IMG/VR virus record: IMGVR_UViG_3300010883_021048
Coordinates: 1 to 64,000 of that record
Strand: one strand, 5' to 3'
DNA from: a virus
Length of the DNA: 64,000 bases
In this document: one piece after another, positions 1 to 64,000 of the stretch
How the letters are laid out: each line of letters opens with the position of its first letter
How positions within the stretch are numbered: the first letter of the stretch is position 1
Translations under genes and position numbers: made by a program
The notes under the pieces: generated by a model
Databases searched by the model: none
What the model saw: only the letters and a program-made list of their open reading frames with translations
What the model was told of the DNA's origin: nothing

Positions 1-763
1 CGTAAATTAAAACGTAATCATTTGCAGCGTTAAGCGTTGTTGTTGCTGTAGCCGTATTAGGATCAACATATACCGCGCCACCAGATCCGGCGCCGCCGAT
101 TATATTTAAACCACCATTTGTAGCTGTATCAATATCAACGGTAACCCCAGCAGAGTTGTTATAGCTGGTATTTCCGAGACCATCTCTAAGAGCCAGCGGA
201 TTACCGAGTGTGGATAAAGATGAAGCTGCCGCCATGAGATTACCAACAGTTATCTTCTTTGTGAATCTAGCAGTTGGTAGTGATGTATCGTAAATAAACA
301 ACAGATCATCAGCAGCTGGTGTTGTACTGATAGAGTCTGAAACATCGCTTATGTTTAGTGCGAGACCGTTAGACGTCTTCACTATACCAGCGTTATCAAA
401 TAAATCAACCTTCACAGTGGCAGTTGAGGATCCGTTATATGTGAAGTTCTCTATACCATCTGCTTCCGCGCCGCTCAAAGTGGCGCCGGTTCCAAGAGTT
501 GCAGATATTGTCACACCGCCAGAAGAGTCTTCAGTAACAGTTACAGAGCCAGAGCCTTTTATGAATGCAGATCCCGCGGCGTCAAGTAAACGTGTACCAA
601 CCTGCACACTTCCCTTAACAATGAGCCCCTTCTTAAACTCATCGTCATCAAGCCCAATCTGGAAGGTCTGAGGCGTTACTACTTTTGCGATGTTCTGATT
701 TTTAGTTTGCCTAATTACCAGAAAGTCTTTCTTTCGTAACTCTGTTCTATTTTTTTGACTCAT
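1..763 (-). CDS. Fibre-like virion protein, C-terminus cut off by window edge
   Basis: The reading frame is open from an ATG at 763 to base 1, so about 254 N-terminal residues are visible and the rest lies outside. The start reads MSQKNRTELRKKDFLVIR. After about residue 50 the protein is rich in Gly, Ser, Thr and Ala, with short beta-prone stretches (GSGSVTVTEDSSGGV, LNIIGGAGSGGAVYV) as in trimeric phage fibres. It is the last visible gene of the run of large virion proteins and begins 27 bases after the stop of the 2082-residue protein. No catalytic motif is seen. The fibre role is inferred from composition and context. It could also be a baseplate-associated decoration protein. Confidence 0.7.
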   Translation of the reverse strand, partial: MSQKNRTELRKKDFLVIRQTKNQNIAKVVTPQTFQIGLDDDEFKKGLIVKGSVQVGTRLLDAAGSAFIKGSGSVTVTEDSSGGVTISATLGTGATLSGAEADGIENFTYNGSSTATVKVDLFDNAGIVKTSNGLALNISDVSDSISTTPAADDLLFIYDTSLPTARFTKKITVGNLMAAASSLSTLGNPLALRDGLGNTSYNNSAGVTVDIDTATNGGLNIIGGAGSGGAVYVDPNTATATTTLNAANDYVLIY

Positions 764-790
764 TTATTGATCCATTATTGAGCCTGGATC

Positions 791-3700
791 TTACTCAACT
801 GTTACAGACTCAGAATTAAATATAATCTCTCGTAACACTTCACCCTCAATAAAGGGTTTTGATGAAGTCATTGCAGTAGAGAGATTTAGACACGTCGTCC
901 TTGTAGCATCTGATACGGGCGCACCAGCGGAATCGACAAAAATGCATGTTACAGCAGAGCTGGTTTGCCCTTCCTTATTATATTCGTCGCCGTAGCTGTA
1001 GGTCTTACTATATAACCTTTGTTCCAGCATGTCTCTAAACTGTCCAAATGTGTCACCTCTATGAACCGTAGAGGGAGACAAATGGTCACAATTCATATAT
1101 CCATACTTAAAGCCAGCCGGATGGAGTCCAATACCGTACGCCAATCCGCTAGCGGTGAAACCTGCGCCGGCGTTTGACCAAGTTGCAATATACCTGTCAG
1201 GGGACATGTCTATTTTCTTCCTATTTTGTCTGCCATAACCAGCAAACACTGCAAAGAATGTTCTAAATGATTTTACCGGTACATCCCGTCTGCTTGTGGA
1301 GGTGAATGCGCCGAGGACACTGCCGGTGCCGGTGTCAGAGGCAAAGTTTAAAACGTTTGCCATATTTTTTATTCCGCCGATTGCGGATGACCATAGCGAT
1401 AGATTAGAGGCGCCAGCAGCGTCTATTTTTGCTTCTATGGCTAATTTTGACAGATGGTTTATTCCATCAGGTGATTGTCCAGGAGCGAAGATATATTGAC
1501 CGGGATCTTCGCCGAACTGGTTGCTCAGCGTAACTGGGGCGCTCCCAGAGAGCTGTGAAGGAGCACCGTTGCCTATAGAGAGCCCACCATTCGCACGAAG
1601 ATTATTTATATTTCGGCCCGTAAGTCTTGAAACATTAGAATATTTGCTTTCAAACGGAAATGAGTCAGCCCACGTGCCGGAAAAAGCGTAGCCTATTCCG
1701 GTGAAGAGGCCGGCTGCTGAGTAGGTGTCATAGACCGCGGCGCTGGAACTAGCGATCTTCGCTGAGGGGAAATGCATATTTACAACCGTACTACTACCCG
1801 GCCCCGAAGGCGTATAGAATTCATCGATTTCAGCTATTTGAAACGGGTCCTGTATTAGCGTATCATAAAATACTTGACTATTCTCTGCAGAGCGTACGAA
1901 TCTTTGAAAGCTTCCGCTAAAAGTTAAGCTACCGTCTTTTACTGAACCAGCTACGCCTCTTGTATATCCTGTGACCGGGCTGCTTTGTATAGTAAGAATG
2001 GATCCCGTAATATGCTCTGACAGATAGCTTGAACCGTACTCTGATTCCGCGTCGACCATAAACTGGTCCAGAACAGGTTCGCCAACCGCTTCATGAACAG
2101 CGGATGATCTTAATTTCTGGGTTGAGCTGTTGGAGTGATGTTTACCGTTTCTTAAAAAAGTACCGTATAGTACTATCTTGCTAGGACCAGCTAGCATCGT
2201 CAAACCATGAGATGGTTCATACGGGTCTTCAAGATTAATTTCAGCGTCAGGTCTTGGAAAACCATTTGCGTCAACATCACCAGCTATAGCGGTACCATCT
2301 CGGCCAGATGCTGTATAATCCCATACACCGTATTTCTTAGAATGTCTGTTGTTAGGTAATCCAGAGCCAGGGTTCCATCCAGGCAGTGATGGTTGTACAC
2401 CTAGTATTAACTTATCACTTGGCTGCAGTATATACAGGGCGTCGTTAGCTTGACTTGTGGGACTACCTTTTGAACCGGAGACTTGTGTTCTATATGATAT
2501 TGTTTGTAAAGTAGGCTTGTCGTTGTAGCCGGGAGGTGCCGGTGTTTTTATTCCGAGTACTGTACCAGCGGTGTCGACATCCGAACTGACGTTGTAGAAA
2601 GGAGACGCACCGAAAGAGAAGGGTCTGGTAGCGACTACCTGCTTTTGATTTACTGCTGAAGCTTGACCTACAAACATTCGGCCTGAATTAATTCCTTTCT
2701 GATCAGGTCCAGGGGTAAAGCCGCCTTCGACAATGGCGGCAGAGAACCTTCGATGGTATCTTTTCGCAGAAAGAGCTGTCTGGTACGCTTGACCGTTAGT
2801 CCGGTTTGATTGATTATTCGTCACGATACCAGCTGTACCATCAGTACCCGCGTAGTTGTTGGCGTAATAACAACGATCTTGTGGCTCGTGGTATGATCTA
2901 TTCGGTCCGGTGTTGGTTGTCTCCTTGCTATAAAACATGACATATGGATCTGGAGCTGTGAATAACCAAAAACCGCCAGGTTCTACGTCACTAGGAGGAA
3001 TAGACCTTACAGGAACGTCTATCTTAAAATCTTTACGGTAATTTAAATATTGACGCTTATAAACGTTTGCCTGTAAGGGTAAAGAAGCGGACTCTCTGCC
3101 AGGGGACTCCAGAGGCCTCCAACATGTTGATGCGGTCATCAGCGTAAAGCCACACCAGTTATCTGGAATGTCTGGGTTTACACCTTGATGCTTATCACCA
3201 GTTGTCAACCGTATGTTTAGATCACGACTGAGGCCACTATCTAGCCAGCTAGCAGGAGAAGATTTATCAACTCTAAATGAACCATATTTTACTAAATCTG
3301 GAACTCTATTGATTACCGGTGTTCCACTTGCAAGATATGCGGGGGTTGATATAACTGAGAACCCTGAGCCTGCTGGTACTTTTGATGGAATAGCGTTATC
3401 AGCGAACTTCCACCCTTCTACTTCATCGTAGTCGACAACAGTAGGGTTGCCAGTGTACGTATCTAATGAGTATGCTGTACCTGGATGAACTGGGGCGTTG
3501 GCTCCATCCGGCGACGTGGTGTCGGAATCTTGTGAACCAGATAATGCGTAACGGGCAGCAAAGAGAGGTCCTGTTCGGTTTCTAGTAGCAGAATCGTTTT
3601 CTATCTCTAAGTCCCACTGACGCCCCTGTTTGGCGGTAGGAAGATAAGCAAACTGCCCCTGGTAGGAGTCAGGCAAGTCCGAAAACATTGATATATTATT

Positions 3701-6700
3701 GGCGTTGCCTTTGGGGATGACACGCTTAATATTTTCAATATTCGCGGGGATAATTGACCAACCAATATCTGGATACACAGCATATTTCATGGCTTGACCA
3801 AATAAAACCGCTCTTCGAGGGGCGCCGGTACCGCCAGAGCCTTTGAAAAGCTGTTTTTGAAACACTAAGTTGTGAGCTGATCCTGATGCGTACGTCATGG
3901 CGCTCGGGTCTGTCCATAAGGTATCGACGTATGAATCAGCTGCGTTTACGTAGCCGTAATGTGTCATTTGACCAAACGTTATTATCTCTCTAGATGTTGA
4001 TCCAGAAATTGGGATCGTAGAGTTAACAGTCATGACACCGTCAGTGATCTTGCCGTTTGAGTAGTACTCGTCAAACCTCGCGTCCATTGCCGTCTTGCCG
4101 TAATCTATACGGTTATCAGCTAAGTCCTGGAGTTGCGGCGTAAATGGTGCGCCACTGTTCACGATGTTCTTCTTAAGGGTGTTAGAGTTTGTTCTTATGT
4201 ACGGCTGCATTGCTCCTTGATAGGGAGCTATGGGAAACATTACTAGATCAGAGCCTACGCTAAGTTTATATTGTTGAACTATTGGAGGACGAGAAGCTAT
4301 CGACTGTCTTAATAAGAAGAATGAATCAGCTCTCCAAAATGGCGTACCTCCCGTTGGATCCTGCTCGTCGGCGGCAGTCTCGGGATTCAGCCATGTGTTC
4401 ATACCAGGATGCTCTTTATTAGGTTGTAGTACTAGATGAGGACCACCCTTGGTGGCACTAGTGGCCAAAGATGCATCAGGATAAGAACCTAACGCGGTGA
4501 GTGCCGGTAAGCTGCCTGTCACTACGCCGTTAACGCCTCCGGCCAAGACGGGCATATATGAAACAGGTCCTTTCACGCTGCTATCACCAACTAATAGACG
4601 AGAGGTATTTGTCTGGGGTCGTGCTGGTTCGACATAACTCGAGCCGCGAGGTCCAATAGAAGTTTTCAGAAAGATAGTTCCGGAGTACGTTCCTCGGGCG
4701 CTGTTGTGCTCGACTTTAATGGTACCAGGACGAGACCGAAGTCCGTACTGACCTGTAGCGCTAACCCCAAGGCGGTTCTGTGTTATAATAGAATTTAAAT
4801 TGTCTGCAGAGCTCGACATATACATATCGGTCGGCGCCATCGTTCTATCATACGTTTCGATATCTCTAACGTTTGAGCCGTTAATAAACGAAGCTCTAGT
4901 TGATGAAACGTAGTTAGGGTATAAAACCTGTTGACTTGTAAGGAGGCCCGTCGGTTGACCGGAGACCTTAACTTGTTGGTCGATATACTGCGTGGAACCG
5001 GGAACTGAGGAGTTATCTAGGTCTGGTATTTTGTACCCAAGAGAGTGAGGTCCAGAATCTTCAATCGCGGCGCCAAACTCGAACGAAACACGCTCAAGTA
5101 AAAACGGGGCGTTGATGTATTTACTCATATCGATGAGTTGTCCGGCTTTTGCCTCGTATTTTTGGTGTATAGGAAAGCCGTAGTTCGACGTTGGAGATGC
5201 TCTTTGACTTAAAGGTGCAAGCACTTTATCTGGCTCGTCTAGTGGCTGATCTGTAAGAATAGAAAAACCAGAAGTTCCTGCAAAAGCAACAGATGAATCA
5301 TCAAGTACCCTGAACGACTGTATTTCTGCGCTTCTCTGAATCTGGCCGGGGCGGAGGGTACCGTTCCATGAGCCAGTTGCAACTGCCAAAGGTGTCTGGA
5401 CTATGAACTCGTTATTCTTGCCTTCAGTCTCCCACTGCTTTGTATCGAAATTAAAGTATGCTATAGATGTTATTTTACCAGTTGCTACTCCATCTACATT
5501 TCTGTCGACACCTATTGTAGAATCAGATGTTGGACTTAAGTCTATAGTGATGGCAATATGGTCAGACATTTTTTGCTGAAGGTCTGGATACACTGAGGCA
5601 TCGACGGCAGGAGTTATTTTATCAACCAAAGAATTTGAATCGTCAAACGGAGCGACGGTGCCGCCAAGAAAATCTTTGTCTTTAGACGTCGTTATAGGAG
5701 AATTTCTAGATGAAAGATTTAGCAATCTAGTTTCTTTATGTGATAAACCACGCTTCGGCTGCCCAGGAGCAACTAGTCTTTTATCCCATGGCGTATTGTG
5801 GACGTCCCTAAAGAACTTTCTTGGATTTCTTACATCACCACGGAGAGGACCTTGTGGATCTTGAGCCAAGACGTTGGAACCTGAAAACAGTTTAGCTGGT
5901 ATCATTTCAGGAAACATCATCATTTCGTTAGATGTGCTTAAAGAACCAGACATATAGCTGTATGCCTCTTGATCGTTAAACGCAGTAGCGAGTATCTTGG
6001 GTTGCGCGGGATTAGAGGATATAGGATATGTACTTTTTGTATCGAATATCTGCTGAACGATACTAGGGGGCCTGTTGTTGAGCCCAGACTTGAAGTGATT
6101 TTTCCCTAAATGAGATTTAGCTATTAGATCTATTTCACTACCTGTCAGGTTCCCACTAAATACTACTAGCTCCGCAACTTCTACATCTCGTAAAAAGTCG
6201 GTTAAAGCAAAATTGTTGTTTACGCCGCCGTTTGGTTCTCCGTACCCTACATACACGTTGGGTGATGTAACATCTACTACTGGATCTGTCGAGTTGACTA
6301 TGGACAAGTCTAATAACTTGTTACCTAAGGCGGTAGAATATATAGCTCCGGCTCCAAGGGTTGGTCTTATAGTTGAGCCGCTCTTTGTAGTACTGGTATT
6401 AATAAATAACGTTATCCACTCATTAAGCGGAGTTGTTCCAGCTGCGACTGTCTGGACTGCTGCTGTACCGGATGCTGTCCTGTGCTTAAACTCTAACACG
6501 TTTGTACTAGTTAGCCCAACGCTGAATGTTGTTTTAGCTGTACCTGGTTCACCCACCATTAAAATTGACTGATTATTGTGGTTGCTTCCAACCTTTACCT
6601 TTAACATAAAGCAAAGTTTTCTACCGTCAATAGATGGGTTAAGGTTTGGACAGTTGGAATTTACAAGAAACTTACGAGTGACTGTAGAAGAAGAGTTACC

Positions 6701-7039
6701 ATCTAAAGGAAAACTAATTCCTCTTTGCATCATTGGAACTGTTAACCCAACATTACCGTATAGCTTCATGTCTGTGTATACAGTCTCGCCGTATATCTTA
6801 AAGTCTGTCAACTTTGCATCAGTGGTGTTAAATTTACCGTTTGATGAAGGGATACCAATCGCTATGTTATAGGGCTTATTAGAAGAAAAGTCACTTATAA
6901 AAGATCCGGATACAGCATTATCACCCGTAAATTTATTGAATCTTGTATACGAAAGAGTGGTAAACTTTTTGATACCTTGAGATGTTTGTACAGACGTTGA
7001 CAGGTCTGAAATAAACGGAGATTTTCTGTTATCTTTCAT
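791..7039 (-). CDS. Giant virion structural protein (2082 residues) with N-terminal LamG-like domain
   Basis: This is the longest gene in the window. Residues of about 95-310 look like a concanavalin/LamG jelly-roll: alternating strands, a NEWITLFINTS segment and a closing SEIDLIAKSHLG helix typical of such modules. The remaining 1700 residues are Ser, Gly, Pro and Thr rich with many aromatic residues and no motif I recognise, apart from the compact C-terminus. There is no signal peptide or membrane segment. Its ATG shares one base with the stop of the upstream 308-residue gene (TAATG), so translation is probably coupled. Position after the baseplate genes suggests a tail-tip, fibre or baseplate-peripheral protein. 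LamG folds usually bind carbohydrate, so a receptor-contact role is possible but unproven. Confidence 0.75.
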   Translation of the reverse strand: MKDNRKSPFISDLSTSVQTSQGIKKFTTLSYTRFNKFTGDNAVSGSFISDFSSNKPYNIAIGIPSSNGKFNTTDAKLTDFKIYGETVYTDMKLYGNVGLTVPMMQRGISFPLDGNSSSTVTRKFLVNSNCPNLNPSIDGRKLCFMLKVKVGSNHNNQSILMVGEPGTAKTTFSVGLTSTNVLEFKHRTASGTAAVQTVAAGTTPLNEWITLFINTSTTKSGSTIRPTLGAGAIYSTALGNKLLDLSIVNSTDPVVDVTSPNVYVGYGEPNGGVNNNFALTDFLRDVEVAELVVFSGNLTGSEIDLIAKSHLGKNHFKSGLNNRPPSIVQQIFDTKSTYPISSNPAQPKILATAFNDQEAYSYMSGSLSTSNEMMMFPEMIPAKLFSGSNVLAQDPQGPLRGDVRNPRKFFRDVHNTPWDKRLVAPGQPKRGLSHKETRLLNLSSRNSPITTSKDKDFLGGTVAPFDDSNSLVDKITPAVDASVYPDLQQKMSDHIAITIDLSPTSDSTIGVDRNVDGVATGKITSIAYFNFDTKQWETEGKNNEFIVQTPLAVATGSWNGTLRPGQIQRSAEIQSFRVLDDSSVAFAGTSGFSILTDQPLDEPDKVLAPLSQRASPTSNYGFPIHQKYEAKAGQLIDMSKYINAPFLLERVSFEFGAAIEDSGPHSLGYKIPDLDNSSVPGSTQYIDQQVKVSGQPTGLLTSQQVLYPNYVSSTRASFINGSNVRDIETYDRTMAPTDMYMSSSADNLNSIITQNRLGVSATGQYGLRSRPGTIKVEHNSARGTYSGTIFLKTSIGPRGSSYVEPARPQTNTSRLLVGDSSVKGPVSYMPVLAGGVNGVVTGSLPALTALGSYPDASLATSATKGGPHLVLQPNKEHPGMNTWLNPETAADEQDPTGGTPFWRADSFFLLRQSIASRPPIVQQYKLSVGSDLVMFPIAPYQGAMQPYIRTNSNTLKKNIVNSGAPFTPQLQDLADNRIDYGKTAMDARFDEYYSNGKITDGVMTVNSTIPISGSTSREIITFGQMTHYGYVNAADSYVDTLWTDPSAMTYASGSAHNLVFQKQLFKGSGGTGAPRRAVLFGQAMKYAVYPDIGWSIIPANIENIKRVIPKGNANNISMFSDLPDSYQGQFAYLPTAKQGRQWDLEIENDSATRNRTGPLFAARYALSGSQDSDTTSPDGANAPVHPGTAYSLDTYTGNPTVVDYDEVEGWKFADNAIPSKVPAGSGFSVISTPAYLASGTPVINRVPDLVKYGSFRVDKSSPASWLDSGLSRDLNIRLTTGDKHQGVNPDIPDNWCGFTLMTASTCWRPLESPGRESASLPLQANVYKRQYLNYRKDFKIDVPVRSIPPSDVEPGGFWLFTAPDPYVMFYSKETTNTGPNRSYHEPQDRCYYANNYAGTDGTAGIVTNNQSNRTNGQAYQTALSAKRYHRRFSAAIVEGGFTPGPDQKGINSGRMFVGQASAVNQKQVVATRPFSFGASPFYNVSSDVDTAGTVLGIKTPAPPGYNDKPTLQTISYRTQVSGSKGSPTSQANDALYILQPSDKLILGVQPSLPGWNPGSGLPNNRHSKKYGVWDYTASGRDGTAIAGDVDANGFPRPDAEINLEDPYEPSHGLTMLAGPSKIVLYGTFLRNGKHHSNSSTQKLRSSAVHEAVGEPVLDQFMVDAESEYGSSYLSEHITGSILTIQSSPVTGYTRGVAGSVKDGSLTFSGSFQRFVRSAENSQVFYDTLIQDPFQIAEIDEFYTPSGPGSSTVVNMHFPSAKIASSSAAVYDTYSAAGLFTGIGYAFSGTWADSFPFESKYSNVSRLTGRNINNLRANGGLSIGNGAPSQLSGSAPVTLSNQFGEDPGQYIFAPGQSPDGINHLSKLAIEAKIDAAGASNLSLWSSAIGGIKNMANVLNFASDTGTGSVLGAFTSTSRRDVPVKSFRTFFAVFAGYGRQNRKKIDMSPDRYIATWSNAGAGFTASGLAYGIGLHPAGFKYGYMNCDHLSPSTVHRGDTFGQFRDMLEQRLYSKTYSYGDEYNKEGQTSSAVTCIFVDSAGAPVSDATRTTCLNLSTAMTSSKPFIEGEVLREIIFNSESVTVE

Positions 7040-7965
7040 TAGTATTCACCAACCACCAGATTGTTGTTAAAGGCAATAGACCCGACGTCACTATTAAGTG
7101 ACACTCCTCTTGTGGCAGTCTTCAAAAAAGGATCAGAAATACTATCACATGATGAGCTGTTTAATAATCTTAACGCTAACATCATATCCTCGCTATTATG
7201 TGCCATTATAGAAGAATATACCTTACTATGATAATCGGTCTCTATATGAGGCAGTTCAGGAGGTGTGGATATATCTTGATATGCCTGTAGCGCTATAATC
7301 GTCGATGATTCTTCAACTGTTGGAAGTGTTAAAGGAGAATCTAAAAACGATGGTAAGGTTGACTGATTTATAAACCACGAGTCAGTTATCTCTACACTAC
7401 CCCAAGGTCTTTCAGACGAAGAACCAACGACGGAACCTTTTATTGCGTGACCTTCGTACTTCGAGTCGACATCACCAAGAATTTGCCTTCTAATATCTAG
7501 TGGCTCGATGACTCCATCATATTCATGATCTGGCAGTGATCCTATATTCCATAGATTAACAGGCCACATAAATTCATTTTGATCTTGCAAATAAGCTACG
7601 GGATCAAACGAAGTCATGTCAGCATATGGTTCACCTTGCGGGGTCTCAGGTGGTTGTCCGAAAGCTAGCCTCTCTAGTGAAAAGGATATGACTTCTTTCA
7701 CAGGAGGTTCAGCGGCTGAGCCACCCATATCACTAAGCGTATTGTTTATTGTAATGGAGTCGTCAAACGTCTCTCTAGACAATAACTTGCCATTTCTATG
7801 TAGCTCGAGTCTATCAGCAGATCCCATTCGTGGAAGAAGGCTGGTTGCATATGACGTAAAGCTGTCTGAATTGACTCCTTGATAGAAGTATTCTGCAGAT
7901 CCAGATAGTGTGGCTGTTGAGCCCTTTGTTACACTTCCGCTTTTTACTCTTTGACTTTCCGGCAT
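7039..7965 (-). CDS. Virion-associated protein of unknown function (308 residues)
   Basis: I do not recognise the family. The protein starts MPESQRVKSGSVTKGSTATLSGSAEYFYQG, is acidic and Ser/Pro rich, and has no membrane segment, Cys cluster or nucleotide-binding motif. It lies between two giant LamG-containing virion genes, two bases after the stop of the 1173-residue protein and overlapping the next start by one base. It is therefore almost certainly co-expressed with them and part of the same tail-tip assembly. A connector or chaperone between the two large proteins is possible, but nothing in the sequence shows it. Confidence 0.65.
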   Translation of the reverse strand: MPESQRVKSGSVTKGSTATLSGSAEYFYQGVNSDSFTSYATSLLPRMGSADRLELHRNGKLLSRETFDDSITINNTLSDMGGSAAEPPVKEVISFSLERLAFGQPPETPQGEPYADMTSFDPVAYLQDQNEFMWPVNLWNIGSLPDHEYDGVIEPLDIRRQILGDVDSKYEGHAIKGSVVGSSSERPWGSVEITDSWFINQSTLPSFLDSPLTLPTVEESSTIIALQAYQDISTPPELPHIETDYHSKVYSSIMAHNSEDMMLALRLLNSSSCDSISDPFLKTATRGVSLNSDVGSIAFNNNLVVGEY

Positions 7966-7967
7966 GG

Positions 7968-10900
7968 CTAAAACTTCCTTATGTTAGCTAGAAGTTGTCT
8001 TAAAAATATTGATCCCTTTAAGTTTCTTCTATCATTTTCGCCAAGGTATATGTCTCCGCTTCCGTATGGGACCCTGCTTCTCTCTAGTACATGACCTTCA
8101 ACTATCATATTAAACCCCAGATAATTAGTTTTCTTAGGTATGAGTTTTTCTATAATGGTGTCAAAAGATTCATCTAACCATCTAAAGAATTCGAAGAAGC
8201 TAGTATAATTTACATCACCAACTAGACGATTGAAATATATCTCTCTTAGCTGTCTTAACTCATAATATTCTTCGGAAAACATTGCGTTTGGAGATCCTAA
8301 GGCAGTATCCAACGTTTCTAGTGTTGCAAAGATCTTCATTATATCTTCATTCAAGGCCTGAGCTGATGAAAACTCTATCGCAAACCTAACATCGTCTTTA
8401 GGTTCTGACGCCGCTGGAATCTCGTATATAGGCGCAGGTAAAGTATCAAAGTTGTGTATATTTTCACCTTGAGTCATTCCGGCTATGCGTACTTTATTCT
8501 CAGACGATGGCTCATCAAAGAGGTATGATATAGCGCTATAATCGAATCTTTCTGGCTTTATTATCTTTTTGTTAGGCTCAAATCCTCTAGCTATCGATAA
8601 GCCACCTAGAGATGAAACAGTCTTGAACTGTTGTGAAAAGTCAGTTAGCGTAACAGCACCTCCGGGGGAAGCGTCTATACTGGGTTGATCTGTTGATATA
8701 TCTAGTCTTAGCTTCTCGAATGATCCTGTTACCTCATGTGAAAAACCAAAGTTCTTTAATGGGTTAACAACACCTAGCGAAGAAAAATTCCTAACGTGCT
8801 CTCTAGTCTCACTCTCAGTAAGAGCCTTAGACCAAAACCTTATATGGCCTGCTAAGCCAGAAAACATCGTAGTCCTGGCAACAAGAGGTACTGATGAGGC
8901 ATTTAGATGCGAAGAGGCAGAGGTATCGATAGATTGATTACCGACCACTATAAACGATCCAGATGAATTTTTTTCCGTACCGAGATACTTTCTTTTCTGA
9001 AATGCATTTTCTCCTCGAGACAAAGAGTCAAGAAACATAGACGACGTTGTATAGAATTCTACAATTTCACCATTTTCTTGCCTAGACAAGTTTAAGAAGT
9101 AACTCGATGATACAAAACTATTGACTTCATCGTTCCTGCTACGCCCTGCGGATACATGCCACTTATCACCGTTGAATATATTTCCACTGTTAATTTGTAG
9201 TTTTAGTAGAGGTGCTGATGCAGAAAATCCTGGTCGACACCATAACGTCATTGAAGGGTCGTCTTTAACACCATCTATATTTGGATCTGCCACTACGTTT
9301 AAGACAACAGACTGATGCGCTGATGACCCAGTTGTATGTAATCTAAAAAGACTTTGAGGAGAAAAGTTTTTAGTCTTGTTCGGAAATTTAAATATTCCTT
9401 CCACTGTCCAACTACCTGATGTTAGCAGACCATCATTCCGTGAATTAGATATTCCATGAGGCGGGTAGGTAGCCTTATCAACAAACGTACCGGATATAAT
9501 AGGGTAACCTGTTTCTATTCTTGATCCTGTTAAGTACGAACTTATGATATTAGGAGAATGTGAGCTAAAGCCTTGAGCATCTATTGTTGCGGAAGGATTA
9601 TAAGTTATACTACCAGAAAAATCTAACATTGTAGATATTTCAGTTATTTTTTTCCTAGACTTCCCAAGCCTAAAGTCGGTACCGCCGCCGTATTCTACAA
9701 ACCTAAACATTCTATTCGGATCGATTCCGGAAGACCGAAATAAAGATTTTATAGAATGTACTGTCCCTTTAGAGGTTATAATCTCTGGCAAGTTCGTTAA
9801 AATTCTTCTCCATATCTGGTTCTGCAGCTGACTCAAATTGTTTGTACCTACCGACGTCACATTTTCGCCGCTAAAGAATTGGTCATAATCAGCGTTACGG
9901 AATAAGTTGGGAAGGTCGAACCCGTAATATTGGGCAAGAAAAGGTAGAAATTGATCGGCTACGCTAGTGTTTGAGTCATAATCAATGTGAACCAACTCAG
10001 AAACATGGTCAATCATCATTTTTAATTCGTCGAATGTTCTAGCCCACATAAACAATAGGGCAGAAATTATCTGTGGCTGACTTATGTTTGCAGCTCCAGG
10101 AACAGCGTACTTATCACTAGTCGAATTAAGACCGGTAACACTGTCAGGTAGTGACGTTTCATAAGAATTATATCCCGTGGCTTTCGCCAACTCTAGATAA
10201 TGCGCTGGTATAAGCTTCGTTATTAAGTTAGGATTATTCTCGTCATATACCGATCCAGTTGAAAGTAGGGTGTTGTTTAACGAGATCACATCAGGATGTC
10301 CTGGAAATAACGTAGGATGGTATACGGACGCCTCGAACTCGCATAAAGTGCTGTATGGCCGGGCGGACCTCATTTCATTTCTATAATTTGATATTTTAGA
10401 GTGTAAGCTCTGTCCAGAGTGGTCAAGCGTTATATCAGAATTTTGATAAGATCCTGTTGCTTCGTTAAACCTAAAATTTAACTTCAAATTTGATTCATCG
10501 TCTGTAAACAAGCTTCTCTTCGTATATCTCTGTATTTCAGGTGCAGTTCTAAGACTGTGGAACATACGAAAATTATTTATCGAACCTGATAGAGTTTTAG
10601 TAGGTGTGAATGTACTACCAGCCATGCTAAAAGCTGACCCTGTACCGATCAATAAAGCGCTTCCAGCAGTGTCGATAGAATCGAAATTAAATCTATTAGA
10701 TGTCCCTATTACTTTAGACCCGCTTAAGATCTTTGCAATCTTTCCAGAGGGGCTAGCGTCATATTGCATACAAAGGTGAGAAAAACGACCTTTGTTTATT
10801 ACAGCATTTGCAGTTGTGTAGTTAGATCCACTTATTATAGAAAAATTAACTTCAGCGGTAGAAGTAGAGGGGCTACTTTTCAAGTAAGCGGCGTATCCAA

Positions 10901-11489
10901 CACCTGCTGTAGATATGTGGTGAAATAAGAACTGGTCAGGCGAAGAGGTATTCGGTATGGCTATGTCTAACTCTACGAAAAAAGAGTTCTTCTTAGGATT
11001 CATAACTGTGGTTGCATTATTCTTTTTTGATATAGATGGAAAAACAACGCCCGATTTATCTACTACTTTTATGCTCTCATTGTTACCGTGAAGAGTTAAA
11101 TACCCAGTATAAGACGGGTACCGATCTAAGATATGTTTTTCAAAACCTGTTAAGCCATCTATCCATGTATCATAATCGCTTTTTGTTCCCTCAAATGGAA
11201 ACTCATTAATTATTTTTTCATATGTGATGTTTATATTAGACACAGCCGAGCTAAAGAATGTATGGTTCTCGAACCTAGAAAAGTCAACAGGCAACTGCTG
11301 CGAAGATTTTATAGGAGAACCGGGGGCATCGAACCTAAAAGAACCTGTGACAGATGTGTCTACGACAGTAGATCCAGACATGCTAGTTAGGGTTTGATTT
11401 CTCAGTATACCTGATGAGTTCGTAAATCTTCTGACCACGCTAGGGCCAAAAAGCTTCTGGTTTTCAAATACTCTTTTTTTTCTTGACAT
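7968..11489 (-). CDS. Large tail-tip protein: LamG, phage tail protein (P2 I/TIGR02242-like) segment, LamG
   Basis: Three regions can be seen in 1173 residues. Residues of about 120-345 form a LamG-like jelly-roll. Residues of about 470-620 carry the pattern of tail-protein-I/TIGR02242 baseplate proteins: LPFLAQYYGFDL, then an IWRRILTNLPEI helix and SKGTVHSIKSLFRSSGID. Residues of about 690-930 form a second LamG-like unit. The C-terminal 110 residues are helical and basic. In contractile-tail systems the I-type domain sits at the baseplate rim and links wedge to fibres, so this protein may attach glycan-binding modules to the baseplate. The domain calls rest on pattern recognition. It follows the 517-residue DNRLRE-like protein by five bases. 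Confidence 0.65.
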   Translation of the reverse strand: MSRKKRVFENQKLFGPSVVRRFTNSSGILRNQTLTSMSGSTVVDTSVTGSFRFDAPGSPIKSSQQLPVDFSRFENHTFFSSAVSNINITYEKIINEFPFEGTKSDYDTWIDGLTGFEKHILDRYPSYTGYLTLHGNNESIKVVDKSGVVFPSISKKNNATTVMNPKKNSFFVELDIAIPNTSSPDQFLFHHISTAGVGYAAYLKSSPSTSTAEVNFSIISGSNYTTANAVINKGRFSHLCMQYDASPSGKIAKILSGSKVIGTSNRFNFDSIDTAGSALLIGTGSAFSMAGSTFTPTKTLSGSINNFRMFHSLRTAPEIQRYTKRSLFTDDESNLKLNFRFNEATGSYQNSDITLDHSGQSLHSKISNYRNEMRSARPYSTLCEFEASVYHPTLFPGHPDVISLNNTLLSTGSVYDENNPNLITKLIPAHYLELAKATGYNSYETSLPDSVTGLNSTSDKYAVPGAANISQPQIISALLFMWARTFDELKMMIDHVSELVHIDYDSNTSVADQFLPFLAQYYGFDLPNLFRNADYDQFFSGENVTSVGTNNLSQLQNQIWRRILTNLPEIITSKGTVHSIKSLFRSSGIDPNRMFRFVEYGGGTDFRLGKSRKKITEISTMLDFSGSITYNPSATIDAQGFSSHSPNIISSYLTGSRIETGYPIISGTFVDKATYPPHGISNSRNDGLLTSGSWTVEGIFKFPNKTKNFSPQSLFRLHTTGSSAHQSVVLNVVADPNIDGVKDDPSMTLWCRPGFSASAPLLKLQINSGNIFNGDKWHVSAGRSRNDEVNSFVSSSYFLNLSRQENGEIVEFYTTSSMFLDSLSRGENAFQKRKYLGTEKNSSGSFIVVGNQSIDTSASSHLNASSVPLVARTTMFSGLAGHIRFWSKALTESETREHVRNFSSLGVVNPLKNFGFSHEVTGSFEKLRLDISTDQPSIDASPGGAVTLTDFSQQFKTVSSLGGLSIARGFEPNKKIIKPERFDYSAISYLFDEPSSENKVRIAGMTQGENIHNFDTLPAPIYEIPAASEPKDDVRFAIEFSSAQALNEDIMKIFATLETLDTALGSPNAMFSEEYYELRQLREIYFNRLVGDVNYTSFFEFFRWLDESFDTIIEKLIPKKTNYLGFNMIVEGHVLERSRVPYGSGDIYLGENDRRNLKGSIFLRQLLANIRKF

Positions 11490-11494
11490 TTATG

Positions 11495-13048
11495 TTAAAC
11501 CACCATGAACGATACATCTGGAAGACTTATTAAGCGCTCTATACCGTGATCTTTAACGAGTAGATCTGTGGTATATAGTCTGCCTTTTGCTAACCCAGAT
11601 GTAAGAAAAGATATATACATACCTTCTGAATCTGTCGATACTCTCGTCGAGTTTCTTTCATTATCAAAAGGTACTACGATCTTGCCTGTATCTTTATCGA
11701 CTATTCTGTAATGTATACTATCAACAACAATACTCTTTTTTGTCATAGGAAGCTTATAGGCTTTCTCAGTGACGTCGGCGTCTAGATCATCTATAAACAA
11801 TCTTATGACAGCTTTTGAACCTGCCCTGTAGTTAGGTTGTGCATTGTAGGATGATATTAAGATCCTCCTATTAGAAAAACCAGATGTCGTTCTCTTTTGC
11901 TTCGCTATTTTTATAGAGCCAGTGTAGAACCCTTTCTGTAAGTCGTTAGTTGACCAGATCTCTTTAAGCTCAACATCATCTCTAGTTGTCATAGTATTAC
12001 CAAAGAACGTAGTATTAAATTCGCTTAAGTTGAATGTTCCAGAATATATCCCTTTGGTTCCCTGACCGTCCGTTGAGCCCGTGTGTTGGGATGCTAAGAC
12101 AGAGAAGGTCGTCTCATTGTTTGTACCAGATCCAGATATTAACCGGAGTGTCAGACAGTCTGGGCCCTTTAACTCTGTTAGCGATGAGTCGCTAACTAGG
12201 TTCATCAACTCACCAGATGATAAGTTTGTTAGAAACAACGACGAAGAAACGTTTGTTTGCAAATCTATATGACGGTCTCTGATACTGTCATCCCATGTTA
12301 AAAGTATTCTAGGAGATAACAGTTTGTTCTTTGAATGTCTGGATACAAACCTTTTTACAAATCTTGTCTTTGTATCACTCTCGTCGGATCCGCTAAATGT
12401 TAGTCTAAATCCATTGTTCGTGATATTATTAGCAAGAGAAGATGAAACGACTTTTGTGATATCTAACTCTATGTCACCTGGGCCATCTTCGAAGTACTGA
12501 GAAGACCCAAAGTCTATTTCTGATCCACCAATGGCTCCGCTAGTGATGTAATCTATATTTGAAGAATTTAGATAGCCACCTTGTCCCGAGCCTGATATGT
12601 TCCATAATGAAGGTGATCCAGCAGTTATTGAGGCTGTAATAAAGTTTGTCGTATCAACATCTGAAAACTGGGAAGTACTTCTACCAGACCCTTCGTCAAA
12701 CTTAACTGCCAAAGGGTAACCAACTATGTTAAAGTTTAAAGGGACGGGAGTTCCGGATGGCACTTCTGTTAGTCTTAGCATGGCTTTAAAAGAAGGACTA
12801 TTTATATCTAGACTCTGTGACGTTAATGGAACTAAATTAGAGTAGTCAAATTTTATTAAAATCCTAGATATTTCTTCTACAGAAGAAGTTATTCTGGTAC
12901 CAGACTCTATGAACGAAGACTCGTCATAAAGTTTAAACAAATCCAGGGTACCGGCCATACCGACGTTTGCGTCTGTGGCTCTAAACTTATTTTGCAGTAT
13001 CTTATTTGTTATGTAAGTGTCTGCGCTTGCTGTTAGAATATAAAACAT
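11495..13048 (-). CDS. Virion protein with DNRLRE-like N-terminal domain
   Basis: The protein has 517 residues. The N-terminus (LTASADTYITNK, then ANVGMAGTLDLFKL) matches the opening of DNRLRE/CBM96-type beta-sandwich domains, which appear in extracellular and phage surface proteins and often bind polysaccharide. That unit runs to about residue 245, where the KNKLLSPRILLTWDD segment closes it. The second half is beta-rich, with regularly spaced GTFNLSEF and GSIKIAK strands. It lies four bases after the gp6-like baseplate wedge gene and before the LamG/tail-I protein. A baseplate-to-fibre connector or adsorption protein is the best inference. No catalytic residues are evident. Confidence 0.6.
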   Translation of the reverse strand: MFYILTASADTYITNKILQNKFRATDANVGMAGTLDLFKLYDESSFIESGTRITSSVEEISRILIKFDYSNLVPLTSQSLDINSPSFKAMLRLTEVPSGTPVPLNFNIVGYPLAVKFDEGSGRSTSQFSDVDTTNFITASITAGSPSLWNISGSGQGGYLNSSNIDYITSGAIGGSEIDFGSSQYFEDGPGDIELDITKVVSSSLANNITNNGFRLTFSGSDESDTKTRFVKRFVSRHSKNKLLSPRILLTWDDSIRDRHIDLQTNVSSSLFLTNLSSGELMNLVSDSSLTELKGPDCLTLRLISGSGTNNETTFSVLASQHTGSTDGQGTKGIYSGTFNLSEFNTTFFGNTMTTRDDVELKEIWSTNDLQKGFYTGSIKIAKQKRTTSGFSNRRILISSYNAQPNYRAGSKAVIRLFIDDLDADVTEKAYKLPMTKKSIVVDSIHYRIVDKDTGKIVVPFDNERNSTRVSTDSEGMYISFLTSGLAKGRLYTTDLLVKDHGIERLISLPDVSFMVV

Positions 13049-13052
13049 TTGT

Positions 13053-14897
13053 CTACCTTACTGTTACAATCAGATCCCTATTGGGATATCTTATTTCAAA
13101 AATAGAACCAGGAGGACCGACCACCATCTTTTGTATAGTATTAGCGTTAACATTAAAAGAGTTCTGTGAATACTGTCTATCTTCTATCACTCCAGTAATG
13201 TTTGCTACCTTAAAGTCAACTAGAGATATCACACCTTCACTATTTATAATAGAGTTCATTATATCAGAAGTTGGAATTGGTTGGTCAATTTGTATATTTT
13301 TTATATCTAAAAGAGAAGCTAAATTAGCTATTATCTTTTGTGCTACTTGAGACTTGTTGGCTTCAGGATGAGCTACAACATCAACATTCACGCCTAGATT
13401 TATTATTTTAGCGTCCATTATATCATATGCATCGCTAACAGCCCTGAACTCATTTAGATAAGTTCTAAGGTTTTTCTTTAGAGTATCAGAAGACATTACC
13501 AACAAGCCTGATTTCTGTCTTGACACTATAAAGATTTGAGACGCAAGGGAATTAATAGGGTTAGGCCGTATTCCAGCTCTGTACACTCTACCAAAAGCGT
13601 TGGGTAAGGTGTATATTCTTGATATTAGATCTGACTTGGTTACTATTCTTGACTGGCTATTTCTTGCAGCGGGTATTTGTGATCTTAGGTTCTCTAGAGT
13701 GGGTGCCCTATCACCATCCATAGCTGGTAATGGGTTTGAGACGTCTATGCTGGATCTTACTGCGCTCGCAGACTTGGCTGATGCACGAGCAGAAAACTTT
13801 AAGAAAAGCTTAGTTACAGTCCTCACCATATCTTGTCCTACGTTATGTCTAAGACCTCCGCCTGATCTATATGACACTGTCAAGACAGTATTTCTAGGGG
13901 CGATTCCAAGCGTTTGCGTTTGCATTAATTTATTTGGGTCAAGAGCAAAGCGAGCAAAAGTCTTTTTACCGTACAGCGGAATTGCCAATTCTGAAGGATC
14001 TGGTAACAGATCATTATCTGTTGTAGTTGCGTCTCCAGAGCCGAATTGTATGGTAGTTAGTTTTGTATCATAATCGTAAGAAGAGATGTACCTGTAAGGA
14101 GCGGGAATAACTTCTAGATTATAGTCTACGTTGTCAGAATCTTCAGTCACATTCGCGGTGCGCTTAAATACCGTGTCTTGAGAGAGAGATTCTACCTCGT
14201 AAAACTCATTACCATCAGAGTCCTTCACACTTACTATAGACGTCACATTTTCGTCTGGAAGTATTATCTTCCTAAAAGGTGTAGATACATTCGGTATCGG
14301 AAATTTTTCTTGTTTTCTCGCCCCAGATATAGCCAGTCCCGTTCTAACTACTACGAATGATGTAGGTATAGAAAAGTCATCAGTCTGGACTACTACAGCA
14401 TCGTACAAATATTCTCCTGTAGTCTTCTTCTCAGCAAAATCTACATCTTCTAATAAGCTGAACGGCACACCATCGTTTGAAACGAATGTAGTAGATGATA
14501 AAACTTTAGGTAATAGATCCGGATCTGGAGTTGTGTCTCCCCCTGTGGTGACGGCGGGAAGCTCAAAATATATTTTTATCATTACTACGGAAGGGCTAGC
14601 ACCTCTAGCTTTAACTCCAGCATTACGCAAATGTCTTTTTATATTTCTGTTTTCTACGGCCGTTGACCAATTTAGCTCGTTAAATTGATGATCAAGATAA
14701 AATGACATTGAGTCGCCGACGTACGCGGCCATATCGAGCAGAAGCCCTCCAAGACCTGGCTCCGTAAAGTCTTGTATTTTGTCCGAAAAGAACAGCTTCG
14801 CATGAGAATAAAGCTCATTTCTAAAAGACTGGAAATCTTTTGCCAGATAATTTCTTTTCGTCGCGTTCTTTAATTGTCTCTTTACGTTTATAGCCAT
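13053..14897 (-). CDS. Baseplate wedge protein, gp6/J-like
   Basis: The protein has 614 residues. The N-terminus (RNYLAKDFQSFRNELYSHAK, then EPGLGGLLLDMAAYVGD and YLDHQFNELNW) is the characteristic opening of T4 gp6 and Baseplate_J proteins, which form the inner ring of the contractile-tail baseplate. The middle holds the J-type beta domain. The later part (KSDLISRIYTLPNAFGRVYRA, followed by a long helical stretch and a NLGVNVDVVAHPEAN strand) matches the conserved J core. It follows the gp25-like gene by three bases. In T4, gp6 dimers and gp25 assemble in the same wedge, so this adjacency supports both calls. Confidence 0.85.
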   Translation of the reverse strand: MAINVKRQLKNATKRNYLAKDFQSFRNELYSHAKLFFSDKIQDFTEPGLGGLLLDMAAYVGDSMSFYLDHQFNELNWSTAVENRNIKRHLRNAGVKARGASPSVVMIKIYFELPAVTTGGDTTPDPDLLPKVLSSTTFVSNDGVPFSLLEDVDFAEKKTTGEYLYDAVVVQTDDFSIPTSFVVVRTGLAISGARKQEKFPIPNVSTPFRKIILPDENVTSIVSVKDSDGNEFYEVESLSQDTVFKRTANVTEDSDNVDYNLEVIPAPYRYISSYDYDTKLTTIQFGSGDATTTDNDLLPDPSELAIPLYGKKTFARFALDPNKLMQTQTLGIAPRNTVLTVSYRSGGGLRHNVGQDMVRTVTKLFLKFSARASAKSASAVRSSIDVSNPLPAMDGDRAPTLENLRSQIPAARNSQSRIVTKSDLISRIYTLPNAFGRVYRAGIRPNPINSLASQIFIVSRQKSGLLVMSSDTLKKNLRTYLNEFRAVSDAYDIMDAKIINLGVNVDVVAHPEANKSQVAQKIIANLASLLDIKNIQIDQPIPTSDIMNSIINSEGVISLVDFKVANITGVIEDRQYSQNSFNVNANTIQKMVVGPPGSIFEIRYPNRDLIVTVR

Positions 14898-14900
14898 TTT

Positions 14901-15398
14901 TTATCCCGCAGAATATAGAATAACTTCTATATTTCTTATCTTTGTAAATAGTTTTGGAATGCTGTATCCAACAACTATACCAATTTTAGCAACATCTTTG
15001 TTATCAAAGTTTTCCACTATGGGTGAAAAAGTTTCTAAAGAAACGTATGGCATGTATTTTCTAACAGCAGTGCTTATCCTGGTCATGGCCTCGGATTGTC
15101 CTCCCTCTTCCTGCATTTCAAAAGTAAGCTCAGCCAAATTTGCACCAAACTTAGGATGTCCTAATCTTTCGCCATGATTAGTTAGTATCAGATTAAGAAG
15201 GTTATCGTGTAGTTGGTCAGGAAAATTATTATGCATTTCCAAGAAACTTTTTCCTGTTTCAGATAACGTTAAGGGTGTCTTTACTCCAACAGGTGGCAGC
15301 TCTGGGGTGCTTCTTGCTAATTTCTTACTTAGCTCAGCAGACTTTCCTACAGATTTAAAACTGTATACTTTTCTATTTGCATCTCTTGTTACTGACAT
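14901..15398 (-). CDS. Baseplate wedge subunit, gp25-like
   Basis: The 165-residue length and the pattern LILTNHGERLGHPKFGANLAEL, with two later blocks (AVRKYMPYV and DVAKIGIVVGYSI), match the gp25/W family (often called gp25-like lysozyme). These proteins join the wedge to the first sheath ring and are not normally enzymatically active in the mature tail. The first 45 residues (SVTRDANRKVYSFK and following) form an N-terminal arm. It sits just upstream of the gp6/J-like gene, the usual order in contractile phages. The leader has no strong Shine-Dalgarno; only GGTG lies near the start. Confidence 0.85.
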   Translation of the reverse strand: MSVTRDANRKVYSFKSVGKSAELSKKLARSTPELPPVGVKTPLTLSETGKSFLEMHNNFPDQLHDNLLNLILTNHGERLGHPKFGANLAELTFEMQEEGGQSEAMTRISTAVRKYMPYVSLETFSPIVENFDNKDVAKIGIVVGYSIPKLFTKIRNIEVILYSAG

Positions 15399-15450
15399 AT
15401 TATATAATCACCGCCATCCCTAAATATCCTGGTGCAGAAAATAGTGGCAA

Positions 15451-15714
15451 CTATAATAGCACACCAGTACCGACTCCGATGCCAGTACCTACTACTGGCC
15501 CTACAGCACTAGCTCCAATAACGGCAGTATTAACTATAGTAACGTTTACTATTGCTTGAGTTACATACGCATTTACTGCAGTCGCGATGTCTGACGCTAA
15601 CGTGTTAATAATCGTGTCTGGACTTGCACCATCTCTTTCTCCGTCCGCTTTAGCTTTTCTAAAAGCTGCCGCTATTTGTAACTCTAAAGGTATTACTGCT
15701 ACTGACAATGGCAT
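15451..15714 (-). CDS. Small hydrophobic virion-region protein (87 residues)
   Basis: I do not recognise this family. Residues 1-50 are a charged amphipathic helix region (ELQIAAAFRKAKADGERDGA). The C-terminal 35 residues are Val, Ala, Gly and Thr rich (NVTIVNTAVIGASAVG, then GTGIGVGTG) and could be a membrane-active or packing segment. A good Shine-Dalgarno (GGAGAA) lies eight bases before the ATG. It sits between the spike-like and gp25-like baseplate genes, so a small baseplate or tail-tip component is the best guess. Confidence 0.6.
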   Translation of the reverse strand: MPLSVAVIPLELQIAAAFRKAKADGERDGASPDTIINTLASDIATAVNAYVTQAIVNVTIVNTAVIGASAVGPVVGTGIGVGTGVLL

Positions 15715-15723
15715 ATCGTTCTC

Positions 15724-17559
15724 CTATTCTCCGAATATTCTTTCTGATTGAACTGTTGAGATATTACTCTTCAAACTACCCGCTATCTCACTTTTTAGTT
15801 CGGTGACTGCTTGATTAAGCTGTATAGATGGCGCACCGTATCCTGGAGTAGTGTGAGTCAAGACTTTATCACAAAACGCGGTTAACGCGTCCATTGTGCT
15901 ATGCCATAGAGTCTCTAGATCAGAATATCTAACATAAGGTTGTGAACCGCCTTCGCCAGGTCCGGCTGCGGATCCTTCGTCAGCTTCGGAACGACCGATA
16001 ATAATTTTAGAACCGCTTATCTGTATAGTGCCATCTGGTAACATCAGAAAAGCTGCCAGATCCTCGTTAGGGACACCCTCCTTAATTAATCTTATAGAAC
16101 CATTGATTTCTGGAGCACCAGGTACAGGGACGTCTGGTGACATCTTTCTTGCTATTATTCTTATTTCATCAGCCTTTGTAACAACAGCTGATGGATGATC
16201 ATCCTCCCTGTTAATCAAATCATATTGACCGAAAGTTTCGCCTATAGGACTCGGGATAGATTCACCAGGAGTATCGATAGTAAAGTTTTCGTCTACGTTA
16301 GATGAGTGAGATACTATTATTCGGGCAGCGTCAACAAAAAAGTCGGGGTCACCCTCTGTAGGATTGTCTTTTCTATTTTTTTCAGCGTTGTTTGTTTCCT
16401 GAGGATTTTTATTAACTTCCACCCACGCTTGACGACCTGTCTCAGGATTAGGAGAGTTTTTAATAACTCTTGAAGTTGGAGGTGCTGGATCTTCGCTTAT
16501 CTCTGTTTTGACATCTTCGTTCAATACACGCCAGTTATATCTTCCTCGGCCGGCTACGATATCAATCACGCCCCAGGGTTGATCTTTTCTTTCATCAATT
16601 ACTGTGTCGTCTTCGGTCGCATTTGACACAACACTTGTAACGGGATCATCTCCATTTTTCCACCCTCTAGATTCACCTAAGCATATCAACGTATTATTCG
16701 AGCCCTGTATTACCAGATCACCCGGACGTTTTGTGTATCGTGGAACATCTTGCCCCCTAAACTGCTTATATGCTCCGGATATGTTTACTATATCTTCATA
16801 TGCAAACTCATCTTTTAGAGTATATCCCTCACCCTCTCCGGTGCCATTAGGAAAGCCAAAAATCCTATCGTCTAATTTGTCACCATTTAAATCAAACGAC
16901 TCTTCGGTACCTTGTGCTTCGCCTGAGGCTGGTGGGTCACTAATCGGCTGTTGGGGATCATCACCTGTTGCAGCATCAGCTTTTTCTTTTGATGATTTTT
17001 CAGCCGTAGATCCTACAAATTTTCTATCACCATGAGTGTAGTTTATGTCATCGACGTGATCTGGCTCCGTTATACGACACATCCAATACATGATCTTAGA
17101 TGGCATGTCAGATGAGTCCGTCACCAACCAGACTTGCTCTCCAGGTTTCAGGGGCATACACAAGTGGGGTGGAAAAAATGGGTAAGCCAGTATACCGACT
17201 TCACCAACTTTTTCTTTCTCAGGTATAGTTTCTCTATTCTCTACAGCTGCTTCTTGCTCTTCCTCTGTAGGCTTCTCTCTAGCTTCTGGCGCTTTTTTGT
17301 CCGCGCCACCAGTTATTACTCTAGCTATAATAGAGTTTCTAGGAGCCGTCTCCAACAAAGCAGGGGCGTCGATGAGCGTTTTCATTTCCTCTATATCTTC
17401 ATCAGGAAATGCAGCTAAATCATAGAGTACTTCAACCACAACAGCACGTAATAATACTTGATTAGGTGGAGCTAACGCTGCAGCATCTACTGTACTGGCT
17501 ACAGATGATTGTGAATTTAAGGATTCTGAAATTGCATCGGTGCCGGTATTCGCTGCCAT
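15724..17559 (-). CDS. Baseplate hub/spike-like protein with OB-fold region
   Basis: The protein has 611 residues. Residues of about 35-185 (RAVVVEVLYDLAAF, then VGILAYPFFPPHLCMPLKPGE and VWLVTDSSDMPSKIMYWMCR) have the strand pattern of the OB-fold at the N-terminus of T4 gp5 and gpV-type spikes. An acidic, low-complexity linker follows. A later piece (LPDGTIQISGSKIIIGR) resembles the strand repeats that lead into spike needles. The C-terminal 80 residues are helical. No lysozyme catalytic domain is visible. Neighbours on both sides are baseplate proteins. The spike assignment is an inference; a hub protein of another kind is possible. Confidence 0.55.
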   Translation of the reverse strand: MAANTGTDAISESLNSQSSVASTVDAAALAPPNQVLLRAVVVEVLYDLAAFPDEDIEEMKTLIDAPALLETAPRNSIIARVITGGADKKAPEAREKPTEEEQEAAVENRETIPEKEKVGEVGILAYPFFPPHLCMPLKPGEQVWLVTDSSDMPSKIMYWMCRITEPDHVDDINYTHGDRKFVGSTAEKSSKEKADAATGDDPQQPISDPPASGEAQGTEESFDLNGDKLDDRIFGFPNGTGEGEGYTLKDEFAYEDIVNISGAYKQFRGQDVPRYTKRPGDLVIQGSNNTLICLGESRGWKNGDDPVTSVVSNATEDDTVIDERKDQPWGVIDIVAGRGRYNWRVLNEDVKTEISEDPAPPTSRVIKNSPNPETGRQAWVEVNKNPQETNNAEKNRKDNPTEGDPDFFVDAARIIVSHSSNVDENFTIDTPGESIPSPIGETFGQYDLINREDDHPSAVVTKADEIRIIARKMSPDVPVPGAPEINGSIRLIKEGVPNEDLAAFLMLPDGTIQISGSKIIIGRSEADEGSAAGPGEGGSQPYVRYSDLETLWHSTMDALTAFCDKVLTHTTPGYGAPSIQLNQAVTELKSEIAGSLKSNISTVQSERIFGE

Positions 17560-17562
17560 CTG

Positions 17563-17931
17563 TCAGTCCTGTATTTGCGAAAATAAATCGTCTGAATTTA
17601 TCTGGCTGTATTCGCTCTCTGATTTATTCATGAGCTCCGCCAATTTTATTAATTGATCGTTTGCCTTGTTCATACGTTCGATATATTTTGATAAGGTGGC
17701 TCCTAGAACAGCATGTTCTGTTGTTCCTTGACTCATCGCAGTGTACGCTTCTACAAAAAGAACATGAGCATTTTGACGATCAAGGTTTGCATTTTCGTAT
17801 ATTTCTTTCCATAGGATCTTCTTTTTCGCGTCAGCATGTTCAATCTTTCGCAGAACATCCTCAAATCCTTTTGTCTTATTTTTTAGCTTATCGAAGTCTT
17901 GGAGCGCGCCGGAAACTTTTTCTATAGACAT
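17563..17931 (-). CDS. Helical protein of unknown function (122 residues)
   Basis: The protein is almost entirely alpha-helical and charged, with heptad-like spacing (ALQDFDKLKNKTKGFEDVLRK, then LSKYIERMNKANDQLIKLAEL) suggesting a coiled coil. It has no Cys, no membrane segment and no known motif. It lies three bases upstream of the spike-like gene and nine bases downstream of the late sigma factor gene. A tail assembly factor, tape-measure-like chaperone or transcription cofactor are all possible. Nothing visible decides between them. Confidence 0.6.
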   Translation of the reverse strand: MSIEKVSGALQDFDKLKNKTKGFEDVLRKIEHADAKKKILWKEIYENANLDRQNAHVLFVEAYTAMSQGTTEHAVLGATLSKYIERMNKANDQLIKLAELMNKSESEYSQINSDDLFSQIQD

Positions 17932-17940
17932 ATCATTATC

Positions 17941-18678
17941 CTAAAGCAAATCTATCAATTTGTCATCATGAACTATCTGCTTATAATGCTTTCTTATTTT
18001 TGACATTGCAACCGAAAGTTGCTTAGAGTTTAGTCCAGATATTTCTCTGATATATACGTATATCGCCCGCTTGTTTAAGAAGTCAAGGTTCTCTACGTTA
18101 TTGAACACTGTCTTGATGGCGGATACACATAATACTTCATTTTGCTTCTTAACCCTTCCTTCTAGCTCATCAATAACTTTCATTATTTCGTTCTTAAAAT
18201 TAGCTTTCTCTAAAACCTCGTCAGGACCGGGTATCACCTGGTAGTTCGCTATCGTGTGCTTGTCGGCGGCGCTTAAATGAGCCATCTCAGACATAGAGAC
18301 ATGACGGTGGTAGTTCTTTTTAGCATTTCGACATCTAATGATTAACCAGTTTTTTGCAACAACATTAAAATAAGAGAAAGCTTTTGTACCTCGTGCAGGA
18401 TCCCACTTGTGTATCGTCTCATATAAGAACGCGACACAGTCTACTTTCATGCTATTAACTGTTTCATACGGAGAATTAAATCTATAAACGTATATTAAGC
18501 TTTCAGCCAGTTGCTCAAACGCATTAGAGATATCATCTTTGTATATTTTCTCTCTTAACGTTTTGTCTGGTTCATTCTGATACGTTTCTATAGAAGCCTG
18601 CGTATCTTTGGTGAAATACATGTTTCTTTTCGTACCAGGTTTTCTTCTGATTATTTTCTTTTTCTTTGTTATAGTCAT
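17941..18678 (-). CDS. Late sigma factor, T4 gp55-like (sigma70 region 2)
   Basis: The protein has 245 residues. Residues of about 50-125 carry the sigma region-2 pattern: FNSPYETVNSMKVDCVAFLYE, then a WDPARGTKAFSYFNVVAKN segment and the basic WLIIRCRNAKK helix that in sigma factors contacts the -10 element and the beta-prime coiled coil. The N-terminus is strongly basic (TKKKKIIRRK). No helix-turn-helix of region 4 is visible at the C-terminus, as in T4 gp55, although this protein is longer (T4 gp55 is about 185 residues). It likely redirects host RNA polymerase to late genes. Its start overlaps the stop of the 105-residue membrane protein by one base. A separate region-4-like protein is encoded at 50756-51064. 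Confidence 0.8.
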   Translation of the reverse strand: MTITKKKKIIRRKPGTKRNMYFTKDTQASIETYQNEPDKTLREKIYKDDISNAFEQLAESLIYVYRFNSPYETVNSMKVDCVAFLYETIHKWDPARGTKAFSYFNVVAKNWLIIRCRNAKKNYHRHVSMSEMAHLSAADKHTIANYQVIPGPDEVLEKANFKNEIMKVIDELEGRVKKQNEVLCVSAIKTVFNNVENLDFLNKRAIYVYIREISGLNSKQLSVAMSKIRKHYKQIVHDDKLIDLL

Positions 18679-18995
18679 TATGTTTGTATCTCCGGCGCTT
18701 CGTTTTCTTCGCTCATAGAACTAGAAAGAGCATTAGCAACGTCCATCATGGCATCTCTAGATCGTGTCATATCACTTTTAAGGCGCTTTATCTCAGGGCT
18801 GTCAGAGAATAGTGGTATTGCTAGAATTTCGTCTATAGAGTCAATTCTATTATCTATTATCTCCAAGCTGTCCTCTAGAGTATCTTGTACAGTAAGAACA
18901 AGGATGCCTGTTTTATATAACATAGATGCTAACCATGCGTTCGCTACCCCTTGAATAACAAAGAGTAGAAGTAATATTATCTCAAGAATTGTCAA
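18678..18995 (-). CDS. Small inner-membrane protein with cytoplasmic helix (105 residues)
   Basis: Residues 3-25 (ILEIILLLLFVIQGVANAWLA) form one transmembrane helix or uncleaved signal anchor. The rest is acidic and helical with heptad spacing (LEDSLEIIDNRIDSIDEIL). I do not recognise the family. The gene overlaps the end of the upstream glycosyltransferase by 14 bases and the start of the sigma factor gene by one base, so it is translationally linked to both. Such small anchored helices occur among phage early or regulatory genes, but no function can be read from the sequence. Confidence 0.6.
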   Translation of the reverse strand: MTILEIILLLLFVIQGVANAWLASMLYKTGILVLTVQDTLEDSLEIIDNRIDSIDEILAIPLFSDSPEIKRLKSDMTRSRDAMMDVANALSSSMSEENEAPEIQT

Positions 18996-20163
18996 CTATG
19001 ACCCCAAGCTTTCTGCTATACTCATCCATAACAGAATTAATGTTAAATAAATTATTGATTTTTTCGCTTGACTCTTTCGCCCACTTAGTAGGGAGTTCAC
19101 TTGATTTTCTAAACTTTTTTACTCTCGATTTAAAGCTTTCTTCGTTAGGCTCTGCCCATCTCGCGCCTTGAACCCAAATCCTACCGTCGCACATTTGCGG
19201 AGGTACGTTGATTAGTTTAAAAGTTACATCAAGATATTTTGTATGTTTCAAGAAGTCTAAGTGACCAGAATGACCTGTTGCTATTATTGGTAGCCCAGAC
19301 GCGGCTGCGTCTAGAATAGGTAAGCCCCATCCTTCACCTCTCGTTGGCGCGCACAGTACATTAACACTCTCGTGCTTGTATAACGCACCGATCTCGTCTG
19401 GACTTAATAATCCGTGGAGAACGTGAACTCTAGGGTATTTGCCAGGTCTTATTTCTGACAATACTTGAGAAATCATCTTTTCTGTATGCGTCCTATCTTG
19501 GCATGTCATTCTTCCCATATTGGTTTTTATAATGATACCAGCGGAAGCATCGTCTTTAAGCTCTTCACATAACCACTTTAGACAATTAAATGTATTTTTC
19601 CTGTCTGTCTGTACATCATGAGAAGTAATTTGACCAAACATAAGAAAGTTAAAATCTGTTGATAGAGCGCTAAGCTTATCGTTTAATTTATCAACATCCG
19701 GTGTGATATTAAAGTTACAAGTTATCGCTTCCGGAATGCTCATTATTTTCTGGGGATTTAGCCCTCCATTTAGGAACGCTACCTTAGAATATTCACTCGG
19801 TACTACAACTGATGTCATTTTTTCCGCAGCGGCGATCCAGCTCTGGTTGCATTTATCTGCCTCGATACCTGCGGTGACGCCTATATTAATCTCTGCTAAA
19901 TTAGGATCCCACTCGTCTGGTAGCTGGACTTGTAGTGATAACCCAGTTTTTAACGAAGGATTAGGATCTTGAGACCTACTCATGATATCGCCTATGATAC
20001 CCTCTTCGGCTGCTGGATCTATATGGTAGGTACACATTCCCCATGGTACTATAGACGCGTAAACATCCCACCCTTTTTGTGATCTAGCCCATTTCCATAT
20101 CTGTCTTGTATGGTTTCCGTATCCTGTTACGCTAAGTAGCGGACCTCTTACGATAACGATCAT
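18982..20163 (-). CDS. Glycosyltransferase, GT4-type (GT-B fold)
   Basis: The protein has 393 residues. The N-terminus MIVIVRGPLLSVTGYGNHTR is the first beta strand and glycine-rich loop of a GT-B enzyme. The C-terminal nucleotide-sugar site is clear: PTRGEGWGLPILDAAASGLPIIATG, with the E-x7-E pattern of GT4 enzymes. It should transfer a sugar from an NDP-sugar to a lipid- or polysaccharide-linked acceptor in the cytoplasm. It is the last gene of the glycan cassette in transcription order and overlaps the small membrane protein gene ahead of the late sigma factor. The specific sugar cannot be told. Confidence 0.85.
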   Translation of the reverse strand: MIVIVRGPLLSVTGYGNHTRQIWKWARSQKGWDVYASIVPWGMCTYHIDPAAEEGIIGDIMSRSQDPNPSLKTGLSLQVQLPDEWDPNLAEINIGVTAGIEADKCNQSWIAAAEKMTSVVVPSEYSKVAFLNGGLNPQKIMSIPEAITCNFNITPDVDKLNDKLSALSTDFNFLMFGQITSHDVQTDRKNTFNCLKWLCEELKDDASAGIIIKTNMGRMTCQDRTHTEKMISQVLSEIRPGKYPRVHVLHGLLSPDEIGALYKHESVNVLCAPTRGEGWGLPILDAAASGLPIIATGHSGHLDFLKHTKYLDVTFKLINVPPQMCDGRIWVQGARWAEPNEESFKSRVKKFRKSSELPTKWAKESSEKINNLFNINSVMDEYSRKLGVIVDNS

Positions 20164-20166
20164 AAG

Positions 20167-21423
20167 CTATAACTCCGTGACGCTGTATCTTGGAACAACT
20201 CTTTCACCAGCCTTCCAGTTATTAGATAATTTTAGTAAAGATTCATGCCACATATCAATAGTTGTTTGCATTGAAAACTCAGACATGACATATTCTCTAG
20301 CCTTTATGCCTAGAGCCTTTCTTTCATTACTGCTCATTGAGTATAATTTGTATATAGCATCGGCTGTGTCATCAAGACATACATAGTCTTCGTATATATA
20401 AGGAACAGACTGGGAACCTACTAGTGTCTTGGTTTTTATATCTAGTCCTACACCATTCTCTGTGCCGTCACGATGATCTATAACTTGTCTTGTTAAGCCA
20501 CCCGTCTTGGCGGCTATAATAGGGTTTGCTACCTGCATAGACTCTAAAGTCGCAAGACCAAATCCTTCGGCATATGCTATGTTTATGCATGCATCAGATA
20601 TGTTATGCATAGTGTTCATAACCTCAAAGTCAACTCTTTCATTTGAGAAAATTACGCTATTAGTAATACCTAGCATGTCAGATACCGCCAAAAGGTTAGG
20701 GCCTTCTTGATCATGAGGATCTGTGTGCATTAAAAGAGTCGTTTTATTTTTCTGGTGTGGTGTAAGCTTATCTAGAAACTTCTTCCATGCTGCCAAAACA
20801 TCGGACGGTCTTTTTCTTTTTGCGTTTCTATTAACCCAAAATAATACAAAGTTATCTTTCTTATCGTAGCCTAGCATTTTTTGCTTAGCGTGCTTAATAT
20901 CATTATCTTCCATAGGATAGAAAAGATTATCAGGGAGTGCATGAGGTATGAAGTTAGTTCTTTCAGGAAACTTTTCCTTGACTATTTCATATGTCAAATA
21001 AGAATGACAATTTATTAGATCGGTTGACCTGTAGTAGTCTTCGTTATAGGCAGGAGAGGGATAGTTGTCCCAAACATGCCAATATGCAATTGGACATATC
21101 TGATGAATCTCATCTTCCATAGCCCATAACCACGTAAAGAACCTGGGATCTGTGAAGATCATCAGTATATCTGGTTTTTCTGCTGCTAAAGCGATACGTA
21201 GCATATCTGGATTACCAAAACCATCAATTGGCTTGATTATAAAATCTGGATTAGGAGCTTGTACTTCATAATCAAGATGCTTTAAAGCGGCACCGAACTG
21301 TCTAACTGTCCAGTTGCCCTTTTCTATTAAACCATTCATCAAGAATCTTGACTGGCAACCAACACCTGACGTGCTTAGAGCGTGATCAGATAGCAGCAGT
21401 ATTTTTAATTTCTTTTTATTGAT
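20167..21423 (-). CDS. Glycosyltransferase, GT4-type, with probable ATC start
   Basis: The C-terminal half shows the GT4 donor site (YAEGFGLATLESMQVANPIIAAKTGG). The first ATG/TTG starts are at 21339 and 21342, but starting there would remove the first beta strand and glycine loop. The frame stays open upstream to a TAA at 21432-21430 and encodes LKILLLSDHALSTSGVGCQSRF, exactly the expected GT-B N-terminus. No ATG, GTG or TTG lies in that stretch. The best start is ATC at 21423 (reading I/M-NKKKLKILLL), giving 418 residues; a CTG or ATA start a few codons later is possible. A TATAAT lies about 25 bases upstream. The gene ends three bases before the next GT4 gene. Confidence 0.75.
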   Translation of the reverse strand: MNKKKLKILLLSDHALSTSGVGCQSRFLMNGLIEKGNWTVRQFGAALKHLDYEVQAPNPDFIIKPIDGFGNPDMLRIALAAEKPDILMIFTDPRFFTWLWAMEDEIHQICPIAYWHVWDNYPSPAYNEDYYRSTDLINCHSYLTYEIVKEKFPERTNFIPHALPDNLFYPMEDNDIKHAKQKMLGYDKKDNFVLFWVNRNAKRKRPSDVLAAWKKFLDKLTPHQKNKTTLLMHTDPHDQEGPNLLAVSDMLGITNSVIFSNERVDFEVMNTMHNISDACINIAYAEGFGLATLESMQVANPIIAAKTGGLTRQVIDHRDGTENGVGLDIKTKTLVGSQSVPYIYEDYVCLDDTADAIYKLYSMSSNERKALGIKAREYVMSEFSMQTTIDMWHESLLKLSNNWKAGERVVPRYSVTEL

Positions 21424-21508
21424 ATAGCGTTAACTCACATCAAAAGAATTATATCCCCATGTGTGTAATCATATTAAATGATCTACAGAAGTATATTTAT
21501 CTAACATA

Positions 21509-22384
21509 TTAACCGGGACAGTTGGGCGTACTCTTAAACTCACAGAACAAGCAAGAGTTTCTATTTTTTAAGAATATTCCTCTACGAACTGATTTTATCA
21601 TGCTTCTTAGAATAGAAAGAGCGTTTTCTTCAGCCTTTGGACCGACCGACACTTTGACTAGTTCGCATGTATTATCTTTTGGAGCACCGCGCTTTAACAA
21701 AACAAACCCACATTTGACTTGCTTTGTGTCGAGATTATTTTTCTTCATCCAAAAAGACTTGTATAAAGCTATCTGAGCCCATGTTAGGATATCCCTTCGC
21801 TTCGAAGCGTACCACCCTTTATCACCAGCTGTCTTCCAGTCTATCACATAATAGAACTCTTTACCCTTTATCTTTACTTTTAGAAGTGCGTCGATAAAGC
21901 CCTTAAAGAATATGTCATAGCCATCCACAAATTCGTACAGTTGCTCTTCCGCTGATATTACAGACCATTCATCAAACTCGCTGTCAAGAAATGAAGGTAA
22001 CTCATTAAGGGAGTTCGTGGCCCACTCTAGCCATTCATCAATGTAATTATGCTTCTTAGGTCTCCAACCTTGACTAACTCTGTAATCCGCTTGAGATTTT
22101 ATCCATTCTTTAGTATCAAAACCGTGAGTTTCCCACTGTGATTTTATCTGCTCTAAAACAGATGTAGTGTCCATGTCACCTGTTTTAAGAAACTTTTCTA
22201 TGCCATCGTGGAGAGCAGTACCGTAAGAAAGGTATGGGCTTGGCTCATCCTTTACTATCTTGTCTATATACGTCAGCTTATGATGCCACGGACACTCTTT
22301 CCAAACGCGTACTTCAGAATATGACACATGTGGCTTGTTGGTTGGAAACTCTACTTCGCTTATTCTTTTATCTACGTTACTCAT
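21509..22384 (-). CDS. PD-(D/E)XK nuclease of the RecB/Cas4 type with Fe-S cysteines
   Basis: The protein has 291 residues. The nuclease core is visible: H59 in YGTALHDGIE, D165 in GFIDALL, and the D182-W-K184 motif in YVIDWKTAG, followed by a Q in TWAQIALYK. One Cys near the N-terminus (C31) and three at the C-terminus (C278, C281, C289) form the C-x(n)-C-x2-C-x7-C set that binds a 4Fe-4S cluster in Cas4 and AddB. It probably acts as a DNA exonuclease in recombination or host DNA breakdown. It is the only nucleic-acid gene inside the glycan cassette and has its own promoter candidate 18 bases upstream of the ATG, with a GAGGTG Shine-Dalgarno. Confidence 0.85.
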   Translation of the reverse strand: MSNVDKRISEVEFPTNKPHVSYSEVRVWKECPWHHKLTYIDKIVKDEPSPYLSYGTALHDGIEKFLKTGDMDTTSVLEQIKSQWETHGFDTKEWIKSQADYRVSQGWRPKKHNYIDEWLEWATNSLNELPSFLDSEFDEWSVISAEEQLYEFVDGYDIFFKGFIDALLKVKIKGKEFYYVIDWKTAGDKGWYASKRRDILTWAQIALYKSFWMKKNNLDTKQVKCGFVLLKRGAPKDNTCELVKVSVGPKAEENALSILRSMIKSVRRGIFLKNRNSCLFCEFKSTPNCPG

Positions 22385-22401
22385 AAATACACCTCAATGC
22401 T

Positions 22402-22430
22402 ATTATATCGCGCATAGAGTGAAAGTACAC
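22402..22430 (-). promoter_or_regulatory. Promoter of shared class, upstream of Fe-S nuclease gene
   Basis: On the minus strand the site reads GTGTAC (22430-22425), a 17-base spacer, then TATAAT (22407-22402) followed by AG. The eleven bases CGATATAATAG are identical to those at 35300-35310. Both sites also share the TGTAC of the -35 element and the exact 17-base spacer. The nuclease ATG begins at 22384, so the leader would be about 10 bases plus the Shine-Dalgarno region. Confidence 0.6.
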
Positions 22431-22463
22431 GAGTAGACATGAGGACTTTTGTAACGTTGGTTA

Positions 22464-23432
22464 TTACTTACTTTTGATAAGAGAAAGATCTGATTCGTAC
22501 ATCATCTCTGCAAGTTGATCTAAATCTATTGTCGATTCCCAATCTAGAACTTTCTTTGCCTTTGAAGCATCACCTAATAATAGAGGCACTTCCTGTGGCC
22601 TGAACAATCTTTCATCAATCTTTACGTATTTGTCAACATCAAGATCAGCTATGGCAAAAACCTTATAAAGAAACTCTTTAACAGTGTAAGTCTTACCAGT
22701 TGCTATGACATAATCATCAGGGGTTGGCTGCTGCAACATTAACCACATCGCGTGCACATAGTCACCAGCAAATCCCCAATCTCTTTTTGCATCTAGATTT
22801 CCTAAGCGAAGCTCATTCTGTATACCGAGTTTTATTCTTGCTGCCGCTAGTGTAATCTTTCTCGTGACGAACGTTTCTCCTCTACGAGGTGATTCATGAT
22901 TAAAAAGAATCCCGCTTGAGATATGCATGCCATAAGACTCACGATAGTTTCTACAGATATTATGAGCAAACGCTTTGGCGCATGCGTAAGGACTAGCTGG
23001 CATTAGCAAGGTATCTTCGTTCTGAGGAGCCACTGGATTATCACCAAACATCTCTGATGAGCTAGCCTGGTATATCTTTATGTCTTTATTGACAAATCTA
23101 ACGGCCTCCAGTATTCTTAGGGTGCCCATAGCTATTGTGTCAACAGTCTCTAGAGGAACATCAAATGAAACCCTTACATGAGATTGTGCGGCTAGATTAT
23201 AGAATTCTCGTGGCTCATATTTTTCTAGAAGATAGTATAAAGAACAAGGGTCATGAAGAGAATAATATTCTAGAGAGAACATCGGGTTGTTGTAGATGGC
23301 ATCAACTCGCTCTGTAGATATTATACTTGTTCTCCTCTTTAGCCCAACAACCCTATATCCTTTAGATAATAGAAATTCTGCTAAATACGATCCATCTTGA
23401 CCAGTTACGCCTGTTATCATTGCAGTTTTCAT
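22464..23432 (-). CDS. gmd: GDP-mannose 4,6-dehydratase
   Basis: The enzyme converts GDP-D-mannose to GDP-4-keto-6-deoxy-D-mannose, the branch point for GDP-fucose, GDP-colitose, GDP-rhamnose and GDP-perosamine. The N-terminus MKTAMITGVTGQDGSYLAE is the family signature with the NADP-binding GxxGxxG. The catalytic SSSEMFG and the SPYACAKAFAH segment (Tyr-x3-Lys) are present, as are RRGETFVTRKIT and RDWGFAGDYV. The 322-residue length is slightly short for the family (about 340-370). It is the last gene of the UDP-sugar dehydrogenase to GMD operon and lies directly after GDP-fucose synthase, its pathway partner. Confidence 0.93.
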   Translation of the reverse strand: MKTAMITGVTGQDGSYLAEFLLSKGYRVVGLKRRTSIISTERVDAIYNNPMFSLEYYSLHDPCSLYYLLEKYEPREFYNLAAQSHVRVSFDVPLETVDTIAMGTLRILEAVRFVNKDIKIYQASSSEMFGDNPVAPQNEDTLLMPASPYACAKAFAHNICRNYRESYGMHISSGILFNHESPRRGETFVTRKITLAAARIKLGIQNELRLGNLDAKRDWGFAGDYVHAMWLMLQQPTPDDYVIATGKTYTVKEFLYKVFAIADLDVDKYVKIDERLFRPQEVPLLLGDASKAKKVLDWESTIDLDQLAEMMYESDLSLIKSK

Positions 23433-24365
23433 TTAATTAACACCTCTAACGTTTGGATATTCATTCTTGAACCATTCGCATGTCTTTGCTATACCTTCTT
23501 CTAGAGAAGTATATGAGTTATCATCCCATCCTATATCAAACAATCTTTCGCTACTGCTGGGCTTACGAAATTGTCCTGTTGGCTTTGATACGTCCCAAGC
23601 TACTTCGCCAGTGTACTCAAGACAATCACAAACAATCTGCACGACGTCTTTTATACTACATTCATTGGTCAAACCTATATTAATTGGTAGCGCCTCATTA
23701 TAATTTTCCAGCATAAAGATAAGAATTTGAGCTATGTCTTCAGAGTAAGTAAATTCCCTAAGCGCGGCGCCTGTGCCCCAAAATGAAGGTACAGTATTAT
23801 TTATCTTAGATTCCCAAATTTTACGTATAATCGCTGGAATAACATGACCTGTTTCAATACTAAAGTTGTCTTTTGGGCCGTATAGGTTATTTGGTATCGC
23901 ACAAATAAAATTACATCCGTACTGTTCCCTTAACGTGCGAGACTGGACGTCTAGCATTCTTTTTGCATATGCGTACCCGAAATTACTTTTATGTGGTGGG
24001 CCAAGATGCATCTGGTCTTCAGTCAAAGGGTACGTCGCAGAGTCAGGATATACACAGGTTGATAAAAGCGATAAGACTTTCTTGACACCACACTTACGCG
24101 ATGCATCAAGAACGTTTGTATTCATTCTTATGTTTTCAGAATAAAAATCTGCGACGAAATCGCTATTACCTTTTACTCCGCCTACCCTTGCCGCAAGATG
24201 GATTACTGCATCTGGACGTGTACATGTCAACATCTCTACAGTGGTGTGATAATCTGTTAAGTCGTACTGTCCAGATCCAACTAGAGTAAAAGTATGATCG
24301 GTTCTTTTTATATTATCAAATGTAGACCCCAGCATCCCAGTACCGCCTGTTACCAATATTCTCAT
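23433..24365 (-). CDS. fcl: GDP-L-fucose synthase (or the homologous GDP-colitose synthase ColC)
   Basis: The protein has 310 residues, typical of Fcl/WcaG. It starts MRILVTGGTGMLGS (NADP-binding loop). It keeps HLAARVGGVKGN, the STCVYP catalytic Ser/Cys block, the Tyr-Lys pair in YAYAKRMLD, and NNLYGPKDNF and LREFTYSEDIA, all typical of the epimerase-reductase. It converts GDP-4-keto-6-deoxymannose to GDP-L-fucose. ColC, which makes GDP-colitose from the 3-deoxy ketosugar, belongs to the same family and cannot be excluded, particularly because a ColD-like gene ends one base upstream. Confidence 0.88.
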   Translation of the reverse strand: MRILVTGGTGMLGSTFDNIKRTDHTFTLVGSGQYDLTDYHTTVEMLTCTRPDAVIHLAARVGGVKGNSDFVADFYSENIRMNTNVLDASRKCGVKKVLSLLSTCVYPDSATYPLTEDQMHLGPPHKSNFGYAYAKRMLDVQSRTLREQYGCNFICAIPNNLYGPKDNFSIETGHVIPAIIRKIWESKINNTVPSFWGTGAALREFTYSEDIAQILIFMLENYNEALPINIGLTNECSIKDVVQIVCDCLEYTGEVAWDVSKPTGQFRKPSSSERLFDIGWDDNSYTSLEEGIAKTCEWFKNEYPNVRGVN

Positions 24366-24366
24366 A

Positions 24367-25524
24367 TTATTCCCCTATGACCGTGTTAACGATGTCACAG
24401 ATGAGCTTTATAGACTTCTCAGTAAGACCTGGATGATTTGGGACATACATACCAGATTTATCTACAATTTCAGCATTATCTAAAATGCATTTGCCGTATT
24501 CCTTTATATAGAAAGGCTGGACGCCCATGGATCTACAAAGCATTGGTCGCACTTCTACTTTGTGAGCGATAAGCTTTTTAGCGATTTCGTCTCTCTTTGG
24601 ATGTATTATGGGATAAGCAAAGTTTGAGATAAAAGAGTTTTCGCGGTACTGTGGCTTCCAATAAGAGTTTTTGATATTATCTTGGTAGATAGAAAAGTTT
24701 CTTTCGCGGAGGGCATTGACTTTATCTGCTTTATCAAGCTGGCCAATACCGATAAATGCTTGTAGATCAGTGGACCTCACATTAAAGCCGTGCATGTAGA
24801 ATGTATATAACGAATCAAATTCGCTAACGTCCCACTCTTTACGTAACTCTAGTTTCTTTTTGTCAGATAAATCACGATCCCAACCGTGGTTTCGAATACA
24901 GCGCGCTGCTTGAGCAACTTCTGGATCACTCGTACAAATAACACCACCCTCGATAGTTGATAGATGATGACCAAAATACGTCGAGAATGTTGACATTAGA
25001 CCGAACGTCCCCATTTTATTTTCTGTGTATCTTGATCCGAAAGACTCACATGTGTCTTCTAATAGAATAACATCATTGGCTTTACAGATATCTAACAACC
25101 GAGACATGTCTGGTACTAGACCAAGAACTGAAACAAACATAACAGCAGATATATCATGAGTGCTGCAAAGCTCTTCAAAGTGATCTAGACTTATAGACAA
25201 ATCTTCTAGGTTACAGTCACATAATATAGGATTAAAGCCAAGCTGCACGACGGGAGATAAGTCGGTAGCCCAAGCTAAAGCGGGAACAATGATGTTCGAT
25301 CCTCTTTTAACTTTACCAGTTTCCAAGAGCACCTGAAGCATTACAAGATTTGCAGAAGATCCAGAGTTTACAAAGATAGCTTCTTTCGTTCCAGTATACT
25401 CTGCCCACTTCTTTTCGAACTCTACGGTTAACGGGCCCTTAGTCAAGCGAGGGTAAGTTTTTAACCACTGTATGAGATCATCAATATCGCTGTTATTGAT
25501 TGTGTCTTCTACTAAATTTATCAT
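24367..25524 (-). CDS. DegT/DnrJ-family PLP enzyme of ColD type (GDP-4-keto-6-deoxymannose 3-dehydratase)
   Basis: The protein has 385 residues with the sugar-aminotransferase fold: NSGSSANL (PLP phosphate), PALAWATDLSP, LLEDTCESFGS (PLP-binding Asp) and IRNHGWDRDLS. The position that holds the PLP-binding Lys in aminotransferases carries His186 in FGHHLSTIEGG. That replacement marks the dehydratases ColD and the CDP-sugar E1, which use a His as base. The surrounding text (EGG, HGW-R, GFNVR) and the length fit ColD (about 388 residues). With GMD upstream in the pathway and an Fcl/ColC neighbour, it points to GDP-colitose. The ATG overlaps the stop of the first radical SAM gene by four bases. 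Confidence 0.75.
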   Translation of the reverse strand: MINLVEDTINNSDIDDLIQWLKTYPRLTKGPLTVEFEKKWAEYTGTKEAIFVNSGSSANLVMLQVLLETGKVKRGSNIIVPALAWATDLSPVVQLGFNPILCDCNLEDLSISLDHFEELCSTHDISAVMFVSVLGLVPDMSRLLDICKANDVILLEDTCESFGSRYTENKMGTFGLMSTFSTYFGHHLSTIEGGVICTSDPEVAQAARCIRNHGWDRDLSDKKKLELRKEWDVSEFDSLYTFYMHGFNVRSTDLQAFIGIGQLDKADKVNALRERNFSIYQDNIKNSYWKPQYRENSFISNFAYPIIHPKRDEIAKKLIAHKVEVRPMLCRSMGVQPFYIKEYGKCILDNAEIVDKSGMYVPNHPGLTEKSIKLICDIVNTVIGE

Positions 25525-27494
25525 GTGATATCCTCGCTAGCGGTCCGGAAGAACTTGCCACCTTTTCGGCCATACCATACAACTTCACGTGAGAATAGCT
25601 TTTTATCATCGTAAATCTTGGAAGAATCAACTGTGATAGTCGATTGACATTCTACAAGATTCGCCAGCTGTCCAGATCTAGCTTCCTCAAAAAATTGGTG
25701 AATATTGTGAGAAGTGGTAAAGCTTGTAGAAGATGGAGGTTTAAAACTAACTACTCTCATTTTTTGATATGTTATAATATCCGATATTAGCTTTTCGTCA
25801 TCTTTATAGAAGGTATATTCATTCATAATGTGAGACTTAATTTCTTCATAAAATGTGTCAAGATTTTCAGAGACACGTAGATAAGAGGCTTCTTCAGGAG
25901 GCCAGGAGATATCTTCGAACCCAGGAACATACTGGTCATAGCCGCCCCCTGTAAAGACTCCGTCAATTAAATTGTCAACGTAACATAGCTCTTTTCCCAG
26001 TGTTGTATCTGGGTTATCTTCGCCATATTTCACTATGGCTTTATAGAAGTCGCAATATTTTACTCCGAAATGATATCGAAAAACAATGGCAACAATCTGG
26101 AGCAACCCTAACAAGTGCATACTTTGGATAGCCCACGCAAACTTGTATGTCTCTTTGTAAGAGTCTCTGTTCATTGTATTCGTACCAATAACGATGGTCT
26201 CAGTTTCAGTGACTTCTTCGTCATCTTTTTTGTCAGAGTGTGCTTGAAAGATAGGAATTTTAATAAGATCTAGACCGTGTTCTTTTTGATACTTTTCTTC
26301 TCCCATCTCAGCATTAGGCATTATAGAACAATTGTACATTACAATACCTGAGTGTTGCGAGTTGTCTAACAGCGTGTCAACACCTTCAACAAAAGACTCA
26401 TAGGTTTCCCCAGGAAGTGGTAGTATAAGCTCTGTGTAGGTAACAAGACCATTGGCTACGTACTTCTTTTGTAAGTCATTAAAGAATTTCATTTTGATAT
26501 TTTTTCTCTTAATGCTTTCTAATGTTGTTTCATTAAGCGACTGCATGCTGATGCTTACGCCTTTATTCATTCCGGCATCGGAGAATATTCTTGCTAGCTC
26601 AAACACTTTATCAGTGGAGTTCTTTGTGAAGCAAACTCTGAACTGATTTGGGTATCCTGTCTCTTTCTTTTTCTCGGCTAGTCTTAACGCGTAGTCTTTG
26701 TCTCTCGGGAATATCCCGAAGTTAGCGTCTGCTCCGAAAATAAGGTCAACTTCTTTTGATGAAAAATAATCAATCTCTGCCAAGAGCCTCTCATCGCTAA
26801 ATTTTCTAACTTTTGTCGCGACGGCAGAACCCCAATCACAAAATGTGCACTTAAATGGGCACCCACGGTTTGTTTCCCATGTTACCATCCACGAGTAATC
26901 TTTCGTCTGTAACAACCCATCGAATACACCAGTTAGATAGGGCGAAGGGATAGTGTTTAAGTCTTTTATTCTATCTCTACTCTCTCCTCTAGTACATTTG
27001 CTAGAAGACCTGTCGTGAAATGTGGTTCCAGCTATGGCAGATAAAGCTGAACGATCGTCTGGATCAAACTTCTTTAATATTTCTAAAAATGTTACTTCGC
27101 CCTCACCGTGAACTGTCATGTCAACAAAATTATTTTCTTTAAAAAATCCTTTTAGCTGGTTTGGAACTTGAGGCCCCCCGAATACTATTAGACAGTTAGG
27201 ATTTTTTTCCCTTACTTTCTCTGCCAATTTTAGACTTAAGGTCCAGTTCCAGACGTAGCAAGAAACGCCGAGGACATCGGCATCGCCGATCTTTTTAACC
27301 ATATCATCGAGCTTTTCGCGGATGAAGACGAAGTTGTTGAATAAAAAGTTGTCGTTTACATACGGGTCACTTTGTACGTATGACTGTAGCACACCGGCGC
27401 TGTATGGTAAATAAACTTGTGAGCCATACTTGTTATTCAGTTGTACCAGCTGTACTTTTGATCTTCTAGGCTTTTCTGTTGCTATATCAGACAA
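25521..27494 (-). CDS. B12-binding-type radical SAM enzyme, paralogue 1
   Basis: The protein has 657 residues. Residues of about 15-150 form a Rossmann-like B12-binding-type domain (VLGVSCYVWNWTLSLKLAE, LIVFGGPQVP, VHGEGEVTFLEIL). The expected DxHxxG cobalamin motif is not seen, so cofactor binding is unsure. The radical SAM cysteines are C212, C216 and C219 in RGCPFKCTFCDWG, followed by a TIM-barrel pattern (SMQSLNETTLESIKRKN, ELILPLPGET). The C-terminal 250 residues are family-specific. Such enzymes often methylate or rearrange sugars and lipids. It overlaps the ColD-like gene by four bases and the GT90-like gene by eight. A second copy lies at 29378-31384. Confidence 0.85.
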   Translation of the reverse strand: MSDIATEKPRRSKVQLVQLNNKYGSQVYLPYSAGVLQSYVQSDPYVNDNFLFNNFVFIREKLDDMVKKIGDADVLGVSCYVWNWTLSLKLAEKVREKNPNCLIVFGGPQVPNQLKGFFKENNFVDMTVHGEGEVTFLEILKKFDPDDRSALSAIAGTTFHDRSSSKCTRGESRDRIKDLNTIPSPYLTGVFDGLLQTKDYSWMVTWETNRGCPFKCTFCDWGSAVATKVRKFSDERLLAEIDYFSSKEVDLIFGADANFGIFPRDKDYALRLAEKKKETGYPNQFRVCFTKNSTDKVFELARIFSDAGMNKGVSISMQSLNETTLESIKRKNIKMKFFNDLQKKYVANGLVTYTELILPLPGETYESFVEGVDTLLDNSQHSGIVMYNCSIMPNAEMGEEKYQKEHGLDLIKIPIFQAHSDKKDDEEVTETETIVIGTNTMNRDSYKETYKFAWAIQSMHLLGLLQIVAIVFRYHFGVKYCDFYKAIVKYGEDNPDTTLGKELCYVDNLIDGVFTGGGYDQYVPGFEDISWPPEEASYLRVSENLDTFYEEIKSHIMNEYTFYKDDEKLISDIITYQKMRVVSFKPPSSTSFTTSHNIHQFFEEARSGQLANLVECQSTITVDSSKIYDDKKLFSREVVWYGRKGGKFFRTASEDIT

Positions 27495-28524
27495 TTGCTA
27501 TCCCTTCTAGTGGAGGCGCAGTTATTTTAAAAAGACATCTTTCAGAATAAACTTCTAAAATATTTTTCCAATACTCTTCGACATTCTTTCTATTAAGATA
27601 ATTTTCGATAAAATCTATACCCCTAAGAGATAAATCGTTAGCTTCTTCAGGATGACTTTCAAAGTACTTTATTATGTCTAACAGCTCATCCGCGCTTTCG
27701 CAGTATTGTATTAATCCGCTGGCTTCGGTGGAGTGCTGCCAAAACTCTTTCTTATGTCCTTTGTCACTCAGATATATTACTATACTTCCAGTGGCCAACA
27801 TGTACATCGATCTAATGGTTCCAGATCTTACATCGGTATTACGAGGGTAACCATCAGTGACTAATTGGTATCTACACTTTCCTAACAGCTCTATAGGGTT
27901 CTGATACTCTCTTCCAGTCTTGAATAATGGGTTTGTGCTTCTTTCGTGTACCAAAAATTCTGAGCTCTCCACTATCTTAACCTTAATATCATCAAAAAGA
28001 ATTTTTCGATAAGGATAAATCGATCCCTTAAAGATCAAAGCGTTTTCTTTTTCTTTAAATGGCATAGTTCTTTCTCTAGAAAACTTTACGATTCTGTCCA
28101 TATCATTTTGATATTCTACTTTTTTGCTATTTTCACCATTTATTCCAGAGAAATATCCGTTAAAAAATGGAGTGGGAGCCAGTATTCTTCTTTTAACACC
28201 CCCAAACTTATCATCATCAAACATAACAAAGACAGCAGAATCCGATCCTACATCACTTTCTATTACAGTATCCATTGTGTAATATTTTAGTTCTGTATTC
28301 GGTAGGACGTAACCTGAATCTCTTAGCGCTGACAGCTGATCTAAGATATCACCATGGCGATCTTCATTAGTCAGGCCATTCATTACGTATATGACATTAT
28401 CAAATATTCTTATGTGCAGAGCTTGAGCGGGATTTCGGGTTGCGGAGATCTCTTCATAGCTAATGTTATGTGGAACAATCTTTTCCGCTAGTTCTCTTAG
28501 GGATACTGTAAGATCATTATTCAT
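27487..28524 (-). CDS. GT90/CAP10-like glycosyltransferase
   Basis: The protein has 345 residues. The C-terminal half carries the CAP10/GT90 pattern: ALIFKGSIYPYRKILF, then GKCRYQLVTDGYPRNTDVRSG, an SMYMLATGSIVIYL block, and a tail with SADELLDIIKYFESHPEEAN and GIDFIENYLN. GT90 enzymes add xylose, glucose or related sugars to glycans and glycolipids. Some act in bacterial LPS or capsule synthesis. The N-terminal 120 residues are not recognisable. It lies between the two radical SAM genes and overlaps both neighbours (8 and 4 bases), so it is translated as part of the same tight operon. Confidence 0.7.
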   Translation of the reverse strand: MNNDLTVSLRELAEKIVPHNISYEEISATRNPAQALHIRIFDNVIYVMNGLTNEDRHGDILDQLSALRDSGYVLPNTELKYYTMDTVIESDVGSDSAVFVMFDDDKFGGVKRRILAPTPFFNGYFSGINGENSKKVEYQNDMDRIVKFSRERTMPFKEKENALIFKGSIYPYRKILFDDIKVKIVESSEFLVHERSTNPLFKTGREYQNPIELLGKCRYQLVTDGYPRNTDVRSGTIRSMYMLATGSIVIYLSDKGHKKEFWQHSTEASGLIQYCESADELLDIIKYFESHPEEANDLSLRGIDFIENYLNRKNVEEYWKNILEVYSERCLFKITAPPLEGIAIV

Positions 28525-29381
28525 AGTTCAATCATACCAAAATAATTTCTGATCAATTCTTTCGTTCGGCCCTTATATTCTTCAGAAGGATCCCTTCTGG
28601 ACACATCACAATGAAGGAATGTGACGGCACACCAATTAGATTCAAAAGGATTTCTGCCATACAACATATCGTCGTGTAGCATTAAAGGCATATTTTCGTC
28701 GCCCATAGAACAATGGTTTAGCGCACCATTAAAGATAACAACATCGGCGCTGCAATTTTTTAATGCGGCGGCTAGAAAAAGTTCATCTGTTATGGATCGG
28801 ACATAGTCTTTAGACCCGTAATATTCCTCGTAGTATTCCAGTACTTTTGTCATTACGAGTTGATTTTTTTCGTTATTACAAAATATAAACACGCCGCCGG
28901 CGTAAAAGTTATCTAGGTTTTCTAAACCAAGCATTGTCTTTGCTTGATGAAATTCCTGTATCGTCTGAGGCGTACATGCTCTTTGTTCGTATATCTCTAT
29001 GTTCGGTACCCAGAAGTGTCGGGTAACACCGAAACCATCGCCGACCTTATCACACGCTTGAGTTATGTTATTATTAGCCATCGCGGTGTCGCTATCAACG
29101 TACACACCATATTTTGTCTTTATATGCTGAGCCCCGATATACTTGTGCTTCCAGATTAAGTACCCAACTTTTTTTCCAGAATTAAAATCTATGGCATCAG
29201 GAAGATTAATAACTTCATACTCTTCATTTGATGACAGCTTATTCCCAAACTCAAGCACTAAAAAATTATAGTCACTAGATTTTGACTTTACGCTGCTGAT
29301 GGACTTCTTCATATTTTCATAATGAACGTCATAACCACCAACAGTGTATATAAATGTTATTTCATTCTCTCTTGTTGTCAT
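28521..29381 (-). CDS. Probable GT-A nucleotide-sugar transferase
   Basis: The protein has 286 residues. The pattern fits a GT-A fold: an N-terminal strand ITFIYTVGGYDVHYE, then KTKYGVYVDSDTAMANN with a DSD metal-binding DxD motif, followed by NFYAGGVFIFCNN, as in GT8-like enzymes that reach a buried acceptor site. A SITDELFLAAAL helix resembles the D-E-x2 block of similar transferases. The donor and acceptor are unknown. It is encoded between the radical SAM paralogue 2 and the GT90-like gene with four-base overlaps on both sides. Confidence 0.65.
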   Translation of the reverse strand: MTTRENEITFIYTVGGYDVHYENMKKSISSVKSKSSDYNFLVLEFGNKLSSNEEYEVINLPDAIDFNSGKKVGYLIWKHKYIGAQHIKTKYGVYVDSDTAMANNNITQACDKVGDGFGVTRHFWVPNIEIYEQRACTPQTIQEFHQAKTMLGLENLDNFYAGGVFIFCNNEKNQLVMTKVLEYYEEYYGSKDYVRSITDELFLAAALKNCSADVVIFNGALNHCSMGDENMPLMLHDDMLYGRNPFESNWCAVTFLHCDVSRRDPSEEYKGRTKELIRNYFGMIEL

Positions 29382-31384
29382 AAAGGATCCTCGCTTTTAA
29401 CAGGCACTACTTCTTGAACTATAGATTTGTATCCACCTGTTCTCCTGCTATGCCATAAGACTTTCTTTGCCCACTCATAATTTTCCTGTATTCCAGAGCC
29501 TATAAACTCAATATCATTTTGTTCTTTTTTCAAAGCTGCCTTTTGCTCTATAACATTATGAATATTATATCCAAAAGATCTTGATTGAACACGCTCTCTA
29601 GGGTGGTTTAGTCTTGCATGCTGGTACATTAGGAGTTCTTGTAATACCTCTTCTTCTAGAGATATCTTAAGATGGTTTATCAGAAAGTTTGTAATATCTT
29701 TTTCAAAGCTTTCATAATCTAACGCAACTTTTATCGCGGTGGACTCATCGACACTCCAATTTATCTCAGAGACCTCAGGAACTACAATTCCCCAATGACG
29801 GTCATTTTGTAATATACTTTTCATATTATGCAAAATCAAGTGGTGCTCATCAGAAAGAAAAGACCCCTTGTCTTTATTTACATTGACATATTCAAGGAGT
29901 GAAGTGTAGAACTGCTTGTATGTAATACCTAAGTGGTTTCTAAGAAATCTAGATATAAATTGTGTGGGACCTAAGTAGTGTCCAAATATTACAAGCCATC
30001 TAAATTGGTGACCTTCAAGCCATTGTTCATGAGTAAACGTGTCTGTTTTAGTAACAAATTTAGATGTGTCTTCGCTCAACTTTCCGTCAATATGACGATG
30101 ATGAAAGCGTGGCTGTGTAACAGAGACTTCTATTCCGTATTTATTTATAAATTCCGGGCGACTGAATGGCGTATTAACAAGCGCAGTCATCAAATGGATA
30201 TCAAGGTAGTTGTGATAATCTAACTCTATGATTTTACATACACCATCGACAAATGTCTCGACTGTCTCTTCGGGAAGTCCCCATATGAGTTCAACGTAAC
30301 TTGATATATTTTTGCTTTCGTACATCTCGACAAACTCTTTTAGCTTCCCGCCGTCGACATTCTTTCTTTTAACAGCTTTTAAGACATCAGCATTCATCGA
30401 CTGTAGCGCGATGGTCATTCCCTTCTGGCAGCCGGCGTCTTCTAAAACTTTCGCAATTTCTAGTACTCTATCAGCTTGCCCTTTTACCCACGTAACTCTA
30501 AAAGCATGAGGGTAGCCAGTCTCTTCCTTCTTACTCTTAACGTACAAGGAGAGATCCATATCTAAATCATAATACATACCATAATTTGAATTTGCATCAG
30601 TAATATACTCTATCTTATTCTCTGTTATCCAGTCAATTTCTTGCTTGATCTTGTCGTAATTTTTGTATACTTTAGTGTAGTACTTTTCACCAATTTCACA
30701 AAATGCACATTGAAACGGGCACCCTCTAGCAGACTCAACAATAGCGCTGTATTCTAGACCTGAATCATTTTCTGATACAAGCTTATCATAGAAACCATTA
30801 AGATAAGGACTTTCATAGCTCTTTATGTCTTTTAGTCGGCTTCGTGGAATTTGCGGATGCTGTACTTTTCCATCGAAAAAAGTTATTCCAGCTATAGACT
30901 TATAGTCGGGATTTTGTGCTAACTTTTGTTCTAGTATCTCTACGAATGTAACTTCGCCCTCACCGTGAACCAAGATATCAACATAAGGATGATCCTCGAA
31001 AAAATTGCCTACTCTATCTGCTAGAGGTTGCTGCTGACCACCAAAAACTATTAAGCAGCCAGGATATTTTTCTTTTATACCTTTTGCTATCTTAAGATTA
31101 ATGTTCCAGTTCCATATAAAGCAAGAAAAACCTATAACGTCAGGCTCATGTATTTCTGATACTATCTCTTCATGTGGTTGACGATAGTAGAACCATTTCT
31201 TTAATTCATAGTTATCGGCAACTGCTTGATTTGCAAAAGCGTAAGAAGCCACGACACCTGTTGAGTATGGCAAATATACTTGGTTCGCAAATACGTCAGA
31301 CAACTCAAGCAGATACATATTTTTTTTCATGGTAGATATTTCTTTCCCATGAAGGAAGCTGTCATTAACTTCTTCTTTAGCCAC
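29378..31384 (-). CDS. B12-binding-type radical SAM enzyme, paralogue 2
   Basis: The 668-residue protein is colinear with the 657-residue enzyme at 25521-27494: shared VYLPYS-GV, FSCFIWNWNINLKIA, LIVFGGQQQP, VHGEGEVTFVEIL and SPYLNGFYD blocks. The radical SAM cysteines are C222, C226 and C229 in ARGCPFQCAFCEIG. The radical SAM barrel continues with ALQSMNADVLKAVKRKN and ELIWGLPEETVET. The differences are in the C-terminal third, which suggests a related reaction on a different substrate rather than recent duplication. It overlaps NadE by one base and the GT-A gene by four. Confidence 0.85.
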   Translation of the reverse strand: MAKEEVNDSFLHGKEISTMKKNMYLLELSDVFANQVYLPYSTGVVASYAFANQAVADNYELKKWFYYRQPHEEIVSEIHEPDVIGFSCFIWNWNINLKIAKGIKEKYPGCLIVFGGQQQPLADRVGNFFEDHPYVDILVHGEGEVTFVEILEQKLAQNPDYKSIAGITFFDGKVQHPQIPRSRLKDIKSYESPYLNGFYDKLVSENDSGLEYSAIVESARGCPFQCAFCEIGEKYYTKVYKNYDKIKQEIDWITENKIEYITDANSNYGMYYDLDMDLSLYVKSKKEETGYPHAFRVTWVKGQADRVLEIAKVLEDAGCQKGMTIALQSMNADVLKAVKRKNVDGGKLKEFVEMYESKNISSYVELIWGLPEETVETFVDGVCKIIELDYHNYLDIHLMTALVNTPFSRPEFINKYGIEVSVTQPRFHHRHIDGKLSEDTSKFVTKTDTFTHEQWLEGHQFRWLVIFGHYLGPTQFISRFLRNHLGITYKQFYTSLLEYVNVNKDKGSFLSDEHHLILHNMKSILQNDRHWGIVVPEVSEINWSVDESTAIKVALDYESFEKDITNFLINHLKISLEEEVLQELLMYQHARLNHPRERVQSRSFGYNIHNVIEQKAALKKEQNDIEFIGSGIQENYEWAKKVLWHSRRTGGYKSIVQEVVPVKSEDPL

Positions 31385-32139
31385 TATGAATCCCTTTCAA
31401 AGACAGGTATCGGTACCATCTTATGCTTGTTGGATCTATGAAACTTGTTATAAATTTCTAGTACTTCTCTCTCTCTGTCATTCACAGGCTCATTGTTAGG
31501 ATGCTGCATAGCCCTCTCTAGCTCATTGTATGTTGCACCTATTTGGTCTTCATCTGTTCTTCCATCATCCCACAGACCGTCGGTGGGGGGTGCGGTAACT
31601 ATAGAATCTAATACACCAAGTGACATTGCCATCTGTTTTACTTCTGACTTGTATAGATCAGCGATAGGAGATATGTCAACACCACCGTCACCGTACTTGG
31701 TAAAAAACCCAATCCCAAAATCTTCCACCTTGTTTCCTGTCCCAACCACTATACCGTTAGAAGTTGAAGCTATTTGGTAAAGCATCATCATCCTTAATCT
31801 TGATCGTGCATTTGCAAGGCTTAAGTCAGACGTTTCATCATCAGATAATGAAGAGCAAAACGAGTCAAACGTAGAAGTTAGATCTTTCGTTATGCTAACA
31901 ACATTTTTAGAATAATTTGATAGTAGCCACTCAGCATGGTCTATAGAGAGATCATCTTGCTTTTTTATCTGATGAATCGGAAGCCGTAATATAACAGTCT
32001 TTAATCCTGTCATCGCACAAAGAGTTGACACAAGAGAAGAATCTATACCACCAGATATTCCAACCACCAGAGCCTTTTTGTTAGCAGCCAAAGCGTATTT
32101 GCTTATCCAGCTTACTACGTCTTCTGGGGCTGGAATCAT
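31384..32139 (-). CDS. nadE: NH3-dependent NAD synthetase
   Basis: The protein has 251 residues. SGGIDSS at residues 29-35 is the ATP-pyrophosphatase P-loop. GTGNKVEDFGIGFFTKYGDGGVD and PIADLYKSEV are the most specific NadE blocks, and the late PPTDGLWDDGRTDEDQIG loop matches the substrate-closing segment. It amidates nicotinic-acid adenine dinucleotide to NAD+ with ATP. No glutaminase domain is present. It lies three bases after the UDP-sugar dehydrogenase, an NAD-dependent enzyme, and next to NAD(P)-dependent GDP-sugar enzymes. An NAD-supply role for the cassette or for the infected cell is plausible. A sugar-amidating relative is less likely because the NadE motifs are intact. Confidence 0.9.
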   Translation of the reverse strand: MIPAPEDVVSWISKYALAANKKALVVGISGGIDSSLVSTLCAMTGLKTVILRLPIHQIKKQDDLSIDHAEWLLSNYSKNVVSITKDLTSTFDSFCSSLSDDETSDLSLANARSRLRMMMLYQIASTSNGIVVGTGNKVEDFGIGFFTKYGDGGVDISPIADLYKSEVKQMAMSLGVLDSIVTAPPTDGLWDDGRTDEDQIGATYNELERAMQHPNNEPVNDREREVLEIYNKFHRSNKHKMVPIPVFERDS

Positions 32140-32141
32140 TT

Positions 32142-33365
32142 TTACCCTCCTACTCTAATTACCGTTATACCATCTTGATCAGCGATATAACGGTGGGGAT
32201 CGATAACAACAGATCCTTGCGGAAACGAAAAGTTTTTAAATTCTTCGTGTTTACATCCTATCAAGAAACAACTTGCAGCGAAAGCTGGCAACTCATCTCC
32301 CAATTTAGGATCATAGCTGGTCACTTCATGACCACGCTCAACTAATATATTCTCTAATAGTATAGCTGGCGAACCCAATATAAGATTGGTTTCTGGCTTA
32401 AATGATCTTCCCATTATAACCTTAGGGAGGTCATGTTCTTCCATCAGGTCAGCTAGCCAGTCTGTTTGCTTTTCTCTACAAATCATTAAACTTTCATACC
32501 AATCGTAGCTGACATCTAACTTCCTAGCTAGCCAAGATAAAGCAATATTGTCACGAGGATGGCAACCACCACCGTCACCCATACCACCTTGCATATATTT
32601 GGTACTAATTAATCTTTCTGTTGCTAAAAATAAACCGTCCATAACATTATCACAATTGACATTCTCTGACTTGTGCGCTACTTCCATAATGATATTCGCA
32701 AGACATATTTTCATCGTGATATAAGTGTTATAAGAAACTTTTATCATTTCGGCTTCTTCAATCGTACACTTATAAACAGGACGGTCATGAATAGTAGCGT
32801 AGAAGTCTCTAGCTGTTTCATAGGCCCCTTGATCATCAACACCAAAGAGAACAAACTCAGGTTGTGTAAAGTCTTTTATTGTGGTTCCCATCGCGATGAA
32901 GAAAGGATTATAGCATAGCTTTACCAATGGGCTGAGAATCGGCTTTATTTCTGACCTCACAGTACCGGGAAGTACTGTGGATATTATAATAACGATTTTC
33001 TCGTTGCCTTGAGCCTCTACCTCATTAGACAGTGTGCTGATCCCGGCTTTGAGCCAGGTGTAGTCAAAATCAACTCTCTCTTCTGGAATTCTCGTGGTTC
33101 CTTCGTATTTCGGATCATGCGGAGTCTGTATCGGAACAAAGATTATGTCTGAATTTTCTACAACTTCTTTAACACTTCCAAAATTGATGTTGTGTGTCTT
33201 TAAGAGTTCTGGTGCTCCTTCTTCTCTGTAGGGTAGCTCCTTTGTTTCTAAAATATTCTTAACATTTTCGTCTATGTCATAGCCCCAAACAGAGTGCCCT
33301 GCTTTCTCAATAGCCAGCGCACAAGGCAACCCAAGCTTCCCTAAACCAATAAAACCTACTCTCAT
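32142..33365 (-). CDS. UDP-glucose/UDP-ManNAc/GDP-mannose dehydrogenase family enzyme
   Basis: The protein has 407 residues. GLGKLG at residues 7-12 is the NAD-binding loop. TPHDPKYEG and EEAEMIKVSYNTYITMKI (the dimer and active-site helix) are diagnostic. The catalytic cysteine is C268 in GGGCHPRDN. In most UDP-glucose dehydrogenases the following block is C-x2-K-D; here the Lys is Arg, as can occur in divergent members. The enzyme oxidises C6 of a nucleotide sugar twice to a uronic acid. The exact sugar is not predictable. A good AAGGAG Shine-Dalgarno precedes the ATG. It opens the operon that runs through NadE to GMD. Confidence 0.85.
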   Translation of the reverse strand: MRVGFIGLGKLGLPCALAIEKAGHSVWGYDIDENVKNILETKELPYREEGAPELLKTHNINFGSVKEVVENSDIIFVPIQTPHDPKYEGTTRIPEERVDFDYTWLKAGISTLSNEVEAQGNEKIVIIISTVLPGTVRSEIKPILSPLVKLCYNPFFIAMGTTIKDFTQPEFVLFGVDDQGAYETARDFYATIHDRPVYKCTIEEAEMIKVSYNTYITMKICLANIIMEVAHKSENVNCDNVMDGLFLATERLISTKYMQGGMGDGGGCHPRDNIALSWLARKLDVSYDWYESLMICREKQTDWLADLMEEHDLPKVIMGRSFKPETNLILGSPAILLENILVERGHEVTSYDPKLGDELPAFAASCFLIGCKHEEFKNFSFPQGSVVIDPHRYIADQDGITVIRVGG

Positions 33366-33474
33366 TTTTTAAACTCCTTAAATACTCATTTTATGCTATT
33401 TAACAGATAACAGTTAAAGTTATCTTAAATCTATCTTCTAGAAAAATCTATATCCAATTATAACTGTCTTATTT
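33366..33474. other. Intergenic leader with possible promoter (109 bases)
   Basis: This stretch is AT rich and codes for nothing I can find. On the minus strand there is a TATAAT at 33461-33456 with no clear -35 at 17 bases, an imperfect inverted repeat TTTAAC/GTTAAA around 33402-33421, and the AAGGAG Shine-Dalgarno of the dehydrogenase gene. It separates the WcbI-type gene from the operon that runs to GMD, so a promoter here is likely but not demonstrated. Confidence 0.35.
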
Positions 33475-34389
33475 CTATTTATCATGCTCTATCCCTTTAG
33501 CAATATAGTTTTCCTCAAATTGTCGCTGGTCTAAAGGTGGCTGGCCTCTTGAAAACATATTCATATAATATACTAACAAGCTACGATAGAATTGTTTGGC
33601 ATCAATAGGATTACCATGCTGCGTACAGCCATAACTATCTGTATATTTCATACCAAAATGGTTAATAGCTGTGGTGTGAAGCGGCCAGCGACCGGAAGAT
33701 ATTTCATATGTTGAATCTTCCAGCTTACATTCATTATCACTAGAAATTACACTCTCTGGTAGTTTATCCATACCAAGAATTTGTAGCGCTTGGTTAGCTT
33801 TCTCTAGAAATACTAGACTGGTTGGGTGCTGAGGAATCAGAAACAGATTTCTTTTTCCCATATTTTCTTCTATAAAAGAGCTAATCTTGATATCTGTAAC
33901 TTCTTCTTTTTGTCTAAGAATGCTTATCGTCTCTGCATGTCTTCTAGAGTATTCCCAATCTATCTTATCAGCGTCGTATAATGAAATAATATCTTCATCA
34001 GTTAAATTTTCCCTTAGACTCTCTATTACTTCTGAACCATACCATCTTTTACAACTAGCATAGTGCGCTGCTTGAGATATCGGCCAGAAAGCAGAGTAGT
34101 ATGTGTAGGGGAAAGATACCTTCTTACAGCTAGGCTTTAAAAGAGAGCCGATTGAATCCTTTACAGACGAATCAGTAGAATACTCACCGTGTCTTGCCTG
34201 TAGCGGCTGATACAGGAACAGGTCTGCTGTCTTAACGTGATCGTGATCTATCGTGTGCGCACCTTGCATGACCATCCAATTTGCGTATTGGTGTACTTCA
34301 TACACTTCTTCAAATTGCTTACTTTTCTGCATGAAATTAACCATGCCAGTGTTATGACAATTGCCCCAGAATACGGCTTTCTTCTTCAT
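33475..34389 (-). CDS. WcbI-family polysaccharide biosynthesis protein (putative acyltransferase)
   Basis: The protein has 304 residues. The N-terminal KAVFWGNCHNTGMV matches the GNCQ-type nucleotide-binding loop of WcbI-like proteins. TADLFLYQPLQARHGEYS and KVSFPYTYYSAFWPISQA fit the second conserved block, with its Q-P-L and F-P segments. A late IPQHPTSLVFLEKAN piece is also family-like. WcbI binds coenzyme A and is thought to acetylate capsule sugars. The gene shares a promoter candidate at 35302-35330 with the preceding GT-A-like gene and is followed by a short intergenic leader. Confidence 0.7.
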   Translation of the reverse strand: MKKKAVFWGNCHNTGMVNFMQKSKQFEEVYEVHQYANWMVMQGAHTIDHDHVKTADLFLYQPLQARHGEYSTDSSVKDSIGSLLKPSCKKVSFPYTYYSAFWPISQAAHYASCKRWYGSEVIESLRENLTDEDIISLYDADKIDWEYSRRHAETISILRQKEEVTDIKISSFIEENMGKRNLFLIPQHPTSLVFLEKANQALQILGMDKLPESVISSDNECKLEDSTYEISSGRWPLHTTAINHFGMKYTDSYGCTQHGNPIDAKQFYRSLLVYYMNMFSRGQPPLDQRQFEENYIAKGIEHDK

Positions 34390-34395
34390 AAGATG

Positions 34396-35232
34396 CTACC
34401 CCTCGCTTGAATGCCGGCCATCATAATTATCATCTTTCGTAGGATAGTAATCCCTGAACTGATGAATTAGTGGGTGCGAGGAAGATCTCCATTGTGCATG
34501 ATGAAGACATTGTATTGATTCTGGATTATTTCCTTGTTCATACCCAAGAAGACCAAAGCATACTGGTATTGTTACGTCGCCTGCAGCACCGACAGTCCAA
34601 TGAGAAGATACTAAATCCCTAAAGACATCATCATTTTCTTTTATAAACTTGTGCACGTTATTAAACGCTTCTGACTCGTAGATATAAGGCCAGCCGTAGT
34701 TGTCTACTTCAACCGCTGATGCTCCTGATACTTTCTTAAAAACATCATTCCAGTTCGGTGTTGTTGACCACTTAGGCCAGCTAGTGCAATAATTAACAGG
34801 CTCGCATATAAGCTTATGGTCGGTCGGCATAGTAAGCTTACCTCTGACTAAAACGTCTGTTTCCATCATAAGCATATAGGGTTTCTGCGCGTACTCTACA
34901 GCAGCTTTGTTTCTATCCAGCCAACTCATACCGGTATGATATAACTTATCAAAATACTCTTTTTCTTTTTGGTCAATGCAGGGAGAGCCTTTTGGTGAAA
35001 TTTCGTTTATTAGATACTCAGCCATCCCGGGTTTCTGGCACCACCCGCGAGCGTCGTCTTCAATCGTTGTTTTAAGAAACGGATGCTTCTTTTCCAAATA
35101 AGAAAAATCATTTCCGCCATCAGAAACTAGATATACTGGGCACTCTGGATAAATTGAATAAAGCTTCTCTAAAGAGTACTCTATGGCTTTACCCTCTGTG
35201 TAACACGTAAAAAACACACCAAAATCCGACAT
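34396..35232 (-). CDS. Putative GT-A-like glycosyltransferase
   Basis: The ATG at 35232 is preferred because GGAG lies six bases before it; an upstream TTG at 35244 overlaps that Shine-Dalgarno. The protein has 278 residues. It begins with a strand (FGVFFTCYTEGKAIEYSLEKL), then YPECPVYLVSDGGND and a MLMMETDVLVRG motif in which E-T-D takes the place of the usual DxD. Later GWPYIYESEAF and SSHWTVGAAGDVTIP are not recognised. The fold call is an inference from strand order and context. The family is unknown to me. Confidence 0.55.
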   Translation of the reverse strand: MSDFGVFFTCYTEGKAIEYSLEKLYSIYPECPVYLVSDGGNDFSYLEKKHPFLKTTIEDDARGWCQKPGMAEYLINEISPKGSPCIDQKEKEYFDKLYHTGMSWLDRNKAAVEYAQKPYMLMMETDVLVRGKLTMPTDHKLICEPVNYCTSWPKWSTTPNWNDVFKKVSGASAVEVDNYGWPYIYESEAFNNVHKFIKENDDVFRDLVSSHWTVGAAGDVTIPVCFGLLGYEQGNNPESIQCLHHAQWRSSSHPLIHQFRDYYPTKDDNYDGRHSSEG

Positions 35233-35262
35233 ATCTAACTCCAAATACCTGTAAATATATTA

Positions 35263-35280
35263 AAATAGCGTGAGCTATTT
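35263..35280. other. Small hairpin in the leader
   Basis: AAATAGC and GCTATTT form a perfect 7-base-pair stem around a GTGA loop. On the minus strand it is followed by TTTTAATATATTT. It lies 30 bases upstream of the ATG at 35232, inside the transcript expected from the promoter at 35302-35330. It could be an attenuator or an mRNA-stabilising element. Confidence 0.35.
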
Positions 35281-35301
35281 GTAATGGTTATCAATAAACC
35301 T

Positions 35302-35330
35302 ATTATATCGTAGCAGAAGTACATGTACAT
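35302..35330 (-). promoter_or_regulatory. Promoter of shared class, upstream of GT-A/WcbI pair
   Basis: On the minus strand the site is ATGTAC (35330-35325), 17 bases, TATAAT (35307-35302), then AGG. It shares CGATATAATAG, the spacer length and the TGTAC of the -35 with the site at 22402-22430. A perfect 10-base palindrome, GTACATGTAC (35319-35328), overlaps the -35 and the upstream half of the spacer, where a repressor or activator dimer could bind. Confidence 0.6.
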
Positions 35331-35388
35331 ACCAAAAATCAGACACATGCCTTAAACTTAAATTGCTACAAACTAGCTTCGATAGCGA

Positions 35389-36339
35389 TCATTTGCTCAT
35401 AATCTTTTCGACAGCCGGAAGATATACATTCTTAATAACGCTAGTCCATGAAAACGTCTCTGCGTACTGTCTTATTTCATGTCTCATAGATGAAGAAATT
35501 TCTGCATTTTCTTTGAGCACTGATTGTACGTAAGATGTATTTGTCATCATTCTTTCTGGAATAACATGTATAAACTCTTTGTCTAGATCTAAATTGCCGC
35601 AAGCAAACTCAGAAAGAACTAGACCCAATCCGGCAGACATGGCCTCCATGCAGACAAGAGGATGAGCTTCGCCGTCGCTGAGAAGAGCTAAGTTTGCGTA
35701 TCTTGTTAGATTATCATATAAATAGTCTTTACTCCATTCTCCAAGATACATGTCGGATGAAGCATTAAACCTGCTGTCTGCAATATTTCCTGCGTAGTAT
35801 AGGTCTTCTATATCTTGAAATATGTGTTGTCTTTTACGAAAGTCTACCTTTGCTAGGTACATTGAGCGATCTTTAAATTCACACTCTTCTGTGAACCTAA
35901 ACAAATCGTCCCTAACTCCGTTATGCACAACGTGTATATTTTCTTTGTTGAATCCGAGTGAGGAATAAATGTTGGCTATACCAGGAGAAAGAGCAAAAAT
36001 ATTAACGTCTGTACTTAAGAATGTCTGTAATATTCTTCTGTATCCCGGATCAAATCTATGGGGTTGCTCTAGATATCCATAGTGGCTCGTTATAGCTATA
36101 TTATCACAATTAATATGTGGTACAATATCTATATGTTCATCGTACTGCACGTGTACAAAGTCAGCATTAATAAGGTTTGTCTGTCTTATTATTTCATTCT
36201 TATCTCTGACATTTACAATGTGTACTTCATGACCTAAGTCTTCTAAGGAGCACCTCATATCATGAATTAATATTTCTACTGCGCCCCAACCCGTCGGTGG
36301 GATAGGCATAATCCCTGGTCCTATTATAGCAATCTTCAT
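35389..36339 (-). CDS. Glycosyltransferase, GT4-type
   Basis: The protein has 316 residues, short for GT4 (usually 350-400). The N-terminus is intact: MKIAIIGPGIMPIPPTGWGAVE with the glycine-rich loop of the GT-B fold, then ADFVHVQYDEH and ITSHYGYLEQP. The donor domain starts at HVVHNGVRDDLF and holds SDGEAHPLVCMEAMSAGLGLVLSE, where the usual first Glu of E-x7-E is replaced within DGEAHPLVCME. It is the last gene of the sub-operon that begins at 42204 and lies two bases after the GT6 gene. The sugar is unknown. Confidence 0.82.
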   Translation of the reverse strand: MKIAIIGPGIMPIPPTGWGAVEILIHDMRCSLEDLGHEVHIVNVRDKNEIIRQTNLINADFVHVQYDEHIDIVPHINCDNIAITSHYGYLEQPHRFDPGYRRILQTFLSTDVNIFALSPGIANIYSSLGFNKENIHVVHNGVRDDLFRFTEECEFKDRSMYLAKVDFRKRQHIFQDIEDLYYAGNIADSRFNASSDMYLGEWSKDYLYDNLTRYANLALLSDGEAHPLVCMEAMSAGLGLVLSEFACGNLDLDKEFIHVIPERMMTNTSYVQSVLKENAEISSSMRHEIRQYAETFSWTSVIKNVYLPAVEKIMSK

Positions 36340-36341
36340 TG

Positions 36342-37361
36342 TTACTGCTCCTTTTCTTTTGCTTCTTCCTGCTTTAGTTTTATCAAGCAGCTTTCACAGA
36401 TACAGAAGTTGTTCTTGGCATTGCCAGTTCCGGCACCATCTATTGAGATCGACCATTCTTGCAAAACAGTAAAATCCAACTCGCGAGTTTCAACTATACT
36501 ACAATTTGCGCACACGAATGGTACCTGGATATGGTGAGCATTAAGATTCCCTATCACTGTTTCCATTGAGTCTTGGGATATATCTGGTTTCCCACCCATA
36601 AATCTTGGAAACTCTGAATGAGGCTTATCAACATGAAGCATCATTGGAGTTAAGCCGGCGGCGGTTAGAACCTTATGCCAATGATGTTGGTCTGGCCACG
36701 CAAAGTTACAAGGTAGTGTGCGAATAAGATCATAATTTTTTAAAAACCAGCAGTTCATATGAGACTCATCATGCCAATCTGCGCACATATTTCTATTAGA
36801 ATCACCATCGATCATAAGCTCAAGTTCATTGATCATTTTTTCAACTACTGACAACTCACCTCCCCATAAGCATCCTTGATGGTAAAGTTTATCATTGAGA
36901 TATGATATGCCGTATTCACCTGACTTAAGGATATTTGCGTTACTGTCGCCCTCGACTATAAACGCGTTCCATTCTGGGTTCTCGAAATTGCCTGGGTGTT
37001 GAACTCCGACTATCGGCTTAGTACCGTCTCCGAAGATTGTATCATAGTCTATTTTCTCTAAAGGAAACAAATCTGCATCTAGAAACAACACATCATCTAT
37101 TTTTCTTTTTTTCATTTCTTCAAGAGAAGCTTTGATGAATTTAAACCTTAGTAAAGTAACAAACGGCCAGCGATGGTGAGGAATGATAGTGCGAACAACA
37201 TCGTCTTTTTTAAACATATCTTCTTCTACTCTGTCACTAAATGCAAAAATAGTCTTTTCACAATCATTTAACAGATTGGATGACACTGCTTCATACCACC
37301 TCGGAAAGAAGTCTGCGTACCTGGAGGTACCAATAAACACTAAACCTATATTCTTTTTCAT
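36342..37361 (-). CDS. Family GT6 (ABO-type) glycosyltransferase with Cys-rich C-terminal extension
   Basis: The protein has 339 residues. The GT6 hallmarks are in order: NIGLVFIGTSRYADFF at the start, HHRWPFVTLLRFKFI, FLDADLFP with DAD at 95-97, VGVQHPGNF, the substrate block YHQGCLWGGELSVVE, and WHDESHMNCWFL at 196-207, matching the WHDESHLN of blood-group A/B and alpha-1,3-galactosyl enzymes. GT6 enzymes retain anomeric configuration and add alpha-1,3 Gal or GalNAc, in mammals often to a fucosylated Gal. The DxD is kept, whereas characterised bacterial members have NxN. Residues 275-339 are extra and hold C284, C287, C320, C322 and C325, like a zinc ribbon. The GT11 gene lies two genes upstream. 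Confidence 0.85.
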   Translation of the reverse strand: MKKNIGLVFIGTSRYADFFPRWYEAVSSNLLNDCEKTIFAFSDRVEEDMFKKDDVVRTIIPHHRWPFVTLLRFKFIKASLEEMKKRKIDDVLFLDADLFPLEKIDYDTIFGDGTKPIVGVQHPGNFENPEWNAFIVEGDSNANILKSGEYGISYLNDKLYHQGCLWGGELSVVEKMINELELMIDGDSNRNMCADWHDESHMNCWFLKNYDLIRTLPCNFAWPDQHHWHKVLTAAGLTPMMLHVDKPHSEFPRFMGGKPDISQDSMETVIGNLNAHHIQVPFVCANCSIVETRELDFTVLQEWSISIDGAGTGNAKNNFCICESCLIKLKQEEAKEKEQ

Positions 37362-37369
37362 AAAAATTC

Positions 37370-38641
37370 CTAATTTTCGTTAGATAATGATACTTGCCAG
37401 CCGTATCTAGAGACATATTCTAAATTATTGTAGTAATCAACTAGATTTTCACAACTAAAGTCTTGTAATCTGTTCCAAAGCATTTCATTTTTTAAAAATG
37501 CAGGATTATATTTGCTACTGTCATTGCCACGAGGGTGCTCTAAGTGAACGACATATGATTTTGTCAGTCTAACAATCCGGCCACCCAGCTTTATAAAACG
37601 AAAATATCTTTCGACATCCTCTGCACCCCAAGACTTAAACTGTTCATTTTCGCCGCCGGCGGACTTGTAGAACTCAGTACGAACAAAGATACTTTGACCG
37701 TACGCAGCTGAATGCTTTATAGTATGGTCAGGATTTGCTAGCTTATAAAAATCATTCTGGAAAGTTGCTTGAATCAAAGCGCTGGAGACTTCCTTAACAT
37801 CAGAATTAAAAACACGAAGCTGATAATTTCCGTTGATGGCATGCTCATAAGGATATACAACATCAGCACCCAAACTGTGTAATGCACGAAGAGAAGAATC
37901 TATGCTAGCTGTCGGTAGTATTATATCGGCATCATGATTACAAACGTATAATGTATCGGCGAGATTAATCATCTTGTTTAAGTATCTGGTTCTATGAAAA
38001 GGCTCGCCGTCTTCTCGTAACTCGACAGTGCACTTTATTCTAGAGCGAAAGTTATTATATAGCTCGGCATCATTCGGCGTGATGACCGGACATGGGATAC
38101 CTAGATTAGTTGATGGTATACTATCATCTACGTAATTAGCAGCAAACTCATAAAAGCTTAGACTGCTATTCATATCAGAAGAAAAAGAAAATAGCTGCGG
38201 AAGCTCTAGGACTTTATACATAAAGAAAGTGAAGAAATCGGAAGTAGCACAATCAAATGCAGACAGATCTACAGGAGCCGGCTCATTCATAACATCATCA
38301 AGATGTGCATGATTCTGGATATAGTTTGTTAAGTCTTCAACATATTGAGAATCAGATTGCTCTCGGCGAGTCCCAAACCAACCGGGCATATTATCAGCAA
38401 TATTTTTTTTAGTATCACAAATATGAATGCGCAAATTTGCGTTAGTATTTAGTAAAATCCATGAAACAGTATAGGTTAGATTGTTAAATCTTTGACCACT
38501 ATCACCACCGAATGGTATCATAAAGGTAAGGTTTTTGTGATCTATTTTTTCGTCAAAACAATTCATAACGCTCAACGCTGAATCGATTCGAGGTAAGTTA
38601 CAGTCTGGCGGAACGCTTTGTCCTTCAGGAAACCATGTCAT
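37370..38641 (-). CDS. GT7/GT2-like glycosyltransferase (galactosyltransferase C-terminal motif)
   Basis: The protein has 423 residues. After an unrecognised N-terminal region of about 200 residues, YVCNHDADIILP provides a DAD metal motif. SIFVRTEFYKSAGGENEQFKSWG-AEDVERYFRFIKLGGRI carries the GG-x-NE-x-F-x-x-W-G-x-ED pattern of the beta-1,4-galactosyltransferase (GT7) C-terminal domain, also found in chondroitin-polymerase-type GT2 enzymes. A beta-linked Gal or GalNAc transfer is therefore plausible. This would place a Gal acceptor next to GT11 and GT6 enzymes that typically act on Gal. That link is inferred. The gene sits between GT11 and GT6. Confidence 0.72.
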   Translation of the reverse strand: MTWFPEGQSVPPDCNLPRIDSALSVMNCFDEKIDHKNLTFMIPFGGDSGQRFNNLTYTVSWILLNTNANLRIHICDTKKNIADNMPGWFGTRREQSDSQYVEDLTNYIQNHAHLDDVMNEPAPVDLSAFDCATSDFFTFFMYKVLELPQLFSFSSDMNSSLSFYEFAANYVDDSIPSTNLGIPCPVITPNDAELYNNFRSRIKCTVELREDGEPFHRTRYLNKMINLADTLYVCNHDADIILPTASIDSSLRALHSLGADVVYPYEHAINGNYQLRVFNSDVKEVSSALIQATFQNDFYKLANPDHTIKHSAAYGQSIFVRTEFYKSAGGENEQFKSWGAEDVERYFRFIKLGGRIVRLTKSYVVHLEHPRGNDSSKYNPAFLKNEMLWNRLQDFSCENLVDYYNNLEYVSRYGWQVSLSNEN

Positions 38642-38666
38642 TTGTTATATCCCTTATGATCATATT

Positions 38667-39479
38667 TTATGCAATTAGCCAGTGACTACAGTATATAGAA
38701 CTATAGTCTTTAGGCCCGGTGAGACCAAACCAGTCTTTTGGAGCTATTATTCGTGATGAATTAGACAACCATGCTGCCCACCAACTAAATGATGAATTCG
38801 CTATAACATGTGTATCACACATTGACATCATACACATATCCTCATATTGGTTTTTAGCATTAGAAAATGAAAACTCACTTGGCATATTTTTTTTGCACCA
38901 TTCAATATCATCAGAAAAAACCATGATATGAGTGTTGTCAAACGATGTGATGATATTATTTATGGCGATGTTATAGTAAGTTCCGTCCAGGTTTGTATGA
39001 TACTCTGGTTTTTCCGAGTAGTCACCTCTTCTAACATGCACGGCACAAAGGTTCATGTCTGGGATAAGACATCTTACTTTGTCTATTTTTAAAGCAGACG
39101 CAGATCTAACATCGCTAGCGAAATCGAATTCTTTCTTAATAATATCTTTGTTATGTCCGAAATAACTTTCTGACTGGAAAAATCCGTGAATGTCTGTATC
39201 ATCTCTAGTTAAGAATATATTAGGATCAAAAGCAAAGCTTGGCTCCCTGTATTGTCTGTCTATACTTTCCATACCAGAGGAGGAAATCACTTTGGCAGTT
39301 AATTGTGGAAATGCTTGAAGCAGCTCATATCTTCCCTTAAGCGGAAAATCAGATCTTTCAATCGAATCAGGAATAGCAAACTCAGTATCATAATGCTTGG
39401 CTAGAGACAGTAGCGTAGCATATTGAAACATTTGGTTTCCTAGTCTACCGTTTAATCCCAATCCGCTGTAGGTGTACAT
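38667..39479 (-). CDS. Alpha-1,2-fucosyltransferase-type enzyme, family GT11
   Basis: The protein has 270 residues, close to bacterial GT11 length. All family blocks are present: NGRLGNQMFQYA at 10-21, the GDP-binding HVRRGDY at 148-154, VFSDDIEWC at 187-195, and NSSFSWWAAWL at 228-238 followed by IIAPKDW. GT11 enzymes transfer fucose from GDP-fucose to O2 of Gal (H antigen). Some accept GDP-colitose. The phage also encodes GMD, Fcl and a ColD-like enzyme. Its start overlaps the stop of the GT2 gene by one base (both at 39479). Confidence 0.93.
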   Translation of the reverse strand: MYTYSGLGLNGRLGNQMFQYATLLSLAKHYDTEFAIPDSIERSDFPLKGRYELLQAFPQLTAKVISSSGMESIDRQYREPSFAFDPNIFLTRDDTDIHGFFQSESYFGHNKDIIKKEFDFASDVRSASALKIDKVRCLIPDMNLCAVHVRRGDYSEKPEYHTNLDGTYYNIAINNIITSFDNTHIMVFSDDIEWCKKNMPSEFSFSNAKNQYEDMCMMSMCDTHVIANSSFSWWAAWLSNSSRIIAPKDWFGLTGPKDYSSIYCSHWLIA

Positions 39480-40276
39480 TATTTTTCACCATGATGGAGA
39501 TGTCCATCTTTCTTCCATTGCCAATCGTATACTCTTTCTTCACGATCACCAGTGATTATAGATGTTTTCTTGTATAGTTCATAATATGTATCTGCTAGCA
39601 AGAGAGGAACCCTAGCGTCATAGTCATCACTTTTCTTTTGGGTATAATCGATTAATTTGTCAGGTAAATTAGCAAATGTAAAGTGTGGGAATGCTCGGAT
39701 CCAAAGATGCAAATCTTCTGCTAGTGGAAATATCTGTTCATATCCGCCCAATACATCTAACAACGCTCTAGAAAATATAACAGAAGGATGACAAATGGGA
39801 TTTTGTCCATACATCATCATTCCTTTAATTTCGTTATTTTCTTCCGGATATGTTACAGGAACTCCAAATGTTCCAACATCTTGAGGCTTACCGTTTTCAT
39901 CTAGCAAATTTATTTGAGTACCTAGCACATGTACGTCTGTGTTCTCTTTAAGATAGCTCATTTGCTTCTCTAATTTTTCTGGTAACCAATAATCGTCACC
40001 ATCCTGCCTGGCTATCCAGTCGCCGGCTGCTGATCTAAGACCGGTGTTTAGCGCAGGAACAATACCAGGTTTTGAACATTTTAAAATTTTGAGACCCGGC
40101 ATGTCTAAAAACTCGTTCTCTATAATCTCTATAGTGCTATCAGTGCAGTTGTTATCAACAACTATTGTTTCGAAATCTCGAAAAGTTTGATTCTTTATTG
40201 ACATCAATGAACGACGAATTGTGTCTTCGCAATTGTACAGCGGGATCACTATCGATACGGCGGGGCTTGTACTCAT
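39479..40276 (-). CDS. Glycosyltransferase, family GT2
   Basis: The protein has 265 residues. It opens with SIVIPLYNCEDTIRRSLMSIKNQTF and TIVVDNNCTDSTIEIIE, the canonical GT2 start. The metal motif lies in WIARQDGDDYWLPEKLEKQ (DGDD, the usual D-D-x-D). HPSVIFSRALLDVLGGY and AEDLHLWIRAF complete the acceptor side. It has no membrane segments, so it is a soluble, cytosolic enzyme. The four-base overlap with the upstream fusion gene and the one-base overlap with GT11 indicate coupled translation. Confidence 0.88.
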   Translation of the reverse strand: MSTSPAVSIVIPLYNCEDTIRRSLMSIKNQTFRDFETIVVDNNCTDSTIEIIENEFLDMPGLKILKCSKPGIVPALNTGLRSAAGDWIARQDGDDYWLPEKLEKQMSYLKENTDVHVLGTQINLLDENGKPQDVGTFGVPVTYPEENNEIKGMMMYGQNPICHPSVIFSRALLDVLGGYEQIFPLAEDLHLWIRAFPHFTFANLPDKLIDYTQKKSDDYDARVPLLLADTYYELYKKTSIITGDREERVYDWQWKKDGHLHHGEK

Positions 40277-42204
40277 TTTTCGTTTATGTCCCTGAATGCT
40301 TTTGGATGATTAGTGTTAATTGTTATATGCGGAACGCTACATGAGAAATCTACTTTTTCATGAAACACCCAGCCACCGAGTTCAGAACTAAGACGAGAGC
40401 TTAAAGCATCTATATCTTCATCCGTAACTTCAGACCATGGCTTATCAAACATCACGTTGTTTTCAGAAGTATCTTCAGTGTCATGTCGATATTGACTTTT
40501 CCAAAAAGACGCCCAATGTAGTTTGTACTGCTTTATTTTTCTAGATATATCGTACCAGGAATAGTGGTGGACTGAAGGTAACTGATCTATAGCTCTTTGA
40601 AACCAATCTTGGTATGCTAGCACAGCGTTATTATTTCCTGACAACCCGGCAGCACGAATATTGTGAGCTTGTTCGTTATAAAATCCTATGTGGGGAATTC
40701 TTTCTTTTGTTTCTGTATGGATGTAATCACATGTGTCAGTGCCTAAAGCAGCGAATATATTCCCTTCATCATCGAAACGCTGTAGCTCATTCGGAATTCC
40801 TTGTGTAATGAAATCTAGATTTCGACTTAGTCTCCATTTCCACGGGTTAACATCCATTCTTATTTTTTCATCGCCTCCCCAATATTCAATAACGGGTAAC
40901 GATACAACATCACAGTGTACAGGAAATGCCCTGAGTAGCTGATGTACTTTTTCATAGTCGTTTTCGTGCACTACTTCATCAGCGTCCATTTGCCAACAAA
41001 AATCGCTGGTGCAATAACTTCTGGCAGTAGCCTTTAGTTTTCCATCTGACTCGTAGGCAAAAGAAGGGTGATCGTTTAAAACAGGGTGCTGATATACTTT
41101 AAGCCTTCCGTCACCTTGAGCAGCAGACATTGCTTTTAATTCTTCCCATGTATCATCATCAGATCCACCATCCACCACTACAACTTCGTGACAGAAGCCA
41201 AGCATAGAAGTAACGGTCGCTTGCCACGGGTAGTTCATTCTGTTAGCATTTCTTACTGTCGTGTAACCGCTGACTGTTGATACATGATTTGATATGGATT
41301 TGATTGCTCTCCAGAATCGTTCTCGAGATGCGTATAAATACGACATCATATCGATATGTACTCCAGTGAACCACTCTTCCTTTGCATGCTGTACATCATC
41401 ATTAAGAATTAATTTGCAGCCTAATGCTTTTGCTTCTATAACCATCCTGGGACATGTGTCACCACCGCGTGGCATATACACGAAACCTTCAGATGTAGAA
41501 AGCTTTTGTAGCAGCTCATCATATGGAAGACCCCAGACGACTTCGTAGTCTAGATTGTTTTTCTTACAATAGTCTTCTGCATCTTCGAATCCTTTGATCC
41601 AAGATTCTGAGCCTAATACGATCCAGCCTTTTTTATCATCTTTATTCAAAGAATCTTTTACTGAATTCACATAGAGAAAAAAGCTTTCGTCGAATACGCT
41701 GCTTAGTACTACTGAGTCATTTTTTTCCAAAAATGGAAACCGTTCAAGATATCTTTTTTCTTGACTTTCACTCATCCACCAGAGACTCTTTGCTCCATGA
41801 AAGAACGCTGATATCATCTTACCATGAATTGACTCATGACAGTCACAGTCTTTCCCTGTTTCATTCCTGTGTTTCTCAATGCTTCTATATGCGCAGAATT
41901 TATAATCACATTCTACAATGGAATATGATAAGTTCCCTATTATGCTGGGAATTAGGTTTGGTCTCATTGTAGAAAAATTACAAAATACCCAATGCTTATC
42001 CGATCCAGCCTTAAGAAGATTCATGCTGATATCTTTAGATTTAATTTTTTGTACTACGATATCATTGGCCGAGGTTATCAAAGCTTCAGCTGTAAGTTCA
42101 GCTCCACCAACATAATCTTCCACGAACATATCTGAAACGAATATAACATCAGCGTTAGTGTCAATAGACAATGTACCGGCTGTATTGAAAGGACTGTTAA
42201 ACAT
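40273..42204 (-). CDS. Two-domain glycosyltransferase: GT-B/GT4-like N-terminus fused to GT2 C-terminus
   Basis: The protein has 643 residues. Residues of about 15-305 resemble a degenerate GT-B enzyme: VIFVSDMFVEDYVGGAELT (glycine loop), ASIVECDYKFCAYR-type middle strands, GWIVLGSESWIKGFEDAE, and the donor-like YMPRGGDTCPRMVIEAKALGC. Residues of about 310-520 are a GT2 domain: NYPWQATVTSMLGFCHEVVVVDGGSDDDTW and FCWQMDADEVV (DAD). The final 120 residues are helical. Both transferases could act in sequence on one chain. The first gene of the cassette, it follows a 214-base non-coding stretch and has a hairpin just before its GAGGT Shine-Dalgarno. Confidence 0.75.
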   Translation of the reverse strand: MFNSPFNTAGTLSIDTNADVIFVSDMFVEDYVGGAELTAEALITSANDIVVQKIKSKDISMNLLKAGSDKHWVFCNFSTMRPNLIPSIIGNLSYSIVECDYKFCAYRSIEKHRNETGKDCDCHESIHGKMISAFFHGAKSLWWMSESQEKRYLERFPFLEKNDSVVLSSVFDESFFLYVNSVKDSLNKDDKKGWIVLGSESWIKGFEDAEDYCKKNNLDYEVVWGLPYDELLQKLSTSEGFVYMPRGGDTCPRMVIEAKALGCKLILNDDVQHAKEEWFTGVHIDMMSYLYASRERFWRAIKSISNHVSTVSGYTTVRNANRMNYPWQATVTSMLGFCHEVVVVDGGSDDDTWEELKAMSAAQGDGRLKVYQHPVLNDHPSFAYESDGKLKATARSYCTSDFCWQMDADEVVHENDYEKVHQLLRAFPVHCDVVSLPVIEYWGGDEKIRMDVNPWKWRLSRNLDFITQGIPNELQRFDDEGNIFAALGTDTCDYIHTETKERIPHIGFYNEQAHNIRAAGLSGNNNAVLAYQDWFQRAIDQLPSVHHYSWYDISRKIKQYKLHWASFWKSQYRHDTEDTSENNVMFDKPWSEVTDEDIDALSSRLSSELGGWVFHEKVDFSCSVPHITINTNHPKAFRDINEK

Positions 42205-42418
42205 ATGGCTTTACCTCACTCTAAACTATATTAGAGAGTATTCAGGTATTGTTTACGTCAACTTTTTTTGATTATTTTCTTGTACAAAGCTCGGATCGTC
42301 AGCTATTATATTCTGTATTCAGTATCCCAGTAATCAGTTAATCAGTTATCTAATATACAGTTAATCTATAATCTATAATCTATAATACAGTTAATCTATA
42401 ATCTATCTAGTACTATTA
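42205..42418. other. Longest intergenic region (214 bases) between tail fibre and glycan cassette
   Basis: No open frame of credible length is present. On the minus strand, from the fibre stop towards the first glycosyltransferase, it holds a heptamer repeat array, a TATAAT at about 42309-42304, an A-rich tract, a TTGACG with no well-spaced -10, and a 6-base-pair hairpin (CTCTAA/TTAGAG, 42219-42236) about 15 bases before the ATG. A promoter and leader for the cassette are likely somewhere in it. Confidence 0.5.
42361..42410. repeat. AT-rich heptamer tandem repeat (AATCTAT)
   Basis: AATCTAT occurs three times head to tail (from 42363), then after AATACAGTT twice more (from 42393). The unit CAGTTAATCTATAATCT is itself repeated 30 bases apart (42358 and 42388). 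A related pair, TAATCAGT twice, precedes it at about 42331. The array starts eight bases from the stop of the fibre gene. Confidence 0.75.
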
Positions 42419-45400
42419 TCATACATAATATCCACTTAACTTAACGCTGTAACTAAGATATCCAGCAGTTGCGTAACCGTTGGTCTGGGTAGCATCACCT
42501 GTTTGTGCATATTCATAAAATATACTGGAAGAACTATCATAGATAACTTTATATCCCATATAGATTTTGCTACCAGTTGTTAATGTAACAGCCATGGCGC
42601 CTACACTACTCAGGTCGACATAATAAGATGTGCCTGGTTCTAAAGCGGCAATTTCCACACCAGCTTGATGATCTAGCATTTTATTTCCGCCATCGGCAAG
42701 AAGAGAGTCGCTTATATAGCTGGTGCCGGCATCGGCATTAGTGATATAAGACTCGGTAGGCCCTACTTTAGCGATGCTTATTAAGACATCTGCTGCCGCT
42801 GTAGCGGCGGCGTTGTTGGGTCTTAGTTTATGTTCACCATGACATGAAACCGTCATTCCAGTAATCACAAGGTTTGCCGGGCATGCCCATCCCATGCTAT
42901 TATACTGCTCAAATCTTTCAGTCGTAGAAGCGGGCTGCCATTTATAGGTACCGCTGGTGGAACCGTTCAACGTCGTGGATTGGTTTCTAACTTCGAATCC
43001 TTTGATATTATTCCAGTATGACACGTTCTTGTCACCAGTGGCTCCTAAGTTAGAAAATAAGTATCTACGAGCAGCGCCAGCACCGGTGCCATTAGTAATT
43101 TGGTTCGAGGAGTTGTTGACTAGTATATTTAATCTGTACTCATCTGTAGTAAATTTTTGTAATCTCTCTTTTGCAGCTGTAGTATATAACTGCACATCTT
43201 TCAACTTAGCGACGGCTGACTGAGCGTCAAGCTCTGGAGTATTATCAAGATTAAAAGTAAATCTGGTTATGAGACCATCATCCATTGTGATTGTATCGCC
43301 ATCCGCGGATAGAATAATATCACCAGCCGCGTCCAGCGTTATATTTGTGGTTTTTGATTTAACAAAATCTGTTGATAATTTACCACCGACTATAACATCA
43401 CCTACGGAATCCACTGTGGTAATCGCTATAGTACCATCAAGTGACTTAATAACGTTATCACCTAATGTAAGCTCTCCGTCTATCTTCGTATTTCCTGAGC
43501 CGTCAAAAGTGATCCCACTCGTCGCACCAGCATCTTTTATGTTATTACCAGCGACTGTAAGGTCACCCTCTATCTTCGTGTTCGCTGAGCCGTCAAAAGT
43601 GATTGTGTTAGCCGCGCCAGAATCTTTTATGTTGTTTCCGACAACGGTAATGTCACCACCAACCCGTATATCATCGCTAAACATTACCATGGTTGGAGAA
43701 ATTATCATCTTAACTGTTGGAGCTGCTGCGGCCGGAGCTCTAACAAAGAATGACATAGAAGAAGGAGATTTTGCTGTACCAGTATGATTAGCTGTGGCGT
43801 TCGCTTCTATATATGCTCCAACACGCTCTGACTCCGCAGTAAGCTGTGAGTCACTGCTCCACCATTGTATTCTACCCAGCGAATCGCCTAGTACTATAGC
43901 TGGACTTGAATGAGTATTAGAACCCCAGGTTACAAGATTTAAAGTAGGAGGGTTCCACAAACCGCCGGGCTTATTAGCCACCAGAGTCAAAGAGCCTGAC
44001 GGCATCTTTGTGCCTATAAGGTACTCACTGTTATCAACTTTTGGCCAACCAGCACCAGCCCCGGGTGTTGAACCAGATAGCATAATAATAGCGCCTTGGC
44101 CATCTATTCTGACTCTAGGTCTGGTAGAATTATCGTTGCCACTTTCATCATACATTCTAAAAGACATGTGTCCAGTACCAGTCGACTGCTTTTTAGACAC
44201 TGTGATATTAGCAGTATGCTTGTTAGGAGTAAATGCACTAGATATGTCAAAAGCTAATTGTGAATATACAGTACTTCCGCCGGCAGCAGAATTACCAAGT
44301 AGTAAATTCGCCTTCGTCAAATTTGATGTAAGCTGATCTGTCGTAGCATTCGTATGCTCAATATGAAAGCTGCCAGTTGGGTCCTGTGACCTGGGCAGAT
44401 TCGATGTCGGCCAGGTAGCGCCGCCACCTACACCGATTGATGTCGATGCTCCGGCTGAGTTGAATGTCATTGCCACCGTATTATCTTGGATCACACTACT
44501 ACCGACAGCCGCGCCTGTGATTCTAAGTGGCTTTGTCCCATGAGGTGAAACACCCATATGCCAACCGCCCGTGTTTTGAACACCAGTGTTTGACTTAAAG
44601 TCGAGCGTGAGTATTGGAGCGTTATCAGTTACAACAGTATCATGCCGTGAACGTAACATTACCCAAGAATTACGATTGGCTTCCGATGCGCTTACAACTA
44701 AAGACGCCGCCGGGTCATATGCATCTGTTCCAAAGCCACCACCACCGACTCTTACAGAGCGCATGTTAGCGTCAATCATTATCGCGCCATTTTCCTGTGC
44801 TGTTGAATTCTTTCGTATAGAAAAGTCAGCCGCGGAATTGGGACTAACAAATATACCAGGCTTATTTGTTACTGCTCCTCCACCATAATTAAATAAGATT
44901 GATGTAGTATTACCAGCGCCGTTTGCATCTAATTCAATGCCTACTCCGCCAGTATCGGAAGACACTCTAAGCGGGTATCCAATTTGATCGGCAAGATTAC
45001 CGTCAGTGGATGGACCAATTTGCACACCGTTTGGTGAATATAGTCTATTACCTGTAAACACATCACCTGTAAATTCTGCTCTGCCATTGGCACCAGATAA
45101 AACAAGGAATGCCCCCGCGGCCAATTGGTCAACGCCGGATGCGTTTGATTGGACCCTAAACTTTAAGTCTGTCCCTTGCTGATAACTACTAGTCCAATCT
45201 TGCGCAGCTACAGCTGTTATCATCGCTCCTGTATGAGGTGCCCCGGTTGCAGGACCCATTCCAGACCATATAATATCACCTATAGGATCGTGTGTCTGTA
45301 TACTGGTATCATTTCTGGTTAGCTGAAACGAACTAGATCCATCCGCTTGATTTGCCTGTATTGAACCGGTGATGTTAAATCCACCAAGGTGCTCAATAGA

Positions 45401-45454
45401 GCCTGTAATGCTAGCCCCGTGAGATGAGCTTAGTAATCTTGTAAATACTGACAT
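42419..45454 (-). CDS. Tail fibre protein with 30-residue repeats (1011 residues)
   Basis: The sequence is Gly, Ser, Ala and Asn rich and strand-like throughout. Around residues 590-690 a 30-residue unit repeats: GNNIKDSGAANTITFDG, GNNIKDAGATSGITFDG and a degenerate GDNVIKSL copy, each followed by an N-T-K-I-x-G and D-L-T-V strand. The matching DNA shows a 90-base direct repeat (for example GAGCCGTCAAAAGTGAT at 43496 and 43586). The C-terminal 180 residues form a compact, different domain, the likely receptor-binding tip. Its start overlaps the stop of the 1036-residue fibre by one base. The repeat type is shared with that protein, so the two probably form one fibre. Confidence 0.8.
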   Translation of the reverse strand: MSVFTRLLSSSHGASITGSIEHLGGFNITGSIQANQADGSSSFQLTRNDTSIQTHDPIGDIIWSGMGPATGAPHTGAMITAVAAQDWTSSYQQGTDLKFRVQSNASGVDQLAAGAFLVLSGANGRAEFTGDVFTGNRLYSPNGVQIGPSTDGNLADQIGYPLRVSSDTGGVGIELDANGAGNTTSILFNYGGGAVTNKPGIFVSPNSAADFSIRKNSTAQENGAIMIDANMRSVRVGGGGFGTDAYDPAASLVVSASEANRNSWVMLRSRHDTVVTDNAPILTLDFKSNTGVQNTGGWHMGVSPHGTKPLRITGAAVGSSVIQDNTVAMTFNSAGASTSIGVGGGATWPTSNLPRSQDPTGSFHIEHTNATTDQLTSNLTKANLLLGNSAAGGSTVYSQLAFDISSAFTPNKHTANITVSKKQSTGTGHMSFRMYDESGNDNSTRPRVRIDGQGAIIMLSGSTPGAGAGWPKVDNSEYLIGTKMPSGSLTLVANKPGGLWNPPTLNLVTWGSNTHSSPAIVLGDSLGRIQWWSSDSQLTAESERVGAYIEANATANHTGTAKSPSSMSFFVRAPAAAAPTVKMIISPTMVMFSDDIRVGGDITVVGNNIKDSGAANTITFDGSANTKIEGDLTVAGNNIKDAGATSGITFDGSGNTKIDGELTLGDNVIKSLDGTIAITTVDSVGDVIVGGKLSTDFVKSKTTNITLDAAGDIILSADGDTITMDDGLITRFTFNLDNTPELDAQSAVAKLKDVQLYTTAAKERLQKFTTDEYRLNILVNNSSNQITNGTGAGAARRYLFSNLGATGDKNVSYWNNIKGFEVRNQSTTLNGSTSGTYKWQPASTTERFEQYNSMGWACPANLVITGMTVSCHGEHKLRPNNAAATAAADVLISIAKVGPTESYITNADAGTSYISDSLLADGGNKMLDHQAGVEIAALEPGTSYYVDLSSVGAMAVTLTTGSKIYMGYKVIYDSSSSIFYEYAQTGDATQTNGYATAGYLSYSVKLSGYYV

Positions 45455-48400
45455 TAATCTTGATCCTCCAAAGGAGTTAGTCCCATTTTGTATTTTTTAC
45501 CGGTCAAATTATTAACAACAACCAACATATCTGGTTCCTCATATATAGTCCAATTACCACGATCATTTCTTAGATGAAGGTCGCCGGTATAGACATTGGC
45601 CCACCGGAAACTAGGCGACCCTAAATCGTAAGTATTATCAGCACCCGGGTATATGCTTCCTGTAACTTCCATTCTACCGCTGGTGGTACTGACAACAACA
45701 GATCCACCAGAACTGTTATTATGCAACCTTAATTTCTTAACCGAGTCTTCTGTAAGGCCGTAGATATATCTGGAATCATCTTGAAATCTTAGCTGATTGT
45801 TATTCTCAAATCTTGCGTTTGTACCAGAGCTGCCGGCCGCGAGTCTAAACACCTCTCCAGCAGAATTATGAAATCCTAAAGTGACGTCACTCACCATTTT
45901 TATTCTACTAGCACCTGAGCTTACAGATCCGGTGACAAAATCTAGACTACCACTTAGACCTAATACAACTTTATTATTTGTGGTACCCTTTATCTGAACA
46001 GGCGGAAACTGACCATCATAAGTGTTTATTATCGCGCCGGCGCCTGGGCTTAGAGTGCCGTATGCTGATCCTTGAGGCCCAGTGCTATAAGCATGATTCA
46101 AGCTCGATAAGTAAAAGGGCATTTCAGCTCTAAGCGTACCTGATACGTGAACATCCCCGCCGAATAGCGCTGTGGCTCTGGTTACCGGGCTTGAGCCGTC
46201 AGATCCAAGTGCACCACTGACGAAAAAGTATACATCATCTCCAATTGCAGTTGTATGACGTGGTGGTCCAGATGAAAGTATTCCAGTATCAAAAGAGAAT
46301 GAACCAGACGTCTTAACATATGAAGGCTCTCCTCCGCTTACGCTGAAGACCTCGGTGTTATCCGTAACAGATAGTGAGTTTAGATCAGTTAGTGTAACAG
46401 GTCCCGTATTATTGTCTTGGAACTTTAGATTATTCCCGTCTCTAAAAGCTCTAGTCGTCGAGTCGCTAAAGTGTATGTATGCCGTGGAAGAAGCAAGAGT
46501 TAAGTTATCTAAGTTTAGCACTCCGATGTCAGCAGTTCCGTTAATCTTTGTATTACCAGAAACTACCAGATCTCCTGCAACTAGAGTAACACCTCTAGTG
46601 TTCGTACCTCTAGAGCTAACGGATCCGCTTAATAGTGTTCGTACATCCCGGTGACGGGTCATAGAAAATAAGCTGTTCATCTGTGTAGCATTAGCGGCAG
46701 CCCCAAGGACTATAAATCCTTCCCTGCTTGTGCCGGCGCCGTATTCAGCGGAAGAAGATAACAGTATTGTAGGTCCACCAACAGCCTCGTTAGAAGAAGC
46801 ACTCATCATTAACAACGAAGTTGCAGGGCTCCCCGCCGCTCCCGGAACACCAGGATCGGAACCAACTTTTACACTAGCACCGCCCATGAAGAATGTGATG
46901 TCTCTATTGTCAGCTACCCCTGCAGCTGTTTTACCGTACACATAGCTTTTGCTGTTTTTAGGGAAGTACACCACTCCTTGACTACCATCACTACGACCAA
47001 CATTTAGCAATCCACCAAACCCGCCAACTGGACCTGTGATATCAACACCATTTGTATCATGTCCAGCGACTGTGTGGTTACCTAAAAATAACTTTTTATC
47101 TTGATCAATGTGAACGCCAGTGTTAACTTTAAACCTTAACGCTTCCGTTGTTATTAGTTTTATATCACCGTCGTTATTAGACATAGACATATGTGTAAGT
47201 GAACCAACTACAGATGCAGTGATTATTAGGTCAGCGCCCAAGCTCGGCAAAGAAAAACCGGCAGCTTCGATAACTACCGGCTCTGAATCAGCCAATGTAG
47301 TAACTACACCATCATTAACATCTTTTCTACCCGCGCGCCAGGAATTATTAACGCTTCCTCTACCGAACGTAAGGGCCTGTGGAGCCACGCTAGACCCTGA
47401 TGCGATAGCTATGCCACCATTACTATTGGTAGTAGTAGAACCTGACCCCATGAGGATCACAGGGTCTTCTACGCGTAAGTTCTCTACCCCTATTGAAACA
47501 GTGGAGCCAGAAACGTTTAAATCTCCTACAATGGTAACGTTTTTATTGAATGTGGCATCACCGGAACCGCTTAGGTAAATAACTGTGGCATTGCTTGCAT
47601 CTTTTATTTCATTACCATTAATTGTTAGATCGCCTGCAAGGGCAGTGTTTTGACTTCCGTCAAAGGTGATTGCTGCAGCGAGCCCAGAGTCGAATATATC
47701 ATTTCCGTTGACCAGCAAGTCTCCGATAACTGTGACTGCCCCGGAACTACCTAAAGTAAGGCACGCTCCACTTGCTCCCTTAATATCATTTCCTTTGACA
47801 GTTAAGTCACCTTCTACTGTAGTATCAACACCCGTAAAACTAAGCGCCAGTCCGGCAGATCCAGTAATACCATTGCTGGTTAGTGTAAAGTTTTTACCAA
47901 CAGATAAGTTACCACCTACATCTAAATCACCAGGAATCGTAAATGTTGACTCCGGTTCAATGCTTAGGTTACCAGATATGTGCAAATCACCGTCAAATAA
48001 TGCTAACCCTCGGTCATTTGAGCCCTTGACTCCTCTTGATCCCGAAACGTGAAAAAAGACATCACGATTAATAGCATTACCATATGTGAAGGTGTTGGAG
48101 GCACCTGCTACATGTTTAAAAGATATAGTGCCTGTACCGTTGGAACCGAGTGTCGGGGTGGTGGGATCAGCAAGAAATAACGCTTTTCCTGTGGTGGGGT
48201 TATTAGTAAATCCCTGGATTAGTTTGTTAGGTACCCTAAGATCTCCAAGGACTGTGTCATCAACTTCTACAACACTTCTTTCAGCCCAAAGCGTTCCGCT
48301 TACGACAACGTCACCCATAAATAGAACTGAGCTGCCATCGGTTCGCCCAGTTCCGTCAATGGCAGACATATTTCTAGAACCAGATACCGCCATCCAGATA

Positions 48401-48564
48401 TCGGTACCGACGTTAGTCAGAGATACCGAATTTCCTCCACCATAGTTTGTCGCTCTAGACCCACTGTAGAAAAGTAGCCCTAAGGTTGGTTTATCCCAAG
48501 CTGTAGAACCAGAACCAACAATAGTATGTGTTCTTAGTCTGTCTGCTCTAAAATCTTTTGCCAT
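45454..48564 (-). CDS. Tail fibre protein with two kinds of repeats (1036 residues)
   Basis: At residues 251-350 a unit of about 30 residues repeats: GDLTVKGNDIKG, GDLLVNGNDIFD, GDLTINGNEIKD, as in the next fibre gene. A second unit, V-S-G-S-R-G-x(8)-R-G-x-x-L-F-x-G-D-x-x-V-S-G, occurs near residues 55-92, 168-200, about 645 and about 790. The C-terminus has DNTYDLGSPSFRWANVY, a segment often seen near the end of marine phage tail fibres and chaperone-linked tips. It has no signal peptide. It lies after two small virion proteins and overlaps the second fibre gene by one base. Confidence 0.82.
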   Translation of the reverse strand: MAKDFRADRLRTHTIVGSGSTAWDKPTLGLLFYSGSRATNYGGGNSVSLTNVGTDIWMAVSGSRNMSAIDGTGRTDGSSVLFMGDVVVSGTLWAERSVVEVDDTVLGDLRVPNKLIQGFTNNPTTGKALFLADPTTPTLGSNGTGTISFKHVAGASNTFTYGNAINRDVFFHVSGSRGVKGSNDRGLALFDGDLHISGNLSIEPESTFTIPGDLDVGGNLSVGKNFTLTSNGITGSAGLALSFTGVDTTVEGDLTVKGNDIKGASGACLTLGSSGAVTVIGDLLVNGNDIFDSGLAAAITFDGSQNTALAGDLTINGNEIKDASNATVIYLSGSGDATFNKNVTIVGDLNVSGSTVSIGVENLRVEDPVILMGSGSTTTNSNGGIAIASGSSVAPQALTFGRGSVNNSWRAGRKDVNDGVVTTLADSEPVVIEAAGFSLPSLGADLIITASVVGSLTHMSMSNNDGDIKLITTEALRFKVNTGVHIDQDKKLFLGNHTVAGHDTNGVDITGPVGGFGGLLNVGRSDGSQGVVYFPKNSKSYVYGKTAAGVADNRDITFFMGGASVKVGSDPGVPGAAGSPATSLLMMSASSNEAVGGPTILLSSSAEYGAGTSREGFIVLGAAANATQMNSLFSMTRHRDVRTLLSGSVSSRGTNTRGVTLVAGDLVVSGNTKINGTADIGVLNLDNLTLASSTAYIHFSDSTTRAFRDGNNLKFQDNNTGPVTLTDLNSLSVTDNTEVFSVSGGEPSYVKTSGSFSFDTGILSSGPPRHTTAIGDDVYFFVSGALGSDGSSPVTRATALFGGDVHVSGTLRAEMPFYLSSLNHAYSTGPQGSAYGTLSPGAGAIINTYDGQFPPVQIKGTTNNKVVLGLSGSLDFVTGSVSSGASRIKMVSDVTLGFHNSAGEVFRLAAGSSGTNARFENNNQLRFQDDSRYIYGLTEDSVKKLRLHNNSSGGSVVVSTTSGRMEVTGSIYPGADNTYDLGSPSFRWANVYTGDLHLRNDRGNWTIYEEPDMLVVVNNLTGKKYKMGLTPLEDQD

Positions 48565-48613
48565 CTCTAAATCTCCATGATTCTTATAACTTTATCATCT
48601 GTGGCCAGCCGTG

Positions 48614-48973
48614 TTATGGCGACTCAGAAAGCGAGCCGCCACTGTATGTTATCGCTTCGACAGCCGGTGACACTGTTTCACCAATCTCTTTTATAGGTTT
48701 AACTGCGATAATTTTCCAAAAGAAGCTTTGCGATTCTGAACCTAAGTCTCCAGTGCCTGGTACACCGATACTTCTTAATATTTTAAACTTCCACCGATAC
48801 GTATCATGCTCTAGTGTGGTTATAGTAGCGTTAACATTCGCATATTCGCCGAAAGGTGTAACTACTATGACAGGATAAAATGAAGGGTCAGTTATTCCTG
48901 TGTTAATAGAATATGATGCGTACATACCCGCAGCGATTGTCTCTGTACCGGTGGCTAGAATTAATTCCGACAT
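48614..48973 (-). CDS. Small virion protein, paralogue B (119 residues)
   Basis: The family is not recognised. The core strand FYPVIVVTPFGEYANVNATI closely parallels LPSISLTPLGDINNVNVWI of the neighbouring 116-residue protein, so the two are probably divergent paralogues of one beta-sandwich fold. It has no signal peptide or Cys. It is encoded one base after its paralogue and 49 bases before the first fibre gene. A fibre-attachment or head/tail decoration role is possible. Confidence 0.65.
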   Translation of the reverse strand: MSELILATGTETIAAGMYASYSINTGITDPSFYPVIVVTPFGEYANVNATITTLEHDTYRWKFKILRSIGVPGTGDLGSESQSFFWKIIAVKPIKEIGETVSPAVEAITYSGGSLSESP

Positions 48974-48974
48974 C

Positions 48975-49325
48975 TTAAACCTGCATTGCCTGTAAGTGAA
49001 TAATGCCAGTTATGGCAGCCGTGGTCTCTACTATAACAGTGACAGTTTTGCCGCCGCCGGTAGGCACTGAGCTCAGCACAGCTGAACTTATCCATACATT
49101 AACATTGTTTATATCACCTAAAGGAGTTAGCGATATCGAAGGCAGCGATGAATATCTTCCTTCTAGAACGAATGTCTTACTACTTTCGTTAGCAAAGTTT
49201 ACTCTTAAAGCTTCAAGAACAACTTCGCCATCGGATTTAATTCCCATGTTCGGCTGTGGTCTGAATCTTGGATAGACTTTTCTAAATCGATTCCTGTCAT
49301 AGCTCTTCGTCTTTGTTGATCCCAT
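48975..49325 (-). CDS. Small virion protein, paralogue A (116 residues)
   Basis: A basic N-terminal arm (KTKSYDRNRFRKVYPRFRP) precedes a beta-rich domain containing LPSISLTPLGDINNVNVWI, the motif shared with paralogue B. An AGAGGTG Shine-Dalgarno lies five bases before the ATG. The P-x-I-x-[LV]-T-P-[LF]-G pattern resembles small lectin-like modules in phage virions, but the function is unknown. It opens the fibre operon after PhoH in map order and is transcribed towards the fibres. Confidence 0.65.
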   Translation of the reverse strand: MGSTKTKSYDRNRFRKVYPRFRPQPNMGIKSDGEVVLEALRVNFANESSKTFVLEGRYSSLPSISLTPLGDINNVNVWISSAVLSSVPTGGGKTVTVIVETTAAITGIIHLQAMQV

Positions 49326-49364
49326 ATTAACACCTCTTGTTTAAATATGGAGAACAAAAGTGTT

Positions 49365-50684
49365 TTAAAGAATACTAGATGCAATCGACGCGATATTAGA
49401 TCTTTGTCCTTTTACTAGTTGTACGTGAGCAGACTCAGGCCGGTCTTTAAACTTATGAATAACAATAGATAGCCCGTTACTTAATCTGTCAATATAAGGC
49501 GTGTCTATCTGATCTGTATCCCCAAGTAGCACAATCTTTGAGTTCTTTCCAACACGAGTTATGATGGTCTTAAGTTCATGGATAGTTGCATTTTGTGCTT
49601 CATCAACGATTACATAAGCATCGTTAAAAGTTCTACCTCTGATATATGACAGCGGCGCGACTTCTAGTTCTCCACGTTCCATCATCATCTGAAAGTACGT
49701 GAAGTCTTTATCTCCCATCATACATCTAAAATTGTCCATTATGGGTGCCAGCCAAGGTGACATCTTTTCACCAACATCACCTGGTAAATATCCTAAGTCT
49801 CTACCCACAGGTTGTATCGATCGACTTATTACAATACGGTTATACCTTCCTTCTTGTAGTCCGTCTAGGCCAGCCATCAGCGCAACATAAGTTTTACCAG
49901 ATCCAGCAAGTCCAGTTAGCGTAACTAACTCTATATCATCTCTTAATAGCGCTTCAACTGCAAATTTTTGCTCTTTATTTTTTGAACGAAAATTTGACAT
50001 GGCCGATCCAGGCTCGTGCTTTAAAGCTGTTAACATTCCGGCTCTGTATATTGCTAATCCGGAGCTGCTAGAGTCTGGCACACTCAATATAACAAACTCA
50101 TTTTCTTCTAGTCCTGCTATATCACCTTCGTACTCTAGCACTCCATCATCAAAGAAGATGTCCATTTCAGATTTCGTTATGTCTATATTTGCGCTACCTG
50201 AGTAATCTGCGTTATCATCCTCAAGATGATCTTTGTAGTAATCCTCAGAAGCGATTCCTAATGCATCGCACTTAACTCTTAGGTTAATGTCCTTGGTAAC
50301 TACTATAAGAGGTCTCTGGTCATCACTGTTAACCTCTGACAGGCACGCTGCAAGTATCTTGTTGTCTGGTCTATCTATCTTAAGACCACTCGGAAGAGAA
50401 TTAGCAGGCTCATCAATCTTTATTGTCACAGTTTGATCTTCTGCGTACTCAACAGGTACGTGCACTCCTTCATCTAATCTGCCATATTCACGAAGCTCAT
50501 CTAAAAATCTGTTTACATATCTAGCTGCTTCACCGATAACTCCTGGTTTTTCTTTAAACTTATCTATCTCATCTATGACTTGAAGTGGCAAGATAATATC
50601 ATTACCGTGGAAAGAATGTATAGACGCTTTGTCATACAATAATACACTGGTGTCTAGAACAAATCGCTTTCTATTACTACTCAA
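49365..50684 (-). CDS. phoH: PIN-PhoH ATPase
   Basis: A TTG at 50684, seven bases after AGGAGA, is the likely start (439 residues); an ATG 30 bases earlier has no ribosome-binding site and would place that site inside the gene. The N-terminal PIN domain (KRFVLDTSVLLYDK with its acidic residues, VIDEIDKFK, VVTKDINLRVK) should be an RNase. The C-terminal PhoH domain has Walker A GLAGSGKT at 258-265, ISRSIQPVGRDLGYLPGD, and YVIVDEAQNAT as Walker B. PIN-PhoH proteins unwind and cut RNA. In phages their role is uncertain despite the common link to phosphate stress. It is divergently transcribed from the region-4-like gene. Confidence 0.9.
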   Translation of the reverse strand: MSSNRKRFVLDTSVLLYDKASIHSFHGNDIILPLQVIDEIDKFKEKPGVIGEAARYVNRFLDELREYGRLDEGVHVPVEYAEDQTVTIKIDEPANSLPSGLKIDRPDNKILAACLSEVNSDDQRPLIVVTKDINLRVKCDALGIASEDYYKDHLEDDNADYSGSANIDITKSEMDIFFDDGVLEYEGDIAGLEENEFVILSVPDSSSSGLAIYRAGMLTALKHEPGSAMSNFRSKNKEQKFAVEALLRDDIELVTLTGLAGSGKTYVALMAGLDGLQEGRYNRIVISRSIQPVGRDLGYLPGDVGEKMSPWLAPIMDNFRCMMGDKDFTYFQMMMERGELEVAPLSYIRGRTFNDAYVIVDEAQNATIHELKTIITRVGKNSKIVLLGDTDQIDTPYIDRLSNGLSIVIHKFKDRPESAHVQLVKGQRSNIASIASSIL

Positions 50685-50696
50685 AATAAAATCTCC

Positions 50697-50724
50697 TTGA
50701 AAATATACTACCATCCGTTATAAA
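50697..50724 (+). promoter_or_regulatory. Sigma70-like promoter for the plus-strand regulator gene
   Basis: TTGAAA at 50697-50702 and TATAAA at 50719-50724 are separated by 16 bases. Transcription would begin about 50731, ahead of a perfect GGAGGT Shine-Dalgarno at 50743-50748 and the GTG start at 50756. It lies in the 71-base divergent region shared with phoH. Confidence 0.55.
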
Positions 50725-50755
50725 ATAATCTCTATATGGGTTGGAGGTAAAGCCT

Positions 50756-51064
50756 GTGGGTAAAAAAATTAGTAAAAAAGATCCTTCGTTATTAAATCTA
50801 ATAGAAGATGAACCAATTATAAAAAATGAAACGTGTTTTAATTTGCATAAGAGCCTGTTTACAACCTGTGAATACTCCGAATGCCGATATTGGCAAAACA
50901 TGGGAGGGTCTAATCAGAACTGCGTTATTAACGCTGCGTCGCAAGGACCATTCACTCTTCAAGAAGTTGGTGACATATTCGATGTAACAAGAATGAGGAT
51001 ATGTCAAATAGAAAAAGCGGCTAAACAATTGTTGAAATTTTCTCTGGAAAAAGAAGATATGTGA
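50756..51064 (+). CDS. Small DNA-binding protein with sigma70 region-4-like helix-turn-helix
   Basis: The GTG at 50756 is preferred: GGAGGT ends seven bases before it, while the TTG at 50741 overlaps that site. The protein has 102 residues. A Cys-rich middle (ETCFNLHKSLFTTCEYSEC, later NQNC) could bind zinc. The C-terminus, PFTLQEVGDIFDVTRMRICQIEKAA, is the region-4.2 helix-turn-helix pattern (T-L-x-E-V-G-x-x-F-x-V-T-x-x-R-I-x-Q-I-E). It has no region 2. It is one of only two plus-strand genes and faces the minus-strand operon across a terminator. It may contact -35 elements or the polymerase beta flap, as a partner of the gp55-like factor or as a middle/early regulator. Confidence 0.78.
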   Translation: MGKKISKKDPSLLNLIEDEPIIKNETCFNLHKSLFTTCEYSECRYWQNMGGSNQNCVINAASQGPFTLQEVGDIFDVTRMRICQIEKAAKQLLKFSLEKEDM

Positions 51065-51101
51065 ACGTCTCATAATCAACTATAAGTATATACTTGAATA
51101 T

Positions 51102-51131
51102 AAAAAAAGAGAGGGGTTGCCCCCTCTCTTT
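51102..51131 (-). terminator. Rho-independent terminator between converging genes
   Basis: A perfect 11-base-pair stem (AAAGAGAGGGG, 51106-51116, with CCCCTCTCTTT, 51121-51131) encloses a 4-base loop. On the minus strand the stem is followed by a run of T (complement of 51102-51108), ideal for stopping the operon that ends at 51155. On the plus strand only a weak T stretch follows, so termination of the regulator gene would be partial. Confidence 0.88.
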
Positions 51132-51154
51132 AGTTTAGACAAATGCAATTTTTT

Positions 51155-51352
51155 CTAGTCGTCAGCTTTTTGTGCCTCTAATGTAAGCTTTACAAGTCCA
51201 CCAGCTGCGTTCTTGAGGTCTCTTAAACCTTTTCTTGCGCGTACACCGGCTGACTTATTTCCATGAGCGTTCTTATGTACGTCAAGCTCAAGCTCTTCCA
51301 CTAGAGACTTAAGAGCCTCCCAACTTTCTAAAATTTTTGTTGAATCATTCAT
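51155..51352 (-). CDS. Histone H1/Hc1-like small protein (65 residues)
   Basis: WEALKSLVEELELDVHKNAHGNKSAGVRARKGLRDLKN follows the pattern of the Hc1/histone-H1-like bacterial family: a D-x-x-K-A-x-x-G-N-K-x-A-x-x-R-x-R core in a long helix. The usual Lys/Ala-rich DNA-binding tail of chlamydial Hc1 is absent, so this is the core only. In chlamydiae these proteins compact DNA; related short proteins in other bacteria and phages are uncharacterised. It is the last gene before the terminator. Confidence 0.65.
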   Translation of the reverse strand: MNDSTKILESWEALKSLVEELELDVHKNAHGNKSAGVRARKGLRDLKNAAGGLVKLTLEAQKADD

Positions 51353-51635
51353 TTCCTACTCCTTCGGGATATAAAATTTTGCTTTTATAGATATTATTTT
51401 CGTCTTCCCCAAGATCTTCCTGTGGGTCAACACACTTTTTAATAGATAACATAGCGTCTCTATCTTCTAGTTCTAAAGCCAATAATCCTATTATAAGCTT
51501 AATTTGGTTTTGAGAAACACCGAACCTTAATATTTCTTGGGCAATGTCTCTTGTTTTTTTCGAATCGTTTAACCAGTCAACGTCATCTTTTTCAACTGAC
51601 TTGTTGGCATCTGTTGTATCATTGAGTAAATTCAC
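51345..51635 (-). CDS. Hypothetical protein (96 residues)
   Basis: Acidic protein with an N-terminal polar region, a central helix (NQIKLIIGLLALELEDRDAML) and a disordered acidic end (EDLGEDENN). It has no recognised motif and one Cys. It overlaps the Hc1-like gene by eight bases and the 155-residue gene by four, so it is part of a tightly packed operon, probably early or middle. No function can be assigned. Confidence 0.6.
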   Translation of the reverse strand: MNLLNDTTDANKSVEKDDVDWLNDSKKTRDIAQEILRFGVSQNQIKLIIGLLALELEDRDAMLSIKKCVDPQEDLGEDENNIYKSKILYPEGVGNE

Positions 51636-52099
51636 TCTATAACCTCACTTCTTGAAAAGGGTTCGATTTCAAACTTGCCTTTTCCTTTATACTTTAAAAT
51701 TTTACCGGATTTTCTTCCGTCGTTAAATTCTTGTGATAAAACTATAAAGTCCCCGATACATTCTTCTTGAATCATGAAGTTGATATGTTCATAGTCTGGT
51801 AGTTCTTTTTTATAGCTTTCCAAAATATCTCTTACAGATTCTTTTAGTTGTAATGCTATATCTTCCATCGTTAAACTTGAATTTGTTCCTTCAAAATTGT
51901 TTAGTATCTCTGAACGACAAACTTCAAGTATTCTATGAACCACGCCACAATTGTTACATGTCACTAACTTCTCTATCGTTCTATTTTTTTCCTGTATGGA
52001 GAAAGCAATAAATTGATGGATAGGAGGATCAGTCCTGTTTTTCATAGTTGGAAGAATACACCTACAGGTTATTAGATGTTTTATTCCGATACGATTCAT
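51632..52099 (-). CDS. Hypothetical protein with possible zinc site (155 residues)
   Basis: Four cysteines are spaced as TCRC near residue 12 and as CNNC near residue 48 (LVTCNNCGVVHRILEVC), with a nearby His, which suggests a zinc ribbon. The C-terminal half is helical, then beta-rich (SGKILKYKGKGKFEIEP). I do not recognise the family. It lies in the operon of small genes before the terminator, between the 96-residue and the 71-residue genes, overlapping the former by four bases. Confidence 0.6.
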   Translation of the reverse strand: MNRIGIKHLITCRCILPTMKNRTDPPIHQFIAFSIQEKNRTIEKLVTCNNCGVVHRILEVCRSEILNNFEGTNSSLTMEDIALQLKESVRDILESYKKELPDYEHINFMIQEECIGDFIVLSQEFNDGRKSGKILKYKGKGKFEIEPFSRSEVIE

Positions 52100-52101
52100 G
52101 T

Positions 52102-52317
52102 CTACATATCTTTTGTTGCGAGGATTGTATTGATGCTCCAGTTGACTGCTTCTGCTAAATCTCTATTTGTCTTTAAAGCTTGCTCTCTAGTTAACATTCC
52201 GTCGTTAACTAAGCCCGCTACAACTTCGCCAATCTTATCTGTAGATAGCTGTCGCGCTTCTGTAAACGCTTCCAGGACAACTGTCTTCGGTACTTTCTTT
52301 GTGGTCTTTCTAGTCAT
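52102..52317 (-). CDS. Hypothetical protein (71 residues)
   Basis: A basic N-terminus (TRKTTKKVPK) leads into two helices (VLEAFTEARQ and DKIGEVVAGLVNDGMLTREQALKTN), a pattern like small DNA- or RNA-binding helical proteins. The family is unknown. An AGGAG Shine-Dalgarno lies about eight bases ahead of the ATG. The 59-base gap upstream holds TTTACA, 15 bases, TATAAA on the minus strand, a possible weak promoter. Confidence 0.55.
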   Translation of the reverse strand: MTRKTTKKVPKTVVLEAFTEARQLSTDKIGEVVAGLVNDGMLTREQALKTNRDLAEAVNWSINTILATKDM

Positions 52318-52376
52318 TAGTATTCTCCTAAATGAATTTTATAACCTATCTGCTACATTGTAAATGCTATTTAAGG

Positions 52377-52856
52377 TCATTTTGCATACGCATCTGCTAA
52401 CCATGAAGATGCCCAAGAATCAGGCTTAACTACGCACTGATATCCTTGTGATTTTACCCATGATGTTGCAGATGTAAATACTTGGGAAGATTTATACTTC
52501 TTATTAGGGTTGATATCGAGATGTACAAACATAAGTTCTCGATTAAGAAATGTAGAGATCATGTTGGCCAATTGTAACGCTAGCTCTGCTTCCTTTAATA
52601 ATCTAAGTTTCATATTAAGAAACAAAGATCGATTATTCTTTGATCTAGCGAAAAAATATGTACCGCCTCTGCCGGGCTCATAAATCGCGACTACAATAGC
52701 AAATATACATTTGTCTTTTATAAAATGTGAATCACATCCAACGTGGACTTCTGATTGTAGCTTCTTATTTTTTACACGGTATAGAACTGTATCTAGGCAA
52801 AGCACATTTGAGCTAGCATCACACCACGTTAATGTGTCTAGCCTAATATTCTTCAT
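52377..52856 (-). CDS. DUF458/YkuK-type RNase H-like protein (159 residues)
   Basis: The strand-helix order and residues fit the RNase H-like DUF458 family: SEVHVGCDSHFIKDKCIFAIVVAIY (first acidic residue), GGTYFFARSKNN, a long LKEAELALQLANMI helix with the second acidic residue, FVHLDINPNKKYKSS, and a final VKPDSWASSWLADAYAK with the last Asp. Members include B. subtilis YkuK, whose biochemical role is unclear. A nuclease or RNA-binding function is suggested by the fold. It overlaps the GroEL-like gene by four bases. Confidence 0.72.
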   Translation of the reverse strand: MKNIRLDTLTWCDASSNVLCLDTVLYRVKNKKLQSEVHVGCDSHFIKDKCIFAIVVAIYEPGRGGTYFFARSKNNRSLFLNMKLRLLKEAELALQLANMISTFLNRELMFVHLDINPNKKYKSSQVFTSATSWVKSQGYQCVVKPDSWASSWLADAYAK

Positions 52857-54109
52857 GGCTCTAGTTCTAGTATAGCTTTGACATTATCTATGGACTTTCT
52901 ATCTTGTTGCGCTCTTTTTATAGCTTTTTGCGCTTCAATTTGTGGTAGATATTCTACAGGATATTTTTCATCCATCTTAATAATACCTTGCTGCGCACAT
53001 TTTGAAAAGTAAGTAAAAAATCCTGCAACCCTATCTTCTATAAGACCTTTCTCAGATTCGTCAAATTGTAAATGCAGCGATACATTCCTAGCTGACATTC
53101 TAGCTATTCTTTCAGACAAAATATCACGTACATCCGTAACTCTTTCTTTCTCTAGAAGATCTTGAAGTCTCATACGACTTCTTGTGGCTCTGAGTGATCC
53201 TTCATAATCTAGCATTATTCTAAGTGCACCATTTTTTGAGTCGTAAAAACAACTTTGTTCGCTATAATCATCTAACGCTATGCTACTTAATCTAATTCCT
53301 GTTTCATTAGACACTGGTACCACACCAGCTATAGAGCATACATCCTTTATTTCATTTATAGAAAACAAAGAGTCTTCAAGAACAAAAGGTATAACATTCG
53401 TTTTTCCTTGCTGCCAGTTTACTAATAGTGTATTTGCAACATCATCTGAAAACGAAGATGCAATTATAACCACTTTGCTCTTTGTGTTGTACGACGCTTC
53501 TAATATATGATGAATTTCGCTAACTTCCACGACAGCGCCGGCGACAGGTATTATATGACAATCTTCTATATGCATCGTTGGAAAGTGGGGCTTAAAAAAT
53601 TTGTCAATTTTGCATAATGTTCTAAACCCTTCGATCATTTCCGTGTAAGGTTTAAACTCTCCATATCCTAACTGCTTGGTGGATATACAACCTGTCGTAC
53701 CGGCCTTGTACAGGGCCTCTAAAAGCACACCCATATTTTCCTGTAGGAACTCATCATTATTTCGCTTAAGCCCTCTGTGTAGCGTTTCTGAGCTTATCCT
53801 ACTATGTACAGTTTCCAGTTTTGGACTTGTATCTGTAAGTGTTTGAAAGTAGAGAGGTAACGCAAACGGACATGTCTTGTTAATAGAGTTGATACTCGAT
53901 ATAAGAAGCTTATTAAGGGTTGGGGAACCTTCAAGCTCGCTACTAAGAAATAGTCTGAATGAATCGTTCCATCCTAAACTATATATTTTAGTACTTGTTA
54001 TTAGAGACTTTTCTCTGCTATCGACTCTTTTTTTGAAATCATGTATGTGGTTATATAGCTTTTTTTTTGAAGCGTCTAGCTGACAACCGATGATGATTTT
54101 ATTTTGCAT
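52853..54109 (-). CDS. Divergent GroEL-like protein lacking ATP-site motifs (418 residues)
   Basis: Residues of about 134-378 are colinear with the intermediate and apical domains of GroEL. KAGTTGCIST matches VGKEGVITV. MIEGFRTLCKIDKFFKPHF matches the VEGMQFDRGYLSPYF block. ILEASYNTKSKVVIIA then NTLLVNWQQGK matches the VLE-x(5)-KPLLIIAEDV and ATLVVNxxRG blocks, and IKDVCSIAGVVPVSNETGIRL matches DIAxLTGGxVISEExGxxL. DILSERIARMSARNVSLHL corresponds to L-x-E-R-x-A-x-L-x-G-x-V-A-x-I. The first 130 residues are a reduced equatorial part without the DGTTT nucleotide motif, and the C-terminal equatorial half is absent (GroEL is about 548 residues). It may fold or hold phage proteins or modify the host chaperonin. 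Confidence 0.7.
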   Translation of the reverse strand: MQNKIIIGCQLDASKKKLYNHIHDFKKRVDSREKSLITSTKIYSLGWNDSFRLFLSSELEGSPTLNKLLISSINSINKTCPFALPLYFQTLTDTSPKLETVHSRISSETLHRGLKRNNDEFLQENMGVLLEALYKAGTTGCISTKQLGYGEFKPYTEMIEGFRTLCKIDKFFKPHFPTMHIEDCHIIPVAGAVVEVSEIHHILEASYNTKSKVVIIASSFSDDVANTLLVNWQQGKTNVIPFVLEDSLFSINEIKDVCSIAGVVPVSNETGIRLSSIALDDYSEQSCFYDSKNGALRIMLDYEGSLRATRSRMRLQDLLEKERVTDVRDILSERIARMSARNVSLHLQFDESEKGLIEDRVAGFFTYFSKCAQQGIIKMDEKYPVEYLPQIEAQKAIKRAQQDRKSIDNVKAILELEP

Positions 54110-54124
54110 ATTATACCGGTTCTG

Positions 54125-54409
54125 CTAGTGAACGCTAGGATCATACTTCTTATTCTTATTTAACACTTCTTTTTTTGTTGCATTAAAAAGCTTAGATAGC
54201 GCTTGACCGAGCTCTTCTGCTTGCTCATTTAGCAATTTTGCAGTTGACTCAACCTCTTGTTGTTTTTCTTTCTTTTCTTGGATCTGTAAGGCTAATCTTA
54301 CGAAAGCTATTACAGCGCTCCCACCTGCAAGAGATAGTCCCCAGGTGAGGCTTTGGAAAGATATTACTCCGGCGAACAATAAGAATAACTCTGGATAACC
54401 GACTTTCAT
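54125..54409 (-). CDS. Small membrane protein with cytoplasmic coiled coil (94 residues)
   Basis: Residues 7-42 contain two hydrophobic stretches (ELFLLFAGVISFQSL and SLAGGSAVIAFVRLAL), probably a hairpin of two membrane helices. The remaining half is a charged, heptad-patterned helix (EKKEKQQEVESTAKLLNEQAEEL). A holin or spanin-like role is conceivable, but no diagnostic feature is seen. It lies nine bases after the PrkA stop in the same operon. Confidence 0.55.
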   Translation of the reverse strand: MKVGYPELFLLFAGVISFQSLTWGLSLAGGSAVIAFVRLALQIQEKKEKQQEVESTAKLLNEQAEELGQALSKLFNATKKEVLNKNKKYDPSVH

Positions 54410-54418
54410 TTTGTCTCC

Positions 54419-56350
54419 TTAGCTGTCACGCCAGAGGTTGTTACTAGCGTATACTAGAATCTCCTCAGCTGACTCAGCTGTATAACCATATTCGTCTATC
54501 AGCGTTTGTACCATAGAAGAATATTTTTGCTTTTGTTCATCGTCTCTAGTCTTTGACTTTGTAACGATTCTTGCTAAGTCTTTTACAGAAGTTATTAAAT
54601 AGGTCTCGATGGCTTCTTTAAGTGGCTCGTATGAAGTGTAATCAACGATCTCACTTCTTCTCATTTTAGAAAACATGTATGCTGTTACATCTGCACGAAA
54701 GCCGTCTTTACCAGATCCACTAACACCGATTGTTGACTCTATAGATCTCATAAAGTTTTCATCAGGAGTCATTTCTTCGTTAGTAACCCTATCTTTCATC
54801 TTACCCTTAGTTGTATACGCTTCTGCATTATCAAGATAGTTCTCGAATATTGCTTGAGCTTGCTCTTCGTACGCCGTTATAAATGCCTTCGCGATTTCAT
54901 TCTCTAGAATCTTAAGATATTCGTTTCTTACAACATTTCGAATTAATTCAAGACATCTTTCTTGGAATTCTCTATCTACAATTTGATCCTTGACCTGTTT
55001 GATCAATGAGTCCATAATAGAGATAGGAGTAATATAAGCTTTGTCTGAGTCACTTAAAGCGTTATCAACAGCCTTCATTATAAATCTAGTTGATATACCA
55101 TTCATGCCTTCTAGAGGAGCTTCATCCCTAAGATCCCTAATGTCTATTTTCTTAACTCGTCCCTTTTCAACAACTTCTTCGCCATTGTAGAGCTTGAGCT
55201 TTGTCAATAGATCACACTTTTGGCTTTCTTTGAGTCGACTTAAGATGGAGAACATCGAAGCAACCCTGATCGTGTGTGGTGCAATATGGGCTTTAAAGTT
55301 TGACCTAGACAATATCTTCTTGTAGATCTTAATCTCTTGTTCCAACTCTAACACGTAGGGTACATTAACCTTTACGACACGGTCAAGGATTGCTTCATTA
55401 GTGTGCTCGCTCTGAAAACGATTCCACTCTGATTCGTTACAATGCGCTAAGATAACTCCATCGAAGTACAGCATGTCGTGCTTACCGGGTGACGGAACCC
55501 TCTTCTCCTGTGTCGCAGTAATTATTGTGTGGAGAAATTCAATCTCATTCTTAAACACTTCTACGAGCTCTACAATACCTCTGTTACCAACGTTGAATGC
55601 ACCGTTTAGGGATAACGCTCTAGGGTCATCTTCAGAGTATTTATCAAGCTTAGAGATATCCTCAGAACCAATCAGTACTGAAACGTCTTGACTGTTCGCG
55701 TCCATCGGAGGAACTGATGCAACTCCTCTACGAGCTCTTTGAGAAAATGTTGTTTCAGATACCTTGAACTGCTCGTATTGTCCATCATAGTTTTCAAAGA
55801 GGAGATGTCGTGCAACTGGAGATAAGTCTCCTTCTATATGTACACCTAACATTTCGCCAAACTTATCTCTTAACGATCTAGGTAACAATTGCAACGGCTC
55901 ACCACGCTGAGGATCTCCATCAAGGTGATAGTAGGGCTGACCATCAAGAGACTTCTTAATGTGTTCAGTAAGCGCAGACTTTCCAGCCCCAACAGGACCC
56001 ATTAGTAAAAGTACTTGTCGGCTTTCTTCACCCTTAAGAGCTGCAGAACGTAGGTATCGCATTAATTTAGCGATGACGTCCTCCATACCAAAAAACTCTT
56101 CCTGGAAATAGTCGTATGTTCTTACGTTATCCCCGTTAAAAAGCTTATGCTTACGTGGATCTGAATCTTCCATCCTTCCAACACCGAAGGACGTAATTGA
56201 ATCGAATAGTCTTTTATGAGCATGATCAGCAATCTCTGGATCATTTTCTACTAAAGCCAAGTATTCAAGGAACGTGCCCTTAAACTTCTTAGTCTTCTTT
56301 TGTTGTCTTTGCTCTTTTATTATATCTAAATAGTTGTTTTTCTTGGACAT
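54419..56350 (-). CDS. prkA: PrkA (YeaG) serine protein kinase / AAA+ ATPase
   Basis: The 643 residues match full-length PrkA. The N-terminal TFLEYLALVENDPEIADHAHKRL region is family-typical. Walker A GPVGAGKS is at 118-125, with YYHLDGDPQRGEPLQLLP, then the PrkA block GNRGIVELVEVFKNEIEFLHT, the DGVILAHCNESEW segment, and the C-terminal kinase-like half. In bacteria PrkA phosphorylates proteins under starvation and, in E. coli, works with YeaH and YcgB. It lies downstream of SpoVR by 12 bases as the third gene of the trio. No truncation or lost key residue is seen. Confidence 0.93.
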   Translation of the reverse strand: MSKKNNYLDIIKEQRQQKKTKKFKGTFLEYLALVENDPEIADHAHKRLFDSITSFGVGRMEDSDPRKHKLFNGDNVRTYDYFQEEFFGMEDVIAKLMRYLRSAALKGEESRQVLLLMGPVGAGKSALTEHIKKSLDGQPYYHLDGDPQRGEPLQLLPRSLRDKFGEMLGVHIEGDLSPVARHLLFENYDGQYEQFKVSETTFSQRARRGVASVPPMDANSQDVSVLIGSEDISKLDKYSEDDPRALSLNGAFNVGNRGIVELVEVFKNEIEFLHTIITATQEKRVPSPGKHDMLYFDGVILAHCNESEWNRFQSEHTNEAILDRVVKVNVPYVLELEQEIKIYKKILSRSNFKAHIAPHTIRVASMFSILSRLKESQKCDLLTKLKLYNGEEVVEKGRVKKIDIRDLRDEAPLEGMNGISTRFIMKAVDNALSDSDKAYITPISIMDSLIKQVKDQIVDREFQERCLELIRNVVRNEYLKILENEIAKAFITAYEEQAQAIFENYLDNAEAYTTKGKMKDRVTNEEMTPDENFMRSIESTIGVSGSGKDGFRADVTAYMFSKMRRSEIVDYTSYEPLKEAIETYLITSVKDLARIVTKSKTRDDEQKQKYSSMVQTLIDEYGYTAESAEEILVYASNNLWRDS

Positions 56351-56362
56351 TTTTTCCCCAAA

Positions 56363-57667
56363 TTAAATTTCAAACGGTTCATCTTCTATTATAGTGTCTA
56401 GTTTCACTACATCACCCCATAAAACACTTATGTGATGACATACCGCATCGGCATAGTCTAGTTCAAGATCCCTACCATCATGCTCATGAATAAGACACAG
56501 TACATTCGATTCATCCACGTTATCAACCGCTATATAAGGAATACTATTACCTCCGACCTGTTTGATTAGGTCTTCTCTAATATTTTTCCATCCTTTTTCA
56601 TCTGACACGTCATCTACCTTGTACTCATCCTTGTGCAAAGAATAACTAAACAGCTCTAATTCTTCGCAATCTTCTTGAGTTAAGTATTGTCTTATGAAGC
56701 TTTCGTCGTTTAAAGATTCTCTAGCTATGAAGCATTCTTCAAGACCATGTCTTTCTTCAATTTTACGAAATAGGTGGAATCCTAAGTGATAGGGATTAAT
56801 GGATCCAGGATGAGGTCTTACAACCTCATTATGTGTTTTAAGGAATGGGATATGCATCGATGAAGGAAGCTCGAGCTCATGCATTAATCTATAATGCCAA
56901 TATGATGCCCACCCCTCATTCATTATCTTTGTCCTGATTTGAGGCATAAAGTAGTGTGCCTCCTCCTCGACAATAGATATTAACTCTCTCTGCCATTCCT
57001 CTAAATTAGGGCTATAATCTGCTATAAACGCTAGAATGTTTTCTTCTTCCTTTATAGGAACCCTATTTACATCCGGGAGCTGTGGTGCGTTATCGTGTAA
57101 GCCAGACTTTATTTCTTTGACAAGCTGCTCTCTCTGTTCTTTTTGAGGCATGTATCTGCTATATCTTCTAGGTATATTCATGGATAAAGCATGTGCTGAA
57201 TCTAGTATTTTTTCAACAGCAGCTACGCCTATACTCGGATCCTCTATTAGCTTATCAACATAGCGCTTGGCGTTTCGCATTCTTAGTATAATGTTCTCTG
57301 GATGAGTATGCTGAAACGTTCTGTTATTCTTAAAGAAGTCAGAGTGTCCAATACAGTGCGCCATGATTAACACTTGTAGATACATAGGATTTTCTTCCAT
57401 TAAGTAAGCTAAAGACGGATTACTGTTAATAATAAGCTCATATGGAAGGCCCGTCTGGCCAGTGTTATACATTAAATGTTGACGTTCAAATGATTTCCCG
57501 AAACTCCAGTGGGCGTAGTGCGATGGCATACCATGATATGCCATTGACCCGATCATCTCGAAGTAGTCGCACGTTTCGTAGGCCAACTCAAACCAGTCAA
57601 GTCCATGCTCTTTTGCCATACCACATAGTATGTCATCCCACTTTTTAATTTCTTCTAAAAATGTCAT
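56363..57667 (-). CDS. spoVR: SpoVR/YcgB-family protein
   Basis: Hallmarks include the N-terminal HGLDWFELAYETCDYFEMIGSMAYHGMPSHY, HWSFGKSFERQHLMY, GLPYELIINSNPSLAYLMEEN, AHCIGHSDFFKNN, and EGWASYWHYRLM with NPYHLGFHLFRKIEER. The 434 residues are shorter than YcgB (about 510) and SpoVR (about 470); the missing part appears to be the C-terminus. The fold resembles a metal-dependent enzyme (conserved His and Glu), but no reaction is established. Its start overlaps the YeaH stop by four bases. Confidence 0.92.
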   Translation of the reverse strand: MTFLEEIKKWDDILCGMAKEHGLDWFELAYETCDYFEMIGSMAYHGMPSHYAHWSFGKSFERQHLMYNTGQTGLPYELIINSNPSLAYLMEENPMYLQVLIMAHCIGHSDFFKNNRTFQHTHPENIILRMRNAKRYVDKLIEDPSIGVAAVEKILDSAHALSMNIPRRYSRYMPQKEQREQLVKEIKSGLHDNAPQLPDVNRVPIKEEENILAFIADYSPNLEEWQRELISIVEEEAHYFMPQIRTKIMNEGWASYWHYRLMHELELPSSMHIPFLKTHNEVVRPHPGSINPYHLGFHLFRKIEERHGLEECFIARESLNDESFIRQYLTQEDCEELELFSYSLHKDEYKVDDVSDEKGWKNIREDLIKQVGGNSIPYIAVDNVDESNVLCLIHEHDGRDLELDYADAVCHHISVLWGDVVKLDTIIEDEPFEI

Positions 57668-58833
57668 ACTTCACCCTTAAAAAAACTGTTAAATGCTCCC
57701 CAAATATCTTCTTTGCTAGCGATTGTAGCTGTCTTTAGTTTGTCGTTTGACATGTCGCTAAACAGCGCCCCTAAGCTAGAATCTCTAAGCCAAGCTAATC
57801 TTTCTTGTGACGGTTCAATTTCACAATAGCCATAGAATTGCATCTTATGTAAAGACGCGTCAATGGCCTCTTTAACATTATCATTATCTGTTGGCCAGTT
57901 GTCTCCGTCAGAAGCGTGGAATGTGTATATGTTCCATGACGAAGGGTGATATCGTGAGTCTATAATATCATTGACCATCTTAATACCGGTTGAAGCTATA
58001 GTTCCACCAGAAGACCCTCTTTCAAAAAAGCTTTTTTCATCGACTTCGTAAGCTTGCGATTCATAGGCAACAAACACAATATCAACTTTGTCGTACCTTG
58101 ACCTTATAAAATGATAAAGCAAAAAGAAAAAGCTTCTTGATAAGAATTTTTTAGCAGTCCCCATAGATCCAGATATATCCATTAAGAAGAAGATTACTGC
58201 ATTGGACGTCTTCTTTTCTGTCACGGCGTAGTGCTTATATCTTAGGTCTTTCTCTATATACGAAAATGATTCTTCTGAGTCTTCCGACCTCTTACCGGAA
58301 AACTCATCTTTTTTCATACGCTTTATTCTCTGTATCGCAGACTTTTTCTTGTCTAGTCGAGGACGTATACCTTTTGATCTATATCCTCTGCGCTTTATCT
58401 TCTTAGACAAAACTTGGGAATTCTTCTTCTTCTCAAAGTTAGGGAGCTTTAGATCTTTAAACAGGTACTCTGCAACCTGATCAAGTGTAAGCTCTACCTC
58501 ATAAAATTCTTCGCCTGCTTCGTTTCCTGGCTTACCTGGTTTACCTTGGCCTTTCTTTTTTTCTTTTTTGCCAATAGTCTGACCACGTTGCACATCATTA
58601 TTCTCACCGGATCCAACAGAGTGTCTTCCATTATCTCCGTATACAAACCTATATTCTTTAATTCCCCTAACGGGTATCTTAAACTTCTTCTTGCCACTTT
58701 CGCCAATTATTGATTCTTCTGCGACAATGTTATGAATACCTTCTTTAATTGCTTTTTCAATCTTTTTACGATGCCGCGCCCGATCACCTGCTGACCGGTC
58801 TGCTATCGTTTTATGTTTTTTGAATATAGACAT
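57664..58833 (-). CDS. yeaH: YeaH-family (DUF444) protein with VWA domain
   Basis: The protein has 389 residues. The DUF444 N-terminus (DRSAGDRARHRKKIEKAIKE) is followed by a basic, Gly/Lys-rich linker (residues 85-105, EKKKGQGKPGKPGNEAG) and the VWA domain. The MIDAS site is D219, S221 and S223 in MDISGSMG, with the Thr in RGSSGGTIAS and Asp in HASDGDNW. In bacteria YeaH is a PrkA partner. The gene has an AAGGA Shine-Dalgarno. A weak TATAAT (58883-58878) lies 45 bases upstream within the end of the Nudix gene. Confidence 0.92.
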   Translation of the reverse strand: MSIFKKHKTIADRSAGDRARHRKKIEKAIKEGIHNIVAEESIIGESGKKKFKIPVRGIKEYRFVYGDNGRHSVGSGENNDVQRGQTIGKKEKKKGQGKPGKPGNEAGEEFYEVELTLDQVAEYLFKDLKLPNFEKKKNSQVLSKKIKRRGYRSKGIRPRLDKKKSAIQRIKRMKKDEFSGKRSEDSEESFSYIEKDLRYKHYAVTEKKTSNAVIFFLMDISGSMGTAKKFLSRSFFFLLYHFIRSRYDKVDIVFVAYESQAYEVDEKSFFERGSSGGTIASTGIKMVNDIIDSRYHPSSWNIYTFHASDGDNWPTDNDNVKEAIDASLHKMQFYGYCEIEPSQERLAWLRDSSLGALFSDMSNDKLKTATIASKEDIWGAFNSFFKGEV

Positions 58834-58871
58834 TCGTATCCTTGCTTATATAAGATATAACTATTCGGCCT

Positions 58872-59309
58872 CTATGTATTATAGCCATCCGCGTCCGCGG
58901 AATAAAAGTGCAATGCACTCGGTATTAAAAAATCTAGACATTTAGTACAAAAGTCATCCTTTGTTACCCACTTGAACCCAACATGTTCTATTATTCCTGT
59001 GTGGGGGTTGGCTATTATCATAGGTGTATTATCTGTGCTAGCGCAAAAGACCGATAATATACCACTCTTGTAAGGTAAAGAGTCAAACAACATGTCTGAG
59101 CCTTCGACAGTTATAGAGCATTCTTCAAAACACTCTCTTATCGCCGCTGTCAGTTCAGGCTCTCCAGGTTCTATTACTCCCTTTGGTATATCATATAGCC
59201 CATCTTCTCTGATCAAAGCCAGCATTAAAGGCTCTGGAGGTACGGTAGACTCTTTTTTAAATAATAAGAATCCAGCTCCCTTCCTATGGTTACGTTTTAC
59301 TTCTCCCAT
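58872..59309 (-). CDS. Nudix hydrolase
   Basis: The Shine-Dalgarno GGAGG directly abuts an ATG at 59315, while the ATG at 59309 is at the normal six-base distance, so 59309 is taken as the start (145 residues). The Nudix box (GVIEPGEPELTAAIRECFEEC) keeps G-x5-E-x7-R-E-x2-EE; the final Gly position is Ser. The substrate is a nucleotide diphosphate linked to another group. A dinucleoside polyphosphate or sugar-nucleotide is plausible, but the family is broad. It overlaps the cupin gene. The YeaH operon follows. Confidence 0.85.
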   Translation of the reverse strand: MGEVKRNHRKGAGFLLFKKESTVPPEPLMLALIREDGLYDIPKGVIEPGEPELTAAIRECFEECSITVEGSDMLFDSLPYKSGILSVFCASTDNTPMIIANPHTGIIEHVGFKWVTKDDFCTKCLDFLIPSALHFYSADADGYNT

Positions 59310-59640
59310 AATCATCCTCCAGTCTAACTACATCATCTAAGTAGTTGGTACTAACTTCAATTACCTTCACATATGACTTATCTGTTGCCCCAAACCGATG
59401 TATGGTACCTACCGGGATGTGTAATGATTGTCCTGGGAAAAAACGGTGCTCAACGTCATTTTCGTCGTAGTTAATGAGCACGCCTTCTACAACATAGATT
59501 GTTTCTTCTTTTTTCTGGTGGTACTGCTTGGATAATCGTGCTCCAGGATTTATACAGATCAACTTACCAACATAGCTGTTAGTGTTTGCCCATATCTCTT
59601 CGTATCCCCACGGCTTATCTATTGTCTTTTTTTTACTCAC
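59290..59640 (-). CDS. Cupin of the mannose-6-phosphate isomerase type II family
   Basis: The 116 residues correspond to the isomerase domain of the bifunctional ManC/WbpW enzymes, without the pyrophosphorylase part. PWGYEEIW opens the domain. PGARLSKQYHQKKEE (metal ligands H41 and E46), YVVEGV, PVGTIHRFG (H81) and a RLEDDYGR end are diagnostic. It should interconvert fructose-6-phosphate and mannose-6-phosphate, feeding the PMM at 61824-62612. It overlaps the nucleotidyltransferase gene by eight bases. A stand-alone sugar-binding cupin is the alternative. Confidence 0.8.
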   Translation of the reverse strand: MSKKKTIDKPWGYEEIWANTNSYVGKLICINPGARLSKQYHQKKEETIYVVEGVLINYDENDVEHRFFPGQSLHIPVGTIHRFGATDKSYVKVIEVSTNYLDDVVRLEDDYGRSKT

Positions 59641-60121
59641 CTGTAGCTCCTACGAGTAATGATGAGCTTTGTACTTTACCTCCACCAACTCCTAAGACTA
59701 CTTCACACCCAATCTGTTCACATGTGTTCCATTCTGGAATTACCTTAGGATCGTCTCTGTCTCCGCCCTTGGTAAAATAATCTGGTTGAAACAGTAATAT
59801 GGCTGCATCAACAGTTTGACAGCCATCATACCATTCTACGGCTAAGTCCACTCCACCGATCCCAGCGACAATCTCTAGTCTTTCTTTTGCGATCATAAAT
59901 GGCTTTCCTTTTTTATCTATTAGGAATTGATCTCCGTTAACCAAGACAACAACTTTGCCGTTATTGTTTTGTGCCATTTCCGCGGTATGTTGTAGACATC
60001 TCAGGTGACCAATATGTAATGGATCAAACCCTCCTGATGTCATATAAATTTTATGACCAGATTCTTTCCACTCTTTTATTACTTTTATCGCTTCTGGATG
60101 AGGCTGAATTGTTGTGTCCAT
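59633..60121 (-). CDS. Nucleotidyltransferase, RfaE/HldE C-terminal type
   Basis: The protein has 162 residues. SGGFDPLHIGHLRCL contains the HIGH motif (36-39) of the cytidylyltransferase superfamily. VVLVNGDQFLIDKKGKPFM, ERLEIVAGI and FTKGGDRDDPKVIPE match the adenylyltransferase half of HldE/RfaE, which forms ADP-heptose from heptose-1-phosphate. Short relatives use other sugar- or polyol-phosphates. It is not a mannose-1-phosphate guanylyltransferase (no GMP motifs), so a GDP-mannose pyrophosphorylase is still missing in this window. TTTCCA-17-TATAAT (60175-60147, minus) is a possible promoter. Confidence 0.78.
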   Translation of the reverse strand: MDTTIQPHPEAIKVIKEWKESGHKIYMTSGGFDPLHIGHLRCLQHTAEMAQNNNGKVVVLVNGDQFLIDKKGKPFMIAKERLEIVAGIGGVDLAVEWYDGCQTVDAAILLFQPDYFTKGGDRDDPKVIPEWNTCEQIGCEVVLGVGGGKVQSSSLLVGATGE

Positions 60122-60142
60122 TTTAGTCTCCCTTCTTTCTCT

Positions 60143-61771
60143 TTATATTATACTGTTCTTAAAATCACTTGGAAAAAACTGCTTGTTCCTAGAATAGAAT
60201 GTATCGAAATCTGAATCTAGAATATATGTAACAGCTGAATCGTCTTTTGATCTAACCGACCTACCTACAGATTGTACAATTGTTTTAGCGGTCTGTAAAG
60301 AATACCACCACTTCCACTTATTCATTTTTTTTCTGATCAGTTTATCTCCAAGGTATGGGTATGGTACTTTACATATAATCTGAAACCGACTTAAGTCTCC
60401 CTTGAGGTCTATACCTTCCGACATCGACGGAGATATTAACACGGTAGCAGTCTTAGATTTCTTATGCTTCTCTAAAATTATATCCCTGTTATCTGATCCG
60501 TGGATTAGTAGCCTAGAGCTTCTTATATTATTCTTTAAAAAGTGTGCAACTTTGTAAGAGTGACAATGTATTATACCCTTATCATTCTTGTGTTGTTTTA
60601 GTATAGCTTTAACGGCATCCACCATTCTAGGTAATGTCTCACCGATGTTTGATGAATTCATCTTTCCGATGCCGCTATAAATAATGGGCCTGTTCTCTAC
60701 AGGGAACGGAGACCTTAAGCTGATAAATGCGACTTGATCTGTAGGAATACCCACACACTCTATAAACGCATCTTTATCAAGGATAGTCGCACTCATCATG
60801 ATCACTACATCTCCGTAGCTGTACAGCATTTCGTCTGCATATGGTGCGATGTCAATAGGCTTAAATTGAACTTTCTTACTAGTGTATTTATCACCCTCTA
60901 TCTCGTTCATAATCCAATTATCTTTGTTGTATAGCTCTAGAAATCTACGTACCTTACACACATGCTTATCTAGCATATCATATTTTTTAGCTATAGAAGC
61001 AAATTCACCACTCTTTATTTTGTCTTGTAATCCTACATACTTCTCTAGCATCTTGCTTAAGTGTTTGAGCTTTGAAGAAATTGTGGTCATGTATGTGTCA
61101 CTAACCCACTGGATATATTGGAATTGTGTCATCCCGGTTGGGAGCCTAAAATTAAGAAAAGATTGACAGAACTTATCTGTTATTGTAATTTCAATAAACT
61201 TGCTAAGTTCAGAATCTATGTTATGCGCCTCATCGATAACCATAACTTGCTTTGGTAATAGCTTACCAGAGTATTGCGTCTCCGCAAGGAAATAAGGGAA
61301 ATTCGTAACTCCCTCCGAGCCGCCGATAAAGCTTTCCTTAGCCTTTCTATAGACACAATTAAATGAGCATGATTTCCAGAAGGAAGTACTCTTATCAGCT
61401 GTCTTTAAAGCCCTCAGGCTTTCCCCACATGAGGTCTTTCTATTAAAGTTGCATGTATAGTTGGATGATGATTTAATAGACTTCATGGGACCCTTGAAGC
61501 CTCCAAAGTCTTTAACATACTGATCTTGCAAGATCTTCTGTGTTGTTAAAAAGTAAGATCCAGACTCTTTATTCGTCGGCGTTGTTGTATCATTATACAA
61601 ACACCGAGCCACTGTCAATCCGATAGCGCTCTTACCGACCCCTGTACCGGCCTCAATGATTATAAACTTCTTACCCTCTTCTTTGATCGACCTAAGAGCG
61701 AAATCAATTGCCTCTTGTTGCTGGTCTCTAATAGAGGAATAAGGGAAAAACTTCTTAATATCTTGAGTCAT
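60143..61771 (-). CDS. DinG/XPD-type Fe-S DNA helicase
   Basis: Two ATGs are near the start. The one at 61777 directly abuts AGGAG; the one at 61771 is six bases after it and is preferred (542 residues). Walker A AGTGVGKS, four cysteines (C107, C115, C135, C139, with this start) in the usual Fe-S region, a DEAH box (VIDEAHNID), and late motifs SATILDKDAF, HCHSYK, SMSEGIDLKGD and QSVGRSVRSKDD are all present. It is a 5'-3' superfamily 2 helicase likely used in replication or repair of R-loops or G4. The length is shorter than E. coli DinG (about 716), like many phage members. Confidence 0.88.
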   Translation of the reverse strand: MTQDIKKFFPYSSIRDQQQEAIDFALRSIKEEGKKFIIIEAGTGVGKSAIGLTVARCLYNDTTTPTNKESGSYFLTTQKILQDQYVKDFGGFKGPMKSIKSSSNYTCNFNRKTSCGESLRALKTADKSTSFWKSCSFNCVYRKAKESFIGGSEGVTNFPYFLAETQYSGKLLPKQVMVIDEAHNIDSELSKFIEITITDKFCQSFLNFRLPTGMTQFQYIQWVSDTYMTTISSKLKHLSKMLEKYVGLQDKIKSGEFASIAKKYDMLDKHVCKVRRFLELYNKDNWIMNEIEGDKYTSKKVQFKPIDIAPYADEMLYSYGDVVIMMSATILDKDAFIECVGIPTDQVAFISLRSPFPVENRPIIYSGIGKMNSSNIGETLPRMVDAVKAILKQHKNDKGIIHCHSYKVAHFLKNNIRSSRLLIHGSDNRDIILEKHKKSKTATVLISPSMSEGIDLKGDLSRFQIICKVPYPYLGDKLIRKKMNKWKWWYSLQTAKTIVQSVGRSVRSKDDSAVTYILDSDFDTFYSRNKQFFPSDFKNSII

Positions 61772-61823
61772 GTACATCTCCTAATCTTCCTAATTTTAAC
61801 AAGATCTTAAAAGATTTACAACA

Positions 61824-62612
61824 CTAGTTATCTTTAAGAAAGTTGTTAATTAATTGTACAGTATCATTTGGCGAATTAACCATAAATGACCTATTCATAG
61901 TCGATAATTTTTCATAGATGTGCCAATCGTTGCCACCCTTCATACATTTATCCCCAGCAAAAAACACAGTATGTTCAGGGTAGTGTCTTAATGCGTAAGT
62001 TTTATCCCAGCCCTTAGGATATATGTCTAGACTAGTCGAGCCTCCTAACGCTATAGTAGCCTTCACACCCTTCATTGAACAGATATGTGTTATCGCTTCT
62101 GCGTAGTATTCTCTTATGTTATGTTTGTTATCTAAAGCAGTCCACGCTTCTCGCTCATGAGCAGTTGCATTTCTTCCGATAGGACACCAATTTAAGAGTG
62201 ATCCTCTATACTGCAAAAACGTGCCGGTGTAAGGGAGCTCTTCGTACATTGACATTATGATCAACTGATATGCCAAGCATCGTCTCAGTAATAAGGTGTG
62301 GTTTTGTGTACCTATTTCTTCTATCATGTTTGCACTAGATTGAAGCTTGAAGTCACCAGTACCCGTCGATACATATTTTTTCGTACCGTTGCAAGGCAGC
62401 AAGTCGATTCTATCACCGGGGATTCCTCCGGGTTTAAATGCTTCGCTCATTTGTTGCATTATATAGTCATAGTCAGATCCTGTTACTACACCAATCCTGT
62501 AATCCTTAGACAGCGTTTTTAAGGCATAGATTGTTTTTTGCTCTATTTGCCCCCTGACAGGTGTAAGCGTACCGTCCATGTCGAATAGAAATATTTTTTC
62601 TTTTGAACTCAT
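61824..62612 (-). CDS. Phosphomannomutase, eukaryotic (HAD) type
   Basis: The protein has 262 residues, close to human PMM2 (246). The HAD nucleophile motif is FLFDMDGTLTPVR with D11 and D13. GVVTGSDYDYIMQQ, the LPCNGTKKY block (N-G for E-N-G), QYRGSLLNWCPIGRNATAHER and LGGSTSLDIYPKGWDKTYAL are clear PMM2 landmarks, as is FFAGDKCMKGGNDWHIYE. It interconverts mannose-6-phosphate and mannose-1-phosphate. Bacteria usually use an unrelated alpha-phosphohexomutase for this step. An AGGAAG Shine-Dalgarno precedes the ATG. It is divergently transcribed from the protease gene. Confidence 0.9.
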   Translation of the reverse strand: MSSKEKIFLFDMDGTLTPVRGQIEQKTIYALKTLSKDYRIGVVTGSDYDYIMQQMSEAFKPGGIPGDRIDLLPCNGTKKYVSTGTGDFKLQSSANMIEEIGTQNHTLLLRRCLAYQLIIMSMYEELPYTGTFLQYRGSLLNWCPIGRNATAHEREAWTALDNKHNIREYYAEAITHICSMKGVKATIALGGSTSLDIYPKGWDKTYALRHYPEHTVFFAGDKCMKGGNDWHIYEKLSTMNRSFMVNSPNDTVQLINNFLKDN

Positions 62613-62661
62613 TGTTTATCTTCCTGATAATTTATATTTAGCATTATACGGGAGGTCTAAA

Positions 62662-63450
62662 TTGCGAAGAGTAAAGGAAAAACTCTCATCAATAATTTTT
62701 GGGTTAGTAATATTGGTTCTTACCCTAACCGGATGTCTAAACCTTAAGATCCCTGGTAAGATAATAAGAACTTCTAACAACGTTGTAATCAAAAAAGCGA
62801 ATACTCTTTTCCCTATAGAGTCCTTTGTGATGATTAATCAACGCTTTTTGATAAGTCGGCAAGAATGTTTAGAGGGCGTGTGTGAAGATGTTGTGATCGG
62901 AACAAACGCGGGCAGTGGTTCTGGATTTATTGTTAAAAACTCTGCTAGCGAATCGTATATCATGACAGCAGGTCATGTATGTACACCCCCTCCCCCAAAC
63001 TTTCAAGTAGATCCCGACTCAATAAGCGTAGCATACAATATAAAACTAAAGACTGGCTTTGGAAGAGAGTCAATGGGCGAAATTATAGCTATAGATTCTG
63101 TTAATGATCTTTGTCTACTTAAAGCCTCCGGCGGACTCGGGGATGCTCTAGAAATTAGTGAGAATGATCTAATGCTACATGAGGAAGTATTTAATATGGC
63201 CAGTCCTGCGGGCCTAGCGGCGTCATTAGCTGTCCCCGTATTTGACGGATACTATGTAGGTAATATAGCCAACTTAAGTATATTTTCTATTCCAGCTGTC
63301 CCTGGTTCATCGGGATCGCCGATAATGACTGAGAACAACGAAGTAGTATCTTTAGTCTCCGCTGCAGCTATCAAATTTGATGAGTATGCAATCGGTCCTT
63401 CAACAAGATCAATAAGAGAATTCTTGCTGGCCTACTTACCCAACGATTAG
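62662..63450 (+). CDS. Trypsin-like serine protease lipoprotein
   Basis: The TTG at 62662 is chosen because GGGAGGT ends five bases before it; an ATG 84 bases earlier would overlap the PMM gene and lacks a ribosome-binding site. The protein has 262 residues. Residues 8-25 are a signal segment ending in the lipobox L-T-G-C (cleavage before C25). The trypsin-fold triad is H105 in TAGHVC, D149 in VNDLCLL and S217 in PGSSGSPI. Two extra Cys (C69, C74 region) may form a disulfide. It should be exported and lipid-anchored in the host envelope. Envelope remodelling or superinfection exclusion are possibilities. It is one of two plus-strand genes. Confidence 0.85.
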   Translation: MRRVKEKLSSIIFGLVILVLTLTGCLNLKIPGKIIRTSNNVVIKKANTLFPIESFVMINQRFLISRQECLEGVCEDVVIGTNAGSGSGFIVKNSASESYIMTAGHVCTPPPPNFQVDPDSISVAYNIKLKTGFGRESMGEIIAIDSVNDLCLLKASGGLGDALEISENDLMLHEEVFNMASPAGLAASLAVPVFDGYYVGNIANLSIFSIPAVPGSSGSPIMTENNEVVSLVSAAAIKFDEYAIGPSTRSIREFLLAYLPND

Positions 63451-63723
63451 TAGTCGTCTAATAATAGCTTCTTTAATCTTAGAGTCAAGTATACTTGTTA
63501 GCTTATTAGACAGATTGATTGCAAAAAGATTCGCCTCTTGCTCAGAGTTAAACTTTTGTAGACCAGAGTTGTATCCCAACTCATCACACGTTATGGTCAC
63601 TGCTGTCGAGCCAAAGTCAGTAGGGTATATCTCTGTTGTAACTCTTTCGTCATTAAAATGACTAATAGGCTCGTTACCTAATGTTCTATAGTTGCTACCA
63701 ATACCGTCTTCGTTAATGTTCAT
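63436..63723 (-). CDS. Hypothetical protein (95 residues)
   Basis: The family is unknown. The protein has an N-terminal polar stretch, a strand region (GSTAVTITCDELGYNSGLQKF) and a C-terminal helix (LSNKLTSILDSKIKEAIIRRLL). Its last 15 bases overlap the end of the plus-strand protease gene in antisense. It follows the 83-residue gene by three bases. Confidence 0.55.
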   Translation of the reverse strand: MNINEDGIGSNYRTLGNEPISHFNDERVTTEIYPTDFGSTAVTITCDELGYNSGLQKFNSEQEANLFAINLSNKLTSILDSKIKEAIIRRLLIVG

Positions 63724-63726
63724 AAG

Positions 63727-63978
63727 CTAGGGTCCTTCGTAGACATGCTTTCTAGTTAGTGTATTGCATGTGTTATCAGTCGAAACCGTTATTGTGCTTC
63801 CGATAGATAGATGATCTATATTGATTACGTCAAACTCGAACTCTTCAGGAGGTCTATTACTCCCGCTATTATCTTTTACAAAAGAGTCTTGACATGCTTT
63901 TGCTTCACTCATACAGGAATAAACGCCTAGTATTCTAGATCCGTCCCATCCTTTTATCGTTAGTATTACTACTTCCAT
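63727..63978 (-). CDS. Hypothetical protein (83 residues)
   Basis: Small alpha/beta protein with a strand start (MEVVILTIKGWDG), VYSCMSEAKACQDSFVKD and IGSTITVSTDNT. This order resembles small phage proteins with a beta-strand/helix repeat, but no family can be named. A GAGGCTT sequence lies ahead of the ATG. It is the last complete gene at the right edge; the remaining 22 bases hold only upstream sequence. Confidence 0.55.
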   Translation of the reverse strand: MEVVILTIKGWDGSRILGVYSCMSEAKACQDSFVKDNSGSNRPPEEFEFDVINIDHLSIGSTITVSTDNTCNTLTRKHVYEGP

Positions 63979-64000
63979 TTTTCAAGCCTCTATGGAGTGG

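Follow-up and report, generated by a model that had tools for sequence, protein, structure and literature searches.

Phages probably make ABO-like sugar structures with a recurrent GT11–GT6 glycosyltransferase pair

Phages that own a GT6 glycosyltransferase gene nearly always keep a GT11 gene close to it, and for this reason they probably make ABO-like sugar structures. Both genes are present in the window, a stretch of 64,000 nucleotides from the IMG/VR virus record IMGVR_UViG_3300010883_021048, and we consider it fairly probable, judging from gene content, that in this marine phage GT11 and then GT6 build a terminal glycan that is branched and resembles histo-blood-group structures. The evolutionary coupling of the two families was evident from a survey of viral and bacterial loci. 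GT6 was found in 71 phage records and 533 IMG/VR stretches, and the view in the initial annotation that the family is rare outside vertebrates and a few bacteria needs amending. GT11 was present at 74 of the 80 viral GT6 loci, with the remaining six having a short flank on one or both sides; among the non-redundant viral loci whose flanks were complete, 56/59 had it. In the set ranked by P-SSM2 it was found at 62/80 loci, and in bacteria at 63/80 (80 loci kept of 204 found), where the coupling spans several phyla with GT11 on either side of GT6. The viral GT6 enzymes are of the DXD type, whereas the bacterial ones are NXN.

In the window, the genes for GT6 (36342..37361; 339 aa; PF03414), a DXD-type enzyme predicted to be a retaining α-1,3-transferase, for a GT-A enzyme with a GT7C-type C-terminal domain (37370..38641; 423 aa; PF02709) and for GT11 (38667..39479; 270 aa; PF01531), an α-1,2-fucosyltransferase-family enzyme with a fucosyl or colitosyl donor, are all intact and on the minus strand. 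Their coordinates agree with the initial annotation, which had placed GT6 and GT11 two genes apart with one gene between. The intergenic gaps are 25 nt from GT11 to the GT7C-like gene, 8 nt from there to GT6 and 2 nt from GT6 to a GT4 glycosyltransferase gene (35389..36339; PF13439, 5e-7), indicating an operon-like arrangement. The 3' end of a GT2 gene (39479..40276; PF00535, 7e-29) shares one base with the start of GT11, and a large glycosyltransferase with a GT2 domain at its C-terminus lies next to it (40273..42204; PF00535, 1.4e-7). Also on the minus strand are genes for a WcbI-type polysaccharide biosynthesis protein (33475..34389; PF18588, 4e-23) and a member of the UDP-glucose/GDP-mannose dehydrogenase family (32142..33365; PF03721, 7e-23). 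At another viral locus (L099), a gene resembling the GT2 gene occupies the equivalent position and one at 4138-6060 resembles the large glycosyltransferase. Among the viral loci sampled, the GT11–GT7C–GT6 trio was seen in this phage only; GT11 and GT6 are thus non-adjacent here, the GT7C gene separating the pair.

The window GT6 belongs to CAZy family GT6 by profile, fold and catalytic residues. It matched PF03414 at E=4.8e-10 (39.2 bits against a cut-off of 25) and phrog_3317 at 7e-49, and matched NCBIfam NF041524 at 2.7e-37, although at 128 bits this was below the curated cut-off of 250. By sequence, its closest solved relative was BoGT6a (1.8e-12), with the human ABO transferases at ~1e-7. 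The AlphaFold model (mean pLDDT 83.5; built from an alignment without rows from annotated phage records) likewise resembled these enzymes in Foldseek, with BoGT6a best (TMt 0.81–0.86), GTA, GTB and α3GT at ~0.7, and GT6 enzymes of GT-A fold making up 50 of 50 among the PDB matches listed. A catalytic core (residues ~1–250) is followed by a Cys-containing C-terminal extension of ~90 residues. The motifs named in the initial annotation, DAD (95–97) and WHDESHMN (196–203, including W196-H197-D198-E199), are present, and the acceptor-site His (H122) and C-terminal Lys (K246) are also conserved. The protein is nevertheless divergent (best identity 44%, branch length 1.42). Used as a single-sequence query against IMG/VR it gave no match, whereas profile scans did. 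BoGT6a, from Bacteroides ovatus (PDB 4ayj and 4cj8), has the NXN motif and transfers GalNAc (A-type) independently of metal (PMC3961637). Its WHDE and acceptor-site His recur in the window enzyme, which however has DAD in place of NXN, Gln/Cys at the donor-selectivity positions and Ala at the position of BoGT6a Thr134 (equivalence judged by eye), a residue that touches GalNAc bound in the acceptor site (PMC3961637). Human GTA and GTB share the DXD motif, at ~18–20% identity on structural alignment, and human FUT1 and FUT2 belong, as the window GT11 does, to family GT11.

The GT11 assignment also holds, with PF01531 matched at E=4.1e-33 (115 bits against a cut-off of 24) and phrog_2644 at 7e-70; neither enzyme fell outside its family by profile search. 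HVRRGDY and NSSFSWW are present as initially described, and residues of the HxRRGDY and NSSFSWW regions are invariant or almost so in our alignment (A2). Sequence searches of the PDB and NCBIfam gave no match for GT11. The α-1,2 linkage is not certain, because the family also takes in an α-1,3-fucosyltransferase, HhFT2 (PMC4202792). For the middle gene, the 'GT7-like galactosyltransferase' label was only half borne out. The GT7 C-terminal domain is there (PF02709, E=1.3e-6, 28.4 bits against a cut-off of 23; phrog_15655, 9e-55), but in Foldseek the model (mean pLDDT 75.9, some parts of low confidence) matched chondroitin polymerase, LARGE1 and ppGalNAcT first and B4GalT only from rank 25, so that B4GalT is not its closest solved fold and the gene cannot be called a galactosyltransferase. 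It need not produce the Gal acceptor, and its homologues often neighbour GT11 in phages without GT6.

The sugar-nucleotide genes bear on which deoxysugar GT11 would transfer. Contiguous on the minus strand are GDP-mannose 4,6-dehydratase (GMD, 22464..23432; TIGR01472, 3.3e-129, 431 bits against a cut-off of 415; PF16363, 1.2e-122), an Fcl-type SDR that is a GDP-L-fucose synthase or a ColC-type GDP-colitose synthase (23433..24365), and a ColD-type GDP-4-keto-6-deoxymannose 3-dehydratase of PLP fold (24367..25524). The last of these, adjoining the SDR, was absent from the initial annotation. An 'aminotransferase' label for it was rejected, since ColD is its best match (2gms, 3e-59, versus 5e-37 for perosamine synthase) and His replaces the aminotransferase Lys, its GHHLSTIEGG aligning with ColD SHHIATMEGG. 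Of the earlier proposal that GMD and Fcl supply GDP-fucose, GMD stands and so does the Fcl family, the SDR having STCVYP and YAYAK motifs but scoring below the equivalog cut-off of NF047922 (249 versus 500 bits); a supply of GDP-fucose only is less secure, because the adjoining ColD-type gene makes GDP-colitose a possible donor for GT11, whether it replaces GDP-fucose or is used alongside it. A GPHDN-type motif was dropped as a marker of the two synthases, as its column varies with and without ColD. We regard it as possible, although the less probable reading, that GT11 is an α-1,2-colitosyltransferase fed by GMD, ColD and a ColC-type SDR, with GT6 capping a 3-deoxy-H structure. The same GMD–Fcl–ColD(HH) run lies by GT11–GT6 in ACG-2014f and several IMG/VR loci, and both E. 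coli O55 WbgN, annotated as a colitose transferase, and human FUT2 take colitose as well as fucose (PMC12409901; PMC11987014). However, the SDR is nearest in the PDB to GDP-L-fucose synthases (6e-84), GT6–GT11 islands with GMD and Fcl mostly lack ColD (14, versus 6 with all three), and both donors may coexist. GMD, Fcl or ColD-like genes were near GT6 at 28/59 non-redundant viral loci. Further genes on the minus strand encode a eukaryotic/HAD-type phosphomannomutase, upstream of GDP-mannose (61824..62612; PF03332, 1.8e-39), and a cupin mannose-6-phosphate isomerase-like protein (59290..59640; PF01050, 4.5e-14); for the step from mannose 1-phosphate to GDP-mannose, a guanylyltransferase was not seen in the phage sequence.

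GT11 and GT6 might instead act on the same glycan but on separate residues, their linkage reflecting exchange of sugar islands and not substrate dependence. GT11 is indeed frequent in such islands, another glycosyltransferase splits the pair in the window, and GT11 partners vary, GT7C homologues being present at 22/54 GT11 loci. In a GT25 control, GT11 lay near GT25 without GT6 in 4/7 cyanophage islands, a small comparison (23 non-redundant loci) whose islands overlap those of GT6. Cyanophage sugar islands often contain GT11 in any case, which makes its mere presence within 8 kb weak evidence, and we used adjacency. Of the non-redundant viral loci, 47 had GT11 no more than five genes from GT6, and at 35 of these 47 it was directly upstream (−1) of GT6, against 4.9 expected and a maximum of 14 across 20,000 simulations. 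The phage GT11 tree showed 16 linkage changes, at least ten of them forced by starred branches. In the reverse direction, GT6 was found at only 5/79 GT11 loci (5/54 non-redundant), the asymmetry expected if GT6 requires the GT11 product. This placement, the repeated linkage on the tree, the one-way dependency and the same coupling in several bacterial phyla on either side make separate residues rather unlikely. The initial inference that GT11 feeds GT6 is thereby strengthened, whereas a fucose-only donor and a galactosyltransferase in the middle go beyond the evidence.

For the favoured pathway, we infer the following linkages, donors and acceptor, and the order in which the enzymes act. Mannose-phosphate enzymes would lead to GDP-mannose and the GMD product, which the Fcl-type SDR, either by itself or together with the ColD-type dehydratase, would convert into GDP-L-fucose and/or GDP-L-colitose. 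GT11 would move this 6-deoxy-L-sugar α-1,2 onto a terminal Gal-type residue, and GT6, by a metal-dependent (DXD), retaining mechanism, would add an α-1,3 hexose, perhaps Gal over GalNAc, to the same residue, giving an H-to-B-like cap. A probable role for the GT7C-type enzyme is to lengthen or alternatively decorate the same chain. The bacterial GT6 enzymes BoGT6a, WbnI and BgtA use a Fuc-α-1,2-Gal acceptor (PMC3961637; PMC4202792). In the sugar island of the 73.7-kb fragment we recognised neither an initiating sugar-phosphate transferase nor a flippase, polymerase or ligase, an absence that is not proof. It is therefore most likely that the phage does not export the glycan through an O-antigen system of its own, and that assembly takes place on a host carrier (LPS or another envelope glycan) or directly on a phage structural protein. 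Phage DNA or another intracellular substrate is a very improbable target, as to our knowledge the GT11 and GT6 enzymes characterised to date all produce surface or secreted glycans, and nucleotide hypermodification genes were not recognised among the annotated parts of the 73.7-kb fragment (again not proof), even though neither export genes nor convincing membrane proteins were seen in the island and phage glycosyltransferases building glycans on DNA are known.

Those DNA-directed enzymes are cited in PMC12619734. The nearest precedent for the favoured pathway is E. coli O86, where WbwK (GT11) makes Fuc-α-1,2-Gal and WbnI (GT6) adds α-1,3-Gal to give a B-like O antigen (PMC4202792). The window shares the two families, but is phage-borne and carries a ColD-type gene without recognised export genes. 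In P-SSM2 (Kyanoviridae), as in the window, a single island combines GMD and nucleotide-sugar epimerases with GT11 and GT6, confirming the initial mention of GT6 in this cyanophage, although the P-SSM2 GT6 is AGG-type and 24% identical to that of the window and no GT7C-type gene lies between the pair there. The cultured cyanophages S-CAM9 and Bellamy bear the pair as well. E. coli O55 also combines a ColD-type dehydratase with an α-1,2 deoxy-L-sugar transferase (WbgN), in a bacterial O antigen and not a phage setting, and we know of no GT6 step there. Bacteria are already known to combine GT6 with GT11, GT6 by itself is on record for two cyanophages (PMC3961637), and cyanophage S-SCSM1 carries an α-1,2-fucosyltransferase (PMC9602691). 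No report of the pair in phages was found in open-access papers; the widespread, recurrent phage GT11–GT6 pair, the DXD phage GT6 type and the GT11–GT7C–GT6 trio are new.

It is an unlikely extension that phages maintain the recurrently assembled DXD-type unit to put branched ABO-like caps, in this phage built on colitose (3-deoxy-fucose) in place of fucose, on virion or host surfaces as a phage counterpart of antigenic variation. GT6 has been described chiefly from vertebrates and NXN-type bacteria, and the large number of DXD-type GT6 genes in phages, linked as they are to GT11, alters that view. The pair gives a concrete handle on why lytic phages carry big sugar islands, and the survey yields a general prediction, that phage GT6 should require Gal bearing an α-1,2-linked deoxysugar.

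The genes for GT11 (38667-39479), GT6 (36342-37361) and, between them, a GT-A enzyme ending in a GT7C-type domain (37370-38641) are all intact on the minus strand, with gaps of 25 nt on the GT11 side and 8 nt on the GT6 side. All three passed the curated Pfam thresholds and PHROGs agreed, confirming the earlier observation of GT11 and GT6 lying close together in a phage. The GT6 AlphaFold model (mean pLDDT 83.5) matched BoGT6a, the metal-independent Bacteroides ovatus enzyme, most closely (TMt up to 0.86), followed by the human ABO transferases GTA and GTB and by alpha3GT. Sequence comparison with the catalytic and binding residues of BoGT6a (PMC3961637) showed that WHDE, the acceptor-site His and the C-terminal Lys are kept, with DAD where the bacterial enzyme has NAN. 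The tail after WHDESxxN (136 residues; median 46) is the longest among the non-redundant viral GT6 proteins, and residues ~251-339 (36342-36610) form a Cys-containing C-terminal extension (CANC ... CICESC) modelled with low to moderate confidence.

Judged by its motif, phage GT6 is a type distinct from bacterial GT6. In the curated alignment DXD was found in 52 of 54 viral sequences, plus the window, whereas the bacterial sequences had NXN or related forms; a wider pattern count of DXD versus NXN went in the same direction. Both viral NXN sequences were from the human gut, on short contigs carrying a phage label. The equivalents of GTA 266-268, assigned by eye via BoGT6a, are Gln-Gly-Cys in the window and in 40 viral relatives, and Ala-Gly-Gly in the group of cyanophage P-SSM2. 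As Gly at 266 or 268 has been proposed to be required for GalNAc transfer (PMC4692239), Gln-Gly-Cys weakly suggests that the window-type GT6 would favour Gal.

GT6 loci were gathered by profile from IMG/VR and GTDB genomes, and GT11 was then sought in them by profile. GT11 was within the flanks (up to 8 kb) in 74 of the 80 viral loci most similar to the window, 62 of the 80 most similar to P-SSM2 and 63 of 80 bacterial loci; each scan kept only the best 80 of several hundred matches, and the samples are thus weighted towards the query's near relatives. After 85% identity reduction, 56 of the 59 viral loci with full flanks contained GT11. All 12 cyanophage loci retrieved from isolates or single-cell genomes had it upstream on the same strand, a few genes away at most. 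Co-occurrence alone is no argument, since GT11 is common in such islands (4/7 GT25-bearing islands without GT6). The case for coupling rests instead on adjacency, recurrence and one-way dependency. GT11 was immediately upstream in 35 of the 47 loci having it within five same-strand genes (expected 4.9), a number that 20,000 random placements, which treat the only partly independent loci as independent, never approached (maximum 14). A FastTree built from 198 GT11 proteins requires 16 changes of the linked state among phages, at least 10 of them forced by supported branches, indicating that the pair formed or was lost many times. The converse was rare, GT6 occurring in 5/79 GT11-seeded phage loci (5/54 non-redundant). 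GT6 was also seen fused to other glycosyltransferases (loci L013 9239-10831, L052 7053-8720 and L094 7056-8723), as GT2-GT6 in the 642-kb phage LR756502 and as GT4-GT6 (555 aa) in IMG/VR phages, several of these loci with GT11 downstream.

The initial annotation placed a GT7-like galactosyltransferase between the two enzymes, a claim that is now weakened; despite the GT7C-type C-terminus, the model fold is closer to chondroitin polymerase, LARGE1 and ppGalNAc-transferases than to B4GalT, and the name galactosyltransferase is therefore unjustified. GT7C-type homologues, often adjoining GT11, were present in 22/54 non-redundant GT11 loci, none of the 22 with GT6; among the viral loci sampled, only the window had all three. 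In a bacterial locus (L285), proteins weakly similar to the middle enzyme adjoin GT6 and GT11. A related phage (L099, 254,743 bp contig) has the order large GT, GT2, GT7C, GT11, GT7C, followed at the GT6 position by a methyltransferase-like gene (named by eye), which is consistent with GT6 being an exchangeable terminal decoration.

For the donor, GMD (22464-23432) was confirmed. The adjacent SDR (23433-24365), annotated initially as Fcl for GDP-fucose, does match GDP-L-fucose synthases, but below the NCBIfam cut-off. The third gene (24367-25524), of the DegT/DnrJ aminotransferase family by Pfam, matched ColD best and keeps its catalytic His. ColD is part of GDP-colitose synthesis. The GMD-Fcl-ColD run recurs near GT11-GT6 in phage ACG-2014f and several IMG/VR loci, and WbgN, whose annotation is for colitose, accepts both colitose and fucose, as does human FUT2 (PMC12409901). 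Taken together, these observations suggest that the donor sugar may be fucose or colitose. The window's phosphomannomutase and its cupin mannose-6-phosphate isomerase fit GDP-mannose supply; a guanylyltransferase for it was not identified there.

The IMG/VR record (73,743 bases, of which the window covers 1-64000) is of a myovirus-type phage, as recognised from a late sigma factor and from proteins of the baseplate wedge. The best matches of the gp6-like baseplate protein, at 28-30% identity, were in Flavobacterium phage immuto, Microcystis phage Mel-JY01 and an uncultured phage of 484 kb, with no Kyanoviridae cyanophages among its matches. The minus-strand island of ~20 mostly sugar-related genes also holds two large B12-binding radical SAM proteins (25521-27494 and 29378-31384) and an NAD synthase (31384-32139; PF02540, 3.6e-49). 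It is flanked by sigma-factor and baseplate genes and by two large repetitive proteins (42419-48564), without Pfam match and likely tail-fibre-like from position and repeat content. Elsewhere are a weak GroEL-like match (52853-54109; phrog_5725, 1e-4) and a trio of genes for PrkA (with AAA and kinase domains), SpoVR and DUF444 (54419-58833; PF08298 1e-136, PF04293 6e-120, PF04285 1e-103), a stress-type module of bacteria. Directly past the window, a minus-strand row of at least ~9 small genes (4906-10363 of L415, which is bases 60001-73743 of the record) encodes otherwise unlike proteins with a common N-terminus resembling MKITKRQLRRIIREE, possibly a capsid-targeting or leader peptide.

GT11 plus GT6 activity is known in bacteria (PMC4202792) and GT6 in two cyanophages (PMC3961637); we found no account in the available literature of how widespread the pair is among phages or of its repeated appearance there. 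The proposed blood-group-like GT11-to-GT6 pathway stays plausible, strengthened by the coupling survey, with its donor widened from fucose alone. No convincing membrane segment was detected in the island proteins (crude hydropathy scan; three borderline values), nor did the island contain a recognisable initiating transferase, flippase, polymerase or ligase. Judged from gene content, the phage must rely on its own proteins, on a surface glycan of the host or on a host carrier. Modification of the host surface has been put forward to explain the LPS genes of cyanophages (PMC9602691), and virion glycosylation is documented for other phages in work cited in PMC12619734. We rate the host envelope and a virion protein as about equally likely to bear the glycan, with DNA below both.
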